Assembly (NCBI RefSeq): GCF_903064525.1
Contig: NZ_LR797830.1
Location: forward strand, 744,001-808,000
Length of the DNA stretch: 64,000 nucleotides
Direction: 5' to 3'
DNA from: Methylacidimicrobium sp. AP8
Lineage (GTDB): Bacteria > Verrucomicrobiota > Verrucomicrobiia > Methylacidiphilales > Methylacidiphilaceae
Positions 1-64,000 of the stretch are shown here, piece after piece. The notes beneath the pieces were generated by a model, which did not search any database, was not told where the DNA came from, and saw only the letters and a program-made list of their open reading frames with translations. Positions within the stretch are counted from its first letter, which is position 1, and the number at the start of each line of letters is the position of its first letter. A program made the translations under genes and the position numbers.

Positions 1-1436
1 TAGGCGATCTCTCCCTCCAAGGGGAGCAGCCGGGGATCGCCTTCGAGGCGTTCGAACAGTGCCTCTCGCTCAACCCGCCCGCAGCCGCGGCCGCCGAAGC
101 GGCGTACGGTAGGCTGGTCGCCCAGGCGGCGCTCAACCAGAAGGGAGTTCTCGAGGAGGCAAACGCCTATTTGGATCAGTTCGGCCCGTCCAGCCCGTAC
201 GCGGCCCGCGTCCGCTTCATTCAGGCCCAGGCGCTTTCGGCGCGGGGCCGCTTCGCCGACGCGCTCCCGATCTGGGAAGGGCTCGTATCGCAAAAGCCCT
301 CCGGGGTCTCCCGCTCCACAGCGTTGCTGGGCCTGGGACGCGCGTATTTGGAGTGCGGGAGGTGGAAGGATGCGGCCGAAACCTTGGAGCGCCTCGGAGC
401 GGAATGCCCGGATGCCCCCGACCTGTTGACCGCGCGGATGACGGAAGGAGCGGCTTGGGACAAAGCAGGAAACGTCTCCAAGGCGCTCGAAGCCTGGAAG
501 CAGGCGCTTGCCCTTGCGCCCCGCGGCAGCCCCGAGCGGGAAGCTGCGTTGGGCCAGGTGGCGCTGCTCGCCCGGCAGATGAAGCAGCCCAAGGAGATGG
601 AGCAGGCCTTGCGGGCCATGGTCGAGGAGTATCCGAAGGCGAAGCTCCGTCCGCTCGGCTGCCTGCTGCTCGGCAAGGCGGAGCTTGAGGAGAAGAAATA
701 CGCCGAGGCGGAAAAGCATCTTTTGGAGGCGAGGGAAGGCGAGCCGGCGCAGTTCTTCGGCCCGGCGACCACGATGCTGGTCTGGGTCGCCTACAGCGAA
801 AAAAATCTGGAAAAAACGAGCCGGTATTTGGGAGAGCTCGAAGAGAAGGCTCCGGATGCCGCCGCTCAGATCCCGGCTGCGCTCTACTACTGGGTCGGGG
901 TCTCCTGGGCCAAGGAGAACCGGTTGCTTCTGGCGAAGAACGCGCTCCAGAAGGTTTGCTCGCGAAAGGACGCGGGCCGCTATCTGGCGTCGGCGTATTG
1001 GGAATTGGCCGAAGTCGAACGGAAGCTCCACGAATGGTCCGATGCCGTGGCCTGCTACCGGGAATTCCGAAAGCTCGATCCCGGGGCTGCGGATAACAGC
1101 CCGGTTCTTCTGGGAATTGCGGAGGCCGAGACCGGAGTGGGTGACTATGCGGAGGCGCAAAAACACCTGGAGCAGGTGCTCCTGCAAGAACCCGAGGGGC
1201 GCAGGAACGCCGAAGCGCGGATGCTGCTCGGAAACCTCTATTGGGCCCAGAAAAACTACGCGGAAGCCGCCAAGACCTACAGCACGCTAAGCCTCATCTA
1301 CCAGGACAACGAGATCACGCCGCGCGCCATGGACAAAGCCGCGTCGAGCTTCGCCCGCTGCGGAAACGAGGAGCAAGCGGCCGATTGGCGGAGGCGGCTG
1401 AAGGAAAAATACCCGGACTTTAAGCCCGATGCCTGA
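1..1436 (+). CDS. TPR-repeat protein, 5' end outside window
   Basis: The reading frame is open from base 3 to the TGA at 1434-1436, so this gene enters from the left. An internal TTG at 171 is not the real start. The product is a chain of degenerate tetratricopeptide helices of about 34-40 residues, with recurring A-L-x-x-G and Y-x-x-A-x-x patterns (for example YAEAEKHLLEA and YAEAAKTYSTL). TPR solenoids bind protein partners, often in envelope or secretion assemblies. No catalytic motif is seen. The stop overlaps the start of the next gene by 8 bases, so the two are probably co-translated, which suggests that this protein serves the same envelope process as the downstream OmpA-type protein. 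The TPR call is firm; the partner is inferred. Confidence 0.85.
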   Translation, partial: GDLSLQGEQPGIAFEAFEQCLSLNPPAAAAAEAAYGRLVAQAALNQKGVLEEANAYLDQFGPSSPYAARVRFIQAQALSARGRFADALPIWEGLVSQKPSGVSRSTALLGLGRAYLECGRWKDAAETLERLGAECPDAPDLLTARMTEGAAWDKAGNVSKALEAWKQALALAPRGSPEREAALGQVALLARQMKQPKEMEQALRAMVEEYPKAKLRPLGCLLLGKAELEEKKYAEAEKHLLEAREGEPAQFFGPATTMLVWVAYSEKNLEKTSRYLGELEEKAPDAAAQIPAALYYWVGVSWAKENRLLLAKNALQKVCSRKDAGRYLASAYWELAEVERKLHEWSDAVACYREFRKLDPGAADNSPVLLGIAEAETGVGDYAEAQKHLEQVLLQEPEGRRNAEARMLLGNLYWAQKNYAEAAKTYSTLSLIYQDNEITPRAMDKAASSFARCGNEEQAADWRRRLKEKYPDFKPDA

Positions 1437-2448
1437 ATCCACTCTCGACTCCCGGGAGCGGCGGGGGAAGATCGCCCTCGCCGCGCTTCTCCTTTCCCTG
1501 TTCGTTCATGCCGCCGTCCTGGGTGTCGTGGGTCCGCTTCCGGTGAGGGGGCGGATGGTGCTCGCCTCCCAAGTCAAAGAGATGTCGCGCACCTTCCATC
1601 TGCGCCGGGCGGAGTTGCCGAGCTCCCTTTTCCAGGCGCGTGCCCAATCGAGCACGCCCACGACGGCTCCGGTCCCCGACTTGGAGGTTCCCAAGGAGGT
1701 CAAGGGGGAGGAAGCTATCGTGCAAAAGCTGGCCCAGCAAAATCCGGTCCGGGTGCCGCTCTCCGACACGATTCCCGGAGGGGCTCCCGAGGTGGCGGTA
1801 CTGGCTCCGACCCCGCCGAGCGAGACGAGCCCTTATGCGCCGGACCTGCAGGCGGAGGTGGAAAATGCGACCTCGCGGACCAACGTCGGTCCTGCGGTCC
1901 TGGGCACGCCGAGCGACGCCATTGTGCTCCCTTCGGGGATCGGGCCGGATCCGCGATCCGGCGCAAGTGCGGCGGGGCAGGCGGGCACCCATCCGGAAGA
2001 AGCCGCCGGCGGGGAGGGCCTGCCGGGAGCCGATGAGATCCAGAGCCAATTTCGCGCGGCCGGCAACTTCGATCCGCGCATTCCCCAGCCGATCATGGTG
2101 CGGCTTCCCAGCGATATCCTCTTCGATTTCGACTCCTACCAGCTCCGTCCGGACGCGGAGCCGCTTCTGGTGCAGGTAGCCGACATTTTGAAGCGCTTCG
2201 GTCGCGCCGATGTCGAAATCGGAGGCCACACCGACACGTTCGGCGATGATCAGTACAACCAGAGATTGAGCCAGCTTCGGGCCGAAGCCGTCCAGCGCTG
2301 GTTCGAGCAGCGCCTACCGGGAGACCATCTCTCCTTCCATGCTACCGGCTACGGACGCAGCAAGCCGATCGTCAATCCGCGCGGATCGATCGAGGAGCAG
2401 GCAAAGAACCGGCGGGTCGAAATCGTGATCCGCGCCCTCTCTCAGTAA
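1429..2448 (+). CDS. OmpA-family peptidoglycan-binding envelope protein
   Basis: The 339-residue product has a short cytoplasmic start, one membrane segment at about residues 14-34 (LAALLLSLFVHAAVLGVV), a long Pro/Ala-rich periplasmic linker, and a C-terminal OmpA domain from about residue 225. That domain shows the family motifs DILFDFDSYQLRPDA, GGHTDTFGDDQYNQRLSQLRA and NRRVEIVI, including the Asp and Arg that in the family contact diaminopimelate. The N-terminal anchor in place of a beta-barrel, together with a TonB-like layout, suggests an inner-membrane protein reaching to peptidoglycan. It overlaps the TPR gene by 8 bases. The OmpA domain is certain; the cellular role is not known. Confidence 0.9.
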   Translation: MPESTLDSRERRGKIALAALLLSLFVHAAVLGVVGPLPVRGRMVLASQVKEMSRTFHLRRAELPSSLFQARAQSSTPTTAPVPDLEVPKEVKGEEAIVQKLAQQNPVRVPLSDTIPGGAPEVAVLAPTPPSETSPYAPDLQAEVENATSRTNVGPAVLGTPSDAIVLPSGIGPDPRSGASAAGQAGTHPEEAAGGEGLPGADEIQSQFRAAGNFDPRIPQPIMVRLPSDILFDFDSYQLRPDAEPLLVQVADILKRFGRADVEIGGHTDTFGDDQYNQRLSQLRAEAVQRWFEQRLPGDHLSFHATGYGRSKPIVNPRGSIEEQAKNRRVEIVIRALSQ

Positions 2449-2517
2449 ACGGCGGTCCCCCTCCTCCGCCCCGGCAACGGGAGCGGCGCATATCCGGCGA
2501 AGGTCAACGAAGTCAAC

Positions 2518-2693
2518 GGCCATTTCTCACAAATTTCGTAGCCGAGGCGCCGCAAACGGGCTTGGGTGCGAGGCGGGCGCAGGTTTTCCACCGGAGCTGT
2601 ATGAAGACATACTGCGAGGATGGAAAACCAAGCGGGAGCGAAGCAGACGAGCCCGTTTTGCAAGCCGTAGGAGAAAGCTTGTGAGAAATGGCC
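2518..2693. repeat. 176-bp palindromic MITE/REP-like element, copy 1
   Basis: The ends form an inverted repeat, GGCCATTTCTCACAA at the left and its complement at the right. Inside are nested inverted arms, GGTTTTCCA with TGGAAAACC and a CAAACGGGCT-type arm with AGCCCGTTTTG, so the whole element can fold as one long hairpin. A second copy, with only a few differences, lies at 58244-58419. Both end one or two bases beyond the stop codon of a minus-strand gene. It has no protein coding of its own. It could be a non-autonomous transposon or a transcript 3'-end structure. Confidence 0.8.
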
Positions 2694-2694
2694 G

Positions 2695-3090
2695 TCAAGC
2701 TCGCGAAGCCGCCTCCAGCTGCGCGTGGATGGCTTTCGTCAGCGGAGCGTTCACGCGCCACCCCCCCGGCACATGGATGATGGCGCCGTCGTAGCTCTGC
2801 TGAAAGATCCGGCCGTTTTGAAACCGGACCGTCACCGTGACGTGGACCCCCGCTTCCTCTTGATTGGTCCAAGGATTGATCGTGGGCATCTCCACCTCGT
2901 TGACGGTGACCTGGTCCTGGACGATCCGATATTTCCTCTTGGCTTCCGGCGAGAAGACGTCCTGTTCGAAGGCCTTCAGGGCGTTTTTCTTTCCCGGTCC
3001 GGTCAACGAGCCGTACTGCCAGAGGTAGACCGCCTGGTCGCATCCCGCGAAGAAGGGGACGAGCAAGAGAAGAAAGAGGTTGCGTCGCAT
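2695..3090 (-). CDS. Small predicted lipoprotein
   Basis: The 131-residue product starts MRRNLFLLLLVPFFAGC, a type II signal peptide with a lipobox (FAGC) and Cys at residue 17, so it should be lipidated and anchored in the envelope. The mature part is mixed alpha/beta with a VHVTVTVRFQNG strand region; I do not recognise a family. The same frame is open further upstream, but the signal peptide fixes the ATG at 3088-3090. The stop codon touches the palindromic element at 2518-2693. It stands alone between ompA and malQ. Confidence 0.75.
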   Translation of the reverse strand: MRRNLFLLLLVPFFAGCDQAVYLWQYGSLTGPGKKNALKAFEQDVFSPEAKRKYRIVQDQVTVNEVEMPTINPWTNQEEAGVHVTVTVRFQNGRIFQQSYDGAIIHVPGGWRVNAPLTKAIHAQLEAASRA

Positions 3091-3191
3091 ACAACCTTCT
3101 ATTCTGCCGGAAATTCGGAAAAAAGGCGAGCCTCTTGGGCCGCTAGGAGCGGGAACGGCGCGGGCTGCCGATTCGGCCCGAACGCGCAGGC

Positions 3192-4886
3192 TTAGCCGCT
3201 CGACCGGCCGGGCAGGCGCCCGCTGGCAGCCAACAGGGAGCGGATCGAGGAGAGCAGCTCGGCGAACGGAGATCGGCTCCGACAATCCGCCAGGGAGAGC
3301 GGAAGGCGGGCGATCCAGTTGCGATCGGCGCCGGGCTGGTTGAAGCGGGTTTCGATGCCGAGGAGATCGCTGACCAAGATCGATGCCATCCAGCTCGGCG
3401 CCTCCAGCAGGACCTGGAGCATGCGCAGGTGGAGATCCCGGGAAAACTCCCGCGGAGGGGTTTCCGGATTCCAAGAGAGGAAGCGCATGAGCCGTTGCAG
3501 CTCGAGCCAGGCGTCATGGCCGTCCGGGCCCTGCCAGCGCTCGAGCAGGTCTCGATAAAGGCAGGCGATCGGCGGGTGGTCGTGGGTCGCGTAGGTCGCG
3601 ACGCTCAGGTGGGGATAGGAGGAAGCGGGCAAGTAGGACTGGTCGGCGGCCCGTTCGAACATGGGAATCTTGAAGCCGGGAAGGCCAAGCTTGCTCAAGG
3701 CCGGGCGCACGTACGGAGGAACGAACCCGAGGTCCTCCGCCACCACCGCGGCATCCCCGGTCTCGCTGAGGAGCCGGCTCAGCAGCCAGACCCCGCGCGC
3801 CTCGTTGCGGGCGGCATCCTCGGGGTTCTCGTCGGATGCCGGGATGAAATGCGGCAACCGCCCGCCGGTCCGCGTCCGGGCCTCTTCCGGGGTGAGCGGG
3901 AGAAAGTCCGCGTTTTCCTCCGGTTTCCACGGAAAGGCGTAGATCCGGAAAAATCCGAGCACATGGTCGATGCGGAAGCCGTGAAAGATCTCCAGCGTCC
4001 GCGCAATCCGATGCCTCCACCAAGCGAAGTTCTCCGCTTCGTGCCTCTCCCAGACGTAGAGAGGAATTCCCCAGTTCTGGCCCCACTTTTGGATGAACGG
4101 ATCGGACTGAAAGAACTTTTCCGGAGGCGCCCCTCCGCACCAGCTCGTGTCGAAGAGCGGCGGGTTGGTCCAGACGTCCGAGCCGTAGCGGCTGATCCCG
4201 AAGGGGATGTCTCCCATCAGCCGCACCCCGCGGCTGTCCGCGTAGGACCGGACCGCCTTCCATTGCCGGTGGCCGACCCACTGGACGAAGGAATAAAAGG
4301 CGCGTCTCCGTAAAAGCTGGCGCGGCCGTGTCTTGCGCAGCCAGGCGAGGCTGCTCCGATAGTGGACGAGTTCCGCCGGCCACCGATCCCAGCGCGGATC
4401 TCCTCCCTGCTGCTCCAACAGGGCCCGGAAGAGAGAATACCCCTTGAGCCAAGGGGCGTGTCGCCGGCAAAAGACCTGAAACTCCTTCCAAGCGGGGGAC
4501 CGCCGATCGGAGAAGCGCGCATAGGCTTGTTCCAGGAGCATCCGCTTCCGCTCCTTGACTCGCGGATAGTCGATGAGCTCCTGGCTCGATCCCTCTTCCG
4601 ACCACTCCTTCGGGATATCTTCGCGTTCCAAGCCGGGCACCTCTTCGGGCTCCAAGGTGAGGAGGGACGGCTCGAGGGCGATCGAGCTGATCGCGTTGTA
4701 GGGGCTGTTATCGCCGCTCGTCTCGTTGATGGGAAGGAGCTGGAGCCAGCGGATGCCGAGCTCCGCGCAAAAGTCGATCGCATCCCGCACCGCCCGAGTG
4801 TCCCCGATGCCGAGATCCCCCGGTCGCCGCAGAGCGGAGACGGGGGTCAGCAGGCCGGCGACTCGTTCCGAAGGGTTGATGCGCAC
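3192..4886 (-). CDS. malQ: 4-alpha-glucanotransferase (amylomaltase, GH77)
   Basis: The 564-residue protein matches GH77 along its length. It transfers alpha-1,4-glucan segments between maltooligosaccharides in the cytoplasm, acting in glycogen or maltodextrin turnover. The family signature GDNSPYNAISSIALEP is at about residues 58-73. The catalytic nucleophile is Asp307 in FRIDHVLGFFRIYAFP, the acid/base is Glu384 in VVAEDLGFVPP, and the third acid is Asp436 in YATHDHPP. The length is normal for bacterial MalQ. The start overlaps the end of the upstream methyltransferase gene by 40 bases, so the two are probably transcribed together. No other maltose genes are nearby. Confidence 0.96.
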   Translation of the reverse strand: MRINPSERVAGLLTPVSALRRPGDLGIGDTRAVRDAIDFCAELGIRWLQLLPINETSGDNSPYNAISSIALEPSLLTLEPEEVPGLEREDIPKEWSEEGSSQELIDYPRVKERKRMLLEQAYARFSDRRSPAWKEFQVFCRRHAPWLKGYSLFRALLEQQGGDPRWDRWPAELVHYRSSLAWLRKTRPRQLLRRRAFYSFVQWVGHRQWKAVRSYADSRGVRLMGDIPFGISRYGSDVWTNPPLFDTSWCGGAPPEKFFQSDPFIQKWGQNWGIPLYVWERHEAENFAWWRHRIARTLEIFHGFRIDHVLGFFRIYAFPWKPEENADFLPLTPEEARTRTGGRLPHFIPASDENPEDAARNEARGVWLLSRLLSETGDAAVVAEDLGFVPPYVRPALSKLGLPGFKIPMFERAADQSYLPASSYPHLSVATYATHDHPPIACLYRDLLERWQGPDGHDAWLELQRLMRFLSWNPETPPREFSRDLHLRMLQVLLEAPSWMASILVSDLLGIETRFNQPGADRNWIARLPLSLADCRSRSPFAELLSSIRSLLAASGRLPGRSSG

Positions 4887-6094
4887 GCCCTATTGGTAGC
4901 CGCCGATCGGGCCGGAGCACAAGAACCAAGCGCGGCCGACCCGATCCCGGCAAAGCGCAGGCAGGAGAGAGCGGAAGCGTCCTCGATTCCCTTGCTCTGG
5001 ACGAGCACGCGATGGGTCCTTCCGAGAAACTCCGGATGGGCGAGGGTCTGAAATCCTCCGGCGCTCAACCCTTCGGGCATCCCGCCTCCGGATTGTTCGG
5101 CCAGGGCGGAAAGAATCCCGACGAAGAAATGGTGCTGATCGATCAGCGCCCAATTGCGCAATCCGACTTCGCAGCCGCACTGCGCCAGCATTCCGAAGTC
5201 GACGTGGGCGGTGAGATCCTGCTCGCCGGGACGGGCGAGGAGTGCTTCCTCGCGTCGGTGGCGCCGGTAAGCGCGCAGCGTGCCGCCGGCCCTCTCGGGA
5301 GAAAAGCGCTCCTCGGGAGTCAAGCCATAGTCGAAGGTGAAGACCATGCCGCGGTCGAGCAGGTCGGCCACTCGCCGCAGCCAAGGTCCGACAGCGGGGC
5401 TCCACTCGAAGACCCAGCCTTCCGGAAGATCGAGCATCGGCCGCGCGAGCGGGTCGGCCGGCCGGTTTCCGTCGCTCAAGGGCCGCTCCACAAGGCGGAA
5501 GCGCCCCTCCGCATCCAGGCATACATAGCTTTCCGTCCAGCCGGCCCCCCGGCGCACGAGCCGGCGGACGGGGAAGCTGTCGACTAGCTCATTGGAAAAG
5601 AAGATGCCGGTGATTCTTTCGGTTTCCCCCCAGGATTGGAGCCAGCGGAACCGATCCGCGAATCCGGCCCGGCGCACGCGCTCCTGCTGCTCTTGGCGCG
5701 AACGAACCTGCGGCTCGACGATCGTATAGCGGATCCGGCGGGCCAGCTCCGGGTTTTGGTGCCGCAGCCAATCGAAGAGATCGCAGGCGAGCCAACCCGA
5801 GCCCGCCCCCTGCTCCCAGATCTCCATCGCTTCCGGCCTTCCCAGCAAGGACCAAACCTCCGCGACCGTCTGGGCAAAGAGCCGGCCGAAGGCGGGCCCG
5901 GAGCTTGGACCGGTGTAGTAGTCTCCGCCTTTCCCGATCCGCCGGGAAGGGGCCTGCGCATAATAGCCGTGCTGCGGGTGATAGAGGGCGATTTCCATGA
6001 AGCGGTCAAACGGCATGGGGCCCTCGCGCGCCAGGAGCTCGCGGAGCAGCAGGGCAAGCGGAGTCCCGCCTTCGGGAGTCGGCCGGTCCTTCAT
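4847..6094 (-). CDS. MidA/NDUFAF7-type SAM-dependent methyltransferase (DUF185)
   Basis: The 415-residue protein has the DUF185 hallmarks: an N-terminal FDRFMEIALYHPQHGYY segment, GGDYYTGPSSGPAFG, then the SAM-binding glycine motif EQGAGSG at residues 94-100, and a later FDYG motif followed by GTLRAYRRH. The eukaryotic relative NDUFAF7 methylates an arginine of respiratory complex I during assembly. Bacterial members are assumed to be protein arginine methyltransferases, but the substrate is unproven. It overlaps malQ downstream by 40 bases and follows the CbpM-like gene with a 4-base overlap, so it belongs to the same minus-strand transcript as the chaperone pair. Confidence 0.88.
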   Translation of the reverse strand: MKDRPTPEGGTPLALLLRELLAREGPMPFDRFMEIALYHPQHGYYAQAPSRRIGKGGDYYTGPSSGPAFGRLFAQTVAEVWSLLGRPEAMEIWEQGAGSGWLACDLFDWLRHQNPELARRIRYTIVEPQVRSRQEQQERVRRAGFADRFRWLQSWGETERITGIFFSNELVDSFPVRRLVRRGAGWTESYVCLDAEGRFRLVERPLSDGNRPADPLARPMLDLPEGWVFEWSPAVGPWLRRVADLLDRGMVFTFDYGLTPEERFSPERAGGTLRAYRRHRREEALLARPGEQDLTAHVDFGMLAQCGCEVGLRNWALIDQHHFFVGILSALAEQSGGGMPEGLSAGGFQTLAHPEFLGRTHRVLVQSKGIEDASALSCLRFAGIGSAALGSCAPARSAATNRACASTLRNESPAC

Positions 6095-6387
6095 GCTTCC
6101 GGCGGGCGCAAGGCCCGGGAGAGAAGCCGGAGAGCTCTCAGGGAGAGGCCGTAATCCCTTCGGAGCTGCTCGAGCCGCTTGAGCAGGTAGAGCGCGTCAT
6201 CATCGAACCGGGGGCCCTCCGCTTCTTCCTCCAGCGCGCGAAGCAGACCGAGCCTCCAGTAGCAGAGAACCATCTCCGGATGCACCTTGGCCAGCTCCGC
6301 CATCGAGAAGGCGGAATATGTCGGGCGGGAGCTGGTGTAGAGAACGAGTTCGAACGACCGTGCGGGATCCCTTTCGGACGACACCAT
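6091..6387 (-). CDS. CbpM-like MerR-type chaperone modulator
   Basis: This is a 98-residue protein lying directly downstream of a CbpA-like gene, the usual place of cbpM. It shows a MerR-like winged-helix start (YSAFSMAELAKVHPEMVLCYWRLGLL) and a C-terminal helix pair (RLEQLRRDYGLSLRALRLL), the layout of CbpM proteins, which bind the J-domain of CbpA and inhibit it. The gap to cbpA is 26 bases. The family assignment rests on length, neighbour and helix pattern. A free-standing MerR-type regulator is the alternative. Confidence 0.7.
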   Translation of the reverse strand: MVSSERDPARSFELVLYTSSRPTYSAFSMAELAKVHPEMVLCYWRLGLLRALEEEAEGPRFDDDALYLLKRLEQLRRDYGLSLRALRLLSRALRPPEA

Positions 6388-6413
6388 GGCCCATTCTCCC
6401 TATTGCGCGGTTT

Positions 6414-7379
6414 TTAGCGGCCCTTGTTCGCCTCCGGGCGAGAGGCCCGAGCCAGCCTTTCCCAAAGTTCCTTCTCTTCGGCCGTGGACGCTTTCGGCAT
6501 GCGGATCGTCAGCGTCACGTAGAGATCTCCCCGGCCACCCTGCTCTCGCGGCATGCCGAGCCCGGCCAATCGGAACTTTTGCCCCGAGCTCGATCCAGGG
6601 GGGATCCGCAGCCGAACCTTGCCCGTCAGCGTCGGAATTTCGACCTGCGTGCCGAGGGCGGCCGACCAGGGAGGTAGCTCGAGATCGTAGAAAAGGTCGC
6701 TCCCCTCGACGCGGAAATAGGGATGGCGGGCGTACCGGATCCGGAGGAAAAGGTCGCCCGGGCGCCCGCCGGGAGGACCCGGTTGCCCCTGGCCGGCCAG
6801 CCGAATCCGCTGTCCCTCGCGGACTCCGGCCGGAATCGATACCTGGTAGGTCTGCGTCCGGTAGCCCGGCAGGCCCGGCTCCTGCCGCCGGACAGTGATC
6901 TCCTTGGTTGTGCCTTGCAACGCCTCCTCGAGCGTGATGGCCAAATCGGCTTCGACGTCGGCGCCCGTGCGCGGGGCGCCCATGCCCGAGGTGCGGCGGC
7001 GTCCGAAGAGAGAGCCCAGGCCGCCTCCGTCCGAAAAGAAGGCTTCGAAGAAGTCGCTGAAGCCCGTCCCTCCGACGTGGAACGCGAACTCTTCGGGGGT
7101 TTCGGCCCAGCGATCGGTCCTCCATTGCGGCGGCGGTCGGAATTCCTGACCCTCCTGCCATGCGGTGCCGAGCTGGTCGTAGCGTTTCCTCTTCTCGGGG
7201 TCGCCCAGAACCTCGTAGGCTTCGTTGATCTCCCGGAATTTGGCCTCGGCTTGCTTCTTATCCTTGGCCACATCCGGGTGGTATTGACGGGCCAGCTTGC
7301 GAAACGCGGAACGGATTTCGTCGGCCGAAGCGCTCCGCGGCACGCCCAGGATCTTGTAATAATCGCGAAACTCCATCAT
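6414..7379 (-). CDS. cbpA: CbpA-type DnaJ co-chaperone
   Basis: The 321-residue protein has an N-terminal J-domain (residues 5-70) with the HPD triad at 34-36, which stimulates DnaK ATPase. A Gly/Phe-containing linker follows, then two DnaJ C-terminal substrate-binding domains ([12 protein letters not shown], then [18 protein letters not shown] and [11 protein letters not shown]). The Cys-rich zinc domain of true DnaJ is absent, so it is a type II, CbpA-like co-chaperone. The following small gene encodes a CbpM-like modulator. It starts at ATG 7377-7379 and is divergent from the glycosylase gene at 7424. Confidence 0.93.
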
Positions 7380-7423
7380 TTCCCCTTACGTTCGGATCGA
7401 TAACAATAAGCCTAAAAACCGGC

Positions 7424-8356
7424 TTGCGCCCAATCGAGAAAACATCGGCGGCTCCCGGCTGGAGGGACCTCGGGACGATCTCCCGCTCCGAGATCGATTG
7501 CGAGCGCTCCCTGTCCTGCGGGCAGACGTTTTCCTGGGGCCGGTTGCGCGACGGCTCGTGGATCGGGGTGGTCGGCTCCGCCGCCTATCGCATCACTCCC
7601 GTAGGCGGGGGCTACGCGATCGCAGGCCTCCGCGGCAGCCGGCGGGCCCTCCTCGACTATCTCTCGCTCTCCCTCGACTGGGGCGCGGTCGTCCGCAGCC
7701 TTCCCGCCGACCCGGCGATGGCCGCCGCCCGGGACGCGGGCGAGGGGATCCGCATCTTCGCCCAGGATCCCTGGGAAACGCTGGCGAGCTTTCTCTGCTC
7801 GCCGGTCAAGCCGATCCCGGAGATCCGCCGGATCGCCTGGGCGCTCCGGGCGGAGTGGGGGAGCCCTATAGCCGGTAGCCCGCTTCGGACCTTCCCGTCG
7901 CCCGAAGCGCTCGCTTCCGCCCCGCGGGAAAAGCTTCTGGCCTGCCGCCTGGGCTTCCGCGCCGGACCGCTCCAGGCGACCGCCCGGCTTCTCGCCAAAG
8001 ACCCGGGCTTCTTCGCTCGCCTCCGGACCCGGCCGACCTCCGAAGCCCGCGCCCGTCTCTGCGAGCTTCCCGGCGTGGGGCGGAAGATCGCCGACTGCGT
8101 TCTCCTCTTCGGCCTCGGCAGGCACGAGTCGTTTCCGATCGACGTCTGGATGGAGAGGCTTCTCCGGAAGCTCTACTTCGGCGGCCGGAGGCGGGTTCCG
8201 GCCCGCGAGATCGCCGAATTCGCCTCCGCGCATTTCGGCCCGTGGGCGGGCTACGCGCAGCAGCTTCTCTATTTCTGGTATCGGCGGGCGTCGGGCCGAA
8301 ACCCCGCGCGCGAGCTCGATCTGCGTCCCGAAGAAGAGGCGCGGCTCGGCCTTTAG
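7424..8356 (+). CDS. ogg: OGG1-like 8-oxoguanine DNA glycosylase/AP lyase
   Basis: The 310-residue HhH-GPD protein is of the OGG1 class, which removes 8-oxoguanine opposite C and then cleaves the abasic strand. The N-terminal CGQTFSWGRL motif is typical of OGG1. The hairpin-helix-hairpin LCELPGVGRKIADCVLL carries the Schiff-base lysine K221, and the catalytic aspartate is D240 in FPIDVWMERL. Most bacteria use MutM for this task, so an OGG1 form is less common. No ATG is available at the 5' end; the TTG at 7424 is the first start codon and leaves a complete domain, but the start is uncertain. It is divergent from cbpA. Confidence 0.87.
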   Translation: MRPIEKTSAAPGWRDLGTISRSEIDCERSLSCGQTFSWGRLRDGSWIGVVGSAAYRITPVGGGYAIAGLRGSRRALLDYLSLSLDWGAVVRSLPADPAMAAARDAGEGIRIFAQDPWETLASFLCSPVKPIPEIRRIAWALRAEWGSPIAGSPLRTFPSPEALASAPREKLLACRLGFRAGPLQATARLLAKDPGFFARLRTRPTSEARARLCELPGVGRKIADCVLLFGLGRHESFPIDVWMERLLRKLYFGGRRRVPAREIAEFASAHFGPWAGYAQQLLYFWYRRASGRNPARELDLRPEEEARLGL

Positions 8357-8397
8357 CCGGCCTCCCGTTCCGGGATTTCGGGCCCGAGGCGGAGCGT

Positions 8398-9810
8398 TCA
8401 AACGGAGAGCGGCTGTTCCGCGCCGTTGCGCATCGCCTTGACGAAGTTGGTCCCCAAGTCCCACAGCGGACCCGGGAATTTGCGCAGGTCCGCTAGCACC
8501 GAGTCGAGGGAGCTCAGGAAGTAGTCGACCTCCTTGGGGCCGACGATCAAGGGCGGGAGGGCCTTGATCACGTCCGCGTTGTTGGCGGCGACCTGCGTGA
8601 GGATGCGGTGCTTGGCCATGAGCTGCGAGACCACAAGCTGCGGAAAGAGCCCGGGGTCGAGCGCATGGACGGTTTTCCAAGCCATCTTAAGCCGCAAGGA
8701 TCGCGGCTCGCCGAATTCCACGGCCACCATGAGCCCCTTGACCCGGACCTCCTTGATGATCTCATGCTGCTTCTGCAGCTCGAGCAGCCCCTCTTCGAGC
8801 CGTTCTCCCATCCGGGCCGCGTTCTCCACGAGCTTTTCCTCTTCCAGCACGGAAAGGGCGGCCAGCCCGCAGGCGCAAGCCAGGTTGTTGCGCCCGAAGG
8901 TCGACGAGTGGACGACGCACCGGTCGAGCCGGTTGAAGACCTTCTGGTAGATCGACCGCCGGGTAAGGATGGCCCCGCACGGCACATATCCCGCGGAGAG
9001 CGCTTTGGCCAGCGTGACGATGTCCGGCTCCAGGCCCCAATGCTCGAAGGCGAACCATTTTCCGGTTCTTCCGAGCCCTGTCTGCACCTCGTCGCAAACC
9101 AGAAGCGTCCCGTGCCGGCGGCAGAGCGCTTGCGCCTGCACGAAGAAGTCGTCCCGGGGAAACTGCACTCCTTTCCCTTGCACCGGCTCGATGACCAGCG
9201 CGGCCACGTCCCCTTTCTGCAGCTCGCGCTCGAGCGCGGCCAAGTCGCCGAGCCGGACGGTCGAGCAGCCCGGGAGGAAAGGCGCAAAGCCGTCGTGAAA
9301 GAACGGGTTCCCGGTCAAGGAGAGCGAGCCCATCGAGAGCCCGTGAAAGGAGTTCTCCAGCGAGAGGATCCGCGGCCTGCCCGTGCCCGCCCGGGCGAAC
9401 TTGATCGCGCCCTCGACCGCCTCGGTGCCGCTGTTGCAAAGGAAGACCGAGTCGAGATGGGAAGCCCCTTGGGCGGCGAACCGCTTGACCAGCGCTTCGG
9501 CCAAAAGTCCGCTCAGCAGCGCGGAATCCATCTGGACCATGTTCGGCAGGTCCATCGCAAGAACGTCCCGGATGGCCTTCTGGGGCACCGGATGGTTGCG
9601 GCCGATGGCGAAGACGCCGAAGCCCCCCAGAAAATCAAGGTATTCGTTGTCTTCCCGGTCGTAGAGATAGGCGCCCTTCGCCCGGACGTAGACCTTGTCG
9701 AACCCGATGATCTGCTGCACCCGAACCAGCGTGCGGTTGAGGTATTTCTGGTGGAGGGAGTAGTTTTCCCCCATGCGGGAACGGAGGATTCCCGGAAGAT
9801 CGAAAGGCAT
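8398..9810 (-). CDS. Class III PLP-dependent aminotransferase
   Basis: The 470-residue protein is fold-type I, class III. SGTEAVEGAIKFAR binds the cofactor phosphate, CDEVQTGLGRTGKW contains the pyridine-contacting Asp240, and TLAKALSAGYVPCGA carries the PLP lysine K269. It resembles ornithine/acetylornithine aminotransferases but has an N-terminal extension (about 40 residues) and a C-terminal tail. HpnO of bacteriohopanepolyol synthesis has a similar build, so a hopanoid role is possible, but no hopanoid genes are adjacent. The substrate is therefore left open. It is monocistronic as seen here, convergent with the glycosylase gene. Confidence 0.88.
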   Translation of the reverse strand: MPFDLPGILRSRMGENYSLHQKYLNRTLVRVQQIIGFDKVYVRAKGAYLYDREDNEYLDFLGGFGVFAIGRNHPVPQKAIRDVLAMDLPNMVQMDSALLSGLLAEALVKRFAAQGASHLDSVFLCNSGTEAVEGAIKFARAGTGRPRILSLENSFHGLSMGSLSLTGNPFFHDGFAPFLPGCSTVRLGDLAALERELQKGDVAALVIEPVQGKGVQFPRDDFFVQAQALCRRHGTLLVCDEVQTGLGRTGKWFAFEHWGLEPDIVTLAKALSAGYVPCGAILTRRSIYQKVFNRLDRCVVHSSTFGRNNLACACGLAALSVLEEEKLVENAARMGERLEEGLLELQKQHEIIKEVRVKGLMVAVEFGEPRSLRLKMAWKTVHALDPGLFPQLVVSQLMAKHRILTQVAANNADVIKALPPLIVGPKEVDYFLSSLDSVLADLRKFPGPLWDLGTNFVKAMRNGAEQPLSV

Positions 9811-10040
9811 AAGAAACCAGGCTCCTTAATACGAGGCTCAGAAACGTTTCACCGGCTCCGTCCGCGGTTTGCGGGACAGGATGTTTGTGATTACTCCTCC
9901 GGATCATTCCCGACAAGGGAAAACGTCTTGTGCGGCCGGCCTTCCTTCCGCTCGCCCCGACAACAACGCCTCGATCGGGAGGCCGGGGGTTTGGCCATGG
10001 CCGCGATGCGGTGTAGATTGCCGCATTGGGAGGATATGAC

Positions 10041-10265
10041 ATGCCGATCAACGAAGGGAAGATAGAGCGTATTGTGCGCGTATGCGCAGGCCTGGTACTC
10101 CTTGTCGGGCTGCCGGCCGTGCTCTCCGGTCCCGCCAAGTGGTGGGGGCTAGTGGGCCTGCTTCCGCTGCTCACCGGCTTGGCCGGCTACTGTCCGGTCT
10201 GGTCCCTCTTGGGGATCAACACCTGCTCGGTGAAGAAGGATCGTCCGGCGCCGCATCACGGGTAA
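10041..10265 (+). CDS. DUF2892 small membrane protein
   Basis: The 74-residue product has two hydrophobic helices (VRVCAGLVLLVGLPAVLSG and WWGLVGLLPLLTGLAGYCPVW) followed by the family-typical YCP...LGINTC stretch. DUF2892 proteins resemble the membrane part of the rhodanese YgaP; their function is unknown. The start at ATG 10041 is chosen over an in-frame ATG at 10026 because GGGAGGA lies 6 bases upstream. The 230 bases to its left hold no gene and should contain its promoter. Confidence 0.8.
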   Translation: MPINEGKIERIVRVCAGLVLLVGLPAVLSGPAKWWGLVGLLPLLTGLAGYCPVWSLLGINTCSVKKDRPAPHHG

Positions 10266-10418
10266 GGATCGCGGCGGGTCGACCCGCACGTCTTTGGCGA
10301 ATCCTTCGTCGGAAGGCCACGGAGCCGAGGCCCGTGGCCGTTCGTGGCGTCTCGTCGAGGGGGAACGCGACGTCCGCCGACGTCTCTTGCTTGGCAATGG
10401 TGGCAAAACTAACTAAGA

Positions 10419-13400
10419 ATGCGGGCCATGAACTTCTGGCAGCGGAAGCTCCTGGCCTCCCTCCACGACCCGCCGAGCAAGCCCTTCAACCTCCGCGAGC
10501 ATGAGGAGATCGCCCGATCGCTGCTCAACAGCGCGGGCTTCGATCCGGAACGGGACCGCTGGTTCTTCGACCGGATCTGTGACCATGTAGCGGCCGCCGC
10601 CGACCGGGTCCTCTTTCCCAAGCCCGCTCTCCTCCGCAGCCAGTTCCGGGGAGATCTCGACTCCCCCTTCCGCCACCCGCTGGGCGGGGGGGAGATGGTC
10701 TTCGAGAACCCGATCTCCCCCGATGCGGCCGAAGCGAAGATCGCGGAATGCCAGCCGGCCCACTACGACCTTTCGCGCGTTGCGGACCGCTCCTTTCCCG
10801 GTTTCCCGGACCGGGTCGGTAGGCACAAAGGCGGCGATGTCCTTCCTGCCGAGCGGCCTGACCGCTCCTTTCCCGGTTTCCCGGACCGGGTCGGTAGGGA
10901 CTGGGCCAACTTCTTCCTCCACTGGCGCCTCTGGCCGCTGCTTGCGGCCCGCCGGGATCCCCGCCTGGCCTTCCTTCCCGCGGACACCCGGATTCCCGAC
11001 CACACCGTCTGGACCCACTGCGCGGTCACCAGCAGCCTGCAGGGCTGCGTGGAAGTCACCGCCGAGGACCCCGGCGCCGAGATCCCCTCCTTTGCGCCGG
11101 CTTTCCTCTTGGTGCAGGTCGGCCCGGTCCAGGAGTTTATCGCCCAGGCGCGCTCCACGCGGGACTTGTGGAGCGGGAGCTACCTCCTCTCCTTTCTGGT
11201 GGCCCACGGGATCAAAGCGGTCACCGACCGCATCGGGCCCGATGCGGTCCTCTATCCGGCCCTCCGCGGCCAGCCGCTTTTCGACCGACTCCACAAAGAA
11301 GAGCTCTACGACCCGGTGGGCGCGGGGCTCTGGAAAGAGCTGGCGATCGACCTGGACGAAATCCTGGTCCCCAACCTCCCCAACCGCTTTCTGGCGGTCG
11401 TTCCGGCCTGCTTGGTCCCCCCCCTGGCCCAGGCGGCGGTCGAGGCGATCCAAGATTGCCTGACCGAGATTTCCCGAGCCTGCCTCGAATGGTTCCGGCA
11501 AAAGCATGGCCTGAAGCCCGAGGCCGAAGCGCGGTGGCAGGAGCAGGTCGCGCAGTTTCTCTCCCTCCACTGGCAGGTCTGGCCCTGGACCGAGCCGCTG
11601 GAGATGGCCATTGCGGCCTACGAGGCCCTTCCCGCGGCCGGCGAGGGAGCCGCCGCCCTGCGCGCGGCCTTGGACGCCGCGCGCAGGGGGATTCCTTCGG
11701 CGCATCGGGATCCGCGGAACTATCGCCGCCGGAGCCCCTCGGGAGGAGAGATTGTTTGCGACGCGGAAGGCTTGCCGATCCTGGATAACCAGGGATTCGG
11801 CTGGTCGGCCCACTATGCGATGGTCGACTTCCTCCTGGCCGCCCGCCGGAGGACCCGTGACTTCGCTTTCTGGGGAAACCCCAAGGACCTCCAATTCCGC
11901 CGGGGAGCGACCCGCGATGTCCTCTCCGGCAAGGAGGAGTCGATCGGGGACGAAGAGTGGGTCGAAGGGCTGTCGAAGCTGCCCGGGCGCCTCTTTCGAA
12001 AGGGGGAGCGCCTCGGCGCCATGAACCTCATCAAGCGGGTCTGGCACCGGGCCTATCTTCCCGGGAAGTTGGCTGTGGCCGAGGAGGAGCTTCTGCGCAC
12101 GCTCCGCTACGAGTCGGTGCCCGAGGTGGCGGCCGCCGACTGGGTGCGCGATCGGGGCCGGGAGCTCGACTCCCCGGGAAAGGGGGCGGAGGAGCTCGAC
12201 GCGGGCCTCAAGGACTTTCGGGCGGCGCTCGAGCGGGCGGCGGAGGCCCGGGAGGTCGAGCTGCCCGGCTCCTGCCGCGCAGTGGGCGACGACTCGAAGT
12301 GGCTCCGGAGCGTCCCGGGCTGGGTCTTTCAGGAGCCGGAGCTGCGGCGGGAGATCCGGGAGAATTCGGAGGCGGGCCGACCGTCGGCGTCCCTCCAAAG
12401 CTCTTGCCGATACCTGAAAAGGCTGGTGAAGGCCGCGGGCGGAGCCCCGTGCCGCTACGCGGCGGTCCTCGCGCTCGACGGCGATGAGATGGGCCGGTGG
12501 CTGAGCGGCGGGAACGGGCCCGAGCTTTCGGAGCAGCTTTCGGCGGAAGCCCGCGCCTACTTCGGTCAGCGCCATCCGGAAGGCGAGGATCCCGAGGTCC
12601 TTTGCCGGCTTCTCCACAGCAAAAGATTGCTTACCCCGAGCTTCCATCTCGAGCTGAGCACAGCACTGGCCGGCTTCTCCCTCTATCTGGCCCGCGGGAT
12701 CGTCAGCTTCTGCGCGGGCCAGCTGATCTACGCCGGAGGAGACGACCTTCTGGCGATGCTGCCTGCGCGCGAGGCCCTCCGGTGCGCGGAGCTCCTGCGG
12801 ATGGGCTTTCGGGGCGACCCCAACCTCGCCGGGAGGTTCGAAGGGGTTCTCCCCGCCCCCGAAGGGGGCAAGTCTTGGGGCTTTGTCGCGCTCAACGGGG
12901 AGTGGGAGGGGTGGAAGGGGAAACGGCATGCGATTCCCCGCGGCTACCACATCCTGGTTCCCGGAAAACGTGCCGACCTCTCTGCCGGGATCGCGATCGG
13001 CCACATCCACAGCCCGCTGCAAAGCCTGGTCGAAGGGGCCCGCGCGGCCCTCCGGAAGGCCAAGGCCCAGGGCCCGTCGGGCTACGGCAAGTCGGCCTTT
13101 GCGGTTCAGCTCCTCAAGCGGTCGGGCGAGATCCTCGAGTGGGGAGCAAAGTGGGATTCCTCGGCGATCCCGCTCTACCACCGCTACGTGCAGCTGGTGA
13201 GGGTGAGGGACAAGGACAAGAAGCTCTCGGGCCGCTTCCCCTACGTGCTCGCCGGCCTCTTGCGGCGCTATGCGCCGGCGGGGGATATTCTGGATGCGGC
13301 GACCGCCCGACTTTGCCGCGAGGACCTCAAGTATGTGGCGATCCGCCAGTCGGCGCCCGGGTGGAGCGCGGAGGAGCGGGAGGAGTTCCTTAAGCTGGCC

Positions 13401-13496
13401 TGCCAGTTTCTCGGGGAGATCCAGGACAAGCACCGTCCGGACGACTTCCTGGGGCCGTTTCTGACGGCAGCCTTCCTGGAGGAGAGAGAGGGCTAA
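10419..13496 (+). CDS. cmr2: Cmr2/Cas10, type III-B CRISPR large subunit
   Basis: The 1025-residue signature subunit of the Cmr complex. The N-terminal HD region starts LLASLHDPPSKPF, with His16-Asp17, and is the family's ssDNA nuclease site. The palm domain has IYAGGDDLLAML with GGDD at residues 773-776, the motif that makes cyclic oligoadenylate on target-RNA binding. Both active sites look intact. Between about residues 123 and 160 there is an in-frame tandem duplication (RSFPGFPDRVGR twice) not expected in the family. ATG 10428 (MNFWQRK) is an alternative start. It opens an operon of six cmr genes plus two cOA-linked genes, with cmr3 9 bases downstream. Confidence 0.96.
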   Translation: MRAMNFWQRKLLASLHDPPSKPFNLREHEEIARSLLNSAGFDPERDRWFFDRICDHVAAAADRVLFPKPALLRSQFRGDLDSPFRHPLGGGEMVFENPISPDAAEAKIAECQPAHYDLSRVADRSFPGFPDRVGRHKGGDVLPAERPDRSFPGFPDRVGRDWANFFLHWRLWPLLAARRDPRLAFLPADTRIPDHTVWTHCAVTSSLQGCVEVTAEDPGAEIPSFAPAFLLVQVGPVQEFIAQARSTRDLWSGSYLLSFLVAHGIKAVTDRIGPDAVLYPALRGQPLFDRLHKEELYDPVGAGLWKELAIDLDEILVPNLPNRFLAVVPACLVPPLAQAAVEAIQDCLTEISRACLEWFRQKHGLKPEAEARWQEQVAQFLSLHWQVWPWTEPLEMAIAAYEALPAAGEGAAALRAALDAARRGIPSAHRDPRNYRRRSPSGGEIVCDAEGLPILDNQGFGWSAHYAMVDFLLAARRRTRDFAFWGNPKDLQFRRGATRDVLSGKEESIGDEEWVEGLSKLPGRLFRKGERLGAMNLIKRVWHRAYLPGKLAVAEEELLRTLRYESVPEVAAADWVRDRGRELDSPGKGAEELDAGLKDFRAALERAAEAREVELPGSCRAVGDDSKWLRSVPGWVFQEPELRREIRENSEAGRPSASLQSSCRYLKRLVKAAGGAPCRYAAVLALDGDEMGRWLSGGNGPELSEQLSAEARAYFGQRHPEGEDPEVLCRLLHSKRLLTPSFHLELSTALAGFSLYLARGIVSFCAGQLIYAGGDDLLAMLPAREALRCAELLRMGFRGDPNLAGRFEGVLPAPEGGKSWGFVALNGEWEGWKGKRHAIPRGYHILVPGKRADLSAGIAIGHIHSPLQSLVEGARAALRKAKAQGPSGYGKSAFAVQLLKRSGEILEWGAKWDSSAIPLYHRYVQLVRVRDKDKKLSGRFPYVLAGLLRRYAPAGDILDAATARLCREDLKYVAIRQSAPGWSAEEREEFLKLACQFLGEIQDKHRPDDFLGPFLTAAFLEEREG
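10785..10898 (+). repeat. 39-bp direct repeat pair inside cmr2
   Basis: Two identical 39-bp copies (10785-10823 and 10860-10898) start GACCGCTCCTTTCCCGG and end CGGGTCGGTAGG, separated by 36 bases. The period of 75 bases is 25 codons, so the frame is kept. The unit contains the inverted arms CCGG/CCGG and ACC/GGT. Confidence 0.9.
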
Positions 13497-13505
13497 GGAG
13501 GAAAA

Positions 13506-14858
13506 ATGGAGAGCTTCGAGCTGATCCCGATCGACACGCTCTTCGTCCGGGACGGACGTCCCCTGGCGGCCGGCGGCTTCTACGGCCGCGGGGCCCGCTG
13601 GCCTTCCCCTCCGACCCTCTTCGGGGCCCTGCGGACCGCACTGCTGGAGCGCGCGGGGACGCTCCCGGCGGGACGCTCCCTGCCGGGGGCCCGGCGGGGC
13701 GGGGTGCCGCGCGGGAGGATCGGGACGGCGGCCTTCCAGTGGCTGCGCATCCAAGGCCCGTTTCCGGTCCTCGGGGAAAAGGTCTACTTCCCCCGGCCGG
13801 CGGACCTAGTGGCCGACCTCGACGCGGGCTTCCTCGAGCCCCTGCGGCCCTTCCCGGTCCCGGTAATTTGGCGCCAAAGCAACCTGCCGAGCCCGCTCAG
13901 CAACCTGCCGAGCCCGCTCACCTACGCCGTGGGTGTCGGCGGGAGGCCCGGTAAGGAGGAGCAGCCGGTCCGCTGGGTGGAACGGGCCTTCTTGGAAAAA
14001 TATCTGGCCGGGGCCGAGAAGCTCCGGCGGCCGGAGCACGTCGAGATTTGGGATGCCGAGCCGAGGATCGGGGTCGCCATCGAGGCGTTGACCCAGGCGG
14101 CCAAGGAGGGCCAGCTCTACCTTGCCGAGCATCTGCGGCTGCGCGAAGGGGTCCGGCTCCGGTTTGCCGCCGGAGACCGGCCGACCCACAAGGCGCCCGA
14201 TCCGCAGGAAGCCGGGCTGGGGGTCGGCAGCCTCCTAGGGGGAGACGATCCGGCTGGGGAGAGGGGCGCTTCGTCCGGATGACCGCCGCTTCCTCCCCCT
14301 CCGCCTCCCCGCCCCATGCTGCCGGGGGTGTGGGTGAAGTGGGTGCTCTTGACCCCGGCTGTCTTTTTCCACGGCTGGCGGCCGGGCTGGATCGACCCCG
14401 ACGGGCAGGTCCGGCTGCGGGTGATCGAGAAGGAAGAGCACCGGGAGCGGCGCCGCCGGCGCCGCGAGGAGGCCCGCTGCCCGGAGGCGGTGGATGCGGC
14501 TTCGATCAGGGCCTGGCTCCGGGCCGCCTGCTTGGAGAAGCCCGAGCCGCTGACCGGCTGGTCGGTCTTGTCCGGCGCGGGAGGGGAAGGAGCCGGGCGC
14601 AACGGCTCGGGCGGCTCGAAGCCCACCCTGCTGGCGGTTCCCGCAGGCTCGGTCTACTACTTCGAGGCCGAGAGCGAGCCGGAGGCGCAGAAGCTCCTCA
14701 GGGCCCTGCACGGCCGCTGGCGATCGGATTTCCAGGGGGAAAAGGGCTTGGGCCTCGGGGTGTGCGGCATCTGGCAGCCCGGCCGGCACCCCGGGATGCC
14801 GCACGACGTCGGGGGACGTCCGGGAGGGGGTCCCGGCGGCGCGGAGCCGGTACGCTAA
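13506..14858 (+). pseudogene. cmr3: cmr3 (Cas5-like RAMP), frame disrupted
   Basis: Cmr3 caps the 5' end of the crRNA in the Cmr complex. The N-terminal part (from ATG 13506, preceded by AAGGAGG) has the typical start FELIPIDTLFVRDGRPL and runs to a TGA at 14280. The C-terminal part in the same frame (MLPGVWVKWVLLTPAVFF, GWRPGW) is also typical. Between them the conserved Gly-rich motif GEGRFVRM appears only in another frame, over about 14225-14310. So two compensating indels bracket it, perhaps at G or C homopolymers near 14240 and 14305. This is either a real double mutation or sequence error. If real, Cmr assembly should fail. Confidence 0.82.
13878..13919 (+). repeat. 21-bp tandem duplication in cmr3
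   Basis: Two perfect abutting copies of a 21-bp unit beginning AGCAACCTGCCGAGCC encode SNLPSPL twice. The frame is kept. This is the second in-frame duplication in the cmr operon. Confidence 0.9.
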
Positions 14859-14880
14859 CACCAACAGAGGATACGATGCG

Positions 14881-15834
14881 ATGAGCCAAGCAAGCCAGAC
14901 GGAGCAGAACGGAGTGAGCGGGACGGCGGGCGAGAGCAGCCTCTGCTTCCCGCTCTACATCTTTACGCGGACGCCCCTGCACGTGGGAGCGGGGGCCTCG
15001 GTGGGCGCGATCGACCTGCCGATCCAGCGGGAGCGCCACACCGGCTTTCCGGTCATCCCGGGGAGCACCCTCAAAGGGGTCTTCGCCGACGGCTGGAACC
15101 AGGAGAGCGCGGAAGAGAACGGGCCGAAGCTCAGCCGCAGCAAGGAGGGCTGCTGGCTCTTCGGATCGGAGGACCCCGACAGCGGATCGGCGGGAGCCCT
15201 CCAATTTTCCGAGGCGAAGCTTCTCGCCTTTCCGATCCGGTCGGCCAAGTGCTGCTTCGCCTGGATCAGCTCCCCGCTGATCCTCCAGCGCTATGCCCGC
15301 GACGTCGCCTCCCTCGGGGAGATCCCGCGAATGCCTGGGGATGCCGAGGCTCTCTACAAGAAAGACCTGCTGGATTGGGGAGAGAAGGCGATTCTGGAGG
15401 AGTACACCTTCCGCTGGGCCGGCGATCCCCCTTCCGGCCTGGGGGAGAATCTCGCCGCCCTTCTGCCCGGGGATCCGATTTGGGAGACGGTCTCCCGGCG
15501 GATCGTGATCCTTTCCGACGCCTCCTTGAGCTTCTTCGTCCGCTCCGCCTGCGAGGTGGCCCAGCATGTGCGGATCAGCGATGAGACGGGGGCGGCGGAG
15601 GAGCAGGGGCTCTTCAACCAGGAGAACGTCCCGTCGGAGACGATGTTCTATGCCCTGGTGCGGGCGAGCCGCGGCCGAGGGCGGGACGGCGCGCGCCAGA
15701 AAACGGCGAAGGAGGCGGCAGAGGCCTTTGGCGGGATGGTGGAGAAGGAGAAGGGGGTCTTTCAGTTCGGAGCCGATGCGGGAACCGGATTGGGCTTCTG
15801 CACGGTCAAGATCAAGATGGATTGGAAGCAGTAG
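14881..15834 (+). CDS. cmr4: Cmr4 (Cas7-type backbone RNase subunit)
   Basis: The 317-residue RAMP protein forms the helical backbone of the Cmr effector and cuts target RNA at 6-nt intervals. The N-terminal RAMP pattern is complete: LYIFTRTPLHVGAGASVGAIDLPIQRERHTGFPVIPGSTLKG, here described in pieces HVGAGASVG, IDLPIQRE and PGSTLKG. The Asp in AIDLPI aligns with the catalytic aspartate of the family. The C-terminal glycine region GTGLGFCTVKI is present. ATG 14881 follows an AGAGGA ribosome site. It is 22 bases from cmr3 and 16 bases from cmr5. Confidence 0.94.
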   Translation: MSQASQTEQNGVSGTAGESSLCFPLYIFTRTPLHVGAGASVGAIDLPIQRERHTGFPVIPGSTLKGVFADGWNQESAEENGPKLSRSKEGCWLFGSEDPDSGSAGALQFSEAKLLAFPIRSAKCCFAWISSPLILQRYARDVASLGEIPRMPGDAEALYKKDLLDWGEKAILEEYTFRWAGDPPSGLGENLAALLPGDPIWETVSRRIVILSDASLSFFVRSACEVAQHVRISDETGAAEEQGLFNQENVPSETMFYALVRASRGRGRDGARQKTAKEAAEAFGGMVEKEKGVFQFGADAGTGLGFCTVKIKMDWKQ

Positions 15835-15850
15835 ATCGGGAGGAAACCCC

Positions 15851-16207
15851 ATGGAAAACCTAGAGCAGCAGCGGGCGCGCCATGCGCTCGAGAAGGGGAA
15901 GAAGCTCAAGCGGCAGGATGTCAACCGGCTTCCCGCGCTGATCATCGGAAACGGGTTGCTCGCCACTGCGGCCTTCGCCCGCAGCCGAGACAGAAAGGGG
16001 GGGCTTACGGTGGCGATGGATGCGATCGCCGACCACTTGGCCGCACGGGGTCTGATCAGGAAGCCCGACTCCGACCGGAGGGCGCCCAACACCGAGGATA
16101 TGCTCCAGGAACTCTCGAATGCGGATTCGCTCCGCTTGCGGCTGGCGACCGAGGAGGCGCTCGCCTACCTGGTCTACCTCAAGCGCTTCGCGAGCCCGGA
16201 GGAATGA
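15851..16207 (+). CDS. cmr5: Cmr5 small subunit
   Basis: A 118-residue, mostly helical protein in the position and size range of Cmr5, the small subunit that lines the belly of the Cmr complex and helps bind target RNA. It begins MENLEQQRARHALE, a common Cmr5 opening (E-Q-x-R-A-x-x-A), and ends with an EEALAYLVYLKRFA helix. The start at ATG 15851 is set by the GGGAGG just upstream; the open frame further 5' is a shadow of cmr4. It is followed 4 bases later by cmr6. Confidence 0.9.
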   Translation: MENLEQQRARHALEKGKKLKRQDVNRLPALIIGNGLLATAAFARSRDRKGGLTVAMDAIADHLAARGLIRKPDSDRRAPNTEDMLQELSNADSLRLRLATEEALAYLVYLKRFASPEE

Positions 16208-16211
16208 GGCG

Positions 16212-17471
16212 ATGGAGGAAATCTGGCGCACACTGCCGCAAGACACCCGGGAGGTCCTCTCATCCTCCAAGACCGAATGCGGCTCCCGGTCGCTTCTCCT
16301 GGAGCGCTTTGCCGATCCCCGATGGGAGGGGGACAAGCGAAAAGAGCACTGGAAGCGGGTGATCGAGAAGTCGAAGCCGTGTATGGCCGAAGAGAGGCGG
16401 ATGGCCTGGCTGGACTTTGTCCTTTCGGCTTGCGGGCCCGACGATCTGCTCTTCGGCCGGCTCCGGTCCCGGCTTATGGTCAATATGGCCGGGGGGGTTA
16501 TGGAAAACGCCGGCCTCTGCCTCGACCGCTTTGGCCTGCCCTACATTCCTGGGAGCGCGGTCAAAGGGTGCGCGCGCAGGGCGGCGATCCGGGAGCTCCG
16601 GGATCTACAGGCCGCACCCGCGGAAAAAGCGGCCGTTTTGGAATTGATCGCCCTGGTTTTCGGGTGGACCGGGGACGATTGGGAAAAGGAGAATTCGGAT
16701 TTCTGCTACGGGTGTGGGCCGGAATCGCCCGTAATCCGGCAGATCGCGGCACAGCGGCTCTGCGAGAAGCTGGGTATCGAGCCGGATCCCGGGAAGCCCT
16801 GCTGGCGATCCCTCCCCAATTTCGCCGGGAGGGTCCGTTTCCTGCCGGCCCACCCCCATGATCCTGCAGAGCCGAGGCTCGCACTCGAGGTCGTCACGTC
16901 GCATCACCGGGACTACTATCAAGGAAAGCGGGACGCGGCATTCGACGACGAAGATCCCAACCCCGTTCTATTTCCCGCGGTAGCTCCCGGATCGGTCTTC
17001 CTCTTTGCTCTGCCGCCGGCTCCCCGAGGCTCCAAAGAGCTGCAGGGGAAAGCGAAGAAGTGGCTCCGCATGGGCCTGGAAAAGGAGGGCATCGGGGCCA
17101 AGACGGCGGCGGGCTACGGCTGGTTTGATTGTTCCGAGGAGTTGCAGGAGCAGTATCGAGCGAAGCTCGAGGAGGATCGGAGAGAGCAGGAGCGTGCGAA
17201 AGCGCGTGCCGGGCTGGAACCCGATCCGGCCTGGCTCCAGTGCTTTTCGGAGGAGAAGGAGGACAGGCTGCGCGGGCGGATCAAAAAGTTTAAGGAAGAA
17301 GAGAAACATTGGAGCGAGGCCGATCGGGACGAGAGGTATCAGCTTTCCCTTTTTCACTTTCTGACGGTCGTCGACACCAAGATCTACAAAGAAGAACAGG
17401 CCAAGGCGAAGAGCGATGTGTTGAAGGCCTTAAAGAATCTCGCTCAAAAATTCGGGAGGAAGCTGCCGTGA
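16212..17471 (+). CDS. cmr6: Cmr6 RAMP subunit
   Basis: The 419-residue protein caps the 3' end of the crRNA in Cmr. The RAMP pattern appears as MVNMAGGVMENAGLCLDRFGLPYIPGSAVKG (key parts: GGVMENAG and IPGSAVKG) and a later glycine-rich GIGAKTAAGYGWF. A charged, coiled-coil-like tail of about 100 residues (EEDRREQERAKARAG onward) extends beyond the usual Cmr6 fold. The start is ATG 16212, 4 bases after cmr5. The TGA overlaps the GTG of cmr1 (GTGA, 17468-17471), which points to translational coupling. Confidence 0.92.
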   Translation: MEEIWRTLPQDTREVLSSSKTECGSRSLLLERFADPRWEGDKRKEHWKRVIEKSKPCMAEERRMAWLDFVLSACGPDDLLFGRLRSRLMVNMAGGVMENAGLCLDRFGLPYIPGSAVKGCARRAAIRELRDLQAAPAEKAAVLELIALVFGWTGDDWEKENSDFCYGCGPESPVIRQIAAQRLCEKLGIEPDPGKPCWRSLPNFAGRVRFLPAHPHDPAEPRLALEVVTSHHRDYYQGKRDAAFDDEDPNPVLFPAVAPGSVFLFALPPAPRGSKELQGKAKKWLRMGLEKEGIGAKTAAGYGWFDCSEELQEQYRAKLEEDRREQERAKARAGLEPDPAWLQCFSEEKEDRLRGRIKKFKEEEKHWSEADRDERYQLSLFHFLTVVDTKIYKEEQAKAKSDVLKALKNLAQKFGRKLP

Positions 17472-18352
17472 CGGCCGAGCTTTACGAGTTTGAGTTTCTG
17501 ACTCCCTGCTTTTGCGGCGGAGCCGATCCGGCCCGTGCGGAGCTGCGAGCCCCCTCCATCCGGGGCCGGCTGCGCTGGTGGTTCCGCGCTCTGGGAGGGT
17601 CCAGAGAAGACGAGGAGAAGGTCTTTGGAAGCGTCGGAGGAGGCCGAACCTCACCGGGTGCTTCTTCCCTTGCGGTTCGCGTCGTGAAGCCTCCGGAGGG
17701 TGGGGATTCCGAGTGGACGCGGCTCCTTGGACGGCCCAAGGCGGGTTATGTCTGGTATTTTCTTCGAAGCAGTTCCCCAGACCGATGGACAGCCCTCGGA
17801 GCGCTGCACCCGGGGAGCCGAGCTATGGTGGAAATCCTTTTCCGCCGCTCCCTAAACGGGGATCTCCAGAAGCGATGGGAGCAGACATGGGAAGCTTTCT
17901 GCCGTTTCGGGGCGATCGGCTACCGGGCCAGCCGTTGCGCCGGGGCTTTCCGCGTGCAGGGGCTGGCCGGGGAACAGAAGGATTATGAGAGCGCTGTAGA
18001 AAAAATCCTCAAGCCTGCCGGCTTCGAGGTCCGCTACTTCTGGGGGGAGAAGCGGAATTCCTGGCTGGGCATCGTCGAGCTGGCGGAAGAGGAGCTCAAG
18101 AAGCTCCGCAGGGAGTTCCCCGCCAGGGAACCCAGCCCGCTGGGGCAGGCAGGGCACAAGCAGAAAAAAGAGCCGCGGCAGGCCAGCGCCGTCTACTTTC
18201 GGCCGCTGAAGCTCGCCGAAAAGAAAGTTGCAAAGGAATATTATTCCCTCCTGCTCTTCGAGGCGCCGCACCTCCGGGTCGTCGGCGAAGAGAGCCGGCT
18301 CAAAAACGTCAAAAACGGAACCTCGATCCTCAAACGCATGTATCCTCACTAA
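17468..18352 (+). CDS. cmr1: Cmr1 RAMP subunit
   Basis: The 294-residue Cmr1 begins with the family signature FLTPCFCGGADPARAELRAP followed by SIRGRLRWWFRALGG, the RNA-binding start of the first RAMP domain. Cmr1 sits at the 3' crRNA end with Cmr6 and affects target capture. GTG 17468 is chosen because it overlaps the cmr6 stop; the longer open frame upstream is a cmr6 shadow. Its size is at the lower end for Cmr1. The CARF nuclease gene starts 11 bases downstream, so that gene lies in the same operon. Confidence 0.93.
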   Translation: MTAELYEFEFLTPCFCGGADPARAELRAPSIRGRLRWWFRALGGSREDEEKVFGSVGGGRTSPGASSLAVRVVKPPEGGDSEWTRLLGRPKAGYVWYFLRSSSPDRWTALGALHPGSRAMVEILFRRSLNGDLQKRWEQTWEAFCRFGAIGYRASRCAGAFRVQGLAGEQKDYESAVEKILKPAGFEVRYFWGEKRNSWLGIVELAEEELKKLRREFPAREPSPLGQAGHKQKKEPRQASAVYFRPLKLAEKKVAKEYYSLLLFEAPHLRVVGEESRLKNVKNGTSILKRMYPH

Positions 18353-18363
18353 TTCGGATCCCG

Positions 18364-19557
18364 ATGCGCCCCTTGCCTTCCGATCCGGTACTCTTCACCC
18401 TTGCCAGCCGCCAGATTTGGCCCCAGGTGCTCGGCGTCCTGCACCTCCGCCCCGCGCGCCTCGTCCTGCTCCATAGCGCAGACCGGCTCGAGTCGAAAGG
18501 TCCCGCCCAGAGGTTGAAGAGGTTCTTCGACAAGAACGACCTCCTGCCCAAAGGCGGAACAACGATGGAGGAAATCCCCTACGATGACTTCGAAGGCATC
18601 CTGCGGCGGCTCGATTCGCTGGAGGCGGATCCCGCGAGAAGCCTTCTCCACTTCACCGGCGGCAACAAGCTCATGGCGATGGCCGCCTTCCGGTGGGCGA
18701 TCCGAAGGGCGATCCCTTGCTTCTACTGGGAGCGGGGGAATCGGCTGACCTGGTTTTTCGGACGGGGCGAGGAGGTGGAGACCGACTCGGCGGGGGTCGA
18801 TGTCGGGATTGCCGATGCGCTGGATCCTCTGGATCTGCTCCGCTGCCAAATCGATGCCTCCGAAGTCGAGCGCAACGGAGAGCTCCTCCGGCTCAATACG
18901 CAAGGAGCGCGGATCCCCCTGGAGGAGCTTTCCGCCCGCTGCGCCAGGGGAGAGGATTTGCGGGGCCTGCTGTCGATTGCGGAGCGAAGCGAAGGCGATC
19001 GGCAGGAGAAGGAGGGGAATCGGCTCGAGTACAACGCAGCCGTGGTGCTGCTCCGGCTCGGGGTCCGCTGCGTGCGGCGGAGCCTCCGGCTCAAGGTGAA
19101 AAGCGGCACCGGGATCTCCACCTCTCGGCCTCATGAGGAGATCGACCTGCTCTTCAACCACGGCGGACGGCTTTGGCAGGTGGACTGCAAGGATAGGAAG
19201 CCCCCCGAACAGCTGGCAGAGGAGTTGGAGGCCCGTCTGCGGAGAAAGAATGTTCTTCCCTGTCCGGACATCGCGTCGCTCCTGGAACGGATTCGGAGCG
19301 AGCTCACCATTCAGCAGGTCAAGGCGCTGAAGCTCGATCTTTTGTCGGTTCAGGATTCCGGAGGATTGCTCGGCCGGACCGTGTGCGTCCGGAGGGTCCC
19401 GATGGCAGAAGAAGTGGAGCAGTACGCCAGGCAGAAAGGGATCGATGTCGTGCTCGCTTCCGAGCTGGTCGACGGCCTTCGCGCGCTACTCGATCCGGGC
19501 CGCTCCGCGACCCCCGGGGAACTGTCCGATCTGCAAAGGAGGTTTGCGCGGCCCTGA
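18364..19557 (+). CDS. Can2/Card1-like CARF nuclease (DUF1887)
   Basis: The 397-residue protein has an N-terminal CARF domain with the DUF1887 signature LLHFTGGNKLMAMAAF (residues 94-109), the expected cyclic-oligoadenylate site. The C-terminal PD-(D/E)xK-type nuclease starts near residue 220 (LEYNAAVVLLRLGV), with Asp261 in EEIDLLF and the Asp274-x-Lys276 motif in QVDCKDRK. Card1/Can2 enzymes cut ssDNA, RNA or nicked DNA when cA4 binds. The catalytic D-C-K replaces the commoner E-x-K. Lying 11 bases after cmr1, it is very likely an effector of this Cmr system. Substrate and cOA size are not readable from sequence. Confidence 0.85.
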   Translation: MRPLPSDPVLFTLASRQIWPQVLGVLHLRPARLVLLHSADRLESKGPAQRLKRFFDKNDLLPKGGTTMEEIPYDDFEGILRRLDSLEADPARSLLHFTGGNKLMAMAAFRWAIRRAIPCFYWERGNRLTWFFGRGEEVETDSAGVDVGIADALDPLDLLRCQIDASEVERNGELLRLNTQGARIPLEELSARCARGEDLRGLLSIAERSEGDRQEKEGNRLEYNAAVVLLRLGVRCVRRSLRLKVKSGTGISTSRPHEEIDLLFNHGGRLWQVDCKDRKPPEQLAEELEARLRRKNVLPCPDIASLLERIRSELTIQQVKALKLDLLSVQDSGGLLGRTVCVRRVPMAEEVEQYARQKGIDVVLASELVDGLRALLDPGRSATPGELSDLQRRFARP

Positions 19558-19617
19558 TCGACCGGGTTTCGGCGTCGGCTGGCCGCGGAGCGCCTCGCCC
19601 GCCTATCCATCTCTCCT

Positions 19618-20553
19618 ATGAAAAATCTCTCCTTGTCGCTGCTGACGCCGCCGGAGGCGTTTCAAATCCTTTTGATCCGGATCACCGGAAACGGGATCCT
19701 CGACCCCGGAGAGTTAGCCGAAGTCAACCTCCCTGCGGAAGTCGACCGGCAAAAAGGGCTGGTCCTCTACGGAAAAGCCCCGATCTGGCTCTACGCCTAT
19801 CTATCGCACCTAGGGCATGCCTCGCGGTGGGTCGCCGTCTACGATCCGCGTTGCGGTGGGATCGTCGTCCAGGCCCACCATCCTTCGGCCCCTCCGGTGG
19901 CTTCGATCCTGCCGCGCGAAGTGATCGAACCGTACGTCCGGGCCGTGGCGCCGGCGGAGGAAGAGCCGCGGACGAGGAACGAGCCGGAACGCTGCCGCCA
20001 CCGTGCGGTCGCGATCGTCGGACCGCGGCACAGCGGCAAGTCGGTATTTCTCTACTGGTTGCGGGAGGCCCTGCGGAGGCGGATGAGTCCCGAGGCGTTC
20101 CACAGCCGTCTTTTTATTCTCCGGGCATGCCCGGATGGAGAAGGGGACTGGTTTTTCGAAGCGCCCGAATCAGCCCGGACCTTGCGCTACAAGAACCGCT
20201 GGGATGCGGGCTTCGTCGCCACGATGGTGAGCCACATTCAGGAGCTGTCGCGCACCAAGGCGCTCCTCTTTGTGGATTGCGGAGGGATAATCGACCGGTT
20301 CAATCGGGACATCCTGAGCTGCTGCACCGACATGGTGATTGTCTCCCGGGATGCCGAAGCGACGGCGGAGTGGCGCGGGGTCGGCCAGGCTTGCGGGTTG
20401 CAGGTCGTTGCCGAGGTGGAGTCGGTGGTGGAACCGGGGAGCTTGCTCCTTTCTGCAAACCCTCTTCGCGTTCGCGTCGGAGGCTTGATGCGGGGAGCAC
20501 CGGCTTCCGATCTTCCCGAGGCACTGGTCTCCCAATTCCTTCCTGTTGCGTAG
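19618..20553 (+). CDS. csx3: Csx3 ring-nuclease domain fused to P-loop AAA domain
   Basis: Residues 1 to about 110 are Csx3: TGNGILDPGEL, then KGLVLYGKAPIWLYAYLSHLG and WVAVYDPRCGGIVVQAHH. His64/His67, Asp77 and His87 are candidates for the residues used by Csx3 (Crn3) to cleave cyclic tetra-adenylate. From about residue 128 a P-loop NTPase follows, with Walker A GPRHSGKS (135-142) and a hydrophobic Walker B LLFVDCGG (216-223). Csx3-AAA fusions are known in some bacteria; the ATPase role is unclear. Its place 60 bases after the Can2-like gene suggests that it tunes or ends cOA signalling. The start ATG 19618 lacks a clear ribosome site. Confidence 0.83.
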   Translation: MKNLSLSLLTPPEAFQILLIRITGNGILDPGELAEVNLPAEVDRQKGLVLYGKAPIWLYAYLSHLGHASRWVAVYDPRCGGIVVQAHHPSAPPVASILPREVIEPYVRAVAPAEEEPRTRNEPERCRHRAVAIVGPRHSGKSVFLYWLREALRRRMSPEAFHSRLFILRACPDGEGDWFFEAPESARTLRYKNRWDAGFVATMVSHIQELSRTKALLFVDCGGIIDRFNRDILSCCTDMVIVSRDAEATAEWRGVGQACGLQVVAEVESVVEPGSLLLSANPLRVRVGGLMRGAPASDLPEALVSQFLPVA

Positions 20554-20611
20554 GCCCGATCGCCTCCCTGCACGGCTTCCGCTCCAGCCGCGAAATGGGT
20601 GCGCGCCCCGC

Positions 20612-22529
20612 CCCATGTTTGGGGGAAGGTCTTGTAAGTCGTTGCGAGACAGTACCCGTCATTTCCAATTGGCACTACAGGGGCTATTTTTGCCCTTTGC
20701 GGTCGGCTACGGCTCCCGGGCAGAGATGCGTAAGGCGGAGAGGATTTGCCGGGCCTGATGATTCCCGGCGGTGACCCCGCGACGTTTTTCGCTTCCGAAG
20801 GAGAAATCCACCAGATGGATGGTTCGGAGGGCAGCCCAAGCTTGCTCGCTGGAGAAGGGTAGATTGGCCGCCTTGAGCTTCTTCTCCAGGAGCCGGTCGA
20901 GCAGGAAGGCCAAGGCGGCGACGAAGACGTGCGCCCGCACCCGTTTGGGATTGTGGTGGTAGATCGGACGAAGCTCCAGGACGTCCTTGAGCTTCCGGAA
21001 GGCTCTTTCCACCTCGGAGAGCTCCTTGTAGGCCCGGACCGCCTCAAGCGGGGAGATCCTTTTCCTCGGTGAGGATCACGTACTTCCCCTCCAGAAGCTT
21101 TTCGGTCTCCACCGGCTCTTCGGACACTTGGAGCTTGCCTGCCCGCAGACTCCAGCGGAAGTAGCGGTGGCCGCGATGGAGAGAGAGGATTCGGGCGACG
21201 GAGCTGCCGATCTCTTCCCGATTCCGAAGCTCTCCTTTTTCGATACGCTTGGCGAGTTTGCCCAACTCTTCCCGGGTCTTCGTGACATCCCTCTCCCGCA
21301 TGGCCTGCTCGTAGGCCAGCCGCTCGGCGCTTTCGACCACGAAGATCCGCTGCCCGGGAAGCGCTCCCTCGACTTCGCAGACCCGATCCTTTTCCTCCGG
21401 AGAGCAGGGCTGCCAGGAACCGCTCTGGGCCTTGCGGACATACTCCAAGACCTCCGGGCTCCTTCGTCGGCGTAAGCCGACCAAAAACCCATGCCCCTGG
21501 CTCCACAGGAAGCCCAAGTTGGCCGTGCTCACCATCCCCCGGTCCCCGACGAAGACGATCCGACGCAACCCGAAGCGTTTCTCCAAATCGGCGACGATCG
21601 GCAGAACTGTTTCCGAATCGTGCCGATTGCCCCGGAAGACATGGTGGGCAATCGGCCAGCCATTGGCCATGACGACCCCCAAGAGGATCTGCCGGTTTCC
21701 CTCCCGCTGATCCCGGCTGTAGCCGTATTGAGCCAAACCCTCGGGGCCTTCCCCTTCGAAATAGGAGGAAGTCAAATCATAGAAGACCATCTCGGGCTTA
21801 AGAGAAAAGAGATCCCGCAGCCGGGCAAAGAGCCCTTCCTAGGGTCCGCTCCTTCCGCCCTATGAGCTCGTCAAGGGTCCGGTACCACGGCCAAAGGAAG
21901 CGGTGGTCGACCCGAACTCGGCCATTCTGCTTCCAGACCGGCCGGATCCGCTCTCCTCTCCCGTCGGGAACGTAGTCGGTCTCCAGCCACTGGGCCAAGG
22001 CGTGTTCGCTCCCCGGGACAAGAGCCGGTTGACCACAAGGACGAACGCCCGTTCCGCAAGGGACAGTCCTTTGCCTTTCCCCCTCTTCTCCTCCAAGAGC
22101 TCTTCCATACCCAGCTCCTTCCAGAGATGTCTGGCGACAAGCGTTGGACCCCAAACTGTGGATTCCTGAGGCTCAAGCGCTCTTCGAGAAGCCGGCGCGC
22201 TCCGCCCGAGCAACTCCGCGAGCCGATCCAAGTGGGGTGCCAAGAGATCCTTGCGGCCAAGAGTCGCGACAATCCGCTGCTTGACCTTTCCCTTTTCCCG
22301 GTAGCTTTCCACCAAGCGGACATACTCCGCCTCGCTCCCGTCCTTCCGACGCAACCGCAGGGTGCGCAGAAACATGAAATAGCATTACCGGTCGTCACCG
22401 TGAATCGCAAGCACAAAAGGCCACTTTCATGCGGCCAAGTTGTTCACAGTGTGGCACTACATTTTTGCAAAATTTCCTTCCCCAACCCTGGAGCCGTCGT
22501 CAAAAAGGCCGCTTTTCACCAAACATGGG
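20612..22529 (-). mobile_element. IS1634-like element, copy 1 (decayed)
   Basis: The element is 1918 bp, bounded by inverted ends CCCATGTTTGG and CCAAACATGGG. CCGC flanks both sides and may be a 4-bp target duplication. A second, nearly identical copy starts at 22662 in the same orientation. The transposase of this copy is broken in several places. Confidence 0.85.
20707..22375 (-). pseudogene. IS1634-family transposase, frameshifted
   Basis: It encodes a DDE transposase of the IS1634 type (MFLRTLRLRRKDGSEAE at the N-terminus, VFYDLTSSYFEGEGPEG and VFVGDRGMVSTANLGFL in the core). Against the second copy it shows at least three indels: a missing G near 22013, an altered CCTAGGGTCC (one base longer) near 21840, and a missing GA near 21057. 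The reading frame is therefore split into four pieces. It keeps the original ATG start, which the second copy has lost. Confidence 0.85.
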
Positions 22530-22625
22530 CCGCAGGCGGGGGTACCTCTGCGCCGGTCGCTATCCGCCCCTACTCACGGGGAGGCGGCGGCCGATTTCTT
22601 CTGTGCGCGGGTGACGAATGGACAG

Positions 22626-22662
22626 GTCTCCATTGCCTTTCGGCATCTCATCCTTTCCCGAC
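22626..22662 (-). CRISPR. Orphan CRISPR repeat cut off by IS insertion
   Basis: This is a perfect copy of the 37-nt repeat (starts GTCTCCATT, ends TTTCCCGAC). The IS1634-like copy 2 begins at its last base. The remainder of the following spacer resumes at about 24586 behind the element, so this is the trailer-most repeat of the array, displaced by about 1.97 kb. The 96 bases to its left (22530-22625) show no recognisable repeat. Confidence 0.93.
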
Positions 22663-24581
22663 CCATGTTTGGGGGAAGGTCTTGTAAGTCGTTGCGAGAC
22701 AGTACCCGTCATTTCCAATTGGCACTACAGGGGCTATTTTTGCCCTTTGCGGTCGGCTACGGCTCCCGGGCAGAGATGCGTAAGGCGGAGAGGATTTGCC
22801 GGGCCTGATGATTCCCGGCGGTGACCCCGCGACGTTTTTCGCTTCCGAAGGAGAAATCCACCAGATGGATGGTTCGGAGGGCAACCCAAGCTTGCTCGCT
22901 GGAGAAGGGTAGATTGGCCGCCTTGAGTTTCTTCTCCAGGAGCCGGTCGAGCAGGAAGGCCAAGGCGGCGACGAAGACGTGCGCCCGCACCCGTTTGGGA
23001 TTGTGGTGGTAGATCGGACGAAGCTCCAGGACGTCCTTGAGCTTCCGGAAGGCTCTTTCCACCTCGGAGAGCTCCTTGTAGGCCCGGACCGCCTCGAGCG
23101 GGGAGAGATCCTTTTCCTCGGTGAGGATCACGTACTTCCCCTCCAGAAGCTTTTCGGTCTCCACCGGCTCTTCGGACACTTGGAGCTTGCCTGCCCGCAG
23201 ACTCCAGCGGAAGTAGCGGTGGCCGCGATGGAGAGAGAGGATTCGGGCGACGGAGCTGCCGATCTCTTCCCGATTCCGAAGCTCTCCTTTTTCGATACGC
23301 TTGGCGAGTTTGCCCAACTCTTCCCGGGTCTTCGTGACATCCCTCTCCCGCATGGCCTGCTCGTAGGCCAGCCGCTCGGCGCTTTCGACCACGAAGATCC
23401 GCTGCCCGGGAAGCGCTCCTCGACTTCGCAGACCCGATCCTTTTCCTCCGGAGAGCAGGGCTGCCAGGAACCGCTCTGGGCCTTGCGGACATACTCCAAG
23501 ACCTCCGGGCTCCTTCGTCGGCGTAAGCCGACCAAAAAACCCATGCCCCTGGCTCCACAGGAAGCCCAAGTTGGCCGTGCTCACCATCCCCCGGTCCCCG
23601 ACGAAGACGATCCGACGCAACCCGAAGCGTTTCTCCAAATCGGCGACGATCGGCAGAACTGTTTCCGAATCGTGCCGATTGCCCCGGAAGACATGGTGGG
23701 CAATCGGCCAGCCATTGGCCATGACGACCCCCAAGAGGATCTGCCGGTTTCCCTCCCGCTGATCCCGGCTGTAGCCGTATTGAGCCAAACCCTCGGGGCC
23801 TTCCCCTTCGAAATAGGAGGAAGTCAAATCATAGAAGACCATCTCGGGCTTAAGAGAAAAGAGATCCCGCAGCCGGGCAAAGAGCCCTTCCTCGATCCGC
23901 TCCTTCCGCCCTATGAGCTCGTCAAGGGTCCGGTACCACGGCCAAAGGAAGCGGTGGTCGACCCGAACTCGGCCATTCTGCTTCCAGACCGGCCGGATCC
24001 GCTCTCCTCTCCCGTCGGGAACGTAGTCGGTCTCCAGCCACTGGGCCAAGGCGTGTTCGCTCCCCGGGGACAAGAGCCGGTTGACCACAAGGACGAACGC
24101 CCGTTCCGCAAGGGACAGTCCTTTGCCTTTCCCCCTCTTCTCCTCCAAGAGCTCTTCCAGACCCAGCTCCTTCCAGAGATGTCTGGCGACAAGCGTTGGA
24201 CCCCAAACTGTGGATTCCTGAGGCTCAAGCGCTCTCCGAGAAGCCGGCGCGCTCCGCCCGAGCAACTCCGCGAGCCGATCCAAGTGGGGTGCCAAGAGAT
24301 CCTTGCGGCCAAGAGTCGCGACAATCCGCTGCTTGACCTTTCCCTTTTCCCGGTAGCTTTCCACCAAGCGGACATACTCCGCCTCGCTCCCGTCCTTCCG
24401 ACGCAACCGCAGGGTGCGCAGAAACAGGAAATAGCATTACCGGTCGTCACCGTGAATCGCAAGCACAAAAGGCCACTTTCATGCGGCCAAGTTGTTCACA
24501 GTGTGGCACTACATTTTTGCAAAATTTCCTTCCCCAACCCTGGAGCCGTCGTCAAAAAGGCCGCTTTTCACCAAACACGGG
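22662..24581 (-). mobile_element. IS1634-like element, copy 2, inside the CRISPR array
   Basis: The left end is CCCATGTTTGG; the right end CCAAACACGGG has one mismatch. CCGA flanks both sides, a likely 4-bp target duplication whose left member is part of the CRISPR repeat end. The insertion falls at the repeat-spacer junction. Confidence 0.88.
22757..24406 (-). CDS. IS1634-family transposase with compensated frameshifts
   Basis: The 549-residue frame covers nearly the whole transposase, including VFYDLTSSYFEG and VGDRGMVSTANLGFL. Two single-base changes relative to copy 1 (an extra A in the A-run near 23535 and a missing C near 23418) shift the frame and then restore it. About 40 residues between them (GRLTPTKEPGGLGVCPQG onward) are out-of-frame sequence. 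The original ATG has become CTG, so translation would have to start at the TTG at 24406. Activity is doubtful. Confidence 0.78.
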   Translation of the reverse strand: MRRKDGSEAEYVRLVESYREKGKVKQRIVATLGRKDLLAPHLDRLAELLGRSAPASRRALEPQESTVWGPTLVARHLWKELGLEELLEEKRGKGKGLSLAERAFVLVVNRLLSPGSEHALAQWLETDYVPDGRGERIRPVWKQNGRVRVDHRFLWPWYRTLDELIGRKERIEEGLFARLRDLFSLKPEMVFYDLTSSYFEGEGPEGLAQYGYSRDQREGNRQILLGVVMANGWPIAHHVFRGNRHDSETVLPIVADLEKRFGLRRIVFVGDRGMVSTANLGFLWSQGHGFFGRLTPTKEPGGLGVCPQGPERFLAALLSGGKGSGLRSRGALPGQRIFVVESAERLAYEQAMRERDVTKTREELGKLAKRIEKGELRNREEIGSSVARILSLHRGHRYFRWSLRAGKLQVSEEPVETEKLLEGKYVILTEEKDLSPLEAVRAYKELSEVERAFRKLKDVLELRPIYHHNPKRVRAHVFVAALAFLLDRLLEKKLKAANLPFSSEQAWVALRTIHLVDFSFGSEKRRGVTAGNHQARQILSALRISAREP

Positions 24582-24627
24582 CCGACAGGCGGAGGAAGCG
24601 CAGGCCTACCTGGCCGACGGGCAGCCC

Positions 24628-26739
24628 GTCTCCATTGCCTTTCGGCATCTCATCCTTTCCCGACAGGGATAAGAACATGGAAACCACAATAACAATATTG
24701 GCGTCTCCATTGCCTTTCGGCATCTCATCCTTTCCCGACCAACTCGATTGAGGTGCCAAAAGTATTCGGCGAAAACGGCGGTCTCCATTGCCTTTCGGCA
24801 TCTCATCCTTTCCCGACTTTGTACCTCTGCCATGGGAATCCGATAGGAGGAAACATGAAGTCTCCATTGCCTTTCGGCATCTCATCCTTTCCCGACCTGT
24901 GGGTCTTGACGGCATGCGGGCGAATGGAACGCCCGCATGTCTCCATTGCCTTTCGGCATCTCATCCTTTCCCGACCCGATTAGTTTAGACGGATACGCCG
25001 GTGCCACCACGAGTCTCCATTGCCTTTCGGCATCTCATCCTTTCCCGACCCTGGGCCGCTGCCTACCTGGGGGCAGCGGTTGAGAGAATCCGTCTCCATT
25101 GCCTTTCGGCATCTCATCCTTTCCCGACGGATCGCTATGATTAGGGAGCGTATGGAGCATACCGAGCAGGTCTCCATTGCCTTTCGGCATCTCATCCTTT
25201 CCCGACCGTGCCTCGGTGGGCGGAGGACGTGCTCCACCAGCGGGGGTCTCCATTGCCTTTCGGCATCTCATCCTTTCCCGACCACCCATTTCTGTCCCGC
25301 CACGATACGCGGAGGGTACCGTCTCCATTGCCTTTCGGCATCTCATCCTTTCCCGACTCCGTCTGCGTCCCCTGGACGCGTTGCTCCATGTATTGTCTCC
25401 ATTGCCTTTCGGCATCTCATCCTTTCCCGACAAATTCCCCGGCTTCCGGAAGGGTGGGAACAAGGGATTCCGTCTCCATTGCCTTTCGGCATCTCATCCT
25501 TTCCCGACGGACATACCGATAAACCCACACCCGTTATCCCGGATTCTGTCTCCATTGCCTTTCGGCATCTCATCCTTTCCCGACACCGGCCTTTCCGGTC
25601 ATTGCCTCGCCTATGGATATCCGTCTCCATTGCCTTTCGGCATCTCATCCTTTCCCGACTAGTTCATCACACCGTTAAGTCCAAAGCTCTATACTCTTGC
25701 GGTCTCCATTGCCTTTCGGCATCTCATCCTTTCCCGACACAGCTAACACCCATTCGTGCCCTGCGCCGATACATGGAGGTCTCCATTGCCTTTCGGCATC
25801 TCATCCTTTCCCGACTGTGGGCCGCCCGCAAGTATGCGAAGCAAGCCCGCAGGTGGTCTCCATTGCCTTTCGGCATCTCATCCTTTCCCGACAAGCCACC
25901 GATCCCGCCTTTATCGCCGAAAAATGGCGGGAGTCTCCATTGCCTTTCGGCATCTCATCCTTTCCCGACACGCCGCCTTGGAGTACTTGCACTGGCGGCA
26001 GGCATTAGGTCTCCATTGCCTTTCGGCATCTCATCCTTTCCCGACTCCAGGTATTGGCGCTCATGGGCGACTCCGGGCTGTTAATGTCTCCATTGCCTTT
26101 CGGCATCTCATCCTTTCCCGACCGTGGGATGGCCGCGTGTAAGGCGGTAGGGGTCTCACAAGTCTCCATTGCCTTTCGGCATCTCATCCTTTCCCGACCT
26201 GAAAGCTATTGCCAGGATTCAAGCCGCGAATTGCCATGGTCTCCATTGCCTTTCGGCATCTCATCCTTTCCCGACCATGCGTCCGCGCCGATCCGGTTGC
26301 CGTCGAGTGGCTCAGTCTCCATTGCCTTTCGGCATCTCATCCTTTCCCGACCCAGGGCGCGGGAGGTCATGAAATGGCAGGCGAGGACGCGGTCTCCATT
26401 GCCTTTCGGCATCTCATCCTTTCCCGACGCACTTCCGGAGTGTGCTAAACAAACTCTCATGAACGAGTACGTCTCCATTGCCTTTCGGCATCTCATCCTT
26501 TCCCGACTCGCCGAAAAGTGGCGGGAGGTGAACTCCCACTTTGTGCGGTCTCCATTGCCTTTCGGCATCTCATCCTTTCCCGACTTGCAAGACGGCAACT
26601 GGAAGAGGCCGAACAGATCGGGGAGTCTCCATTGCCTTTCGGCATCTCATCCTTTCCCGACCAGTAGCCGTCGGGCGCGAAGGGAAGGCGGCGGGCTTCC
26701 GCGTCTCCATTGCCTTTCGGCATCTCATCCTTTCCCGAC
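24628..26739 (-). CRISPR. CRISPR array, 28 repeats/27 spacers, type III-B
   Basis: There are 28 copies of a 37-nt repeat (GTCTCCATT...TTTCCCGAC as read on the plus strand), with first bases at 24628, 24703, 24781 and so on to 26703. Spacers are 37-42 nt. On the minus strand the repeat folds a TGCC-GAAA-GGCA hairpin with a GNRA loop and ends ATGGAGAC, close to the ATTGAAAC-like 8-nt tag of type III crRNAs. So transcription is probably from the right, with the leader next to cas2. Adding the orphan repeat and interrupted spacer at the left gives 29 repeats and 28 spacers. Repeats look identical throughout. Confidence 0.97.
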
Positions 26740-26942
26740 CGCGGCTGGAGAAGTGCTTGATTGCCAAGCCCTGAAATCCCCGGCAGGTCGGGAGAGCGAC
26801 GATCGGCAGATAGCTTCGTCGAAAAAGGAGCGCGCGGCAACGGGAAATCATGCAGAGCCCATTGATGCCGAGCTGGAAACGTTTCCGGTCGGCAGGTGCC
26901 CGCGGATGGGCGGGGTCGGGTCGCGACCTGGGAGAAGAAGAT
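26740..26942 (-). promoter_or_regulatory. Probable CRISPR leader
   Basis: There are 203 bases without a gene between the last repeat and the cas2 stop. Given the inferred minus-strand transcription, this is where the leader and array promoter should lie. I see an A-rich GTCGAAAAAGGAG patch near 26818 but no convincing -35/-10 pair. Confidence 0.55.
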
Positions 26943-27218
26943 TCATACGAGGTAGCAGACGACCCGTTCGGAGCATACCATCGCGCCCGCGGTGCGGGTC
27001 TTCTTTGCGGATTTGGCATCGATTAGATAGGCGACGAGCCGATCTTCCTCCGGATTCAGCTCGTCTTCCAGCTTGGACCAGAGCTCGTCGAGCTGCTCCG
27101 ATTCCAGAAAACACTCAAAGACGCTGTATTGGACGCGCATGCCGTAATCCTCGCAAATACGGGAGACCCGGGCGAGCCGCCGAGGATCGGCGATGTCGTA
27201 GGCGATCACGGTGAGCAT
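26943..27218 (-). CDS. cas2: Cas2 spacer-acquisition endoribonuclease-fold protein
   Basis: The 91-residue core begins MLTVIAYDIADPRRLARVSRIC, the Cas2 ferredoxin-fold opening with the conserved Asp in YDI, and continues VQYSVFECFLE. Cas2 bridges two Cas1 dimers in spacer integration. The frame is open to 27329, where ATG (MEEESPDPARRG) follows AAGGGGATAGGG. That start would add 37 residues, so a longer product is possible. I prefer ATG 27218, which gives normal Cas2 length with GGAG upstream. It lies directly after cas1 and before the array leader. Confidence 0.92.
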   Translation of the reverse strand: MLTVIAYDIADPRRLARVSRICEDYGMRVQYSVFECFLESEQLDELWSKLEDELNPEEDRLVAYLIDAKSAKKTRTAGAMVCSERVVCYLV

Positions 27219-27339
27219 CTTCTTTTCTCCGGGAGGCGAACGCCGGTAGGGGAGCGGCGCGAAGGCTTCGTCCCACCATCCGGTCTCCATGGCGCCTCTT
27301 CGCGCCGGATCCGGCGACTCCTCTTCCATCCCTATCCCC

Positions 27340-28347
27340 TTAATTCATGACAAAGGGCTCGAAGGTTTCCGGGGCGTCCAGGGCCGCCTTGTAGTGGCCG
27401 GCCTGCCGTTCGAGCTCCGTTCGGAGCGTGGTGCGGCATCCGACGGCTTCCGATAGGAATTGCCGCTCCATGCGCCGCTCGTATTGCAGCAGGAATTTTT
27501 TCTTTCCTTCGGTCGCCAGGAAGACCCCGCCGTTGCGCTCCTCGAAGTGGTGCGCGTTGAGAATCTGGTGGCTGAAGAGATCGAGGGCCAGGGCCTCGAC
27601 GAGCACCGGACGGAAGGGCTCGATCAGGTCGAGGGCCAGCGACCAGCGACCGTCCTCGGTGACATGGAGGAGTCCCAGGGCGGGATCCAGGCCGTGAGCG
27701 TGAAGAAAGCTCGCCATTTCGGCGTAGAGCAGGACCGCGCCGTAGGAAATGCACGCGTTGACCGGATTCTCCGGAGGCCGGGTCGATCTTCGTTCAAAGG
27801 GGAACTCGGGAGGCAAGAACTTCGCCCACGCTTCGAAGTAGCGCGCCGTGGAGGCTCCCTCCAAGCCGCGGAGCTCGGCGATGGTCGTGGCTCGGCCCGC
27901 CTGGACGAGAAGGCCCTCGAGCAGATGCAGCGCCGGGGCCGCATCGGAGCCGCGGTTGGCCGCCAATCGCTGGATCAAGCGGCGCTGGTTGTAAATCTTG
28001 GCGCTGATCAGGCGCCGGGCGATGGCCAGGGCGAAGGCGGAATCGAGGGTCCGGGCATACTGCCGAAGCCGCCATTGGCCGTGGTCGTTCTGCGCCGGAA
28101 GAAAGCTCCCCAGAAATCGGCCGTTTGCGCCGAGGATGTTGATGGGGATCCCACGGCGGAGAAGCTCGGCCAGGGCGGGGGAGCTAATCGACACGGTCTC
28201 CTCGATGGTGAGCCTATCCAGATCCATGATCGGGATTTCGCGCAAGACCTCGACCTTGCCGTCGCCCGCCGGGGAGGCGGACACCACGAGCCGTTCGGAA
28301 AGGAGGCCCACCTTGGCATGGCTCTGAACCACACAGGCGCTCGGCAT
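27340..28347 (-). CDS. cas1: Cas1 CRISPR integrase
   Basis: The 335-residue protein is of normal length for Cas1. Metal-binding residues can be placed: Glu163 in LRGLEGASTARYFEAW, His228 in GLLHVTEDGRWSLALDL and Glu243 in LIEPFRP. The N-terminal beta domain ends near residue 80, with the NILGANGRFLGSF motif typical of Cas1. The start is ATG 28347; an in-frame TTG at 28413 would add 22 residues. Cas2 follows on the same strand. A second, truncated cas1 lies at 36292-36840. Confidence 0.95.
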   Translation of the reverse strand: MPSACVVQSHAKVGLLSERLVVSASPAGDGKVEVLREIPIMDLDRLTIEETVSISSPALAELLRRGIPINILGANGRFLGSFLPAQNDHGQWRLRQYARTLDSAFALAIARRLISAKIYNQRRLIQRLAANRGSDAAPALHLLEGLLVQAGRATTIAELRGLEGASTARYFEAWAKFLPPEFPFERRSTRPPENPVNACISYGAVLLYAEMASFLHAHGLDPALGLLHVTEDGRWSLALDLIEPFRPVLVEALALDLFSHQILNAHHFEERNGGVFLATEGKKKFLLQYERRMERQFLSEAVGCRTTLRTELERQAGHYKAALDAPETFEPFVMN

Positions 28348-28489
28348 GGGCACCGGATCGCTGGCTGCTTGCTCGGGAAGGCGGGGAGGATTCCCGGCGC
28401 CGCCCGGATCCAACCTACCGCATCGGGGGGGCCTGTCTCCGCTTCCGGAACGTCCCCGGACGTCGGAGCCGCCTTGCGCGGTCGGGCCG

Positions 28490-29719
28490 TCACCGGGCGC
28501 CCGGCGGCCTCTGCTTGTTGGGAGAGCAAACGTCGATGCCGAAAGCGCCGCGCCGGGGGAGAAGATGGCTGAGCTCCGCGACGAGGCCGGCTGCCATCAG
28601 CTTGCCTTTGATGCTGCTTAGCAGCTTGCGCAGGTCCTCTTCGGTCGGCTCCCGCCATTCCTCCGCCGCACGGTGCTGAAAGGACTCGGGCGGCCACCGC
28701 TCGGCCCATCGGCGCAGGAACGCGTCCAGATCTTCCAAGGCGTTCTTTTGGGCGGGGAAGGGCGGCTTTTGCTGCCGGTGGCGTTCGAGGAGGAAGCTAT
28801 AGAGGGCGTGCTCCCGGCCGGAAAGCGGAACGGAGATCCCGTTGACCAGAAGGATAGGGGCCTCCTCCCCGAGGGAGACAGAGGGTTTTTGCGCCAGAGA
28901 GCGAACCTCTTCCGAGCAAGATCGGACCAAGCTCGTGAAGCGGCCGGGGAAAGAGCCGATTTGCCGGGGAAACAGGAGGCGGAGGGGAACAAAAGGGATG
29001 TCCGCCAGCGCGATGCGCGCCGCATCCGAGGAGACTGTCCGGGCTTTGCGCGATCCGCGGCCCGGGCAATGGTGCCGGAGCGCGGGCCGGGTCGGGAAAT
29101 AGAATCGGGGAGAGAGGCACGGATCATCGAAAGGCGGGTTCACCAGCACGTGGGTCACCCGGTCCTGCGGCCTCCCGAGGAGGGAAAGGCAGGCATAGAG
29201 CAGGACGCTCATCGTCTTCCTCCCGCCGGCGATCGAGGCGATCAGGACGGTGTCGGGATTTTCGGTGAACTGCCGGACCTCCTCGAGCAGCGCATCGGCG
29301 ATGTGCTCGTTGGCCGCGGCGGTGCGGATGTCGTCCAGCGGCCGGCGCCTCCCTTCCGAGGGGGCCGGCGAGCCGAGGATGCGGATCGGCTCGAGCATCA
29401 ACCGGCAATCCGATGGCGCGCGATCGCCAAGGAGGCTTTCCCGGAGCGCTTCCCAGACCGTCCGACCGCCCAGCGCCGGAGAGGGAGAGAGAAGCTCCTC
29501 CTCCGCGCTGCGCTTTCCGGCGGTAGTGGTGAGCAGGCAGATCCGGTCGGGAACCACGGGCGGTCGTTCCTGCGCCAAGGCCCAGAGGGTTTCGGTTACG
29601 ACCGCGGGAGAGATGCCGGTTACCGCGAGCAGCACGGTCTCCTTTCGGGAGGGGGGCGGCGGCAGCTCCTTCGATTCGGTCCGGAGCGACGCGGCAACTT
29701 TGCCGGCGGGCGGTGTCAT
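28490..29719 (-). CDS. NE0113-family CARF protein (Csm6/Csx14-like)
   Basis: The 409-residue protein matches the Cas_NE0113 family (PF09623/TIGR02584). The CARF-like start is VLLAVTGISPAVVTETLWAL, and SIAGGRKTMSVLLYACLSLLG carries the ligand-loop Gly-Gly-Arg-Lys. It then has HVLVNPPFDDP and FYFP, as in the family. Such domains bind or cleave cyclic oligoadenylate. The C-terminal part (LVNGISVPLSGREHALYSFLLERH) looks like a winged-helix start, not the HEPN domain of true Csm6; no RxxxxH HEPN motif was noticed. It may therefore be a cOA-responsive regulator or ring nuclease. ATG 29719 is taken in preference to the TTG at 29728. It is the first gene of the adaptation group, 142 bases before cas1. 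Confidence 0.82.
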   Translation of the reverse strand: MTPPAGKVAASLRTESKELPPPPSRKETVLLAVTGISPAVVTETLWALAQERPPVVPDRICLLTTTAGKRSAEEELLSPSPALGGRTVWEALRESLLGDRAPSDCRLMLEPIRILGSPAPSEGRRRPLDDIRTAAANEHIADALLEEVRQFTENPDTVLIASIAGGRKTMSVLLYACLSLLGRPQDRVTHVLVNPPFDDPCLSPRFYFPTRPALRHHCPGRGSRKARTVSSDAARIALADIPFVPLRLLFPRQIGSFPGRFTSLVRSCSEEVRSLAQKPSVSLGEEAPILLVNGISVPLSGREHALYSFLLERHRQQKPPFPAQKNALEDLDAFLRRWAERWPPESFQHRAAEEWREPTEEDLRKLLSSIKGKLMAAGLVAELSHLLPRRGAFGIDVCSPNKQRPPGAR

Positions 29720-29924
29720 TGGGGGCAAGAGCCGGCGGGTTCCTCCGCCGGCGGATTTCGGGGGCGGGGTTGGGCGGGCAACGAAGATCGTCGGTCAGTC
29801 GCTCCTCGGTTCCTTTCGACCGCCAGGGTCTCTGCCCGTTTCCGGAGACGGGCCGGTCCCGGGCGCGGTGCGGTAGCTTACGCCCCGGCGCCTTGAGGCG
29901 GCAAGCCTTAGGAAAGCGGAAGCG

Positions 29925-30662
29925 CTAATCCTCCCCGACCCGGACCGCGATTGCGGTGTAGTTGTCGTCGTCGCGCAGGGAGCGCGCGTTTTCCCGGCGG
30001 AGAGTTTCCATCCGCCCGAGCCATTCCGAGGCGCCCGCCGTCCGGGCGAGCTCCCGCTCCATGTCGGCTTCGGTGAGCGACCTCCAGAACCCGTCGGTGC
30101 AAAGCAGGAGGGCGTCGCCCGCCCTCAGCTCGCCTTCCGGGGAGACGGTCGGCTCCGGAGTCTGCGAACCGCCCAGGCCGAGCAGGAGAATGTCGCGGTG
30201 GGGATGGGAACGGATCTCTTCCGGGCCGATGATTCCGGCCTCGCAGAGGGACTGCGGGACGCTGTGATCCTTCGAATGGAGCAGGACTTTGTTGTCTCGG
30301 AACCAGTAGAATCGGGAATCGCCGAGGTGGACGGATCGGAGCCAGCGCCCGTGGGAGACGGCGGCGACGATTGTCGATCCCATCCGCAAGGCGGTCCGCT
30401 GCTCCGCCTGCCACTCCTTGAGGTCTCCGTCCGCTCGGGCGACGTACTCGCGGAGGTCTTCGGCGGCAAGGGAAGGCCCGTGCCAAAAGGCGAAAATAAA
30501 GGACTGGACGGCGAGCCGCGAGGCGATCTCCCCGGCCCATTGCTCCCCCAGGCCGTCCGCCACGACCCAGGCGGTCAGACCGCCGACGGCCGTCCAGCCG
30601 CACGCGTCTTCGTTCTTCGCTCTTCCTCCCCGAGCGGTCAGGGAAGCGGTCTCCAGGTTCAT
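29925..30662 (-). CDS. PP2C-family Ser/Thr phosphatase, copy A
   Basis: The 245-residue cytoplasmic PP2C/PPM enzyme dephosphorylates Ser/Thr on proteins with two metal ions. Metal-binding motifs are RAKNEDA (Asp19), VVADGLG (Asp36), LLLCTDGFW and DDDNYTAIAV; GSTIVAAV and VHLGDSRFYWFRD complete the fold. It begins 1 base after the methyltransferase stop, so the two form an operon. Copy A differs from B and C mainly in the helix region after residue 48 (SFIFAFWHGPSL). No kinase is nearby, so the partner is unknown. Confidence 0.9.
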   Translation of the reverse strand: MNLETASLTARGGRAKNEDACGWTAVGGLTAWVVADGLGEQWAGEIASRLAVQSFIFAFWHGPSLAAEDLREYVARADGDLKEWQAEQRTALRMGSTIVAAVSHGRWLRSVHLGDSRFYWFRDNKVLLHSKDHSVPQSLCEAGIIGPEEIRSHPHRDILLLGLGGSQTPEPTVSPEGELRAGDALLLCTDGFWRSLTEADMERELARTAGASEWLGRMETLRRENARSLRDDDNYTAIAVRVGED

Positions 30663-30663
30663 C

Positions 30664-31413
30664 CTAAGTCACTCCGAGAAAGCCGCATCCGAACCGCCAG
30701 CCCAAAGGCCGGAGGCGGACATGGAGCATCCCGGCTTCCTCAAGGCGCTGGAGGTATTCCTCGGTCCGGTGGATGTCGGCGATCAGAAGCCGCCCGCCCG
30801 GCTTGAGGACCCGCACGGCTTCCCCGATTGCCTGTTTGCGGCCGTCCCAGTCGGGGATGTTATGGATGGCAAGCTTGCGGACGACCAGATCGAAGGAAGC
30901 GTCCGGAAAGGGCAGCGCCCGGATGTCCCCCGTGTGGAGCTCGCAACGATCCGCCACCCCTTCCGCGACCAGGTTGTCCCGGGCCGATTCGAGGGAGTTT
31001 CCGGTCTGGTCTTCGGTTCGCCAGAGCTCGATGCCGACCGCGCGCCCCTCGGGCAGCCGCTTGCCCAGCATGGCGAGCACGGCGCCGCGGCCGCATCCCA
31101 TTTCCAGGGCCCGCTCCTTGCCGCGCAACGGGAGGGCGGAGAGAAGCTTCGCCCAGAAGAAAAACTTGCCCCGCATCGTCGAGTAGAAGAAGCGCAGAGG
31201 CATCTGCAGCAACGCCGCTCCGCCGACCAGCTCGAGGAGGCGCTGGAAGAGGGGCTTGGCGACGCCGGGCAAGAGGGAGAGGCCGAGGAGCAGGATTCCG
31301 GCTCCCGCCGGCAGGAGAAGGCCGCGGACGCTACCCCATCCCCCGTCGATCCCGTAACGGCCGCGATGGGAAGCGAGCCGGGCGCGAAGCCCTTCCGGCG
31401 ATTCCGCATTCAT
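30664..31413 (-). CDS. Membrane-linked SAM methyltransferase, copy A
   Basis: The 249-residue product has a hydrophobic hairpin at about residues 28-72 (GLLLPAGAGILLLGLSLLPG and LLELVGGAALLQMPL) followed by a class I methyltransferase. Motif I is ALEMGCGRGAVLAMLG, then VGIELW, a DIRALPFPDASFDLVV acidic loop, and VLKPGGRLLIADIHR. Substrates of such enzymes are small molecules or lipids; none can be named. It is translated just before the PP2C gene. The start ATG 31413 is shared by all three copies. Confidence 0.86.
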   Translation of the reverse strand: MNAESPEGLRARLASHRGRYGIDGGWGSVRGLLLPAGAGILLLGLSLLPGVAKPLFQRLLELVGGAALLQMPLRFFYSTMRGKFFFWAKLLSALPLRGKERALEMGCGRGAVLAMLGKRLPEGRAVGIELWRTEDQTGNSLESARDNLVAEGVADRCELHTGDIRALPFPDASFDLVVRKLAIHNIPDWDGRKQAIGEAVRVLKPGGRLLIADIHRTEEYLQRLEEAGMLHVRLRPLGWRFGCGFLGVT

Positions 31414-31525
31414 TTCCGTCAGGGGATATCCTAACCGCTTCCCCGCTTTTTCTCCATGGTTTCCGATGATCCCTCCCGCCCTCGCATTGACTCATAAAAA
31501 ATGACACCGAAAAACCACGGAGGTC

Positions 31526-32430
31526 ATGAAGATGAGTCAAGAGGTTGCGGAAGAGGTGCTTGGGCGGATGCGTGAGCGATACGCCCGGCGGGGGAGGAAG
31601 GAGCGGATGCTTGATGAGTTCTGCGAGCAGTGGGGCTACTCGCGCAAGCATCCGATCAAGCTTTTGCCCGGCAAGCGGGCACCGAAGGCCGAGGAAGAAA
31701 GCAGAGGGAGGCCCGCTCGGTACGGAGAAGAGGTCCTGGAGCCGCTCAAAGACGATCCGGCAGGCGGGAGAGCAGATGTGCGGGAAGCGCTTAGCGGCGG
31801 CGATGCCCCTGTGGCTTCCCTACTATCGGTAGCGCTTTGGGAGGCTGCCCAAGCGGGTGGAGCGGGACCTTTGCGAGATGACTCTTGCGACCATCGACCG
31901 GCTTTTGGCTCCCATCCGCTGCGTGATTCCCAAGCGCCTTTGCGGGACCAAACCGGGCAGTCTGCTCAAGATTTCCGGTGCGAACCGACCGTTGGGATGC
32001 CCCCGAGCCCGGTTATCTGGAAGCGGACACCGTGGCCCATTGCGGGCAGAGCTTGGCTGGGGACTTCCTCTGGACGGTCAGCTACACCGATATCTTATCT
32101 ATTCGGGCTGGACCGCTTCCCGAGCCGTCCGGAACAAGGGAGCGACCGAGATCGTCGAGAAGACACGCCGGATCGAAGGCGAGCTGCCTTTCCCGATCCC
32201 GGGCTTTGATTGCGACAACGGGAGGGAGTTTTTGAACCATCATCTGCTCCGCTCCTTCTCCCAGCGGCGCAGGCCTGCGGGCTTCACTCCCTCCCGGCCC
32301 TATCCCCCATTTCTCACCAGTACGAGCTTTCGGGCGAGAGAGGTGCCGGTTGAGTCGCTTGCGAGCAGTTCCGCCCGCGCAGAGCTCTTCGTGAGGCGGG
32401 ATCGAGCAAGATTTTCATTCGATTTGCCTT
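31526..32430 (+). pseudogene. Decayed DDE (rve-type) transposase
   Basis: The start is good (ATG 31526 after GGAGGTC; MSQEVAEEVLGRMRERYARRGRKERMLDEF), but the frame is broken repeatedly. CGKRLAAAMPLWLPYY continues in a second frame, then a TAG, then TIDRLLAPIRC; YLEADTVAHCGQ is in a third frame and FDCDNGREFLNHHL back in the second. The order matches integrase-core transposases with a GDNGxEFLN motif (ISNCY-like). The left end of the element seems to be near 31486 (TTGACTCATAAAAAATGACA); the right end is lost beside the IS1380-like element. Confidence 0.75.
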
Positions 32431-34015
32431 AAGGCGAGCACTGCAAAGCGCAAAAAGCCGGTTGTGGAGCAAGGCTCCGCCTGGTCGTAGGCTTTGCCGA
32501 AGGAACAGATCTGCGGTTTTGGCAGATGCTCAGCAACGCAGCACTCGGAAGACGTGGGTAAAGAGGCTCTTCCAAGGATAGGCGCTGCTCATCCAGAGGA
32601 AGACGCGGCGGACGCTGACGCTGACCAGCGTGCCGATCTTAAAGAGCTTGATCCGGAGGGTGTCGACCTGGGCCTCGGCCCAGTCCGTTCCTCGCAGACC
32701 GAGCCGTCGCAGCGCTTCCACCAGCGTGTAAGCGAGAGCCGAGAAGTAGAGGCGAAGTTGGTTGCTGGCCATTTGCGCGGTCGAGAGCCGGTCGGCAAAG
32801 AGGTAGAGTTGTTCCTTAATCCGATTCTCCATGTCGCCACGAGCACAGTAGAGCTTTTCGTAAAGGTTTTGGGCGGGCCACTCCTCGGTGGAGAGAGAGG
32901 TCACGACAAAGCGCGGATTCTCCCCTCTTTCCAGGTACTCGGCTTTGGCGACCACCCGGCGCTCCCTCGACCAGCTGCTCAAGGTGCGGTAGGCAAACTC
33001 GGTAAAGAAGCGGGCCGGCTTGCCACTCGACTCGTGCAGACGACGGGCTTGCTCCATCGACCCCTGAATGGTCCGGCACAAGCGCTCGTTGCGGGCCAAG
33101 CCGAAGAGGTAGTCGACTTGATTGGCTTCGCACCAAGCCATGATCTCTTCCCGGCAGAAGCCCGAATCGGCCCGGAGCACGATCCGGACTCCGGGCCAAC
33201 GGGTACGGAGTTGTTCCACGATCCGGCTCACCTCCGTAAGGGAGCCCGCCGACGCATCCTGGTTCGATGGCCGAAGCCGGACGCCAAGGAGTTGATCGCC
33301 AGCAAAGATGTAGAGCGGCAAATAGCAGTAGGAGTCGTAGTAACCATGGAAGAAGCGCTCCGGCTGATGTCCGTAAAGGGGGATGTCGGTCGCATCCAGA
33401 TCGAGCACCACCTCCTCAGGGGGCTGGGGATGCGATTGGAGGTAGAGATCGACCAGAAGACGGTCAATCGCTTCGGCCGAGCAGTCGATCTTGTGGTAGC
33501 GCTCGCTTCGACCCACCAGTTCCAGCCGGTTGAGCGTGCTCTTGCCCGCCAGATCCTCTTCCAGATCGCTTTTCCCGCTCAGGAGAGCAAAACCAACGGA
33601 TCGGTCCGCAACTGCTCATGGTCGTTGAGGTCTTCGTAGCCCATCGCAATCCCGAAGATGCGCTGGGCAAGCATCTCCCGTACCCGATGCACAATGCGTT
33701 TCGGATGGCGTCGATCCACGAAGCAACCCTCTAACCGTCGTAACAAACCGATCTTCCGATCCGCTTCCCGCAACAGAATTGCGCCCCCATCGCTGGAGAT
33801 CCGACCCGCGGTAAATCCCGCTTCCACCCCTCGCGAAAAATGATCTGTAAACGCAAAAGTCTCTTGGCTACACTCTGTCATGGAAGGCCGTTTCTTTTTT
33901 CTGGTTGTAGTAACGTCTTCTTAACGCACTTATACCAGGGAAAGACGGCCTTTCCTATGCCCTTTTGCCAACTTTTTTGCCCTCCGCTATGCCCGCTATC
34001 GGTGAGATATGGCGG
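32430..34015 (-). mobile_element. IS1380-like element (approximate limits)
   Basis: The element lies between the decayed transposase and copy B of the duplication, whose homology begins at 34016. Ends are not sharply defined: GCGCAAAAAGCCGG near 32448 and the complement of CCAACTTTTTTGCCC near 33969 are a weak inverted match. Confidence 0.55.
32530..33881 (-). pseudogene. IS1380-family transposase, one frameshift
   Basis: The N-terminal 100 residues (MTECSQETFAFTDHFSRG, then GYEDLNDHEQLRTDPLVLL) end at a TGA at 33579. The rest continues in another frame from there (SGKSDLEEDLAGKSTLNRLEL) to a stop at 32530. IS1380 motifs are clear: AGKSTLNRLE, VVLDLDATDIPLYGHQ, VLRADSGFCREEIMAWCE and a C-terminal ALAYTLVEALRRL. 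One base is lost or gained near 33585. Otherwise the protein is complete at about 445 residues, so this may be a recent mutation or a sequence error. Confidence 0.85.
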
Positions 34016-34753
34016 CTAATCCTCCCCGACCCGGACCGCGATTGCGGTGTAGTTGTCGTCGTCGCGCAGGGAGCGCGCGTTTTCCCGGCGGAGAGTTTCC
34101 ATCCGCCCGAGCCATTCCGAGGCGCCCGCTGTCCGGGCGAGCTCCCGCTCCATGTCGGCTTCGGTGAGCGGCCTCCAGAACCCGTCGGTGCAAAGCAGGA
34201 GGGCGTCGCCCGCCCTCAGCTCGCCTTCCGGGGAAACGGTCGGCTCCGGAGTCTGCGGAGCGCCCAGGCTGAGCAGGAGGATGCCGCGGTAGGGATGGGA
34301 ACGGATCTCTTCCGGGCCGATGATTCCGGCCTCGCAGAGGGACTGCGGGACGCTGTGATCCTTCGAATGGAGCAGGACCTTGTTGTCTCGGAACCAATAG
34401 AATCGAGAGTCGCCGAGGTGGACGGATCGGAGCCGGCGCCCGTCGGAGACGGCGGCGACGATCGTCGATCCCATCCGCAAGGAGGTCCGCTGCTCCGCCT
34501 GCCACTCCTTGAGGGCTCCGTCCGCTCGGGCGACGTACCCGCGGAGGTCTTCGGCGGCAAGGGAAGGCCGGGACCGGAAGGCGGCAAGAAAGCCCTCGAC
34601 GGCGAGCCGGGAGGCGATCTCCCCGGCCTCTTGCCCCCCCAGGCCGTCCGCCACGACCCAGGCGGTCAGGCCGCCGGCAGCCGTCCAGCCGCACGCGTCT
34701 TCGTTCTTCGCTCGTCCTCCCCGACCGGTCAGGGAAGCGGTCTCCAGGTTCAT
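34016..34753 (-). CDS. PP2C-family Ser/Thr phosphatase, copy B
   Basis: The 245-residue protein is full length, with all metal motifs of copy A (KNEDA, VVADGLGG, LLLCTDGFW, DDDNYTAIAV). Residues 50-75 differ most from the other copies (EGFLAAFRSRPSLAAEDLRG). Its ATG overlaps the stop of the upstream methyltransferase by 4 bases (34750-34753), so translation is coupled, unlike in copy A where one base separates them. The right edge of the IS1380-like element lies directly beyond the stop, so any downstream partner gene is gone. Confidence 0.9.
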   Translation of the reverse strand: MNLETASLTGRGGRAKNEDACGWTAAGGLTAWVVADGLGGQEAGEIASRLAVEGFLAAFRSRPSLAAEDLRGYVARADGALKEWQAEQRTSLRMGSTIVAAVSDGRRLRSVHLGDSRFYWFRDNKVLLHSKDHSVPQSLCEAGIIGPEEIRSHPYRGILLLSLGAPQTPEPTVSPEGELRAGDALLLCTDGFWRPLTEADMERELARTAGASEWLGRMETLRRENARSLRDDDNYTAIAVRVGED

Positions 34754-35571
34754 CCCAAGCCCGCAGGGCCGCTTTCGGACGGAGGCTCCCCCTCGGCCGG
34801 CTTCTCCGCCGCAACCAGCCGCGGCGTCACCCCGAGGAAGCCGTATGCGAACCGCCAGCCCAAGGGCCGGAGGCGGACATGGAGCATCCCGGCTTCCTCA
34901 AGGCACTGGACGTATTCCTCGGTCCGGTGGATGTCGGCGATCAGAAGCCGCCCGCCCGGCTTGAGGACCCGCACGGCTTCCCCGATCGCCTGTTTGCGGC
35001 CGTCCCAGTCGGGGATGTTGTGGATGGCGAGGTTGCTGACGACCAGATCGAAGGAAGCGTCCGGAAAGGGCAGCGCCCGGATGTCCCCCGTGTGGAGCTC
35101 GCAACGATCCGCCACCCCTTCCGCGACCAGGTTGGCCCGGGCCGATTCGAGGGAGTTTCCGCTCTGGTCTTCGGTTCGCCAGAGATCGATGCCGACCGCG
35201 CGCCCCTCGGGCAGCCGCTTGCCCAGCATGGCGAGCACGGCGCCGCGGCCGCATCCCATTTCCAGGGCCCGCTCGTTGCCGCGCAACGGGAGGGCGGAGA
35301 GAAGCTCCGCCCAGACGAAAAACTTGCCCCGCATCGTCGAGTAGAAGAAGCTCAGAGGCATCTGCAGCAACGCCGCTCCGCCGACCAGCTCGAGGAGGCG
35401 TTGGAAGAGGGGCTTGGCGACGCCGGGCAAGAGGGAGAGGCCGAGGAGCAGGATTCCGGCTCCCGCCGGCAGGAGAAGGCCGCGGACGCTACCCCATCCC
35501 CCGTCGATCCCGTAACGGCCGCGATGGGAAGCGAGCCGGGCGCGAAGCCCTTCCGGCGATTCCGCATTCAT
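34750..35571 (-). CDS. Membrane-linked SAM methyltransferase, copy B
   Basis: This is the same protein as copies A and C up to GFLGVT, but with 24 extra C-terminal residues (PRLVAAEKPAEGEPPSES and more) because the stop of the other copies is absent. The membrane hairpin and the motifs EMGCGRGAVLAML and VLKPGGRLLIADIHR are unchanged. The frame is open upstream to 35670; ATG 35571 (MNAESPEG) is used to match copy A. It precedes PP2C copy B with a 4-base overlap. Confidence 0.86.
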   Translation of the reverse strand: MNAESPEGLRARLASHRGRYGIDGGWGSVRGLLLPAGAGILLLGLSLLPGVAKPLFQRLLELVGGAALLQMPLSFFYSTMRGKFFVWAELLSALPLRGNERALEMGCGRGAVLAMLGKRLPEGRAVGIDLWRTEDQSGNSLESARANLVAEGVADRCELHTGDIRALPFPDASFDLVVSNLAIHNIPDWDGRKQAIGEAVRVLKPGGRLLIADIHRTEEYVQCLEEAGMLHVRLRPLGWRFAYGFLGVTPRLVAAEKPAEGEPPSESGPAGLG

Positions 35572-35715
35572 TTCCGTGAGGGGATATCGTAACCGCTTCC
35601 CCGCTTTTTCTCCATGGTTTCCGATGATCCCTCCCGCCCTCGCCGGGGTTACCAGGCTCTTCTTCTCCATGCTTAAGAGGGGAAGAGCGTGCTATAAGTT
35701 TGCCGGCACCCCTCT

Positions 35716-36291
35716 GTGAAGCGGATCCTGATTTTTACGGCCGGATTCGGAGAAAGCCACAACACGGCCGCGCGCAACATTCAAAGAGGCCATCGAGTCG
35801 ATCGCTTCCGAGGAAGCGCACGTCGAGATCGTCGATCTCTTCGAATCCTGCTACGGGCGGTTCCACGGGGTGCTCCGGCAGGCGTATCTGGCTGCCATCA
35901 ACCGAACACCCCTCCTGTGGAAGGGGATCTACTCTTTCTTCGATCGAACGACGGTCCTCGAAGACGGCATCTCGGCCCTCGCCCGGATGCAACGGTCCCT
36001 CGACTGGCTCCTGCGCGAGGTGCAGCCCGACGCGGTCCTCTGGACGGCGGTGACGCTGCGCGCCGCCGGAGTGGAGGAATCGCGCATCCAGGTGTCCGGG
36101 TTCCCGGTGCATCTCGATTTCCCGGAAGGCCAGGAGATCGGCTTGGCCGACGAGCTCGAGGGGGATCCGCGGATCCTCTACATCATCAACTCGGGAAAGA
36201 AGAAGGCTACCAAGATCATCCGGCTCCTGCTCCACCATCCCCGATGGCGCGCCACGGTGGTCGTCGGCCGCGACCTGGGGCTCTCCTCGAC
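35716..36291 (+). pseudogene. Truncated glycosyltransferase-PHP gene, copy B
   Basis: It matches the first third of the intact gene at 38995 but is broken in three ways. An extra A near 35785 (ATTCAAAGAGG against ATTCAAGAGG) shifts the frame. About 150 bases around the HITVVTDSITIN region are missing at 36040. The sequence stops at 36291, where cas1 sequence begins. No functional product is expected. Confidence 0.88.
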
Positions 36292-36840
36292 CTTTGTGCA
36301 AAGGGGAACTCGGGAGGCAAGAAGTTCGCCCACGCTTCGAAGTAGCGCGCCGTGGAGGCTCCCTCCAAGCCGCGGAGTTCGGCGATGGTCGTGGCTCGGC
36401 CCGCCTGGACGAGAAGGCCCTCGAGCAGATGCAGCGCCGGGGCCGCATCGGAGCCGCGGTTGGCCGCCAATCGCTGGATCAAGCGGCGCTGGTTGTAAAT
36501 CTTGGCGCTGATCAGGCGCCGGGCGATGGCCAGGGCGAAGGCGGAATCGAGGGTCCGGGCATACTGCCGGAGCCGCCATTGGCCGTGGTCGTTCTGCGCC
36601 GGAAGAAAGCTCCCCAGAAATCGGCCGTTTGCGCCGAGGATGTTGATGGGGATCCCGCGGCGGAGAGGCTCGGCCAGAGCGGCGGAGCTGATCGACACGC
36701 TCTCCTCGATGGTGAGCCTATCCAGATCCATGATCGGGATTTCGCGCAAGACCGCGACCTTGCCGTCGCCCGCCGGGGAGGCGGACACCACGAGCCGTTC
36801 GGAAAGGAGGCCCACCTTGGCATGGCTCTGAACCCACAGG
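36292..36840 (-). pseudogene. cas1: Truncated cas1 (second copy)
   Basis: It encodes Cas1 from VGLLSERLVVSASPAG to FLPPEFPF, that is residues of about 13-184 of the intact cas1, then runs into antisense glycosyltransferase sequence. Glu163 is present, but the region with His228 and Glu243 is missing, so it cannot integrate spacers. The 5' end also differs: one base fewer than the intact copy near 36835 (AACCCACAGG against AACCACACAGG) shifts the frame before the conserved part. Confidence 0.9.
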
Positions 36841-36874
36841 CGCTCGGCATGAGCACCGGATCGCTGGCTGCTTG

Positions 36875-37171
36875 CTCGGGAAGGAGGCTTTCCCGGAGCG
36901 CTTCCCAGACCGTCCGACCGCCCAGCGCCGGAGAGGGAGAGAGAAGCTCTTCCTCCGCGCTGCGCTCTCCGGCGGTAGTGATGAGCAGGCAGATCCGGTC
37001 GGGAACCACGGGCGGTCGTTCCAGCGCCAAGGCCCAGAGGGTTTCGGTTACGACCGCGGCAGAGATGCCGGTTACCGCGAGCAGCACGGTCTCCTTTCGG
37101 GAGCGGGGCGGCGGCAGCTCCTTCGATTCGGTCCGGAGCGACGCGGCAACTTTGCCGGCGGGCGGTGTCAT
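36875..37171 (-). pseudogene. NE0113-family CARF gene fragment
   Basis: The first 100 or so residues (MTPPAGKVAASLRTESKELP, VLLAVTGISAAVVTETLWAL, up to TVWEALRESLL) are kept, then the sequence jumps into the 5' flank of cas1. The rest, about 930 coding bases, is deleted. The joint carries the short shared sequence GGAAGG/CCAAGG, so the deletion may have used microhomology. The GGRK loop is lost. Confidence 0.88.
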
Positions 37172-37360
37172 TGGGGCCAAGAAGCCGGCGGATTTCGGGG
37201 GCGGGTTAGGAGGGCAAAGAAGATCGTCGGTCGGCCGCTCCTCGATTCCTTTCGACCGCCAGGGTCTCTGCCCGTTTCCAGAGACGGGCCGGTCCCAGGC
37301 GCGGTGCGGTAGCTTATGCCCCGGCGCCTTGAGGCGGCAAGCCTTGGGAAAGCGGAAGCG

Positions 37361-38098
37361 CTAATCCTCCCCGACCCGGACCGCGATTGCGGTGTAGTTG
37401 TCGTCGTCGCGTAGGGAGCGCGCGTTTTCCCGGCGGAGAGTTTCCATCCGCCCGAGCCATTCCGAGGCGCCCGCCGTCCGGGTGAGCTCCCGCTCCATGT
37501 CGGCTTCGGTGAGCGACCTCCAGAACCCGTCGGTGCAAAGCAGGAGGGCGTCGCCCGCCCTCAGCTCGCCTTCCGGGGAGACGGTCGGCTCCGGAGTCTG
37601 CGAACCGCCCAGGCCGAGCAGGAGAATGTCGCGGTGGGGATGGGAACGGATCTCTTCCGGGCCGATGATTCCGGCCTCGCAGAGGGACTGCGGGACGCTG
37701 TGATCCTTCGAATGGAGCAGGACCTTGTTGTCTCGGAACCAGTAGAATCGGGAATCGCCGAGGTGGACGGATCGGAGCCGGCGCCCGTCGGAGACAGCGG
37801 CAACGATCGTGGATCCCATCCGGACGACGTTCCACCGTTTCTCCTGCCACTCCTTGAGGGCTCCGTCCGTTCCGGCGACGTACTCGCGGAGAGCATTGGC
37901 GGCAAGGGAAGGCCGGTGCCAAAAGGCGACAATAAAGTACTCGACGGCGAGCCGCGAGGCGATCTCCCCGGCCCATTGCTCCCCCAGGCCGTCCGCCACG
38001 ACCCAGGCGGCCAGGCCGCGGGCGGCCGTCCAGCTGCACGCGTCTTCGTTCTTCGCTCTTCCTCCCCGAGCGGTCAGGGAAGCGGTCTCCAGGTTCAT
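37361..38098 (-). CDS. PP2C-family Ser/Thr phosphatase, copy C
   Basis: The 245-residue protein is full length with intact metal-binding motifs. It differs from copies A and B in residues of about 48-90 (YFIVAFWHRPSLAANALREY, then EWQEKRWNVV), while the remaining protein is almost identical. So change is concentrated in one surface segment. The frame is open to 38125, but ATG 38098 (MNLETAS) matches the other copies. The stop of the methyltransferase is 2 bases upstream. Confidence 0.9.
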   Translation of the reverse strand: MNLETASLTARGGRAKNEDACSWTAARGLAAWVVADGLGEQWAGEIASRLAVEYFIVAFWHRPSLAANALREYVAGTDGALKEWQEKRWNVVRMGSTIVAAVSDGRRLRSVHLGDSRFYWFRDNKVLLHSKDHSVPQSLCEAGIIGPEEIRSHPHRDILLLGLGGSQTPEPTVSPEGELRAGDALLLCTDGFWRSLTEADMERELTRTAGASEWLGRMETLRRENARSLRDDDNYTAIAVRVGED

Positions 38099-38100
38099 CC

Positions 38101-38850
38101 TTAAGTCACTCCGAGAAAGCCGCATCCGAACCGCCAGCCCAAAGGCCGGAGGCGGACATGGAGCATCCCGGCTTCCTCAAGGCGCTGGAGGTATTCCTCG
38201 GTCCGGTGGATGTCGGCGATCAGAAGCCGCCCGCCCGGCTTGAGGACCCGCACGGCTTCCCCGATCGCCTGTTTGCGGCCGTCCCAGTCGGGGATGTTGT
38301 GGATGGCAAGCTTGCGGACGACCAGATCGAAGGAAGCATCCGGAGAGGGCAGCGCCCGGATGTCCCCCGTGTGGAGCTCGCAACGATCCGCCACCCCTTC
38401 CGCGACCAGGTTGGCCCGGGCCGATTCGAAGGAGTTTTCGCTCTGGTCTTCGGTTCGCCAGAGTTCGATGCCGACCGCGCGCCCCTCGGGCAGCCGCTTG
38501 CCCAGCATGGCGAGCACGGCGGCTCGGCCGCATCCCATTTCCAGGGCCCGCTCCTTGCCGCGCAACGGGAGGGTGGAGAGAAGCTCCGCCCAGACGAAAA
38601 ACTTGCCCCGCATCGTCGAGTAGAAGAAGCGCAGAGGCATCTGCAGCAACGCCGCTCCGCCGACCAGCTCGAGGAGGCGCTGGAAGAGGGGCTTGGCGAC
38701 GCCGGGCAAGAGGGAGAGGCCGAGGAGCAGGATTCCGGCTCCCGCCGGCAGGAGAAGGCCGCGGACGCTACCCCATCCCCCGTCGATCCCGTAACGGCCG
38801 CGATGGGAAGGGAGCCGGGCGCGAAGCCCTTCCGGCGATTCCGCATTCAT
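38101..38850 (-). CDS. Membrane-linked SAM methyltransferase, copy C
   Basis: The 249-residue protein is nearly identical to copy A, with the same end (GFLGVT), the same membrane hairpin and the same SAM motifs (EMGCGRAAVLAML here has Ala for Gly at the last motif position). The frame is open to 38955; ATG 38850 (MNAESPEG) is used. It is divergent from the glycosyltransferase-PHP gene, 144 bases away, an arrangement also seen at copy B, so this shared region probably holds promoters for both directions. Confidence 0.87.
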   Translation of the reverse strand: MNAESPEGLRARLPSHRGRYGIDGGWGSVRGLLLPAGAGILLLGLSLLPGVAKPLFQRLLELVGGAALLQMPLRFFYSTMRGKFFVWAELLSTLPLRGKERALEMGCGRAAVLAMLGKRLPEGRAVGIELWRTEDQSENSFESARANLVAEGVADRCELHTGDIRALPSPDASFDLVVRKLAIHNIPDWDGRKQAIGEAVRVLKPGGRLLIADIHRTEEYLQRLEEAGMLHVRLRPLGWRFGCGFLGVT

Positions 38851-38994
38851 TTCCGTCAGGGGATATCCTAACCGCTTCCCCGCTTTTTCTCCATGCTTTC
38901 CGATGATCCCTCCCGCCCTCGCCGGGGTTACCAGGCGCTTCTTCTCCATGGTCAAGAGGAAAAGAGCGTGCTATAAGTTTGCCGGCAAACCTCT

Positions 38995-40944
38995 GTGAAG
39001 CGGATCCTGATTTTCACGGCCGGATTCGGAGAAGGCCACAACACGGCCGCGCGCAACATTCAAGAGGCCATCGAGTCGATCGCTCCCGAGGAAGCGCACG
39101 TCGAGATCGTCGATCTCTTCGAATCCTGCTACGGCCGGTTCAACGGGATGCTCCGGCAGGCGTATCTGGCTGCCATCAACCGAACACCCCTCCTGTGGAA
39201 GGGGATCTACTCTTTCTTCGATCGAACGACGGTCCTCGAAGACGGCATCTCGGCCCTCGCCCGGATGCAACGGTCCCTCGACTGGCTCCTGCGCGAGGTG
39301 CAGCCCGACGCGGTCGTCTGCACCTATCCCATCTACAACTATTTGATCGACGAGATCTTCCGGGACGGCAGGCGCAAGAACTTCTTTCACATCACGGTCG
39401 TCACCGATTCGATCACCATCAACTCGTTCTGGTACCGGGGCCCGAGCGATGTCTTTGTGGTCCCCAACGAGGAGACGGCGGTGACGCTGCGCGCCGCCGG
39501 AGTGGAGGAGTCGCGCATCCAGGTGTTCGGTTTCCCGGTGCATCTCGATTTCCTGGAAGCCCAGGAGATCGGCTTGGCCGACGAGCTCGAGGGGGATCCG
39601 CGGATCCTCTACATCATCAACTCGGGAAAGAAGAAGGCCACCAAGATCATCCGGCTCCTGCTCCACCATCCCCGATGGTGCGCCACGGTGGTCGTCGGCC
39701 GCGACCTGGCTCTCCTCGAGGAGGTTCGCAGGCTGGTCAAGGGGGCCGAGGAGAAGATCCGGGTCCTCGGCTGGACCGACAAGATTCCGGAGCTGCTTCT
39801 GACGCATCATGTCCTCATCAGCAAGGCGGGAGGAGCGACCGTCCAGGAAGCGGTGGCGGCGCGCTGCCCGATGGTGGTCACGCAGGTCGTCCCGGGACAG
39901 GAGGAAGGCAATTTCGACCTGCTCCGCCGGCGGGGAGCCGCCCTCTACGCAGAAAAGCCCCGCCAGATCCTGCAAGCCCTCGAGGAGCTCTTCGCCGATC
40001 AGGGAAGGCTCTGGAAGCGGATTCGGTCGGCGCTCGGCGGCATCAGCCGACCGGATGCCTCGATCCAGATCGCACGGTTCGTCCTGGAACGGGCGGCCAT
40101 CGAGAACGTCGCGCCGGCCAACCTGCCCGGGTTTTCGCGCACGCTGCGCGATCTGGGGGTTGCGGCCGACGGAGTCCCGGACTCGGGCAAAGCGGCTCAG
40201 GTGCTTCTTTGCGATTTCCACATCCACACCACCTATTCGGACGGCCGCCTCTCCGTAGGAGAGATCGTCGATTTCTACGGGCAGCGGGGCTTCGATTGCA
40301 TCTGCATCACCGACCATATCGTCGACCGGACCCGGTTCCTCGGGCGGGTCTGCCAGCTCACGGGCCTGGTGCTCTCTCCCGATCGAGTCGAAGAATATTT
40401 CGACGTCCTCCGAAGGGAAAGGGAGAGGGCGTGGCGCAAGTACCGGATGATTCTCTTCGCGGGCCTCGAGTTCAACAAGGACGGATACCGGGCGAAGAGC
40501 TCGGCCCATCTCCTGGGCGTCGATCTCCGGGGCCCGATCGATCCGAGCCTGCCCTTGCCGGAGATCATCGCGGAGATCCGCGCGCAGGGAGGCCTTTCCG
40601 TGGCTTCCCATCCCCATAAGTTCCAGAGCGTGTGGGGTCCGAACACCCTCTATCTTTGGGAGAACCAGAAGCAGTTCGCTCCGCTGCTCGACGCGTGGGA
40701 GATCGCCAATCGGGACGACCTCTTCGCTCCGATCGGACTCAAGAGGCTCCCCTTTATTGCCAACAGCGACTTCCACAAGCCCAAGCATATCGATTCCTGG
40801 AAGACCGTGCTCTTTTGCGAAAAGGATCCCGAGGCGATCAAGGAGTGCGTGCGGATCAACCGGAACGTCGCGCTCACCTTGTACCGCCGCCACCGGTTCG
40901 GCTCGCTCCTCCGCTGCCCGGAGGAGGAGCTCGTGCGGGTCTAG
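38995..40944 (+). CDS. MGDG-synthase-like glycosyltransferase fused to PHP phosphoesterase
   Basis: The 649-residue protein has two enzymes in one chain. Residues 1 to about 385 are a GT-B glycosyltransferase of the MGDG synthase/MurG type: ILIFTAGFGEGHNTAARNIQ at the start, VLISKAGGATVQEAVAARCP and VPGQEEGNFDLL as the sugar-nucleotide site. From about residue 405 a PHP metal-dependent phosphoesterase follows: DFHIHTTYSDGRLSVGE, ITDHIVDRT, GLEFNKDG, ASHPHKFQ and ANSDFHKP. Possible role: glycolipid synthesis with removal of a phosphate or nucleotide. The start is GTG 38995. Only this copy is intact. Confidence 0.88.
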   Translation: MKRILIFTAGFGEGHNTAARNIQEAIESIAPEEAHVEIVDLFESCYGRFNGMLRQAYLAAINRTPLLWKGIYSFFDRTTVLEDGISALARMQRSLDWLLREVQPDAVVCTYPIYNYLIDEIFRDGRRKNFFHITVVTDSITINSFWYRGPSDVFVVPNEETAVTLRAAGVEESRIQVFGFPVHLDFLEAQEIGLADELEGDPRILYIINSGKKKATKIIRLLLHHPRWCATVVVGRDLALLEEVRRLVKGAEEKIRVLGWTDKIPELLLTHHVLISKAGGATVQEAVAARCPMVVTQVVPGQEEGNFDLLRRRGAALYAEKPRQILQALEELFADQGRLWKRIRSALGGISRPDASIQIARFVLERAAIENVAPANLPGFSRTLRDLGVAADGVPDSGKAAQVLLCDFHIHTTYSDGRLSVGEIVDFYGQRGFDCICITDHIVDRTRFLGRVCQLTGLVLSPDRVEEYFDVLRRERERAWRKYRMILFAGLEFNKDGYRAKSSAHLLGVDLRGPIDPSLPLPEIIAEIRAQGGLSVASHPHKFQSVWGPNTLYLWENQKQFAPLLDAWEIANRDDLFAPIGLKRLPFIANSDFHKPKHIDSWKTVLFCEKDPEAIKECVRINRNVALTLYRRHRFGSLLRCPEEELVRV

Positions 40945-40975
40945 CCGCCGTTTTCCGGCGGGAAGCCTCGATGCG

Positions 40976-41968
40976 ATGTCCTCCGACCGGCTCGATCTGC
41001 GCGCGCGTCTGCTGCGGGCCTTCTTGCTCTCCCCCGGGCGTGCCCGCTCCGGCCAGGCGCTGGCCTCGGAGAGCGGCCTGAGTCCCGCCCAGGTGGAGGA
41101 GGCGGTTTCTTCCCTCCGGAAGATCGGTTTCCCCCTGGAGGCCGCGGAAGAGGGCCGGTGGCGGCTTGCATTGCCGCTTCCCGACCTCTTGTCCGCCGAG
41201 GAGCTGTTGGCGCGAGCCAACGAGGGCGGTGCCCGGATCGCCTGGTCCCCCGTGGTGCACGACCGGGTCGAGTCGACCAACGATATCCTCTTGCGCCAAG
41301 AGGCGGCCGGTGCTCCCGAGGGGCTGGTCGTCGCGGCGAACCGGCAGAGCCGCGGCCGGGGCCGCCTGGGCCGGCGTTGGGAGTCGGATTCGACAGGCGG
41401 GATTTACGCAAGCCTCCTGCTCCGGCCCGCTCTCCGTTTCCCGCAAGTGCACCGGCTGACGATTCTCACGACCCTGGCCGCCGTGGAGGCCGTCGAGGAG
41501 GTCGCCGGCTTCTCCCTGAAGATCAAGTGGCCCAACGACCTGATGGGGTCTCGGGGCAAGCTTGGTGGCATCTTGACCGAGGTGGCGGCCGAAGGAGGGC
41601 GGGTGCGGGGAGGAGTCATCGGCATCGGGCTCAACGTGGCCCAGGAGCCCGAGAGCTTTTCCGAAGAGATCCGCTCCCGGGCCTCCTCCCTCTGGATCGA
41701 GATGGGGCACCGCTTCCGCCGGGTCGAGATCCTGGCGGCCATTCTCCGGCGGATCGCGGCCCGATACCAGGGGGATTTCGCGGAGATCCGGCGGCTCTGG
41801 GAGTGGCGGTGCGAAAGCCTGGGAAAGATCGTGCGGGTCCGCCAGGGGGAGAAGATCCTCGAAGGCCATGCCCTGGGGTTGGACGAGGACGGGCTCCTAC
41901 TGTTGCGGACCGAGAGTGGGGCGGTGGTGCCGCTGCTGGCCGGGGAACTGCTGGGAGCGGGCCGCTAG
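40976..41968 (+). CDS. birA: Biotin--[acetyl-CoA-carboxylase] ligase
   Basis: The 330-residue BirA has an N-terminal winged helix (LLRAFLLSPGRARSGQALASE), so it may also repress biotin genes. The catalytic domain has VESTNDILLR, the nucleotide/biotin loop RGRGRLGRRWES, KWPNDLMG and KLGGILTEV, and ends with a C-terminal SH3-like cap (LEGHALGLDEDGLLLLRTE). It activates biotin with ATP and attaches it to the carboxyl-carrier protein. ATG 40976 is chosen because it starts directly before the helix-turn-helix; the longer upstream frame is a shadow of the PHP gene. Confidence 0.94.
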   Translation: MSSDRLDLRARLLRAFLLSPGRARSGQALASESGLSPAQVEEAVSSLRKIGFPLEAAEEGRWRLALPLPDLLSAEELLARANEGGARIAWSPVVHDRVESTNDILLRQEAAGAPEGLVVAANRQSRGRGRLGRRWESDSTGGIYASLLLRPALRFPQVHRLTILTTLAAVEAVEEVAGFSLKIKWPNDLMGSRGKLGGILTEVAAEGGRVRGGVIGIGLNVAQEPESFSEEIRSRASSLWIEMGHRFRRVEILAAILRRIAARYQGDFAEIRRLWEWRCESLGKIVRVRQGEKILEGHALGLDEDGLLLLRTESGAVVPLLAGELLGAGR

Positions 41969-42021
41969 CGGCGGACGCGCGGCACCTTGCGGCCGGAGTG
42001 CGGTTCGGTTTAAATGGGGCA

Positions 42022-42834
42022 GTGATCCCCTTGGAAGACGGATTTGCCGATGTGATCGGGAAGGCCGCGCGCGGGCTCGGCTTTACGGACCAGGCGCTCT
42101 CCCAGGCGGCGGGAGTCTCCCTGGACGCCGTGCGCCGGGCCAAGAGCGGGGAGTGCGACGAGGAGGTGATTCGCCGGCTGGCCCGTGTCTTGCGCCTGGG
42201 GGAGAATTCCCTGGTCGCCTTGGCGAGGGGGGAGTACCGGCCGCGCGAGCGGGAGCCGATTCCGGGCTTTTCGGCCTTTCACACTTCCTGGTCGGATATG
42301 ATGGTCAACGCGTATCTGGTTTGGGATCGGCAAAGCCGGGAGGCGGCGGCGTTCGACACCGGGGGCGACTGCCAGGAGATGCTCGATACGATCCGGAAGC
42401 AGGGGTTGCGGGTTCGGGCGATTTTCCTGACGCATACCCATCCGGACCACATCGCCGCCTTGGACCGGCTCAAGAAGGAGACGGGAGCGCGGGCCTACGT
42501 GGGCGATCGGGAGCCGATCCCGGGAGCGGAGCCCTTTGCGGCGGGGGCGGAGTTCCGGGTCGGGTCGCTTTCGATTCGGACTCTGCTGACAAGCGGCCAC
42601 TCCCCGGGAGGCATCACCTACTTGATCGACGGAGCGGCGGTGCCCTTGGCGATCGTCGGTGATTCGCTCTTCGCCGGCTCGATGGGCGGGGGGAATCTTT
42701 CCTATGCCGATGCCTTGCGGAACAACAAGGAGAAGATCCTCACCCTCCCGCCGGATACCGTGATCTGCCCGGGCCACGGCCCGCTGACCAGCGTCGGCGA
42801 GGAGCGGGAGCACAATCCCTTCTTCGCTCCGTAG
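42022..42834 (+). CDS. MBL-fold hydrolase with N-terminal helix-turn-helix
   Basis: The 270-residue protein starts with about 65 residues resembling an HTH/XRE-type domain (LSQAAGVSLDAVRRAKSG, VIRRLARVLRLGENSLVALA). It continues as a metallo-beta-lactamase fold of glyoxalase II type: THTHPDHIAAL (HxHxDH), TSGHSPGGI, IVGDSLFAG and CPGHGPLTSVGEE supply two metal sites. The reaction is probably thioester or related hydrolysis; the substrate is unknown. Start is uncertain: GTG 42022 and TTG 42031 are possible. It lies 53 bases after birA on the same strand. Confidence 0.85.
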   Translation: MIPLEDGFADVIGKAARGLGFTDQALSQAAGVSLDAVRRAKSGECDEEVIRRLARVLRLGENSLVALARGEYRPREREPIPGFSAFHTSWSDMMVNAYLVWDRQSREAAAFDTGGDCQEMLDTIRKQGLRVRAIFLTHTHPDHIAALDRLKKETGARAYVGDREPIPGAEPFAAGAEFRVGSLSIRTLLTSGHSPGGITYLIDGAAVPLAIVGDSLFAGSMGGGNLSYADALRNNKEKILTLPPDTVICPGHGPLTSVGEEREHNPFFAP

Positions 42835-43110
42835 CGCCGGATTTCGCGGCCGTTGGCCCGTGGGGGGGAGGCGGCGGCCGGTGAGGGGGCCACGCCAGAG
42901 TGGCGACGGCTGCGTTTGTTCTTGTCAGCCGGTTCGCTCCGGTTATGGTAGGCCTTGCCCGGCTCGGTGAGGAGCGCGGGGGCGGGAGAGCGAGAGACGC
43001 TGAAAGGCGACGGCAGCGGCCTTCGGCGTGGGCTTCGTCATCCCCCGGTGGAAGCAAAAGGCTCGAAAAGAGCCCGCTGGGAAATCTAGCAACAAGGAGA
43101 TAAGTCGCTA

Positions 43111-43551
43111 ATGAAACTAGTACCGTTGATCAGTTCGGGCGTGGCGGGTCCGCTCGGAGTCCTCCATCTGCCCCGGTTTTGGCTGAAAGTCGTTCTCGCG
43201 GCCAAAGGAATGCTGGCGGACGGATATCCCGACTGCGGAAAGGGCTTCGACAAGATGACCCTCGATGCGTTGGGCTTGGACGAGACAGAGACCCTCAACT
43301 ATCTGCGCAGCGAGTGTCCGAGCTACACGCAGTTCGAGGCCTGGATCCTGAAGAAGAAGGGCGGGAAGATCGAGAAGGCGACCATCATCAAGCATAACTG
43401 CGCTGTTCTCGGCTACATCCATGATGCGGAGACCCGGCGTTCGATCCTGTCGGCGGCGGGGCTTCCCGACGACGGATCGATTCCGGACGCGGTCAATTTG
43501 AACAACCTAGACGATTGGACCGAGTTCCATCGTTGGCTGAAGAACCAGTAG
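43111..43551 (+). CDS. DUF5069 domain protein
   Basis: The 146-residue soluble protein matches DUF5069, a family common in Verrucomicrobia and related phyla (GYPDCGKGFDKMTLDALGL near residue 40; WTEFHRWLKNQ at the end). Function is unknown. It stands alone: 276 gene-free bases lie upstream and a strong terminator region follows. The ATG at 43111 has AAGGAG upstream. Confidence 0.85.
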   Translation: MKLVPLISSGVAGPLGVLHLPRFWLKVVLAAKGMLADGYPDCGKGFDKMTLDALGLDETETLNYLRSECPSYTQFEAWILKKKGGKIEKATIIKHNCAVLGYIHDAETRRSILSAAGLPDDGSIPDAVNLNNLDDWTEFHRWLKNQ

Positions 43552-43556
43552 TTTTC

Positions 43557-43581
43557 CTCTTCCGGAACTGATCCGGAAGAG
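43557..43581 (+). other. Perfect 10-bp hairpin after DUF5069 gene
   Basis: CTCTTCCGGA and TCCGGAAGAG enclose the loop ACTGA, 6 bases after the stop. No T-run follows. A second long hairpin (arms TTCCCG-AGAGGCG and CGCCTCT-CGGGAA, about 43590-43620) stands between it and the terminator. It may protect the mRNA 3' end. Confidence 0.7.
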
Positions 43582-43632
43582 AGGGGCCGTTCCCGGAGAG
43601 GCGATCCGCCTCTTCGGGAAGCGGCGATGGTA

Positions 43633-43664
43633 GGGGCCGCAGCGAGAAAGGCCCCTTTTTTTTT
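43633..43664 (+). terminator. Rho-independent terminator
   Basis: GGGGCC (43633-43638) pairs with GGCCCC (43650-43655), followed by nine T. It ends the DUF5069 transcript and insulates the metal-transport operon. Confidence 0.92.
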
Positions 43665-43709
43665 ACCTTTCGGCTGGCATCGCTTCGAAGGCGCGGCATC
43701 TTGGAGACA

Positions 43710-44705
43710 ATGAAGAGTCGATATCAACCTGGGGGAGCCAAGCCGGCTTTCGTCGTGCTTCTCGCCTGGAGCCTGACCGCCTTTCTTGGCTGGTCGAGTC
43801 CGGCTCCGCCGGTCCGGCCGCTGCGGGTGGTCACCACAATCGCCCCGCTCTACTGCTTTGTGCAGAACATCGCCGGCGAGGCGGTGGAGCTGTCCAACCT
43901 GCTGCCGCCTAATGTCGAGCCCCACGACTATGTGCTGAGCCCGGGGGACATGCGGCGTCTTCTCGACGCCGACGTCGTCATACGAAACGGGCTCGGTCTG
44001 GAGAGCTTCTTGGAAGCGGCGCTGTCCAAGGTGGAGCGGTCGAAGGTGATCGACGCCGCTGCGGGGATCCTTCCGCTGCCCGAGTGGGTGCCCCCGGGCG
44101 CATCCGCCGGTTGGGAGCGGCCCGGAGGAGCTCCCGCCAATCCCCACGTCTGGCTCGACCCGCGGCGCGCGCAGACCGAGGTGGAAACGATCGCGCAGGA
44201 GCTCTGCCGCCGCAACCCGCCGAAGGCTTCCGAGTATCAAGCGGGCGCCGAAAGGCTGCTGGCGGCGCTGCGGCGGATCGACGACCGATACCGGCGCTCG
44301 CTGGAGCCTCTGCCCGGAAAGAAGATGGTGTGCGATCACCAGGCGTTCGCCTACCTCGCGGACCGCTACGGAATCGAGGTGATCGCCTTCCTCGACGCGC
44401 GCGGGCACGCGGGCCTTTCTCCCAAGCTTCTTGCGTGGACCATGGCGGCGATCGTCCGTGAACGGGTGCCCGCTCTTTTCAGCGAAGTCAACCGGGTCAG
44501 CCCGGAGCTTCGGAGCCTTTCGCGGGACACGGGGATCCCGATCGTCCCCCTCGATTCGATGGAAAGCGGCGCCTTGCGCGCCGATCTCTACGAGCGCGCG
44601 GCGGAGAGCAACCGGTTGAGCCTGGTGCGTGCTTTCCAAGCGGGGTCCCGCCCGCTGCCGCAGGAGGATCATGGAAAGGGATCGGGGAACCGAGCGGGAG
44701 GCTGA
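43710..44705 (+). CDS. znuA: Zinc/manganese ABC transporter substrate-binding protein
   Basis: The 331-residue periplasmic cluster A-I binding protein starts with a signal peptide (AFVVLLAWSLTAFLGWSS). Metal ligands typical of ZnuA/TroA are visible: His in VEPHDYVLSP, His in NPHVWLDP, His in VCDHQAFAYLADRYG and an acidic residue near SEVNRVSPE. The His-rich loop of true ZnuA is missing, so Zn or Mn is possible. ATG 43710 is preferred to the TTG at 43701. It overlaps the ATPase gene by 35 bases and heads a three-gene operon. Confidence 0.9.
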   Translation: MKSRYQPGGAKPAFVVLLAWSLTAFLGWSSPAPPVRPLRVVTTIAPLYCFVQNIAGEAVELSNLLPPNVEPHDYVLSPGDMRRLLDADVVIRNGLGLESFLEAALSKVERSKVIDAAAGILPLPEWVPPGASAGWERPGGAPANPHVWLDPRRAQTEVETIAQELCRRNPPKASEYQAGAERLLAALRRIDDRYRRSLEPLPGKKMVCDHQAFAYLADRYGIEVIAFLDARGHAGLSPKLLAWTMAAIVRERVPALFSEVNRVSPELRSLSRDTGIPIVPLDSMESGALRADLYERAAESNRLSLVRAFQAGSRPLPQEDHGKGSGNRAGG

Positions 44706-45441
44706 CCGAACCGGGGCGCCGAGGCGGCATTCCGCGGGCCGGCCGCTCCTGCTGCGGACGCGCGGCCTGTCCGCCGGATACGGAGACGAGGCCGCTTTCG
44801 AAGGGGTTTCTCTCGAGGTGTTCGGCCGGGAGATCGTGTCGCTTATCGGGCCCAACGGGGCGGGGAAGACCGCTTTGCTGCGTTGCCTGGCCGGCATCCT
44901 GCCCCCGCGCGCAGGGAGCTTGGAAAAGGCCCCCGGCCTCCGCCTCGGCTATCTGCCGCAGAAGCTGGCGTTCGACCGGCTCCTACCGATTACCGTCGGT
45001 GAATTCTTCTCGCTGCGGCTCGGCCGCCCGCTCTTCGGTTCCGGCGGCTGGGGAGGGGAGCGGATCGAAGGTCTGGACGAACTGGGAGTCTTTGGCCTGC
45101 TCGGCCGACGCCTCGGGGAACTTTCCGGAGGAGAGCTGCAACGGGTGCTGGTGGCGGCGGCGCTGGCCAAGAGGCCGCAGCTCCTTCTTCTGGATGAGCC
45201 GGCGACCGGAGTCGACCTGTTGGGGGCGGCGGCGTTCGATGCGCTGCTGCACCGGCTTCGGGATCGCGACGGGCTGGGCATCCTGCTGGTTTCCCATGAT
45301 CTGCAACTGGTTCACCACATTGCGGATTGGGTCTATTTTCTCAATCGGAGGATCCTCGCGGAGGGCCCGCCGCAGGAAGTCTTGCGCGCGGAGCGGCTGG
45401 CGGACGCCTACCGGCGCTTCCCCCACCCCGGTTGGGGCTGA
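44671..45441 (+). CDS. znuC: Zinc/manganese ABC transporter ATPase
   Basis: The 256-residue ABC ATPase has Walker A GPNGAGKT, Q-loop YLPQKLAF, signature LSGGELQRV, Walker B LLLLDEPATG and the H-loop VSHD. It powers import through the adjacent permease. The start at ATG 44671 is fixed by AGGAGG directly upstream, within the end of znuA; this overlap suggests translational coupling. The N-terminal 25 residues before LLLRTRGLSAGYG are an Arg-rich extension. Confidence 0.93.
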   Translation: MERDRGTEREADRTGAPRRHSAGRPLLLRTRGLSAGYGDEAAFEGVSLEVFGREIVSLIGPNGAGKTALLRCLAGILPPRAGSLEKAPGLRLGYLPQKLAFDRLLPITVGEFFSLRLGRPLFGSGGWGGERIEGLDELGVFGLLGRRLGELSGGELQRVLVAAALAKRPQLLLLDEPATGVDLLGAAAFDALLHRLRDRDGLGILLVSHDLQLVHHIADWVYFLNRRILAEGPPQEVLRAERLADAYRRFPHPGWG

Positions 45442-45465
45442 CCGAAGAAGAAGAAAAGGAAGCGG

Positions 45466-46329
45466 ATGGGGCCGCTTGATTTTCTCTCCTATGATTTCCT
45501 GCGCCGGTCGCTGGCCGCGGCCGCGCTGGCCGGACCGGTCTGCGGTTTCCTGGGCGTCTTCTTGACGGCCCGCGGGATGGCCTTTTTCAGCGACGCGCTG
45601 GCTCACATGGCGATCATCGGTGTCGCCTTTGGGCTGCTCGGCGCGGGCGCGGCCGAGCTCTGGCTCGGGCTCAAGCTGCCCCTCGGCCTCTCCTCCGGGC
45701 TCCTAGTCCTCTGGTGCCTGGCTGCGGCTTGGATGATGAATGCGCTTTTTGAAAGCGCGCGCTGGCGTCCCGACACCGTGATGGCGTTCTGCTTCACGGG
45801 GAGCGTGGCTTTCGGGGTGCTGGTCCTGGGGAAGCTCGGCCGCTACGGCTTTCTCGAGCAGACCCTCTTCGGCGACATCAATGCGAACTCGTGGAGCGAC
45901 GTGGCGGTGCTCGGCGCGGTGGCCGGCAGCGGGGCGTGGATCATTCGGAGGCGGCTGCGGGAGCTTCTCCTGATTCTTGTGGACGAGGATCTCGCCGCGG
46001 CCGACGGAATCCCGGTCCGCCGGCTCAACCGGACCTTGGTCTTCTTGGTCGCCGCGGTGGTCGCCGTCGCCCTCAAGCTGCTGGGAGCGCTCCTGGTAAG
46101 CGCGCTGCTCGTCGTGCCGGCGGCGGCGGCCCGGCTGGTCGCCCCCAATCTCCGGCTCCTGCTCTTGCTCGCGACGGCCGTCGGGTTCCTCGGATCGGTG
46201 GGCGGAGTCATCCTCTCCTTCTATCTCGATCTGGCTACGGGACCCACGATCGTGCTGACCCACCTGGTCTTCCTGCTCGCCGCCATGGGAGCGCAGCCCC
46301 TCTTCCGGGGCCGGCGTCCCGCCGGCTAG
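45466..46329 (+). CDS. znuB: Zinc/manganese ABC transporter permease
   Basis: The 287-residue integral membrane protein has about eight hydrophobic helices and the ABC-3 family pattern: GVFLTARGMAFFSDALAHMA after helix 1 and KLLGALLVSALLVVPAAAARL in the ATPase-coupling region. It completes the ZnuABC/TroABC-type importer. It begins 24 bases after the ATPase gene with AAAAGGAA upstream. An IS1182 end lies directly after the stop. Confidence 0.92.
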   Translation: MGPLDFLSYDFLRRSLAAAALAGPVCGFLGVFLTARGMAFFSDALAHMAIIGVAFGLLGAGAAELWLGLKLPLGLSSGLLVLWCLAAAWMMNALFESARWRPDTVMAFCFTGSVAFGVLVLGKLGRYGFLEQTLFGDINANSWSDVAVLGAVAGSGAWIIRRRLRELLLILVDEDLAAADGIPVRRLNRTLVFLVAAVVAVALKLLGALLVSALLVVPAAAARLVAPNLRLLLLLATAVGFLGSVGGVILSFYLDLATGPTIVLTHLVFLLAAMGAQPLFRGRRPAG

Positions 46330-46330
46330 C

Positions 46331-46971
46331 AGCCTGTCGGACTTTCCTTTTCCTTCTGGAATATGGTAAAAGCGGGCATGGCTGAACGATTTGTGACGGT
46401 GGATCGGATGACGCCGATGCTTTTGCCCGAGGACCTGCGGGATTGGGTGGAGGAGAACGACTTGGTGCATTTTGTCATCGAGGCGGTGGAGAGGATGGAT
46501 CTGCGGGGCTTTCGGGTGAACGTACGCGGGACTGGGGACGCACAGTATCCGCCGTCGATGATGCTCTCGCTTTTGATTTATTGCTACGCCAACGGAATCT
46601 TTTCGAGTCGGAGGATTGAGGCGGCGACGCGGCGGGACGTGGCGGTGCGTTATCTTTGTGCGAAGACCCATCCGGATCACGACACGATGTGCCGGTTTCG
46701 GCGGGAGAACTTTGCTGCGGTGGCGGACTGCTTTTTGAAGGTCTTGGAGTTGGCCCGGGAGATGAAGCTTTTGAAGGTCGGGGTGGTGAGTGTCGACGGG
46801 ACCAAGATTCGGGCCAACGCGAGCAAGCATCGGAATGTGACCTACGAGCGGGCCGGAGAACTGGTGGAGCTTTTGCGGGCGGATGTGGCAGATCTCTTGA
46901 AGAAGGCGGAGGAAGCGGACCGGAGAGAGGAAGCGGATCGGGGCAAGCTACCTGAGGAGATTGGTCTGATC
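46331..46971 (+). mobile_element. IS1182-family remnant (left part)
   Basis: It starts CAGCCTGTCGGACTTT, a usual IS1182-type end, directly after znuB and is cut at about 46971 by the IS3 element. No matching right end is present in the window. Confidence 0.75.
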
Positions 46972-47022
46972 TTTCTTCGAAAACGTGGACGGGGCTTCGG
47001 AGGGTTTAGTTGTTTAGGTTAG
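46378..47022 (+). pseudogene. IS1182-family transposase, 3'-truncated
   Basis: The N-terminal 195 or so residues are typical: MAERFVTVDRMTPMLLPEDL, GDAQYPPSMMLSLLIYCYANGI, CAKTHPDHDTMCRFRREN and VVSVDGTKIRANASKH with the first catalytic Asp. After KLPEEI the frame enters the IS3-family element and ends by chance at 47022. The rest of the DDE domain is missing. Confidence 0.88.
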
Positions 47023-47863
47023 CGAGATTATTTTCGAAGTCCAGCGGGGATTGGTAATGGAGGCCGCTATGAAGGCGGCGGCGGTTGTAGAAGCATTCGA
47101 TGTAATCGAAGATCATGATCTTGGCCTCTTGTTTTGTTTTCGGGAGGAAGGAGCCGAAGCACTCGGTTTTGAGCGTGGCCCAGAAGGATTCCATTATGGC
47201 ATTGTCATAACACTGTCCCTTGCGGCTCATGGAGGCGACGGCACCGCAGGAGTGCAGTAGCGCGTTGAACTCTCCGCTGGCATACTGGACGCCGCGATCG
47301 GAATGGTGCAAGAGCCCTGGGTCGGGGCGCCGGCTTTTCCAGGCCTTCTTCCAGGCTCTTGTCACCAAAGAGGTAGAGAGCGAGTCCTCGGCATGCCAGC
47401 CGACAGACCGGCGGGAACCACCATCGAGGATGGCGGAAAGAGAAAGCCAGCCCTCGGCGGTGAGGATGGAGGTGATGTCACCGATCCAGATCTGGTTGGG
47501 GCGATCCGGCGCGGGCATCCGGGCCAGCCAGTTGTCGGCGACCGGAAGGCGATGGGCGCTATCGGTGGTTTGGGGGCGGAAGCGGCGTTTTTGTTTCGCG
47601 CGCAGACCGAGCTCCCGCATTAAGCGGGCCACCCGATTTTTGCCGCAAGGCTCTCCGGCCTTACGCAGTGCCCAGGTGATGCGCGGGCTGCCATAGGTTC
47701 TCCGGCTTTCCAGGAAAACTGAATGGATGGCCGCAAGCAGTTGCTTGTCCCGTTGCCGACGGCTTCCCCGGTCCTTGTGCCGGTGAGCATGGAAGCCGCT
47801 CCGGGAAACCTCCAGAGCTTCGGCCAATTCGGTGAGGCAATAATCTTTGGTCATTTTTTGCAT
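47006..47863 (-). CDS. IS3-family transposase OrfB (DDE)
   Basis: The 285-residue catalytic protein has an HTH-like start (LTELAEALEVSRSGFHAH) and a complete rve domain: IGDITSILTAEGWL with the first Asp, HHSDRGVQYAS with the second Asp and NAIMESFWATLKTE with the Glu. The start ATG 47863 overlaps the OrfA stop as TGATG, which suggests coupled translation. The frame is open further 5' but that part shadows OrfA. The element looks competent. Confidence 0.93.
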   Translation of the reverse strand: MQKMTKDYCLTELAEALEVSRSGFHAHRHKDRGSRRQRDKQLLAAIHSVFLESRRTYGSPRITWALRKAGEPCGKNRVARLMRELGLRAKQKRRFRPQTTDSAHRLPVADNWLARMPAPDRPNQIWIGDITSILTAEGWLSLSAILDGGSRRSVGWHAEDSLSTSLVTRAWKKAWKSRRPDPGLLHHSDRGVQYASGEFNALLHSCGAVASMSRKGQCYDNAIMESFWATLKTECFGSFLPKTKQEAKIMIFDYIECFYNRRRLHSGLHYQSPLDFENNLANLNN

Positions 47864-48126
47864 CACCGCATATCGCTGGCAGGCATCTCGGCCGACAAGA
47901 TGCCCAATGCTTTTTGTAAAATGTCGCGCTGAGGGCGCAGATAGTCGTTTCCCTGGCGCAACCTCCGCAGCTCGCGCTGCTCGGGCGATTCGGCCGCCAA
48001 CGTCTTGGGATCGCTGAAAGCCCGACCGCCTTGGGCTTCCTTGACCCACAGATTCAGCGACCAATGGGAAACGCCCAGATCGCGAGCTACCTCGTGAATC
48101 GAACGCCCCCCTCGCACCAGGGCCAC
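47863..48126 (-). CDS. IS3-family transposase OrfA (HTH)
   Basis: The visible 87 residues form the HTH_Tnp_1 domain (SIHEVARDLGVSHWSLNLWVKE) followed by a leucine-zipper-like tail (ELRRLRQGNDYLRPQRDILQKALGIL). The coding frame continues upstream to about 48199 (GKSSSKFARRYDRECKENA), which is normal OrfA sequence, but without an ATG; GTG 48126 is the first recognised start. The true start is probably a rare codon near 48190 after AAAGGAAA. Confidence 0.85.
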   Translation of the reverse strand: MALVRGGRSIHEVARDLGVSHWSLNLWVKEAQGGRAFSDPKTLAAESPEQRELRRLRQGNDYLRPQRDILQKALGILSAEMPASDMR

Positions 48127-48251
48127 CGCATTCTCTTTACACTCGCGGTCATAACGCCGCGCGAACTTGCTGCTGCTCTTTCCGTTGTTTATTTGGAGTT
48201 TTCCTTTCTAACCCCCAAAGCCCCTGTCCGCAAAATCGAAGAAACTTCAGG

Positions 48252-48868
48252 GTGAAGAGCTCGTAATCTTCTTTTAGTTCCCTGGCATTCTCCTCGTCGT
48301 ATTGGCTTTCGGGCAGCTGTCGGGCACGAATCGCTTGCGCGTTCTGTAAATCCTGAAGCTCATAGGTGGCCTCCCGCTGCTCCGGAGTCAGATGCGCGAG
48401 CCACCAGGCGTCCCATGCGGTTTCCTCGGTATCGAGAATCTGCTCCCCTTCTTCCCCAGTGAGGTGGAGAAGTCCTTCCGGTGCAGGGGTTCCCCTGAGC
48501 CTCAAGAGCGCATCGAGGATCGGAATGGGAAGGGTGGCGAGCTTTCGCTCCAGCTTGCGGATCTCTGTGCGGACAACGAATTTCCCCTCTTCGGTATGCC
48601 TATCGGTGTGCGGAGTCGACCAGCGGTAGGCCTGAGCCATCGCCCACCGTCCTTCGGGAGTCTGAAGGGTTTCGGCAAAGAGCTGCGGGTCGACCGTCTG
48701 CAAAAAAGAGAAGGTTGCGGGCATCCGCAAGGTGGTGAGCTTTTGGATCAAGGCTTGGGCCTCGGGAGAGAGGGGAGCGGATGGTTTGTCCTCTGCAACG
48801 GCCACGGCGGCAGTCAACCAGAGGGAAAGAAGTACGCCTCGGGCGCATTCGAGCAGGAGTCGGGTCAT
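48252..48868 (-). pseudogene. Tandem exported protein, copy 1, 3'-truncated
   Basis: This last unit of the array begins at ATG 48868 (MTRLLLECARGVLLSLWLTA) and keeps about 205 codons, up to LKEDYELFT. Just left of that the sequence changes into the IS3-family element, and the frame reads on into it until 48149. The C-terminal third is lost. It carries the GTPAPEGLLHLTGEEGEQIL version of the middle block. Confidence 0.88.
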
Positions 48869-48917
48869 CGTCTTGGGCTCCTCCCACGCCAAGGGCAACG
48901 TCGCTGCCTCACCCCTT

Positions 48918-49925
48918 TCAATCACCCGAATGTCCGGAGAAGCCCGCCGCAGCGTAGATCTGCTTGGTAAGCGTGTAGACGGCATCGTGCATTTTCTGAT
49001 CATGCAGGGCCCGGGCAAGGTCGTTGAGTGCATAGAGCACCTCACTTTGTGGGGAAAAGGCGATAGCGATCGGCCGGACCGGAGGAAAAATGGCGATGGC
49101 GGGCTCGAGATTGGGTCCTTTGGCAAATTGGGCGATCTCTTCCCAAAACCAGCTGGGCATCGCGGAAAGCTTCCAAGCAGGTTTATCCGCTAAAGGTGCA
49201 CCACCTTCTGCGAACCAAATGTCTCGTAAAACCCCGAGGAACTCCTTTGCCGACCACCAGTTCTCGAGGACCTGATGGAGCTTTTCCGGCCCCCAGCGGG
49301 TGAAGAGCTCGTAATCTTCTTTTAGTTCCCTGGCATTCTCCTCGTCGTATTGGCTTTCGGGCAGCTGTCGGGCACGAATCGCTTGCGCGTTCTGTAAATC
49401 CTGAAGCTCATAGGTGGCCTCCCGCTGCTCCGGAGTCAGATGCGCGAGCCACCAGGCGTCCCATGCGGCTTCCTCGGTATCGAGAATCTGCTCCTGTTCT
49501 TCGTCAGGGAGATCCAAAAATTGCGGGGGGACATCCTTTTGGCTTTGTCCTCGAAGCCTCAAGAGCGCATCGAGGATCGGAATGGGAAGGGTGGCGAGCT
49601 TTCGCTCCAGCTTGCGGATCTCTGTGCGGACAACGAATTTCCCCTCTTCGGTATGCCTATCGGTGTGCGGAGTCGACCAGCGGTAGGCCTGATCCATCGC
49701 CCACCGTCCTTCGGGAGTCTGAAGGGTTTCGGCAAAGAGCTGCGGGTCGACCGTCTGCAAAAAAGAAAAGGTTGCGGGCATCCGCAAGGTGGTGAGCTTT
49801 TGGATCAAGGCTTGGGCCTCGGGAGAGAGGGGAGCGGATGGTTTGTCCTCTGCAACGGCCACGGCGGCAGTCAACCAGAGGGAAAGAAGTACGCCTCGGG
49901 CGCATTCGAGCAGGAGTCGGGTCAT
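48918..49925 (-). CDS. Tandem exported protein, copy 2
   Basis: The 335-residue product has a signal peptide (LLECARGVLLSLWLTAAVAVA, cleavage probably before EDKPSAPLS). I recognise no family. The mature part is rich in Trp, Glu and Gln, mainly helical, with the segments AYRWSTPHTDRHTEEGKF, WDAWWLAHLTPEQREATYEL and NWWSAKEFLGVLR. Middle block: QSQKDVPPQFLDLPDEEQEQ. Unique here: DIWFAEGGAPLADKPAWKL and AIAFSPQSEVLYALND, so this is the most divergent full copy in the C-terminal half. The start ATG 49925 has GGAGGAG upstream. Confidence 0.88.
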   Translation of the reverse strand: MTRLLLECARGVLLSLWLTAAVAVAEDKPSAPLSPEAQALIQKLTTLRMPATFSFLQTVDPQLFAETLQTPEGRWAMDQAYRWSTPHTDRHTEEGKFVVRTEIRKLERKLATLPIPILDALLRLRGQSQKDVPPQFLDLPDEEQEQILDTEEAAWDAWWLAHLTPEQREATYELQDLQNAQAIRARQLPESQYDEENARELKEDYELFTRWGPEKLHQVLENWWSAKEFLGVLRDIWFAEGGAPLADKPAWKLSAMPSWFWEEIAQFAKGPNLEPAIAIFPPVRPIAIAFSPQSEVLYALNDLARALHDQKMHDAVYTLTKQIYAAAGFSGHSGD

Positions 49926-49975
49926 CGTCTTGGGCTCCTCCCACGCCAAGGGCAACGTCGCTGCGGAACCCCCTT

Positions 49976-50982
49976 TCAATCACCCGAATGTCCGGAGAAG
50001 CCCGCCGCAGCGCAGATCTGCTTGGTAAGCGTGTAGACGGCATCGTGCATTTTCTGATCATGCAAGGCCCGGGCAAGGTCGTTGAGTGCACAGAGCACCA
50101 GACTTTGTGGGGAACCGGCGATAGCGATCGGCCGGACCGGAGGAAAAAGGGCGATGGCGCGCTCGAGATTGGGTCCTTTGGCAAATTGGGCGATCTCTTC
50201 CCAAAACCAGCTGGGCATCGCGGAAAGCTTCCAGGGAAGTTTTCCGGAAATCGGCAAAAGTTCACCACCTTCCCCCTCCCAAACGTATCGCAAAACCCCG
50301 AGGAACTCCTTTGCCGACCACCAGTTCTCGAGGACCTGATGGAGCTTTTCCGGACCCCAGCGGGTGAAGAGCTCGTAATCTTCTTTTAGTTCCCTGGCAT
50401 TCTCCTCGTCGTATTGGCTTTCGGGCAGCTGTCGGGCACGAATCGCTTGCGCGTTCTGTAAATCCTGAAGCTCATAGGTGGCCTCCCGCTGCTCCGGAGT
50501 CAGATGCGCGAGCCACCAGGCGTCCCATGCGGTTTCCTCGGTATCGAGAATCTGCTCCCCTTCTTCCCCAGTGAGGTGGAGAAGTCCTTCCGGTGCAGGG
50601 GTTCCCCTGAGCCTCAAGAGCGCATCGAGGATCGGAATGGGAAGGGTGGCGAGCTTTCGCTCCAGCTTGCGGATCTCTGTGCGGACAACGAATTTCCCCT
50701 CTTCGGTATGCCTATCGGTGTGCGGAGTCGACCAGCGGTAGGCCTGAGAGCCATCGCCCACTGTCCTTCGGGAGTCTGAAGGGTTTCGGCAAAGAGCTGC
50801 GGGTCGACCGTCTGCAAAAAAGAAAAGGTTGCAGGCATCCGCAAGGTGGTGAGCTTTTGGATCAAGGCTTGGGCCTCGGGAGAGAGTGGAGCGGATGGTT
50901 TGTCCTCTGCAACGGCCACGGCGGCAGTCAACCAGAGGGAAAGAAGTACGCCTCGGGCGCATTCGAGCAGGAGTCGGGTCAT
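49976..50982 (-). pseudogene. Tandem exported protein, copy 3, frameshifted
   Basis: The signal peptide and first 80 residues (to ETLQTPEGQWAMA) read from ATG 50982. An extra AG near 50746 (CTGAGAGCC where other copies have CTGAGCC) then shifts the frame, and the remaining 255 codons, from QAYRWSTPHTDRHTEEGKF, lie in another frame. Without this dinucleotide insertion the gene would be complete. It carries the GTPAPEG middle block and the GELLPISGKLPWKL late block. Confidence 0.88.
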
Positions 50983-51031
50983 CGTCTTGGGCTCCTCCCA
51001 CGCCAAGGGCAACATCGCTGCCTCACCCCTT

Positions 51032-52039
51032 TCAATCACCCGAATGTCCGGAGAAGCCCGCCGCAGCGTAGATCTGCTTGGTAAGCGTGTAGACGGCATC
51101 GTGCATTTTCTGATCATGCAGGGCCCGGGCAAGGTCGTTGAGTGCACAGAGCACCTGACTTTGTGGGGAAAGGGTGATAGCGATCGGCCGGACCGGAGGA
51201 AAAAGGGCGATGGCGCGCTCGAGATTGGGTCCTTTGGCAAATTGGGCGATCTCTTCCCAAAACCAGCTGGGCATCGCGGAAAGCTTCCAAGCAGGTTTAT
51301 CCGCTATAGGTACACCACCTTCTTGCTCCCAAACGTATTGCAAAACCCCGAGGAACTCCTTTGCCGACCACCAGTTCTCGAGGACCTGATGGAGCTTTTC
51401 CGGCCCCCAGCGGGTGAAGAGCTCGTAATCTTCTTTTAGTTCCCTGGCATTCTCCTCGTCGTATTGGCTTTCGGGCAGCTGGTTGGCACGAATCGCTTGC
51501 GCGTACTGTAAATCCTGAAGCTCATAGGTGGCCTCCCGCTGCTCCGGAGTCAGATGCGCGAGCCACCAGGCGTCCCATGCGGCTTCCTCGGTATCGAGAA
51601 TCTGCTCCCGCTCTTCCTCAGGGAGATCCGAAAATTGCGGGGGGACATCCTTTTCGCTTTGTCCTCGAAGCCTCAAGAGCGCATCGAGGATCGGAATGGG
51701 AAGGGTGGCGAGCTTTCGCTCCAGCTTGCGGATCTCTGTGCGGACAACGAATTTCCCCTCTTCGGTATGCCTATCGGTGTGCGGAGTCGACCAGCGGTAG
51801 GCCTGATCCATCGCCCACCGTCCTTCGGGAGTCTGAAGGGTTTCGGCAAAGAGCTGCGGGTCGACCGTCTGCAAAAAAGAAAAGGTTGCGGGCATCCGCA
51901 AGGTGGTGAGCTTTTGGATCAAGGCTTGGGCCTCGGGAGAGAGGGGAGCGGATGGTTTGTCCTCTGCAACGGCCACGGCGGCAGTCAACCAGAGGGAAAG
52001 AAGTACGCCTCGGGCGCATTCGAGCAGGAGTCGGGTCAT
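51032..52039 (-). CDS. Tandem exported protein, copy 4
   Basis: The 335-residue product has the same signal peptide as copy 2. Middle block: QSEKDVPPQFSDLPEEEREQ. Late blocks: EQEGGVPIADKPAWKL and AITLSPQSQVLCALND. It also has AIRANQLPESQ where most copies have AIRARQLPESQ; copy 7 shares this. The open frame extends to 52297 through the end of copy 5, but ATG 52039 is set by the signal peptide and the GGAGGAG site. Confidence 0.88.
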   Translation of the reverse strand: MTRLLLECARGVLLSLWLTAAVAVAEDKPSAPLSPEAQALIQKLTTLRMPATFSFLQTVDPQLFAETLQTPEGRWAMDQAYRWSTPHTDRHTEEGKFVVRTEIRKLERKLATLPIPILDALLRLRGQSEKDVPPQFSDLPEEEREQILDTEEAAWDAWWLAHLTPEQREATYELQDLQYAQAIRANQLPESQYDEENARELKEDYELFTRWGPEKLHQVLENWWSAKEFLGVLQYVWEQEGGVPIADKPAWKLSAMPSWFWEEIAQFAKGPNLERAIALFPPVRPIAITLSPQSQVLCALNDLARALHDQKMHDAVYTLTKQIYAAAGFSGHSGD

Positions 52040-52088
52040 CGTCTTGGGCTCCTCCCACGCCAAGGGCAACGTCGCTGCCTCACCCCTT

Positions 52089-53087
52089 TCAATCACCCGA
52101 ATGTCCGGAGAAGCCCGCCGCAGCGTAGATCTGCTTGGTAAGCGTGTAGACGGCATCGTGCATTTTCTGATCATGCAGGGCCCGGGCAAGGTCGTTGAGT
52201 GCACAGAGCACCTGACTTTGTGGGGAAAGGGTGATAGCGATCGGCCGGACCGGAGGAAAAAGGGCGATGGCGCGCTCGAGATTGGGTCCTTTGGCAAATT
52301 GGGCGATCTCTTCCCAAAACCAGCTGGGCATCGCGGAAAGCTTCCAAGCAGGTTTATCCGCTATAGGTACACCACCTTCCCCCTCCCAAACGTATTGCAA
52401 AACCCCGAGGAACTCCTTTGCCGACCACCAGTTCTCGAGGACCTGATGGAGCTTTTCCGGACCCCAGCGGGTGAAGAGCTCGTAATATTCTTTTAGTTCC
52501 CTGGCATTCTCCTCGTCGTATTGGCTTTCGGGCAGCTGTCGGGCACGAATCGCTTGCGCGTACTGTAAATCCTGAAGCTCATAGGTGGCCTCCCGCTGCT
52601 CCGGAGTCAGATGCGCGAGCCACCAGGCGTCCCAGACGGCTTCCTCGGTATCGAGAATCTGCTCCCCTTCTTCCCCAGTGAGGTGGAGAAGTCCTTCCGG
52701 TGCAGGGGTTCCCCTGAGCCTCAAGAGCGCATCGAGGATCGGAATGGGAAGGGTGGCGAGCTTTCGCTCCAGCTTGCGGATCTCTGTGCGGACAACGAAT
52801 TTCCCCTCTTCGGTATGCCTATCGGTGTGCGGAGTCGACCAGCGGTAGGCCTGAGCCATCGCCCACTGTCCTTCGGGAGTCTGAAGGGTTTCGGCAAAGA
52901 GCTGCGGGTCGACCGTCTGCAAAAAAGAAAAGGTTGCGGGCATCCGCAAGGTGGTGAGCTTTTGGATCAAGGCTTGGGCCTCGGGAGAGAGGGGAGCGGA
53001 TGGTTTGTCCTCTGCAACGGCCACGGCGGCAGTCAACCAGAGGGAAAGAAATCCGCCTCGGGCGCATTCGAGCAGGAGTCGGGTCAT
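52089..53087 (-). CDS. Tandem exported protein, copy 5
   Basis: The 332-residue product has the shorter GTPAPEGLLHLTGEEGEQ middle block, as in copies 1 and 3, which explains its length. The signal peptide reads CARGGFLSLWLTAAVAVA, with Gly-Phe instead of Val-Leu, resembling copy 7. Late blocks are of the copy 4 type (GGVPIADKPAWKL, AITLSPQSQVL). Thus one gene combines pieces otherwise found in different copies, as expected from gene conversion. Confidence 0.88.
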   Translation of the reverse strand: MTRLLLECARGGFLSLWLTAAVAVAEDKPSAPLSPEAQALIQKLTTLRMPATFSFLQTVDPQLFAETLQTPEGQWAMAQAYRWSTPHTDRHTEEGKFVVRTEIRKLERKLATLPIPILDALLRLRGTPAPEGLLHLTGEEGEQILDTEEAVWDAWWLAHLTPEQREATYELQDLQYAQAIRARQLPESQYDEENARELKEYYELFTRWGPEKLHQVLENWWSAKEFLGVLQYVWEGEGGVPIADKPAWKLSAMPSWFWEEIAQFAKGPNLERAIALFPPVRPIAITLSPQSQVLCALNDLARALHDQKMHDAVYTLTKQIYAAAGFSGHSGD

Positions 53088-53137
53088 CGTCTTGGGCTCC
53101 TCCCACGCCAAGGGCAACGTCGCTGCGGAACCCCCTT

Positions 53138-54151
53138 TCAATCACCCGAATGTCCGGAGAAGCCCGCCGCAGCGTAGATCTGCTTGGTAAGCGTGTAGAC
53201 GGCATCGTGCATTTTCTGATCATGCAAGGCCCGGGCAAGGTCGTTGAGTGCACAGAGCACCAGACTTTGTGGGGAACCGACGATAGCGATCGGCCGGACC
53301 GGAGGAAAAATGGCGATGGCGGGCTCGAGATTGGGTCCTTTGGCAAATTGGGCGATCTCTTCCCAAAACCAGCTGGGCATCGCGGAAAGCTTCCAGGGAA
53401 GTTTTCCGGAAATCGGCAAAAGTTCACCACCTTCCCCCTCCCAAACGTATCGCAAAACCCCGAGGAACTCCTTTGCCGACCACCAGTTCTCGAGGACCTG
53501 ATGGAGCTTTTCCGGCCCCCAGCGGGTGAAGAGCTCGTAATCTTCTTTTAGTTCCCTGGCATTCTCCTCGTCGTATTGGCTTTCGGGCAGCTGTCGGGCA
53601 CGAATCGCTTGCGCGTACTGTAAATCCTGAAGCTCATAGGTGGCCTCCCGCTGCTCCGGAGTCAGATGCGCGAGCCACCAGGCGTCCCATGCGGCTTCCT
53701 CGGTATCGAGAATCTGCTCCTGTTCTTCGTCAGGGAGATCCGAAAATTGCGGGGGGACATCCTTTTCGCTTTGTCCTCGAAGCCTCAAGAGCGCATCGAG
53801 GATCGGAATGGGAAGGGTGGCGAGCTTTCGCTCCAGCTTGCGGATCTCTGTGCGGACAACGAATTTCCCCTCTTCGGTATGCCTATCGGTGTGCGGAGTC
53901 GACCAGCGGTAGGCCTGAGCCATCGCCCACTGTCCTTCGGGAGTCTGAAGGGTTTCGGCAAAGAGCTGCGGGTCGACCGTCTGCAAAAAAGAAAAGGTTG
54001 CGGGCATCCGCAAGGTGGTGAGCTTTTGGATCAAGGCTTGGGCCTCGGGAGAGAGGGGAGCGGATGGTTTGTCCTCTGCAACGGCCACGGCGGCAGTCAA
54101 CCAGAGGGAAAGAAGTACGCCTCGGGCGCATTCGAGCAGGAGTGGGGTCAT
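53138..54151 (-). CDS. Tandem exported protein, copy 6
   Basis: This is the longest copy (337 residues). It has the QSEKDVPPQFSDLPDEEQEQ middle block together with the longer GELLPISGKLPWKL late block, and AIVGSPQSLVLCALND. The start is ATG 54151, in a TGGGGTCATCG context differing by one base from the other copies. Flanking 50-base spacers match the rest of the array except for small changes. Confidence 0.88.
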   Translation of the reverse strand: MTPLLLECARGVLLSLWLTAAVAVAEDKPSAPLSPEAQALIQKLTTLRMPATFSFLQTVDPQLFAETLQTPEGQWAMAQAYRWSTPHTDRHTEEGKFVVRTEIRKLERKLATLPIPILDALLRLRGQSEKDVPPQFSDLPDEEQEQILDTEEAAWDAWWLAHLTPEQREATYELQDLQYAQAIRARQLPESQYDEENARELKEDYELFTRWGPEKLHQVLENWWSAKEFLGVLRYVWEGEGGELLPISGKLPWKLSAMPSWFWEEIAQFAKGPNLEPAIAIFPPVRPIAIVGSPQSLVLCALNDLARALHDQKMHDAVYTLTKQIYAAAGFSGHSGD

Positions 54152-54201
54152 CGTCTTGGGCTCCTCCCACGCCAAGGGCAACGTCGCTGTGCAATCCCCT
54201 T

Positions 54202-55209
54202 TCAATCACCCGAATGTCCGGAGAAGCCCGCCGCAGCGTAGATCTGCTTGGTAAGCGTGTAGACGGCATCGTGCATTTTCTGATCATGCAGGGCCCGGGC
54301 AAGGTCGTTGAGTGCACAGAGCACCTGACTTTGTGGGGAAAGGGTGATAGCGATCGGCCGGACCGGAGGAAAAAGGGCGATGGCGCGCTCGAGATTGGGT
54401 CCTTTGGCAAATTGGGCGATCTCTTCCCAAAACCAGCTGGGCACCGCGGAAAGCTTCCAAGCAGGTTTATCCGCTATAGGTACACCACCTTCTTGCTCCC
54501 AAACGTATTGCAAAACCCCGAGGAACTCCTTTGCCGACCACCAGTTCTCGAGGACCTGATGGAGCTTTTCCGGCCCCCAGCGGGTGAAGAGCTCGTAATC
54601 TTCTTTTAGTTCCCTGGCATTCTCCTCGTCGTATTGGCTTTCGGGCAGCTGGTTGGCACGAATCGCTTGCGCGTACTGTAAATCCTGAAGCTCATAGGTG
54701 GCCTCCCGCTGCTCCGGAGTCAGATGCGCGAGCCACCAGGCGTCCCATGCGGCTTCCTCGGTATCGAGAATCTGCTCCTGTTCTTCGTCAGGGAGATCCG
54801 AAAATTGCGGGGGGACATCCTTTTCGCTTTGTCCTCGAAGCCTCAAGAGCGCATCGAGGATCGGAATGGGAAGGGTGGCGAGCTTTCGCTCCAGCTTGCG
54901 GATCTCTGTGCGGACAACGAATTTCCCCTCTTCGGTATGCCTATCGGTGTGCGGAGTCGACCAGCGGTAGGCCTGAGCCATCGCCCACCGTCCTTCGGGA
55001 GTCTGAAGGGTTTCGGCAAAGAGCTGCGGGTCGACCGTCTGCAAAAAAGAGAAGGTTGCGGGCATCCGGAGGGCGGTAAGCCTTTCGATCAAGGCTTGGG
55101 CCTCGGGAGAGAGGGGAGCGGATGGTTTGTCCTCTGCAACGGCCACGGCGGCAGTCAACCAGAGGGAAAGAAATCCGCCAAGCCATTGGTGACGGAAAAT
55201 GGTCTTCAT
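54202..55209 (-). CDS. Tandem exported protein, copy 7 (promoter-proximal)
   Basis: The 335-residue product is first in transcription order. Its N-terminus is unlike the others (MKTIFRHQWLGGFLSLWLTA in place of MTRLLLECARG) but joins the same signal core and the cleavage site before EDKPSAPLS. It has small private changes (ALIERLTALRMPATF). A strong ribosome site, AGGAGGACAAGGAGAAG, precedes ATG 55209. It is probably the founder, with the others arising by duplication of its body. It lies 20 bases after the ChaN/EreA-like gene and is likely co-transcribed with it. No family recognised. Confidence 0.88.
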   Translation of the reverse strand: MKTIFRHQWLGGFLSLWLTAAVAVAEDKPSAPLSPEAQALIERLTALRMPATFSFLQTVDPQLFAETLQTPEGRWAMAQAYRWSTPHTDRHTEEGKFVVRTEIRKLERKLATLPIPILDALLRLRGQSEKDVPPQFSDLPDEEQEQILDTEEAAWDAWWLAHLTPEQREATYELQDLQYAQAIRANQLPESQYDEENARELKEDYELFTRWGPEKLHQVLENWWSAKEFLGVLQYVWEQEGGVPIADKPAWKLSAVPSWFWEEIAQFAKGPNLERAIALFPPVRPIAITLSPQSQVLCALNDLARALHDQKMHDAVYTLTKQIYAAAGFSGHSGD

Positions 55210-55229
55210 GGTATCTTCTCCTTGTCCTC

Positions 55230-56378
55230 CTATGGACCTTGCGGCACCGAGCTTGCCCTGCGATTGACCGCCTCGGAAAGAGAGTGGTCGATCGGTTTTC
55301 CCGACAAGGGGTCGTAGGGCGTGCGACCCGGATCGAGCGCAATGTTCGCAGCTGCTTGCCGGTTGAGTTGGGACACAATTGCCTGCACCCGCCGAGGAGT
55401 CAAATACCCTGGTTGCGCCGGTGGCGAAAAATATCCCAAGCCCAGTTCGGCCAAAAAGCCTTGGGGGGTGATGGCACTCTGTACAATGGCAACCGAAGGG
55501 ATGTGATAGATGTTCTCCAATAGGTAGTTGAGGCCGGGATAGATCTCGTTCGGCTTGCTCGTTGTCGCAATCCGCTCATTGGGGAGGAATCCCATGTGGG
55601 AGACTCCCCCAATGACAATGGTTCGGGCGTTCGGCTTGGTGACCTGGGCCGCAAACGCGGCAATGCTCAGGTTTCGCTTCTTCATTCCCCATGGGGAGTT
55701 CAAAAACCTCCACGATTCAGCGGCTGTGACTGGCCGGCTGGGGGAGTTCACGATTAGGTTCCCGTTCTGGTCCAGTCCGGTATTCCGGTCGAGGTCGCCT
55801 CCGATTACCTTGTATCCTGTCTTGTAGAAGTGGCGCCAGAGGCGAAACATTTGCATGCGTGCTCGGAGACCATCGATGGCCTCTGGAGCCACGCCGTTCG
55901 CCATCGCGAACGCTTGCGCCGCGCTGCGGGTCAGTGAGTCAACCTTTTGTAGAAATGCCGCATACGTCTTTACGACAAAGCTGCGGCGTTGTGCATTCGG
56001 ATCGTCCGGCGAGTACCCAGAGTCAAGCTCGGCCATGTTCTGGTAGCTCGGATCTTTCAGAAACCGGTCGAGCTGCTTCTGCTTGGCGGCGGGATACTCG
56101 AGGATCACGTTTCGGAATCCGTGGGTATAGGCTGAGTCGGCGAACCTTTCTTCGGCCTGCATCTGCTCGGGATTGAAATGAAATTCTCCAAGGCCGACGC
56201 ACTGGATGCCCGCCTTGTCGAGGGCGGCCCAATTGCTCTTGTCGGCCTGGGTGATCGGGTTTTGCCCGGGAGGCAAGGGGGAGATCGGCGCGCCGGCGGG
56301 GGCCGCGGTTTGTCCCGGGCCTGACGAAGAGCTTTGGAGAGCGGTTGCCGCGGCGGCGGCCGCCGCCGCTGTGCCCAT
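55230..56378 (-). CDS. ChaN/EreA-like exported protein (TIKI/TraB superfamily)
   Basis: The 382-residue frame shows the pattern of the erythromycin-esterase/ChaN/TIKI fold: CVGLGEFHFNPEQMQAEERF with Glu-x-His, RNVILEYP, KVIGGDLDRN and TIVIGGVSHMGFLP. Such proteins bind metal or haem, or hydrolyse esters or peptides; the reaction here is unknown. The N-terminal part is Ala/Pro-rich. A good signal peptide (MRAKAFCRSGLLLRATVLLA) starts at 56650 in another frame and is joined by no open frame, so a frameshift near 56500 probably separates it from this domain. It leads directly into the tandem array. Confidence 0.72.
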   Translation of the reverse strand: MGTAAAAAAAATALQSSSSGPGQTAAPAGAPISPLPPGQNPITQADKSNWAALDKAGIQCVGLGEFHFNPEQMQAEERFADSAYTHGFRNVILEYPAAKQKQLDRFLKDPSYQNMAELDSGYSPDDPNAQRRSFVVKTYAAFLQKVDSLTRSAAQAFAMANGVAPEAIDGLRARMQMFRLWRHFYKTGYKVIGGDLDRNTGLDQNGNLIVNSPSRPVTAAESWRFLNSPWGMKKRNLSIAAFAAQVTKPNARTIVIGGVSHMGFLPNERIATTSKPNEIYPGLNYLLENIYHIPSVAIVQSAITPQGFLAELGLGYFSPPAQPGYLTPRRVQAIVSQLNRQAAANIALDPGRTPYDPLSGKPIDHSLSEAVNRRASSVPQGP

Positions 56379-56499
56379 CTGGGTGCCTATCGCCGCTCCT
56401 TCCGCAGCCGTGCTCTCGGCCGTCTGGGCCGCCGCCTGCGGCGCGGCCTGGTCGGTTCCCTCGGGATTGGCGGGAGAAGGAGCGCAGGGGTCGCCGCAG

Positions 56500-56650
56500 G
56501 GGAGCGGTCAGAGCGGCGGGGCCTCCCCATTGGGGCGGCTTCCGGAGGGGCGACGCAAACCTGCCCATAGCTCCTCAAGCCCCCCGCGAAGGCCAAAAGG
56601 ACGGTCGCCCGCAGCAGGAGGCCAGAACGGCAAAAGGCCTTTGCTCTCAT
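56500..56650 (-). pseudogene. Signal-peptide part of the ChaN/EreA-like gene, out of frame
   Basis: ATG 56650 starts MRAKAFCRSGLLLRATVLLAF, a clear secretion signal, then GQVCVAPPEAAP. The sequence after about 56515 makes better sense in the frame of the downstream domain (LPCGDPCAPSPANPEG). One indel would join the two into a single protein of about 470 residues. Confidence 0.5.
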
Positions 56651-56690
56651 GGCCGGGTTGCTCCCTGGGAGGCTTGGGTTCGGAAGGATT

Positions 56691-57173
56691 TTACCGGGGT
56701 CGGGGGCTCTTGCCTTTCAATTGCTCGATTTGCGCCCTTTGGCAGAGGAAGGCATCGATCCACCGGTTACGTTCCCGGGCGAGCTCCCGGTAGTAGGCTA
56801 CAAAGCAGGACTCGGCGTCCTGCGGCTCGAGCGCTCGGACGGGGGCGAGGATCCGCCCGGCCCAGTCGGTCTGGGCAGCATAACCCGGCGAGGCGACGGT
56901 CCAGCGCAAAAGGGCGGAAGCGGTTTCCGGCGCGAGCATCGGCCTCGGAGAGGAGAAGAGCTCCGGCTCGGTGGCCCGAAGCCACTCTTGGGCTCGGGCG
57001 GCGATCGCCGGCCGCGGGGCGCCGGGAACTCCCCAGGTGGCGTAGTAACGGAAGCGGAGCTCATTCCAGTTTTGGTCAAAGCTCGCCTCCAAGGGCCGCA
57101 GGCAGCGGTTTGCCCGCGAGGCGCAGGGCCAAGCCGTCGCCCTCGCGAAGGGCCAGGATCTCTGCGGCGACAA
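56691..57173 (-). CDS. Unknown protein, possibly C-terminal part of the upstream gene
   Basis: The frame encodes up to 160 residues. The convincing part starts near the TTG at 57092 (LEASFDQNWNELRFRYYATW) and continues EWLRATEPELFSSPRPM and CFVAYYRELARERNRWIDAF. It overlaps the end of the gene at 57076 in another frame. Either it is a separate small gene with a late start, or one indel near 57100 splits a single protein of about 430 residues. I recognise no domain. Confidence 0.55.
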   Translation of the reverse strand: MSPQRSWPFARATAWPCASRANRCLRPLEASFDQNWNELRFRYYATWGVPGAPRPAIAARAQEWLRATEPELFSSPRPMLAPETASALLRWTVASPGYAAQTDWAGRILAPVRALEPQDAESCFVAYYRELARERNRWIDAFLCQRAQIEQLKGKSPRPR

Positions 57174-57972
57174 AGCCGCAGTTCCATTCGAGAAGGGAGG
57201 GGGCGGCCAGGAGAATCTTCCATTGGCCGTCGACGACCCGGGCCCGCTCGACCCGCCAGCGAAAGACGAAGGGGTCGCCCGCCCTCAGCAGCCGGTGCTT
57301 GTGCTGCACATCGTGGTGGCAGCCCGGCGGGAGGTAGGCATCGAAGAGGAGATCCGACCAGATGCGGGCGACCGGCTCGGGCATTTCTTTGGGGAGGGGG
57401 AGCCGGAGCGCCGGCACCACATAGAGGTCGATCCGGGAGCGGACGACCGCCCGGTAGTCGATCGCCACTCCCCCGGGGAGACGCTCGTAGCCGATGGGCT
57501 CAAGGGAGTCGATCGTCACCGGCCGCATGAGGTGGCGTTGCAAGCAGGCGCGCGCGGCGGAAACGGGCGGGAGCTCCCTGCGCTCGACCTCGGGATCGAG
57601 CCGCCGGGCTTCCCGAAGCCCCGGGTCTCCTTCCCGGAGCCAGTGGAGGAGCTCTCTGCGCCAGCGGGCATAGTCGGCGCGCAGCCGAGCCAAGGAGTGG
57701 GGCTCGTCATCGGCCAAGGAAGCGGGAACGGCGACCGCTTGGGGAGGGGTTGCCGGCCGCTTCCGCTCCTTCGCCCGAGGATGGAGCGCCAGCAGGGCGG
57801 CGGCCAGCAGGGAAAGGGTGACCAGGAGGGCGGCGCCGGTGGGCTTCCGCGGCCCGCCTAGGCCGCTCGGCGGCCGGACGGGCCGGGAGTCGCCTTCCCC
57901 TTGTTGTGGCTGAAAATAGGACCTCTCGGAACACTCCGTCTCTTCCCGCTCCGGAAAAACGACCGCGCGCAT
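57076..57972 (-). CDS. Unknown membrane-anchored protein
   Basis: The 298-residue product has a cytoplasmic N-terminus of about 47 residues, one membrane helix (AALLVTLSLLAAALLALHP) and an extracytoplasmic domain with alternating helices and strands (GVAIDYRAVVRSRIDLYVVPALRLPL; FVFRWRVERARVVDGQWKILLA). It is not recognised. It starts a minus-strand series that runs through the ChaN/EreA-like gene into the tandem array. The 271 bases to its right, up to the palindromic element, hold no gene and are the likely promoter region of this series. Confidence 0.7.
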   Translation of the reverse strand: MRAVVFPEREETECSERSYFQPQQGEGDSRPVRPPSGLGGPRKPTGAALLVTLSLLAAALLALHPRAKERKRPATPPQAVAVPASLADDEPHSLARLRADYARWRRELLHWLREGDPGLREARRLDPEVERRELPPVSAARACLQRHLMRPVTIDSLEPIGYERLPGGVAIDYRAVVRSRIDLYVVPALRLPLPKEMPEPVARIWSDLLFDAYLPPGCHHDVQHKHRLLRAGDPFVFRWRVERARVVDGQWKILLAAPSLLEWNCGFVAAEILALREGDGLALRLAGKPLPAALGGEL

Positions 57973-58243
57973 GGCTCCTTCCTCCCTTGCGATCCATCTT
58001 TCCCGCGGCCCGCGGGACGTGCCGGTGCCCGCCGAAGCCGAGGTTTCGGGCTCCTTACCGGGAAGGAAACTAGCAGGGTCGCCGGGAGAAGGGGCAAGCG
58101 GTTTTTCGGTTACATTTTGGTGACGATTTCTTCAGATTTTCCGTTAAGGAAAGGCCGCTCTTCCCGGAGGCCGTGAACCCTGGCCGGGACAGGCGGGGCC
58201 GCGGCCGGCGCCGGGCGCGGGTTCGGTCGCGTTAAGGGCTAGC

Positions 58244-58419
58244 GGCCATTTCTCACAAATTTCGTAGCCCAGGCGCTACAAATGGGCTTGGGTGCGAGGC
58301 GGGCGCAGGTTTTCCACCGGAGCTGTATGAAGACATACTGCGAGGATGGAAAACCAAGCGGGAGCCAAGCAGACGAGCCCGTTTTGCAAGCCGTAGGAGA
58401 AAGCTTGTGAGAAATGGCC
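58244..58419. repeat. 176-bp palindromic MITE/REP-like element, copy 2
   Basis: It is the same element as at 2518-2693. Here the outer inverted repeat extends to 20 bases, CTAGCGGCCATTTCTCACAA, counting flanks. It again begins 1 base beyond a stop codon, that of the superoxide dismutase gene. Confidence 0.8.
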
Positions 58420-58420
58420 G

Positions 58421-59023
58421 CTAGACCAGGGGAAGAAATCGGGCCACCGACTCCCAGTCGATCTGGGCGAGCACCGAGTCGAGGTAGGCGGCGCGATCCC
58501 AACCGAAATCCAGGATAAAGGCATGGTCTTCCATATCGATGGCGAGAAGCGGAGCGGCTCCCCAAAAAGGGACCGTAACGCTCCCGTCGCCGAGCAGGTT
58601 GAGGAGCCGGCCGCTTGCTTGGTCAAGACAGGTCCAGGCCCAGGATTCGGAAGCCAATGCCGTCGTCCGGAGATCGCGCAAGAAGCTGTCGAAGGAGCCG
58701 AAGTCGCGGTCGATCCATTCGCGGAGCGTCCCTTGCGGAGCGCCGCCGGCCCCGCCGAGGATGCTGAAATAGAGCTCGTGGCTCTTCGCCGCCGAGAGGC
58801 AATAGGAGAGGTCGAGCTTCCGAGCCCGAAAGAGCGAACCGTCGATCTGGTTCTCCTTCGGAGAGTCGCCCTTTTCGAGCGCCGACAAGAGTTCCTTCGC
58901 CCTGCGGACTTGGATGGCGTACAGGCCGAGGTGCATCTGCAGGGTCTTCTCCGAGATGCCGCCGGTCTTGCCAAAAAGCTTCTGCCGGAATCGCTCGGTG
59001 CAGTCGCTGATGATGGATGCCAT
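58421..59023 (-). CDS. sodB: Fe/Mn-type superoxide dismutase
   Basis: The 200-residue protein is of usual SOD length. It dismutates superoxide in the cytoplasm. Metal ligands can be placed: His in KTLQMHLGLYAIQV, His in AAKSHELYFSILGG, and Asp and His in IDMEDHAFILDFGWDRAAYL. GGAGGAPQGTLREWIDRDFGS matches the family. Several usual residues differ (MEDHAF instead of WEHAY, SHELYF instead of NH-x-x-x-W), so it is a divergent member. ATG 59023 (MASIISDC) is preferred; the frame is open to 59164. Confidence 0.85.
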   Translation of the reverse strand: MASIISDCTERFRQKLFGKTGGISEKTLQMHLGLYAIQVRRAKELLSALEKGDSPKENQIDGSLFRARKLDLSYCLSAAKSHELYFSILGGAGGAPQGTLREWIDRDFGSFDSFLRDLRTTALASESWAWTCLDQASGRLLNLLGDGSVTVPFWGAAPLLAIDMEDHAFILDFGWDRAAYLDSVLAQIDWESVARFLPLV

Positions 59024-59133
59024 GGTTCTCTTTATGCACATCCGCATCCTTCCTTGGCAAGGACTTGGACCGCGAAACGGATGGAGGCTTGCGGTTGAAG
59101 AGTCGCGCAGGCGTTGTAATATGTCTAAGGGCG

Positions 59134-59364
59134 ATGACCGACTCGGAATTGGAAGAACGGGCAAAGCGCGCGGCGGAAATTCTCAAAGCCCCGACCCAGT
59201 ACAAGGTCTGTGAAGGTTGCGAATCGATCGTGCGGAGAAAGGCGGTCTTCTGTCCGAACTGTCATGGCTACCGCTTCGATCCCGATCCGGCCCGCGTGGC
59301 CGAACAGGCGCGGATACTCGGGGCGCGACCGGCGAACTCGATCTCCGAACAGGATTACAGCTAA
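59134..59364 (+). CDS. Small zinc-ribbon protein
   Basis: The 76-residue product carries one four-cysteine zinc ribbon (CEGCESIVRRKAVFCPNCHG) after an N-terminal helix (SELEERAKRAAEILKAP). Such proteins bind nucleic acid or protein; the function is unknown. The start ATG 59134 follows TAAGGGC. It is divergent from the superoxide dismutase gene. The frame upstream to 59017 has no coding character. Confidence 0.72.
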   Translation: MTDSELEERAKRAAEILKAPTQYKVCEGCESIVRRKAVFCPNCHGYRFDPDPARVAEQARILGARPANSISEQDYS

Positions 59365-59469
59365 ACGGTCGATAGCCGAACCCTGGTCGGCTTCACCGGC
59401 GTGGTCGGAGGGCCTTCTCCGGAGCTAGGCCGGAGTAACCCTCGCATGGCCCGCGACCGGCCAACGGCT

Positions 59470-60144
59470 TCAGACCCCGTCCAAGCTGAAGATCACCGCC
59501 TCGGTGAAGGCGCCCGCGGTAATTCCGGGGAACTTCCAGTGTTGGAGCGCCCATTGCCGCGCGCTTCTATCGAGAACGGAGTGGCCCGAGCTCGAAACTA
59601 CCTCCACCCAAGCGGGACGCCCCTCCTGCACGAAAACTTCCAAGGTCACCTTGCCCTGCCAACCGTGGCGCAGGGCCTCGAGCGGATAGGGCGGCTCGGA
59701 AAGGACCAACCCTCCGCCCAAGTTGGGGGCCTGACCTCGATGGGCGGGGGCGCGAAGCTGAGCCGGTTGCCGATGGGAGCGGGAAGCGACCGCCGGCTTC
59801 TTGGCGAGCTCCTGCGTCGGAGTCCGGAAAAGCTCCGGCTCCTGCGCCTTGTGCTCTTCGCGCGCAGGAGCGGCGGCGCTCGGAACCGGCGGAGCTTCCT
59901 CGACCAACTCGACGGATGCGGATCCCGAAGAATACTGCGGTCCGAGCGGAGCGACCGCCGGGACGGGGCTGCCGGGCACCCCCGGCAGCACCACGCAAGC
60001 CAAGCCCGCGTGAAAAAGGATGGCGAGGACGATCGCCAGCCCCATGCCCCAACCGGAGGTTCGCTCCTCCGGCGGCCGGAAGCCCGAGGTCTTCGTTGTT
60101 GTTGCCGACCCGCTTGCGGAAGATGCAATGAGTGTCGCTATCAT
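59470..60144 (-). CDS. tonB: TonB-family energy transducer
   Basis: The 224-residue protein has one N-terminal membrane helix (GMGLAIVLAILFHAGLACVVL), a Pro-rich periplasmic linker and a C-terminal TonB domain (PPYPLEALRHGWQGKVTLEV, VSSSGHSVLDRSARQWALQHWKFPG). TonB couples the proton motive force to outer-membrane receptors. No ExbB/ExbD genes are adjacent, so it relies on units elsewhere or has another role. About 165 bases to its right contain no gene. Confidence 0.88.
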   Translation of the reverse strand: MIATLIASSASGSATTTKTSGFRPPEERTSGWGMGLAIVLAILFHAGLACVVLPGVPGSPVPAVAPLGPQYSSGSASVELVEEAPPVPSAAAPAREEHKAQEPELFRTPTQELAKKPAVASRSHRQPAQLRAPAHRGQAPNLGGGLVLSEPPYPLEALRHGWQGKVTLEVFVQEGRPAWVEVVSSSGHSVLDRSARQWALQHWKFPGITAGAFTEAVIFSLDGV

Positions 60145-60309
60145 GGTTCGCTTCCCTGTACTTGGAAAAGCAGGAACTGTGCCAATGCTGAGGTTTTGTG
60201 GCCCGCTTCTCCGAATTCGGAACCTGTCGCTTCCCGTAAGGAGATTCTCGCTCCTTTCCCTTCTCCCCAGGAATCAAAAGGGGCCGGGGCGGCCTCAAAA
60301 ACAGGTCAA

Positions 60310-60643
60310 CGGGAGGTGGGGTTGCCGATCATCAAGGCCGTCAAGGAGGTCGGCTCCGGAATGAACGGCCATCGGAAGGGCCTGATCGAGCTGCTCCGTG
60401 ATCCCAATGTCGGCGTCATCCTGGTCGAGCATCGCGACCGGCTGATGCGCTTCGGCTTGGAGTACGTGGAAGCGGCTTCTGTACGCGCAGAGCCGATCGG
60501 TCCTGGTGGTCGATCCGGACGAGATGACCGACGATATCGTGCGCGACCTGCATGAGGTCATCGTTTCGATGTGTGCCAGGCTTTACGGGAAGCGATCCGC
60601 TCAGGACCGCGCCGAGAAGGCGCTTGAAGCGATCCATGAGTAA
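60310..60643 (+). pseudogene. IS607-type serine resolvase (TnpA), truncated and frameshifted
   Basis: The N-terminal catalytic Ser region is missing. The remaining sequence is typical of IS607 TnpA: IIKAVKEVGSGMNGHRKGL, VILVEHRDRLMRFGLEYVEA, then after a frameshift near 60500 VVDPDEMTDDIVRDLHEVIV and SMCARLYGKRSAQDRAEKAL. The stop TAA at 60641 overlaps the tnpB start by 8 bases, the normal arrangement in IS607 elements. Confidence 0.85.
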
Positions 60644-62265
60644 GCGCCCTGTTTTCACCTACCAGACCCGGTTGAGGTTGACGCATGAGCAGACTTCGTG
60701 TCTTGACGCCTATGCGGCGCTCTACGGGCGGGCGCAGCGGACTCTTTTGGCCAGGATGCGGGCGGGTGTTTCCATAAACGAGCTCAAGCGGTCGTTTCTG
60801 CGCCGGTTCGGCCTCACCGCCCGGCAGTTCAACGCCATTCGGGTCGAGCTCGAAGGCAAGATCGCCTCGATCCGGGAAAGGCGGCCCGAGTTGATCGAGG
60901 AAGCCAAATGGCGGATCCGGAAAGCGGAAGAGGCGGTCGGCCGGCTGGAGAAGAAGCATCCGGGATCGAATGTCGTACACCAGAAAAAGCGGCGGCTTGC
61001 CGTCCTGCGGGCGAAGCTCGAGGCGCTTCTGGCCGATCAGGAGTCCGGCCCGGGTCCGGCTCTGTTTCGGTTCCCGACGCCTCTTCCGCAAGCAGTTTTC
61101 CCGGGAAGAGAACGGCTATGCGGACCATGCCGCATGGAAGAAGGATTGGCAGGCGGAGCGGAGCAGCCAGTTCTTCGTGCTCGGATCGAAGGACGAGGCC
61201 TCGGGCAACCGGTCCTGCCAAGCCGCAGTCGCTCCGGAGGGCAGCCTGCGGCTGCGGTTGCGGCTGCCGTACGGATTGGGAAGCACGAGCAAACACCTGG
61301 TGCTCGAGGGCGTGCGCTTGGCCTACGGCCAGGAGGAAATCCTCCAGGCCCTCTCCGCCGGCCGGGTCGTGACCGCACAAACCAAGACGGGGAAGCTCTT
61401 CCGCAAGCGGGAGGGAGCTGCCGTAAGCTACCGCTTCGTGCGGGACCGGAAGGGGTGGCGGCTGTTCGCAAGCGTCGAGGCGCAACCGGTTGCCCTGGTG
61501 ACACGCCGCCTTGCCGGAGCAATCGGCGTTGACAGCAACCCGGATCATCTTGCCTTGGCCGAAACGGATCGCTTCGGGAATCTCGTGGAAATCCGCCGGA
61601 TCGGATTGCATCTCTATGGGAAGAGCGAGGAGCAAGCGAAAGCCGCGATCGGCGATGCGTGCCGGCAGATCGCCCGGGCCTGCGCCGAATCGGGCAAGCC
61701 GCTCGTGATCGAGCGATTGGATCTTCGCAAGCGGAGGGCCGAGCTGGAGGCGGTCGATTGCGTCCGGGCTCGCTCGCTCTCTTCCTTCGCCTACGCCAAG
61801 ACGATCTCCATGCTCAAGGCGGCTTCCTTTCGTGCCGGAGTCGAACGGATCGGAGTCGACCCGGCCTACACTTCCGTGATCGGCGCGGTCAACCACGCGC
61901 GCCGTCATGGCATCGGTTCTCACCAGGGCGCGGCCTACGCCGTCGCCCGGAGAGGATTGGGCCTATCCGAGCGCCCGTCCGTGCGGGAGGCTGTCGTGCC
62001 GACCCGCAATGGCGGCCATCTCACCTTCGCCCTACCCGCGAGGAATCGGACGAAGCATCTATGGTCGTTCTGGGCGGACGTTCGGAAGAGGCTCAAAGCG
62101 GCGCATGCAGCGCATGCCCGGTCGGGAGGCAACCATCTGCCTCCCGCGCCTCTGTCCCCGAAATCGCGGGCATTGGGCGCTACCCGGGCTTTGCCGGCGA
62201 AACCCCGGCACGCGAACCGTCAGCAGCACTGTTCGGCCGACGTCCTGGACGATCTTCCCTGGTAG
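60636..62265 (+). pseudogene. tnpB: TnpB-related RuvC protein, one frameshift
   Basis: It starts at ATG 60636 (MSKRPVFTYQTRLRLTHEQT) and reads about 140 codons (to LLADQESG). It then continues one frame over from about 61045 (RLCFGSRRLFRKQFSREENG, VLGSKDEASGNRSC) to the TAG at 62263. The RuvC acids can be seen: Asp in IGVDSNPDHLALAE, Glu in PLVIERLDL and Asp in RIGVDPAYTSVIG. The usual TnpB zinc ribbon after the TS motif is absent; here ARRHGIGSHQGAAYAVARR follows. This agrees with the TnpB-related accessory-protein branch. TnpB proteins are RNA-guided DNA nucleases; activity in this branch is uncertain. Confidence 0.8.
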
Positions 62266-62361
62266 GGGAATGGTTGTCTATGGTTTTAGGAACGGCTTGC
62301 AAAGGCTTTGGGCTTGTGGCCCGGCCCGCTCTCCGGCTAAGTGCTCACGAGAGGGGAACCG

Positions 62362-62871
62362 ATGCGAACGCCGGGAGCGGGGAACCGGGGAGGGTTGACC
62401 GGCATGATTCTGCTGCTCCTCCTGGGATGCAGCCCGGTCCCGGAGTCCACGCGGGTGACCGTGGGGCATCCGGGTGCCTTCGCTTCCATCCGCCGCCATC
62501 CGGGAGTCTATCGGGGCCGGCCGGCGCTTCTCGGGGGAAGGATCGTCCGGGTCGTGACTCTCGACAATCGGACCCGGATCGAGATCGACTGCTTACCGCT
62601 GGATGACGACGAACGCCCCATCGGCGAGGCGCGCGGGGAAGGCCGTTTTCTGGCCGAGATCCCCGAAAAGGTCTCCCCCGGCGCCTACCCTTGGGGACGG
62701 CTGGCCACCGTCTGGGGCACCTTCGCCGGGACGGCGGAAGGCCGGCCGCTGGTGGCGGCGACGAGGGTCTACGTCTGGCCGCACCGTTACGGCGGGGAGC
62801 CGCTCTACCCGCCCGCGCCCTACCGGGAAGGCAGCATCGGCGCCGGCTGGGATCCGGGCTGGTGGTGGTAG
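62362..62871 (+). CDS. Slp-family outer-membrane lipoprotein
   Basis: The 169-residue product has a lipoprotein signal (LTGMILLLLLGCSP, lipobox LLGC). The mature part follows the Slp pattern: YRGRPALLGGRIVRVVTLDN, TRIEIDCLPLDDDERP, GRFLAEIPEKVSPGAYPWGR and VTVxG-like VWGTFAGTAEGRPL. Slp proteins are outer-membrane lipoproteins induced by starvation or acid in enterobacteria. The start is ATG 62362 with GAGAGGGG upstream; GTG 62341 is an alternative. Confidence 0.82.
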   Translation: MRTPGAGNRGGLTGMILLLLLGCSPVPESTRVTVGHPGAFASIRRHPGVYRGRPALLGGRIVRVVTLDNRTRIEIDCLPLDDDERPIGEARGEGRFLAEIPEKVSPGAYPWGRLATVWGTFAGTAEGRPLVAATRVYVWPHRYGGEPLYPPAPYREGSIGAGWDPGWWW

Positions 62872-62902
62872 GGGGGCCGCAGGAAGCGCGGGCGGGGGCC
62901 GG

Positions 62903-64000
62903 CTAATAAACGTCCTTGTGGTACCGCTTCTCTTCCTTGGCCAAGGTGACGTTCACGTAGTGGGCGGCTTCTTCCGGGCTTAGGCCGCCGAAGCGCTGCG
63001 CGATCTCGATGAGCGCCTGATGCACGTCCTTGGCCATCCGGTGGGCGTCTCCACAGACGTAGATATGGGCTCCCTCTTGCAGCCAGGCCCAGAGCGTGCC
63101 GCCGTGCTCGAGCATCCGGTGCTGGACGTAGACCTTGTGAGCCTGATCCCGCGAAAAGGCCGTGTCGAGGCGGGAAAGGACCCCTTTGCGGTGGAACTCG
63201 AGAAACTCCTCTTCATAGAAGAAATCGGTCGCCCGGTGCTGCTCCCCGAAGAAGAGCCAGTTCTTTCCCGTATGGCCGAGGGCGGAACGCTGCTGGAGAA
63301 ACGCCCGAAAGGGGGCCACCCCCGTGCCGGGGCCGACCATGATCAGGGAAGCCGCAGGGTCTTCGGGAAGCCGGAAATGCTTGGCCGGCTGCACATAGAC
63401 CGGAAGCTGGTGGGGTTCGGTCGGTTGGAGCCGGGCGAGATAGCCGGAGGCGTGCCCGAGCTTTTCCCGGCCGTTGGAGCGGAACCGGACGACGGCGACC
63501 GTCAGGTGAACCGCTTCCGGATGGATCGCGGGCGCCGACGCGATCGAGTAGAGCCGAGGAAGCGCGCGGCCGAGGAGGCCCAGAAGCTCGTCGACCCCGA
63601 AGGAGACGCCGGGGTAGGCCTGCAGAATGTCGACATAGTCCTTGCCATGCAGATAGGCGTCGAGGTCGGGCTCGCTTTGGCAGAGGGCCTGGAGCCGGTC
63701 GCGGCTCTCCCCGGGGGGAAGCTTCTCGGCGAGGGCGCGGACGAACTTTTTGGTCGGCCTGTTGAGGACGAACTGCCGCGAGAGAATCTCCCGGAGAGGG
63801 GCCTGCTGGCCCTGCACAGAGGCTGTCTCTTCTCCCGAGAACCCGAGGGCGCGGAGCATCTCCTCCACAACCTCCGGCGGGTTGCGGGCGAAGACCCCCA
63901 AGGAATCCCCTACCTGATAGGAGATGCCGCTGCCGGCGATATCCACCACGATGTGCCGCGTCTCCTTTTCGGAGCCCGGGAGGGTCAGGAGGCGGTTTTC
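62903..64000 (-). CDS. CysJ-like NADPH-flavin reductase, 5' end outside window
   Basis: The frame is open to the window edge, so the N-terminus (including any flavodoxin domain) is not seen. Visible are the FAD domain of the cytochrome-P450-reductase type (YQVGDSLGVFARNPPEVVEE, then PRLYSIASAP with the FAD motif RLYS, and HASGYLARL) and the NADPH domain (MVGPGTGVAPFRAFLQQR, LFFGEQHRATDFFYEEE, YVCGDAHRMAKDVHQAL), ending KRYHKDVY with the terminal aromatic residue. This agrees with the flavoprotein subunit of sulfite reductase. Other diflavin reductases cannot be excluded without the 5' part or a cysI neighbour. Confidence 0.9.
   Translation of the reverse strand, partial: ENRLLTLPGSEKETRHIVVDIAGSGISYQVGDSLGVFARNPPEVVEEMLRALGFSGEETASVQGQQAPLREILSRQFVLNRPTKKFVRALAEKLPPGESRDRLQALCQSEPDLDAYLHGKDYVDILQAYPGVSFGVDELLGLLGRALPRLYSIASAPAIHPEAVHLTVAVVRFRSNGREKLGHASGYLARLQPTEPHQLPVYVQPAKHFRLPEDPAASLIMVGPGTGVAPFRAFLQQRSALGHTGKNWLFFGEQHRATDFFYEEEFLEFHRKGVLSRLDTAFSRDQAHKVYVQHRMLEHGGTLWAWLQEGAHIYVCGDAHRMAKDVHQALIEIAQRFGGLSPEEAAHYVNVTLAKEEKRYHKDVY

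What the first reader, a model, noticed from the sequence alone, without database searches (positions are those of the whole stretch)
48252..55209. Seven tandem copies of an unrecognised exported protein
Six full and one cut copy of a gene of about 1 kb lie head to tail on the minus strand with a constant step of about 1.05 kb and near-identical spacers. Each product has a signal peptide with cleavage expected before EDKPSAPLS and a Trp/Glu-rich mature domain that I cannot place in any family. Local amplification of a secreted protein points to dosage or diversity selection, for example against phage, rivals or metal stress. The array starts right after a ChaN/EreA-like exported protein. Tandem count and sequence are seen; the selection idea is inference.
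Basis: partly seen in the sequence, partly recalled or inferred. Interest (0 to 1): 0.72.

Follow-up and report, generated by a model that had tools for sequence, protein, structure and literature searches.

The report
Diversified secreted-protein array beside a hydrolase
A methane-eating acid-loving bacterium carries two tandem arrays of a secreted helical protein that no database knows, always next to a secreted enzyme-like protein of the TIKI/EreA/ChaN fold, and both genes swap and diversify pieces the way known toxin-and-antidote genes do, although toxicity itself has not been tested.

Summary
The array is real: seven head-to-tail copies on the minus strand, step 1048-1064 bp; five intact, one frameshifted, one cut by an IS3-family insertion. 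The genome matches Methylacidimicrobium thermophilum AP8 in size, GC and topology. A second array (about five copies, itself broken by an IS) lies partly in a 97%-identical segmental duplicate elsewhere. The array protein ("Arr", mature 310 aa, acidic, all-helical by AlphaFold, pLDDT 88) has no Pfam, NCBIfam, PDB, phage or plasmid relative. It occurs in all seven genus genomes examined, in none of 53 other relatives and none of 387 other sampled phylum genomes. In every locus whose upstream side is assembled, an exported TIKI/EreA/ChaN-fold protein with the invariant 2His/2Glu pattern lies directly upstream. In strain B4, two upstream genes share a 100%-identical 5' region, then fall to mostly 53-80% over the ChaN domain; 3' ends of displaced upstream genes lie stranded beside arr copies. 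Arr copies are mosaics with clustered amino-acid changes. I read it as a co-diversifying secreted hydrolase plus a multiplied binding partner, most likely inhibitor or immunity-like (about 0.4). Toxicity, binding and delivery are untested. Exact copy number and several frameshifts may suffer from Nanopore assembly of repeats.

The parts
54202..55209 (-). arr copy 1, intact, 335 aa; signal peptide MKTIFRHQWLGGFLSLWLTAAVAVA, mature EDKPS...
53138..54151 (-). arr copy 2, intact, start ATGACCCC
52089..53087 (-). arr copy 3, intact; the junction ARG|GFLSLW looks like the original hybrid signal peptide
51032..52039 (-). arr copy 4, intact
49976..50982 (-). arr copy 5, +2 frameshift near codon 78 (real decay or unpolished long-read error)
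48918..49925 (-). arr copy 6, intact
48251..48868 (-). arr copy 7, truncated at about residue 206 by an insertion sequence
55230..56650 (-). ChaN/EreA-like (TIKI superfamily) exported protein; domain intact from 56378, signal-peptide part in another frame because of 1-2-nt homopolymer differences at 56502-56598
56691..57972 (-). gene A, unknown protein with a membrane/signal segment, split by a homopolymer indel; only next to some loci, so not part of the core pair
58243..58420 (.). 178-bp MITE-like repeat (16-bp inverted ends, CTAG flanks) at the boundary of the duplicated segment
46961..48250 (-). IS3-family insertion sequence that truncates copy 7 (its OrfB at 47006-48064); the left end is approximate
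52720..58427 (-). segment duplicated at G000:C1 about 75.4-81.1 kb (L029 9379-15112), 96.9% identical

Best explanation
The array is the multiplied half of a conserved two-gene secreted module. SHOWN by sequence: an exported TIKI/EreA/ChaN-fold protein that keeps the superfamily's 2His/2Glu active-site pattern, followed by one to seven copies of an exported, acidic, all-helical protein (Arr). The copies are mosaics made by recombination and carry clustered replacement changes. The upstream gene can keep a constant 5' end and swap its 3' (ChaN) domain, and displaced 3' ends are stranded beside arr copies. INFERRED: Arr binds the ChaN-like enzyme, or enzymes of related strains, in the periplasm and restrains it, so that an array of slightly different Arr proteins widens protection, as immunity-gene arrays do behind toxin genes. 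The array grows by unequal crossing-over between 1.05-kb units and by displacement of old enzyme genes by new ones; selection keeps the Arr copies and lets the extra enzyme copies decay.
For: Upstream ChaN-fold gene next to arr in every locus whose upstream side is assembled, including the 22-25%-identical divergent pair. AlphaFold model of the partner: VIA Z 13.7 to EreC, 13.2 to ChaN, 12.3 HopBA1, 10.8 RRSP, 10.4 PMT, against 8.3 for the next unrelated chain. Invariant G51-E52-x-H54, E81 and H248, comparable with the 2His/2Glu catalytic residues shared by TIKI enzymes (PMC6254334). In B4, the L030 and L031 partner genes are 100% identical over about 125 codons and then mostly 53-80% over the ChaN domain. 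Four stranded 3' fragments of a type-II partner gene, 87-93% identical to type II and 71-76% to type I, the arrangement described for Vibrio immunity arrays (PMC5361080). Mosaic Arr copies; clustered replacements. The two AP8 ChaN-like genes differ in 26 nonsynonymous against 6 synonymous codons, mostly in residues 106-130 and 206-221, while the flanking 2 kb of the duplicate is nearly free of substitutions. All 23 Arr proteins acidic; partner domain basic (pI 8.6-9.4) in AP8, 4AC, STB_62 and the divergent pair. Arr is under purifying selection between species (dN/dS about 0.4).
Against: No toxicity, binding or immunity was tested. No toxin or immunity family is hit. T6SS (VipA) and contractile-sheath families are not found in the genome, so no delivery route is identified; one marginal ShlB-type hit exists. 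TIKI-fold proteins also include an antibiotic esterase and a haem carrier. The charge contrast fails in B4 and LP2A (partner pI 5.6-7.3). Array copies within AP8 are 93-98% identical to copy 1, closer than typical orphan immunity genes. The partner/Arr divergence correlation (r 0.91) is expected from shared ancestry alone.
Confidence: 0.4

Rival explanations
1. Secreted hydrolase with dedicated partners, not a weapon: the ChaN-like protein is a periplasmic or surface hydrolase or haem/metal-binding protein, and Arr proteins are its chaperones, adaptors or substrate-specificity subunits; several variants give several specificities.
For: Fixed gene order and close spacing; solenoid-like Arr model fits a binding scaffold; EreC, BcR135 and ChaN are the top VIA matches of the partner; purifying selection on Arr.
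Against: Does not readily explain the domain-swap pattern of the partner with stranded 3' ends, nor why Arr outnumbers the partner and varies in patches.
Confidence: 0.3
2. Selfish or neutral amplification: a recombination-prone locus in an IS/MITE-rich region expands and contracts by unequal crossing-over; copies are largely redundant and decaying.
For: Frameshifted and IS-broken copies; MITE at the duplication boundary; copy number varies freely; within-AP8 dN/dS scatters around 1.
Against: The family persists in all seven genus genomes; dN/dS about 0.4 between species and 0.25-0.53 among B4/LP2A copies; clustered replacements; invariant active-site residues in the partner.
Confidence: 0.15
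3. Dosage amplification of one abundant exported protein for acid, heat or metal stress.
For: Many near-identical copies each with a ribosome site; acidophilic genus (PMC9543262).
Against: Copies differ at 48 residues in clusters; family absent from the sister genera in the sample, which are also acidophilic if they are the named ones; partner also varies.
Confidence: 0.08
4. Assembly artefact inflating copy number.
For: Genome matches AP8, assembled from Nanopore reads with N50 7.5 kb; single-base homopolymer indels between the two duplicates in regions with almost no substitutions.
Against: Copies carry distinct mosaic variants; two different arrays; the B4-like closed genome, the LP2A assembly and a metagenome contig independently show arr duplicates.
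Confidence: 0.04

Closest known systems
TIKI superfamily proteins (EreC/BcR135 erythromycin-esterase family, ChaN, HopBA1, RRSP, PMT)
   Same: The ChaN-like partner has this fold (VIA Z 10-14) and invariant residues matching 2His/2Glu.
   Different: Sequence similarity is near the detection limit (PF04187 best E 0.0026 in 4 of 10 members); it has an exported Pro/Ala/Ser-rich leader, in most members with a Cys-Pro-Pro-Leu-Pro motif, and a fixed, often multi-copy helical neighbour.
T6SS immunity-gene arrays of Vibrio cholerae (PMC5361080)
   Same: Upstream gene with constant 5' and variable 3' part, arrays of the small downstream gene, stranded 3' ends of displaced upstream genes, mosaic recombination.
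   Different: No T6SS sheath gene found in this genome; both partners carry Sec-type signal peptides; toxicity unproven; copies within AP8 are near-identical rather than of different types.
Alpha-solenoid (HEAT/importin-like) and 14-3-3-like helical proteins
   Same: Arr model resembles them loosely over residues 138-310 (VIA Z 6.5 or less).
   Different: No significant Foldseek match; generic helical packing only.

Membership tests
TIKI/EreA/ChaN superfamily (partner protein) | core fold of parallel beta-sheet surrounded by helices | tested here: met
   AlphaFold pLDDT 86; EreC, ChaN, BcR135, HopBA1, RRSP and PMT all stand above unrelated chains
TIKI/EreA/ChaN superfamily (partner protein) | 2His/2Glu active-site residues | tested here: met
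   G51-E52-x-H54, E81, H248 invariant in the aligned rows; pattern as in PMC6254334; matched by motif and spacing, not by superposed coordinates
Pfam PF04187 ChaN haem-binding | profile match at curated cut-off | tested here: inconclusive
   4 of 10 members, best E 0.0026; window copy not matched
Pfam PF04187 ChaN haem-binding | haem binding | not testable with these tools
   needs protein
Effector-immunity module | upstream gene with constant 5' region and variable 3' domain | tested here: met
   B4 L030 vs L031, 100% then mostly 53-80%
Effector-immunity module | specific partner gene directly downstream, often in arrays with stranded 3' ends of displaced effector genes | tested here: met
Effector-immunity module | toxicity neutralised by the downstream protein | not testable with these tools
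   bench assay needed
Effector-immunity module | identified delivery system | tested here: inconclusive
   VipA and phage-sheath families not found; one marginal ShlB hit; other routes not tested
Known sequence family for Arr | match to Pfam, NCBIfam, PADLOC or PDB sequence | tested here: not met
Known fold for Arr | close solved structure | tested here: inconclusive
   best Foldseek E 0.08, VIA Z 6.5 or less

The most novel reading that the evidence does not exclude
A polymorphic TIKI/ChaN-fold secreted effector with a genus-specific family of exported helical immunity proteins amplified in tandem arrays: a previously undescribed antagonism system in verrucomicrobial methanotrophs, working without a type VI apparatus.
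Probability: 0.35. Interest if true: 0.75.

Novelty: new variant of a known kind. Interest (0 to 1): 0.56.

Why it matters
If right, it would add a new enzyme-fold use and a new inhibitor family to bacterial competition, in acid-living methanotrophs for which I found no described antagonism system (a limited literature search), and would show an immunity-style array evolving outside a type VI cluster. Even if wrong, it defines a genus-specific two-gene family that is strongly amplified in small (2.3 Mb) genomes, and it flags repeat-linked frameshifts in the assembly.

Tried and rejected
Sequence families for Arr (Pfam, NCBIfam, PADLOC, PDB by phmmer and by profile): nothing. Structure libraries for Arr: only generic helical matches in PDB, none significant in the viral set. 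Phages, plasmids and viral contigs: none. Genome-contig scan with one protein: none; with the alignment: only Methylacidimicrobium tartarophylax, strain LP2A and MAG STB_62. A loop bias of the variable residues was tested and not found (14 of 86 non-helix against 34 of 224 helix, p 0.86). ChaN-like hits in an order-level relative (G024) were inspected: short proteins without an Arr neighbour. Profile search of PDB sequences with the ChaN-like alignment gave only chance matches, so its placement rests on fold and motif. Gene A was considered as a third member and dropped because it is not next to the loci of B4 or LP2A.
Full report
OBSERVATION. The window is bases 744001-808000 of a one-contig 2,300,970-bp genome of about 64% GC with two pmoA-type genes. 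These figures match Methylacidimicrobium thermophilum AP8 (2.3 Mb, 64.3% GC, one circular chromosome; PMC7907005 and PMC9543262); a sister genome (G005, 2,371,269 bp) matches strain B4. The identification is by these features, not by a record name. The seven tandem units are real: spacing 1048-1064 bp, mostly 93-100% identical. Five are intact; copy 5 has a +2 frameshift; copy 7 stops at 48250 at the end of an IS3-family element. Copies 2-7 begin MT(R/P)LLLECARG fused onto the signal-peptide core of copy 1. After the last copy of the second array, the same spacer, this alternative start and the bases GGCGGATTTCTTTCCC are found before unrelated DNA, which is what tandem duplication with a junction inside the signal peptide would leave.

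A SECOND ARRAY. The same genome holds another array at about 72-78 kb with three intact copies and one more copy split in two by a 1.8-kb insertion sequence with a 540-aa transposase; the search reports these as five matches. Window 52720-58427 and L029 9379-15112 are 96.9% identical. One boundary coincides with a 178-bp MITE-like repeat with 16-bp inverted ends; recombination between such repeats is a plausible but unproven cause of the duplication.

WHO HAS IT. Arr was found in all six other genomes of the genus and in none of the 53 other relatives in the search, including six genomes of two other genera of the same family (7 of 60 genomes counting the window's own), nor, with a profile, in any of 387 other genomes drawn from the phylum. 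Match numbers differ: 13 in AP8 (about eleven gene copies, some split or cut), 10 in the B4-like genome, one to three elsewhere. Some draft contigs end inside arr (L040, L041), as repeats make them do. Named records confirm M. tartarophylax, strain LP2A and a metagenome bin.

THE CONSTANT PARTNER. Directly upstream of the first arr of each locus lies an exported ChaN-like gene; this holds for every locus with an assembled upstream side, also for the divergent pair in M. tartarophylax and G003 (22-25% identity in Arr). Pfam sees the partner barely (PF04187 in 4 of 10 members, best E 0.0026), but its model (pLDDT 86) matches EreC, ChaN, BcR135, HopBA1, RRSP and PMT with Z 10-14, above the first unrelated chain at 8.3. 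The residues G51-E52-x-H54, E81 and H248 are invariant. RRSP's 2His/2Glu residues (E3900, H3902, E3930, H4030) are essential and shared with other TIKI enzymes (PMC6254334); the E-x-H motif and the +29/+30 spacing to the next Glu agree. The same fold serves an antibiotic esterase, a haem binder and toxins (PMC7979712), so the fold alone does not give the function.

ARR. The mature protein is 310 aa, acidic (all 23 copies pI 4.8-5.7), with sixteen helices. There is no sequence or convincing structural relative. Generic matches are alpha-solenoids and 14-3-3 proteins, which suggests a binding scaffold but proves nothing.

DIVERSIFICATION. Eight AP8 copies vary at 48 residues and at 12 further positions only synonymously; the variable residues are clustered (60% of gaps two or less, against a permutation mean of 29% and maximum of 49%), chiefly in mature residues 101-118, 208-226 and 251-274. 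Pairwise dN/dS ranges from 0.4 to 5 within AP8 but is about 0.4 against M. tartarophylax. Because gene conversion homogenises the rest, I read this as block replacement by recombination rather than as a clean test of positive selection. In B4 and LP2A the best-matching copy changes along each gene. The two AP8 ChaN-like genes differ by 26 nonsynonymous and 6 synonymous codons, mostly in two patches, while the neighbouring 2 kb is almost free of substitutions: the patches were probably imported.

DOMAIN SWAP AND STRANDED 3' ENDS. In B4 the partner genes of L030 and L031 are identical over about 125 codons and then fall to mostly 53-80% across the ChaN domain. Four stretches in B4 and LP2A hold only the 3' part of a type-II partner gene, next to arr copies, and are 87-93% identical to type II. 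This is the layout that Kirchberger et al. explain for Vibrio immunity arrays by displacement of effector genes with retention of the downstream gene (PMC5361080). It is the main reason why I prefer an inhibitor or immunity-like role. It is a resemblance in evolution and layout, not a functional test.

LIMITS. No type VI sheath or contractile-sheath gene was found, one marginal ShlB-type hit; a delivery route is unknown, and both partners carry Sec-type signal peptides by eye. Frameshifts in the ChaN-like gene and gene A are single- or double-base homopolymer differences between two otherwise almost identical duplicates. The AP8 genome was assembled from Nanopore reads and polished; short reads cannot be placed uniquely in repeats (general knowledge), so these frameshifts and the exact copy number need checking.

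VERDICT. Real, unusual and not in the databases searched. Conserved secreted pair: strongly supported. Diversification by recombination: strongly supported. Inhibitor or immunity role of Arr: about 0.4.

Noticed in passing
window 2517-2694 and 58243-58420; L029 14928-15105: A 178-bp MITE-like repeat with 16-bp inverted ends (CGGCCATTTCTCACAA) and 4-bp flanking repeats, 97.8-99.4% identical copies.
   Followed up: partly
window 46363-48250: A truncated DUF772-type transposase abuts an IS3-family element; their junction with arr copy 7 suggests a deletion or nested insertion.
   Followed up: partly
window 56502-57818: Six single- or double-base homopolymer differences against the duplicate break reading frames in gene A and the ChaN-like gene although substitutions are nearly absent: probable unpolished assembly errors in repeats.
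   Followed up: yes
L029 7561-9381: A 1.8-kb insertion sequence with a 540-aa transposase splits one arr copy in the second array; a 99.5% identical piece lies in L066.
   Followed up: partly
L037 667-3194 and L039 3-1621: A divergent single-copy version of the ChaN-like/Arr pair, 22-25% identical in Arr, in M. tartarophylax (G006) and G003.
   Followed up: partly
window 43701-46329: A zinc-type ABC uptake gene set (binding protein, ATPase, permease, judged from sequence only) lies next to the insertion sequences left of the array.
   Followed up: no
G024 C3 119-123 kb (L068 5502-8519): Three short ChaN-like proteins clustered in an order-level relative, without an Arr-like neighbour.
   Followed up: partly
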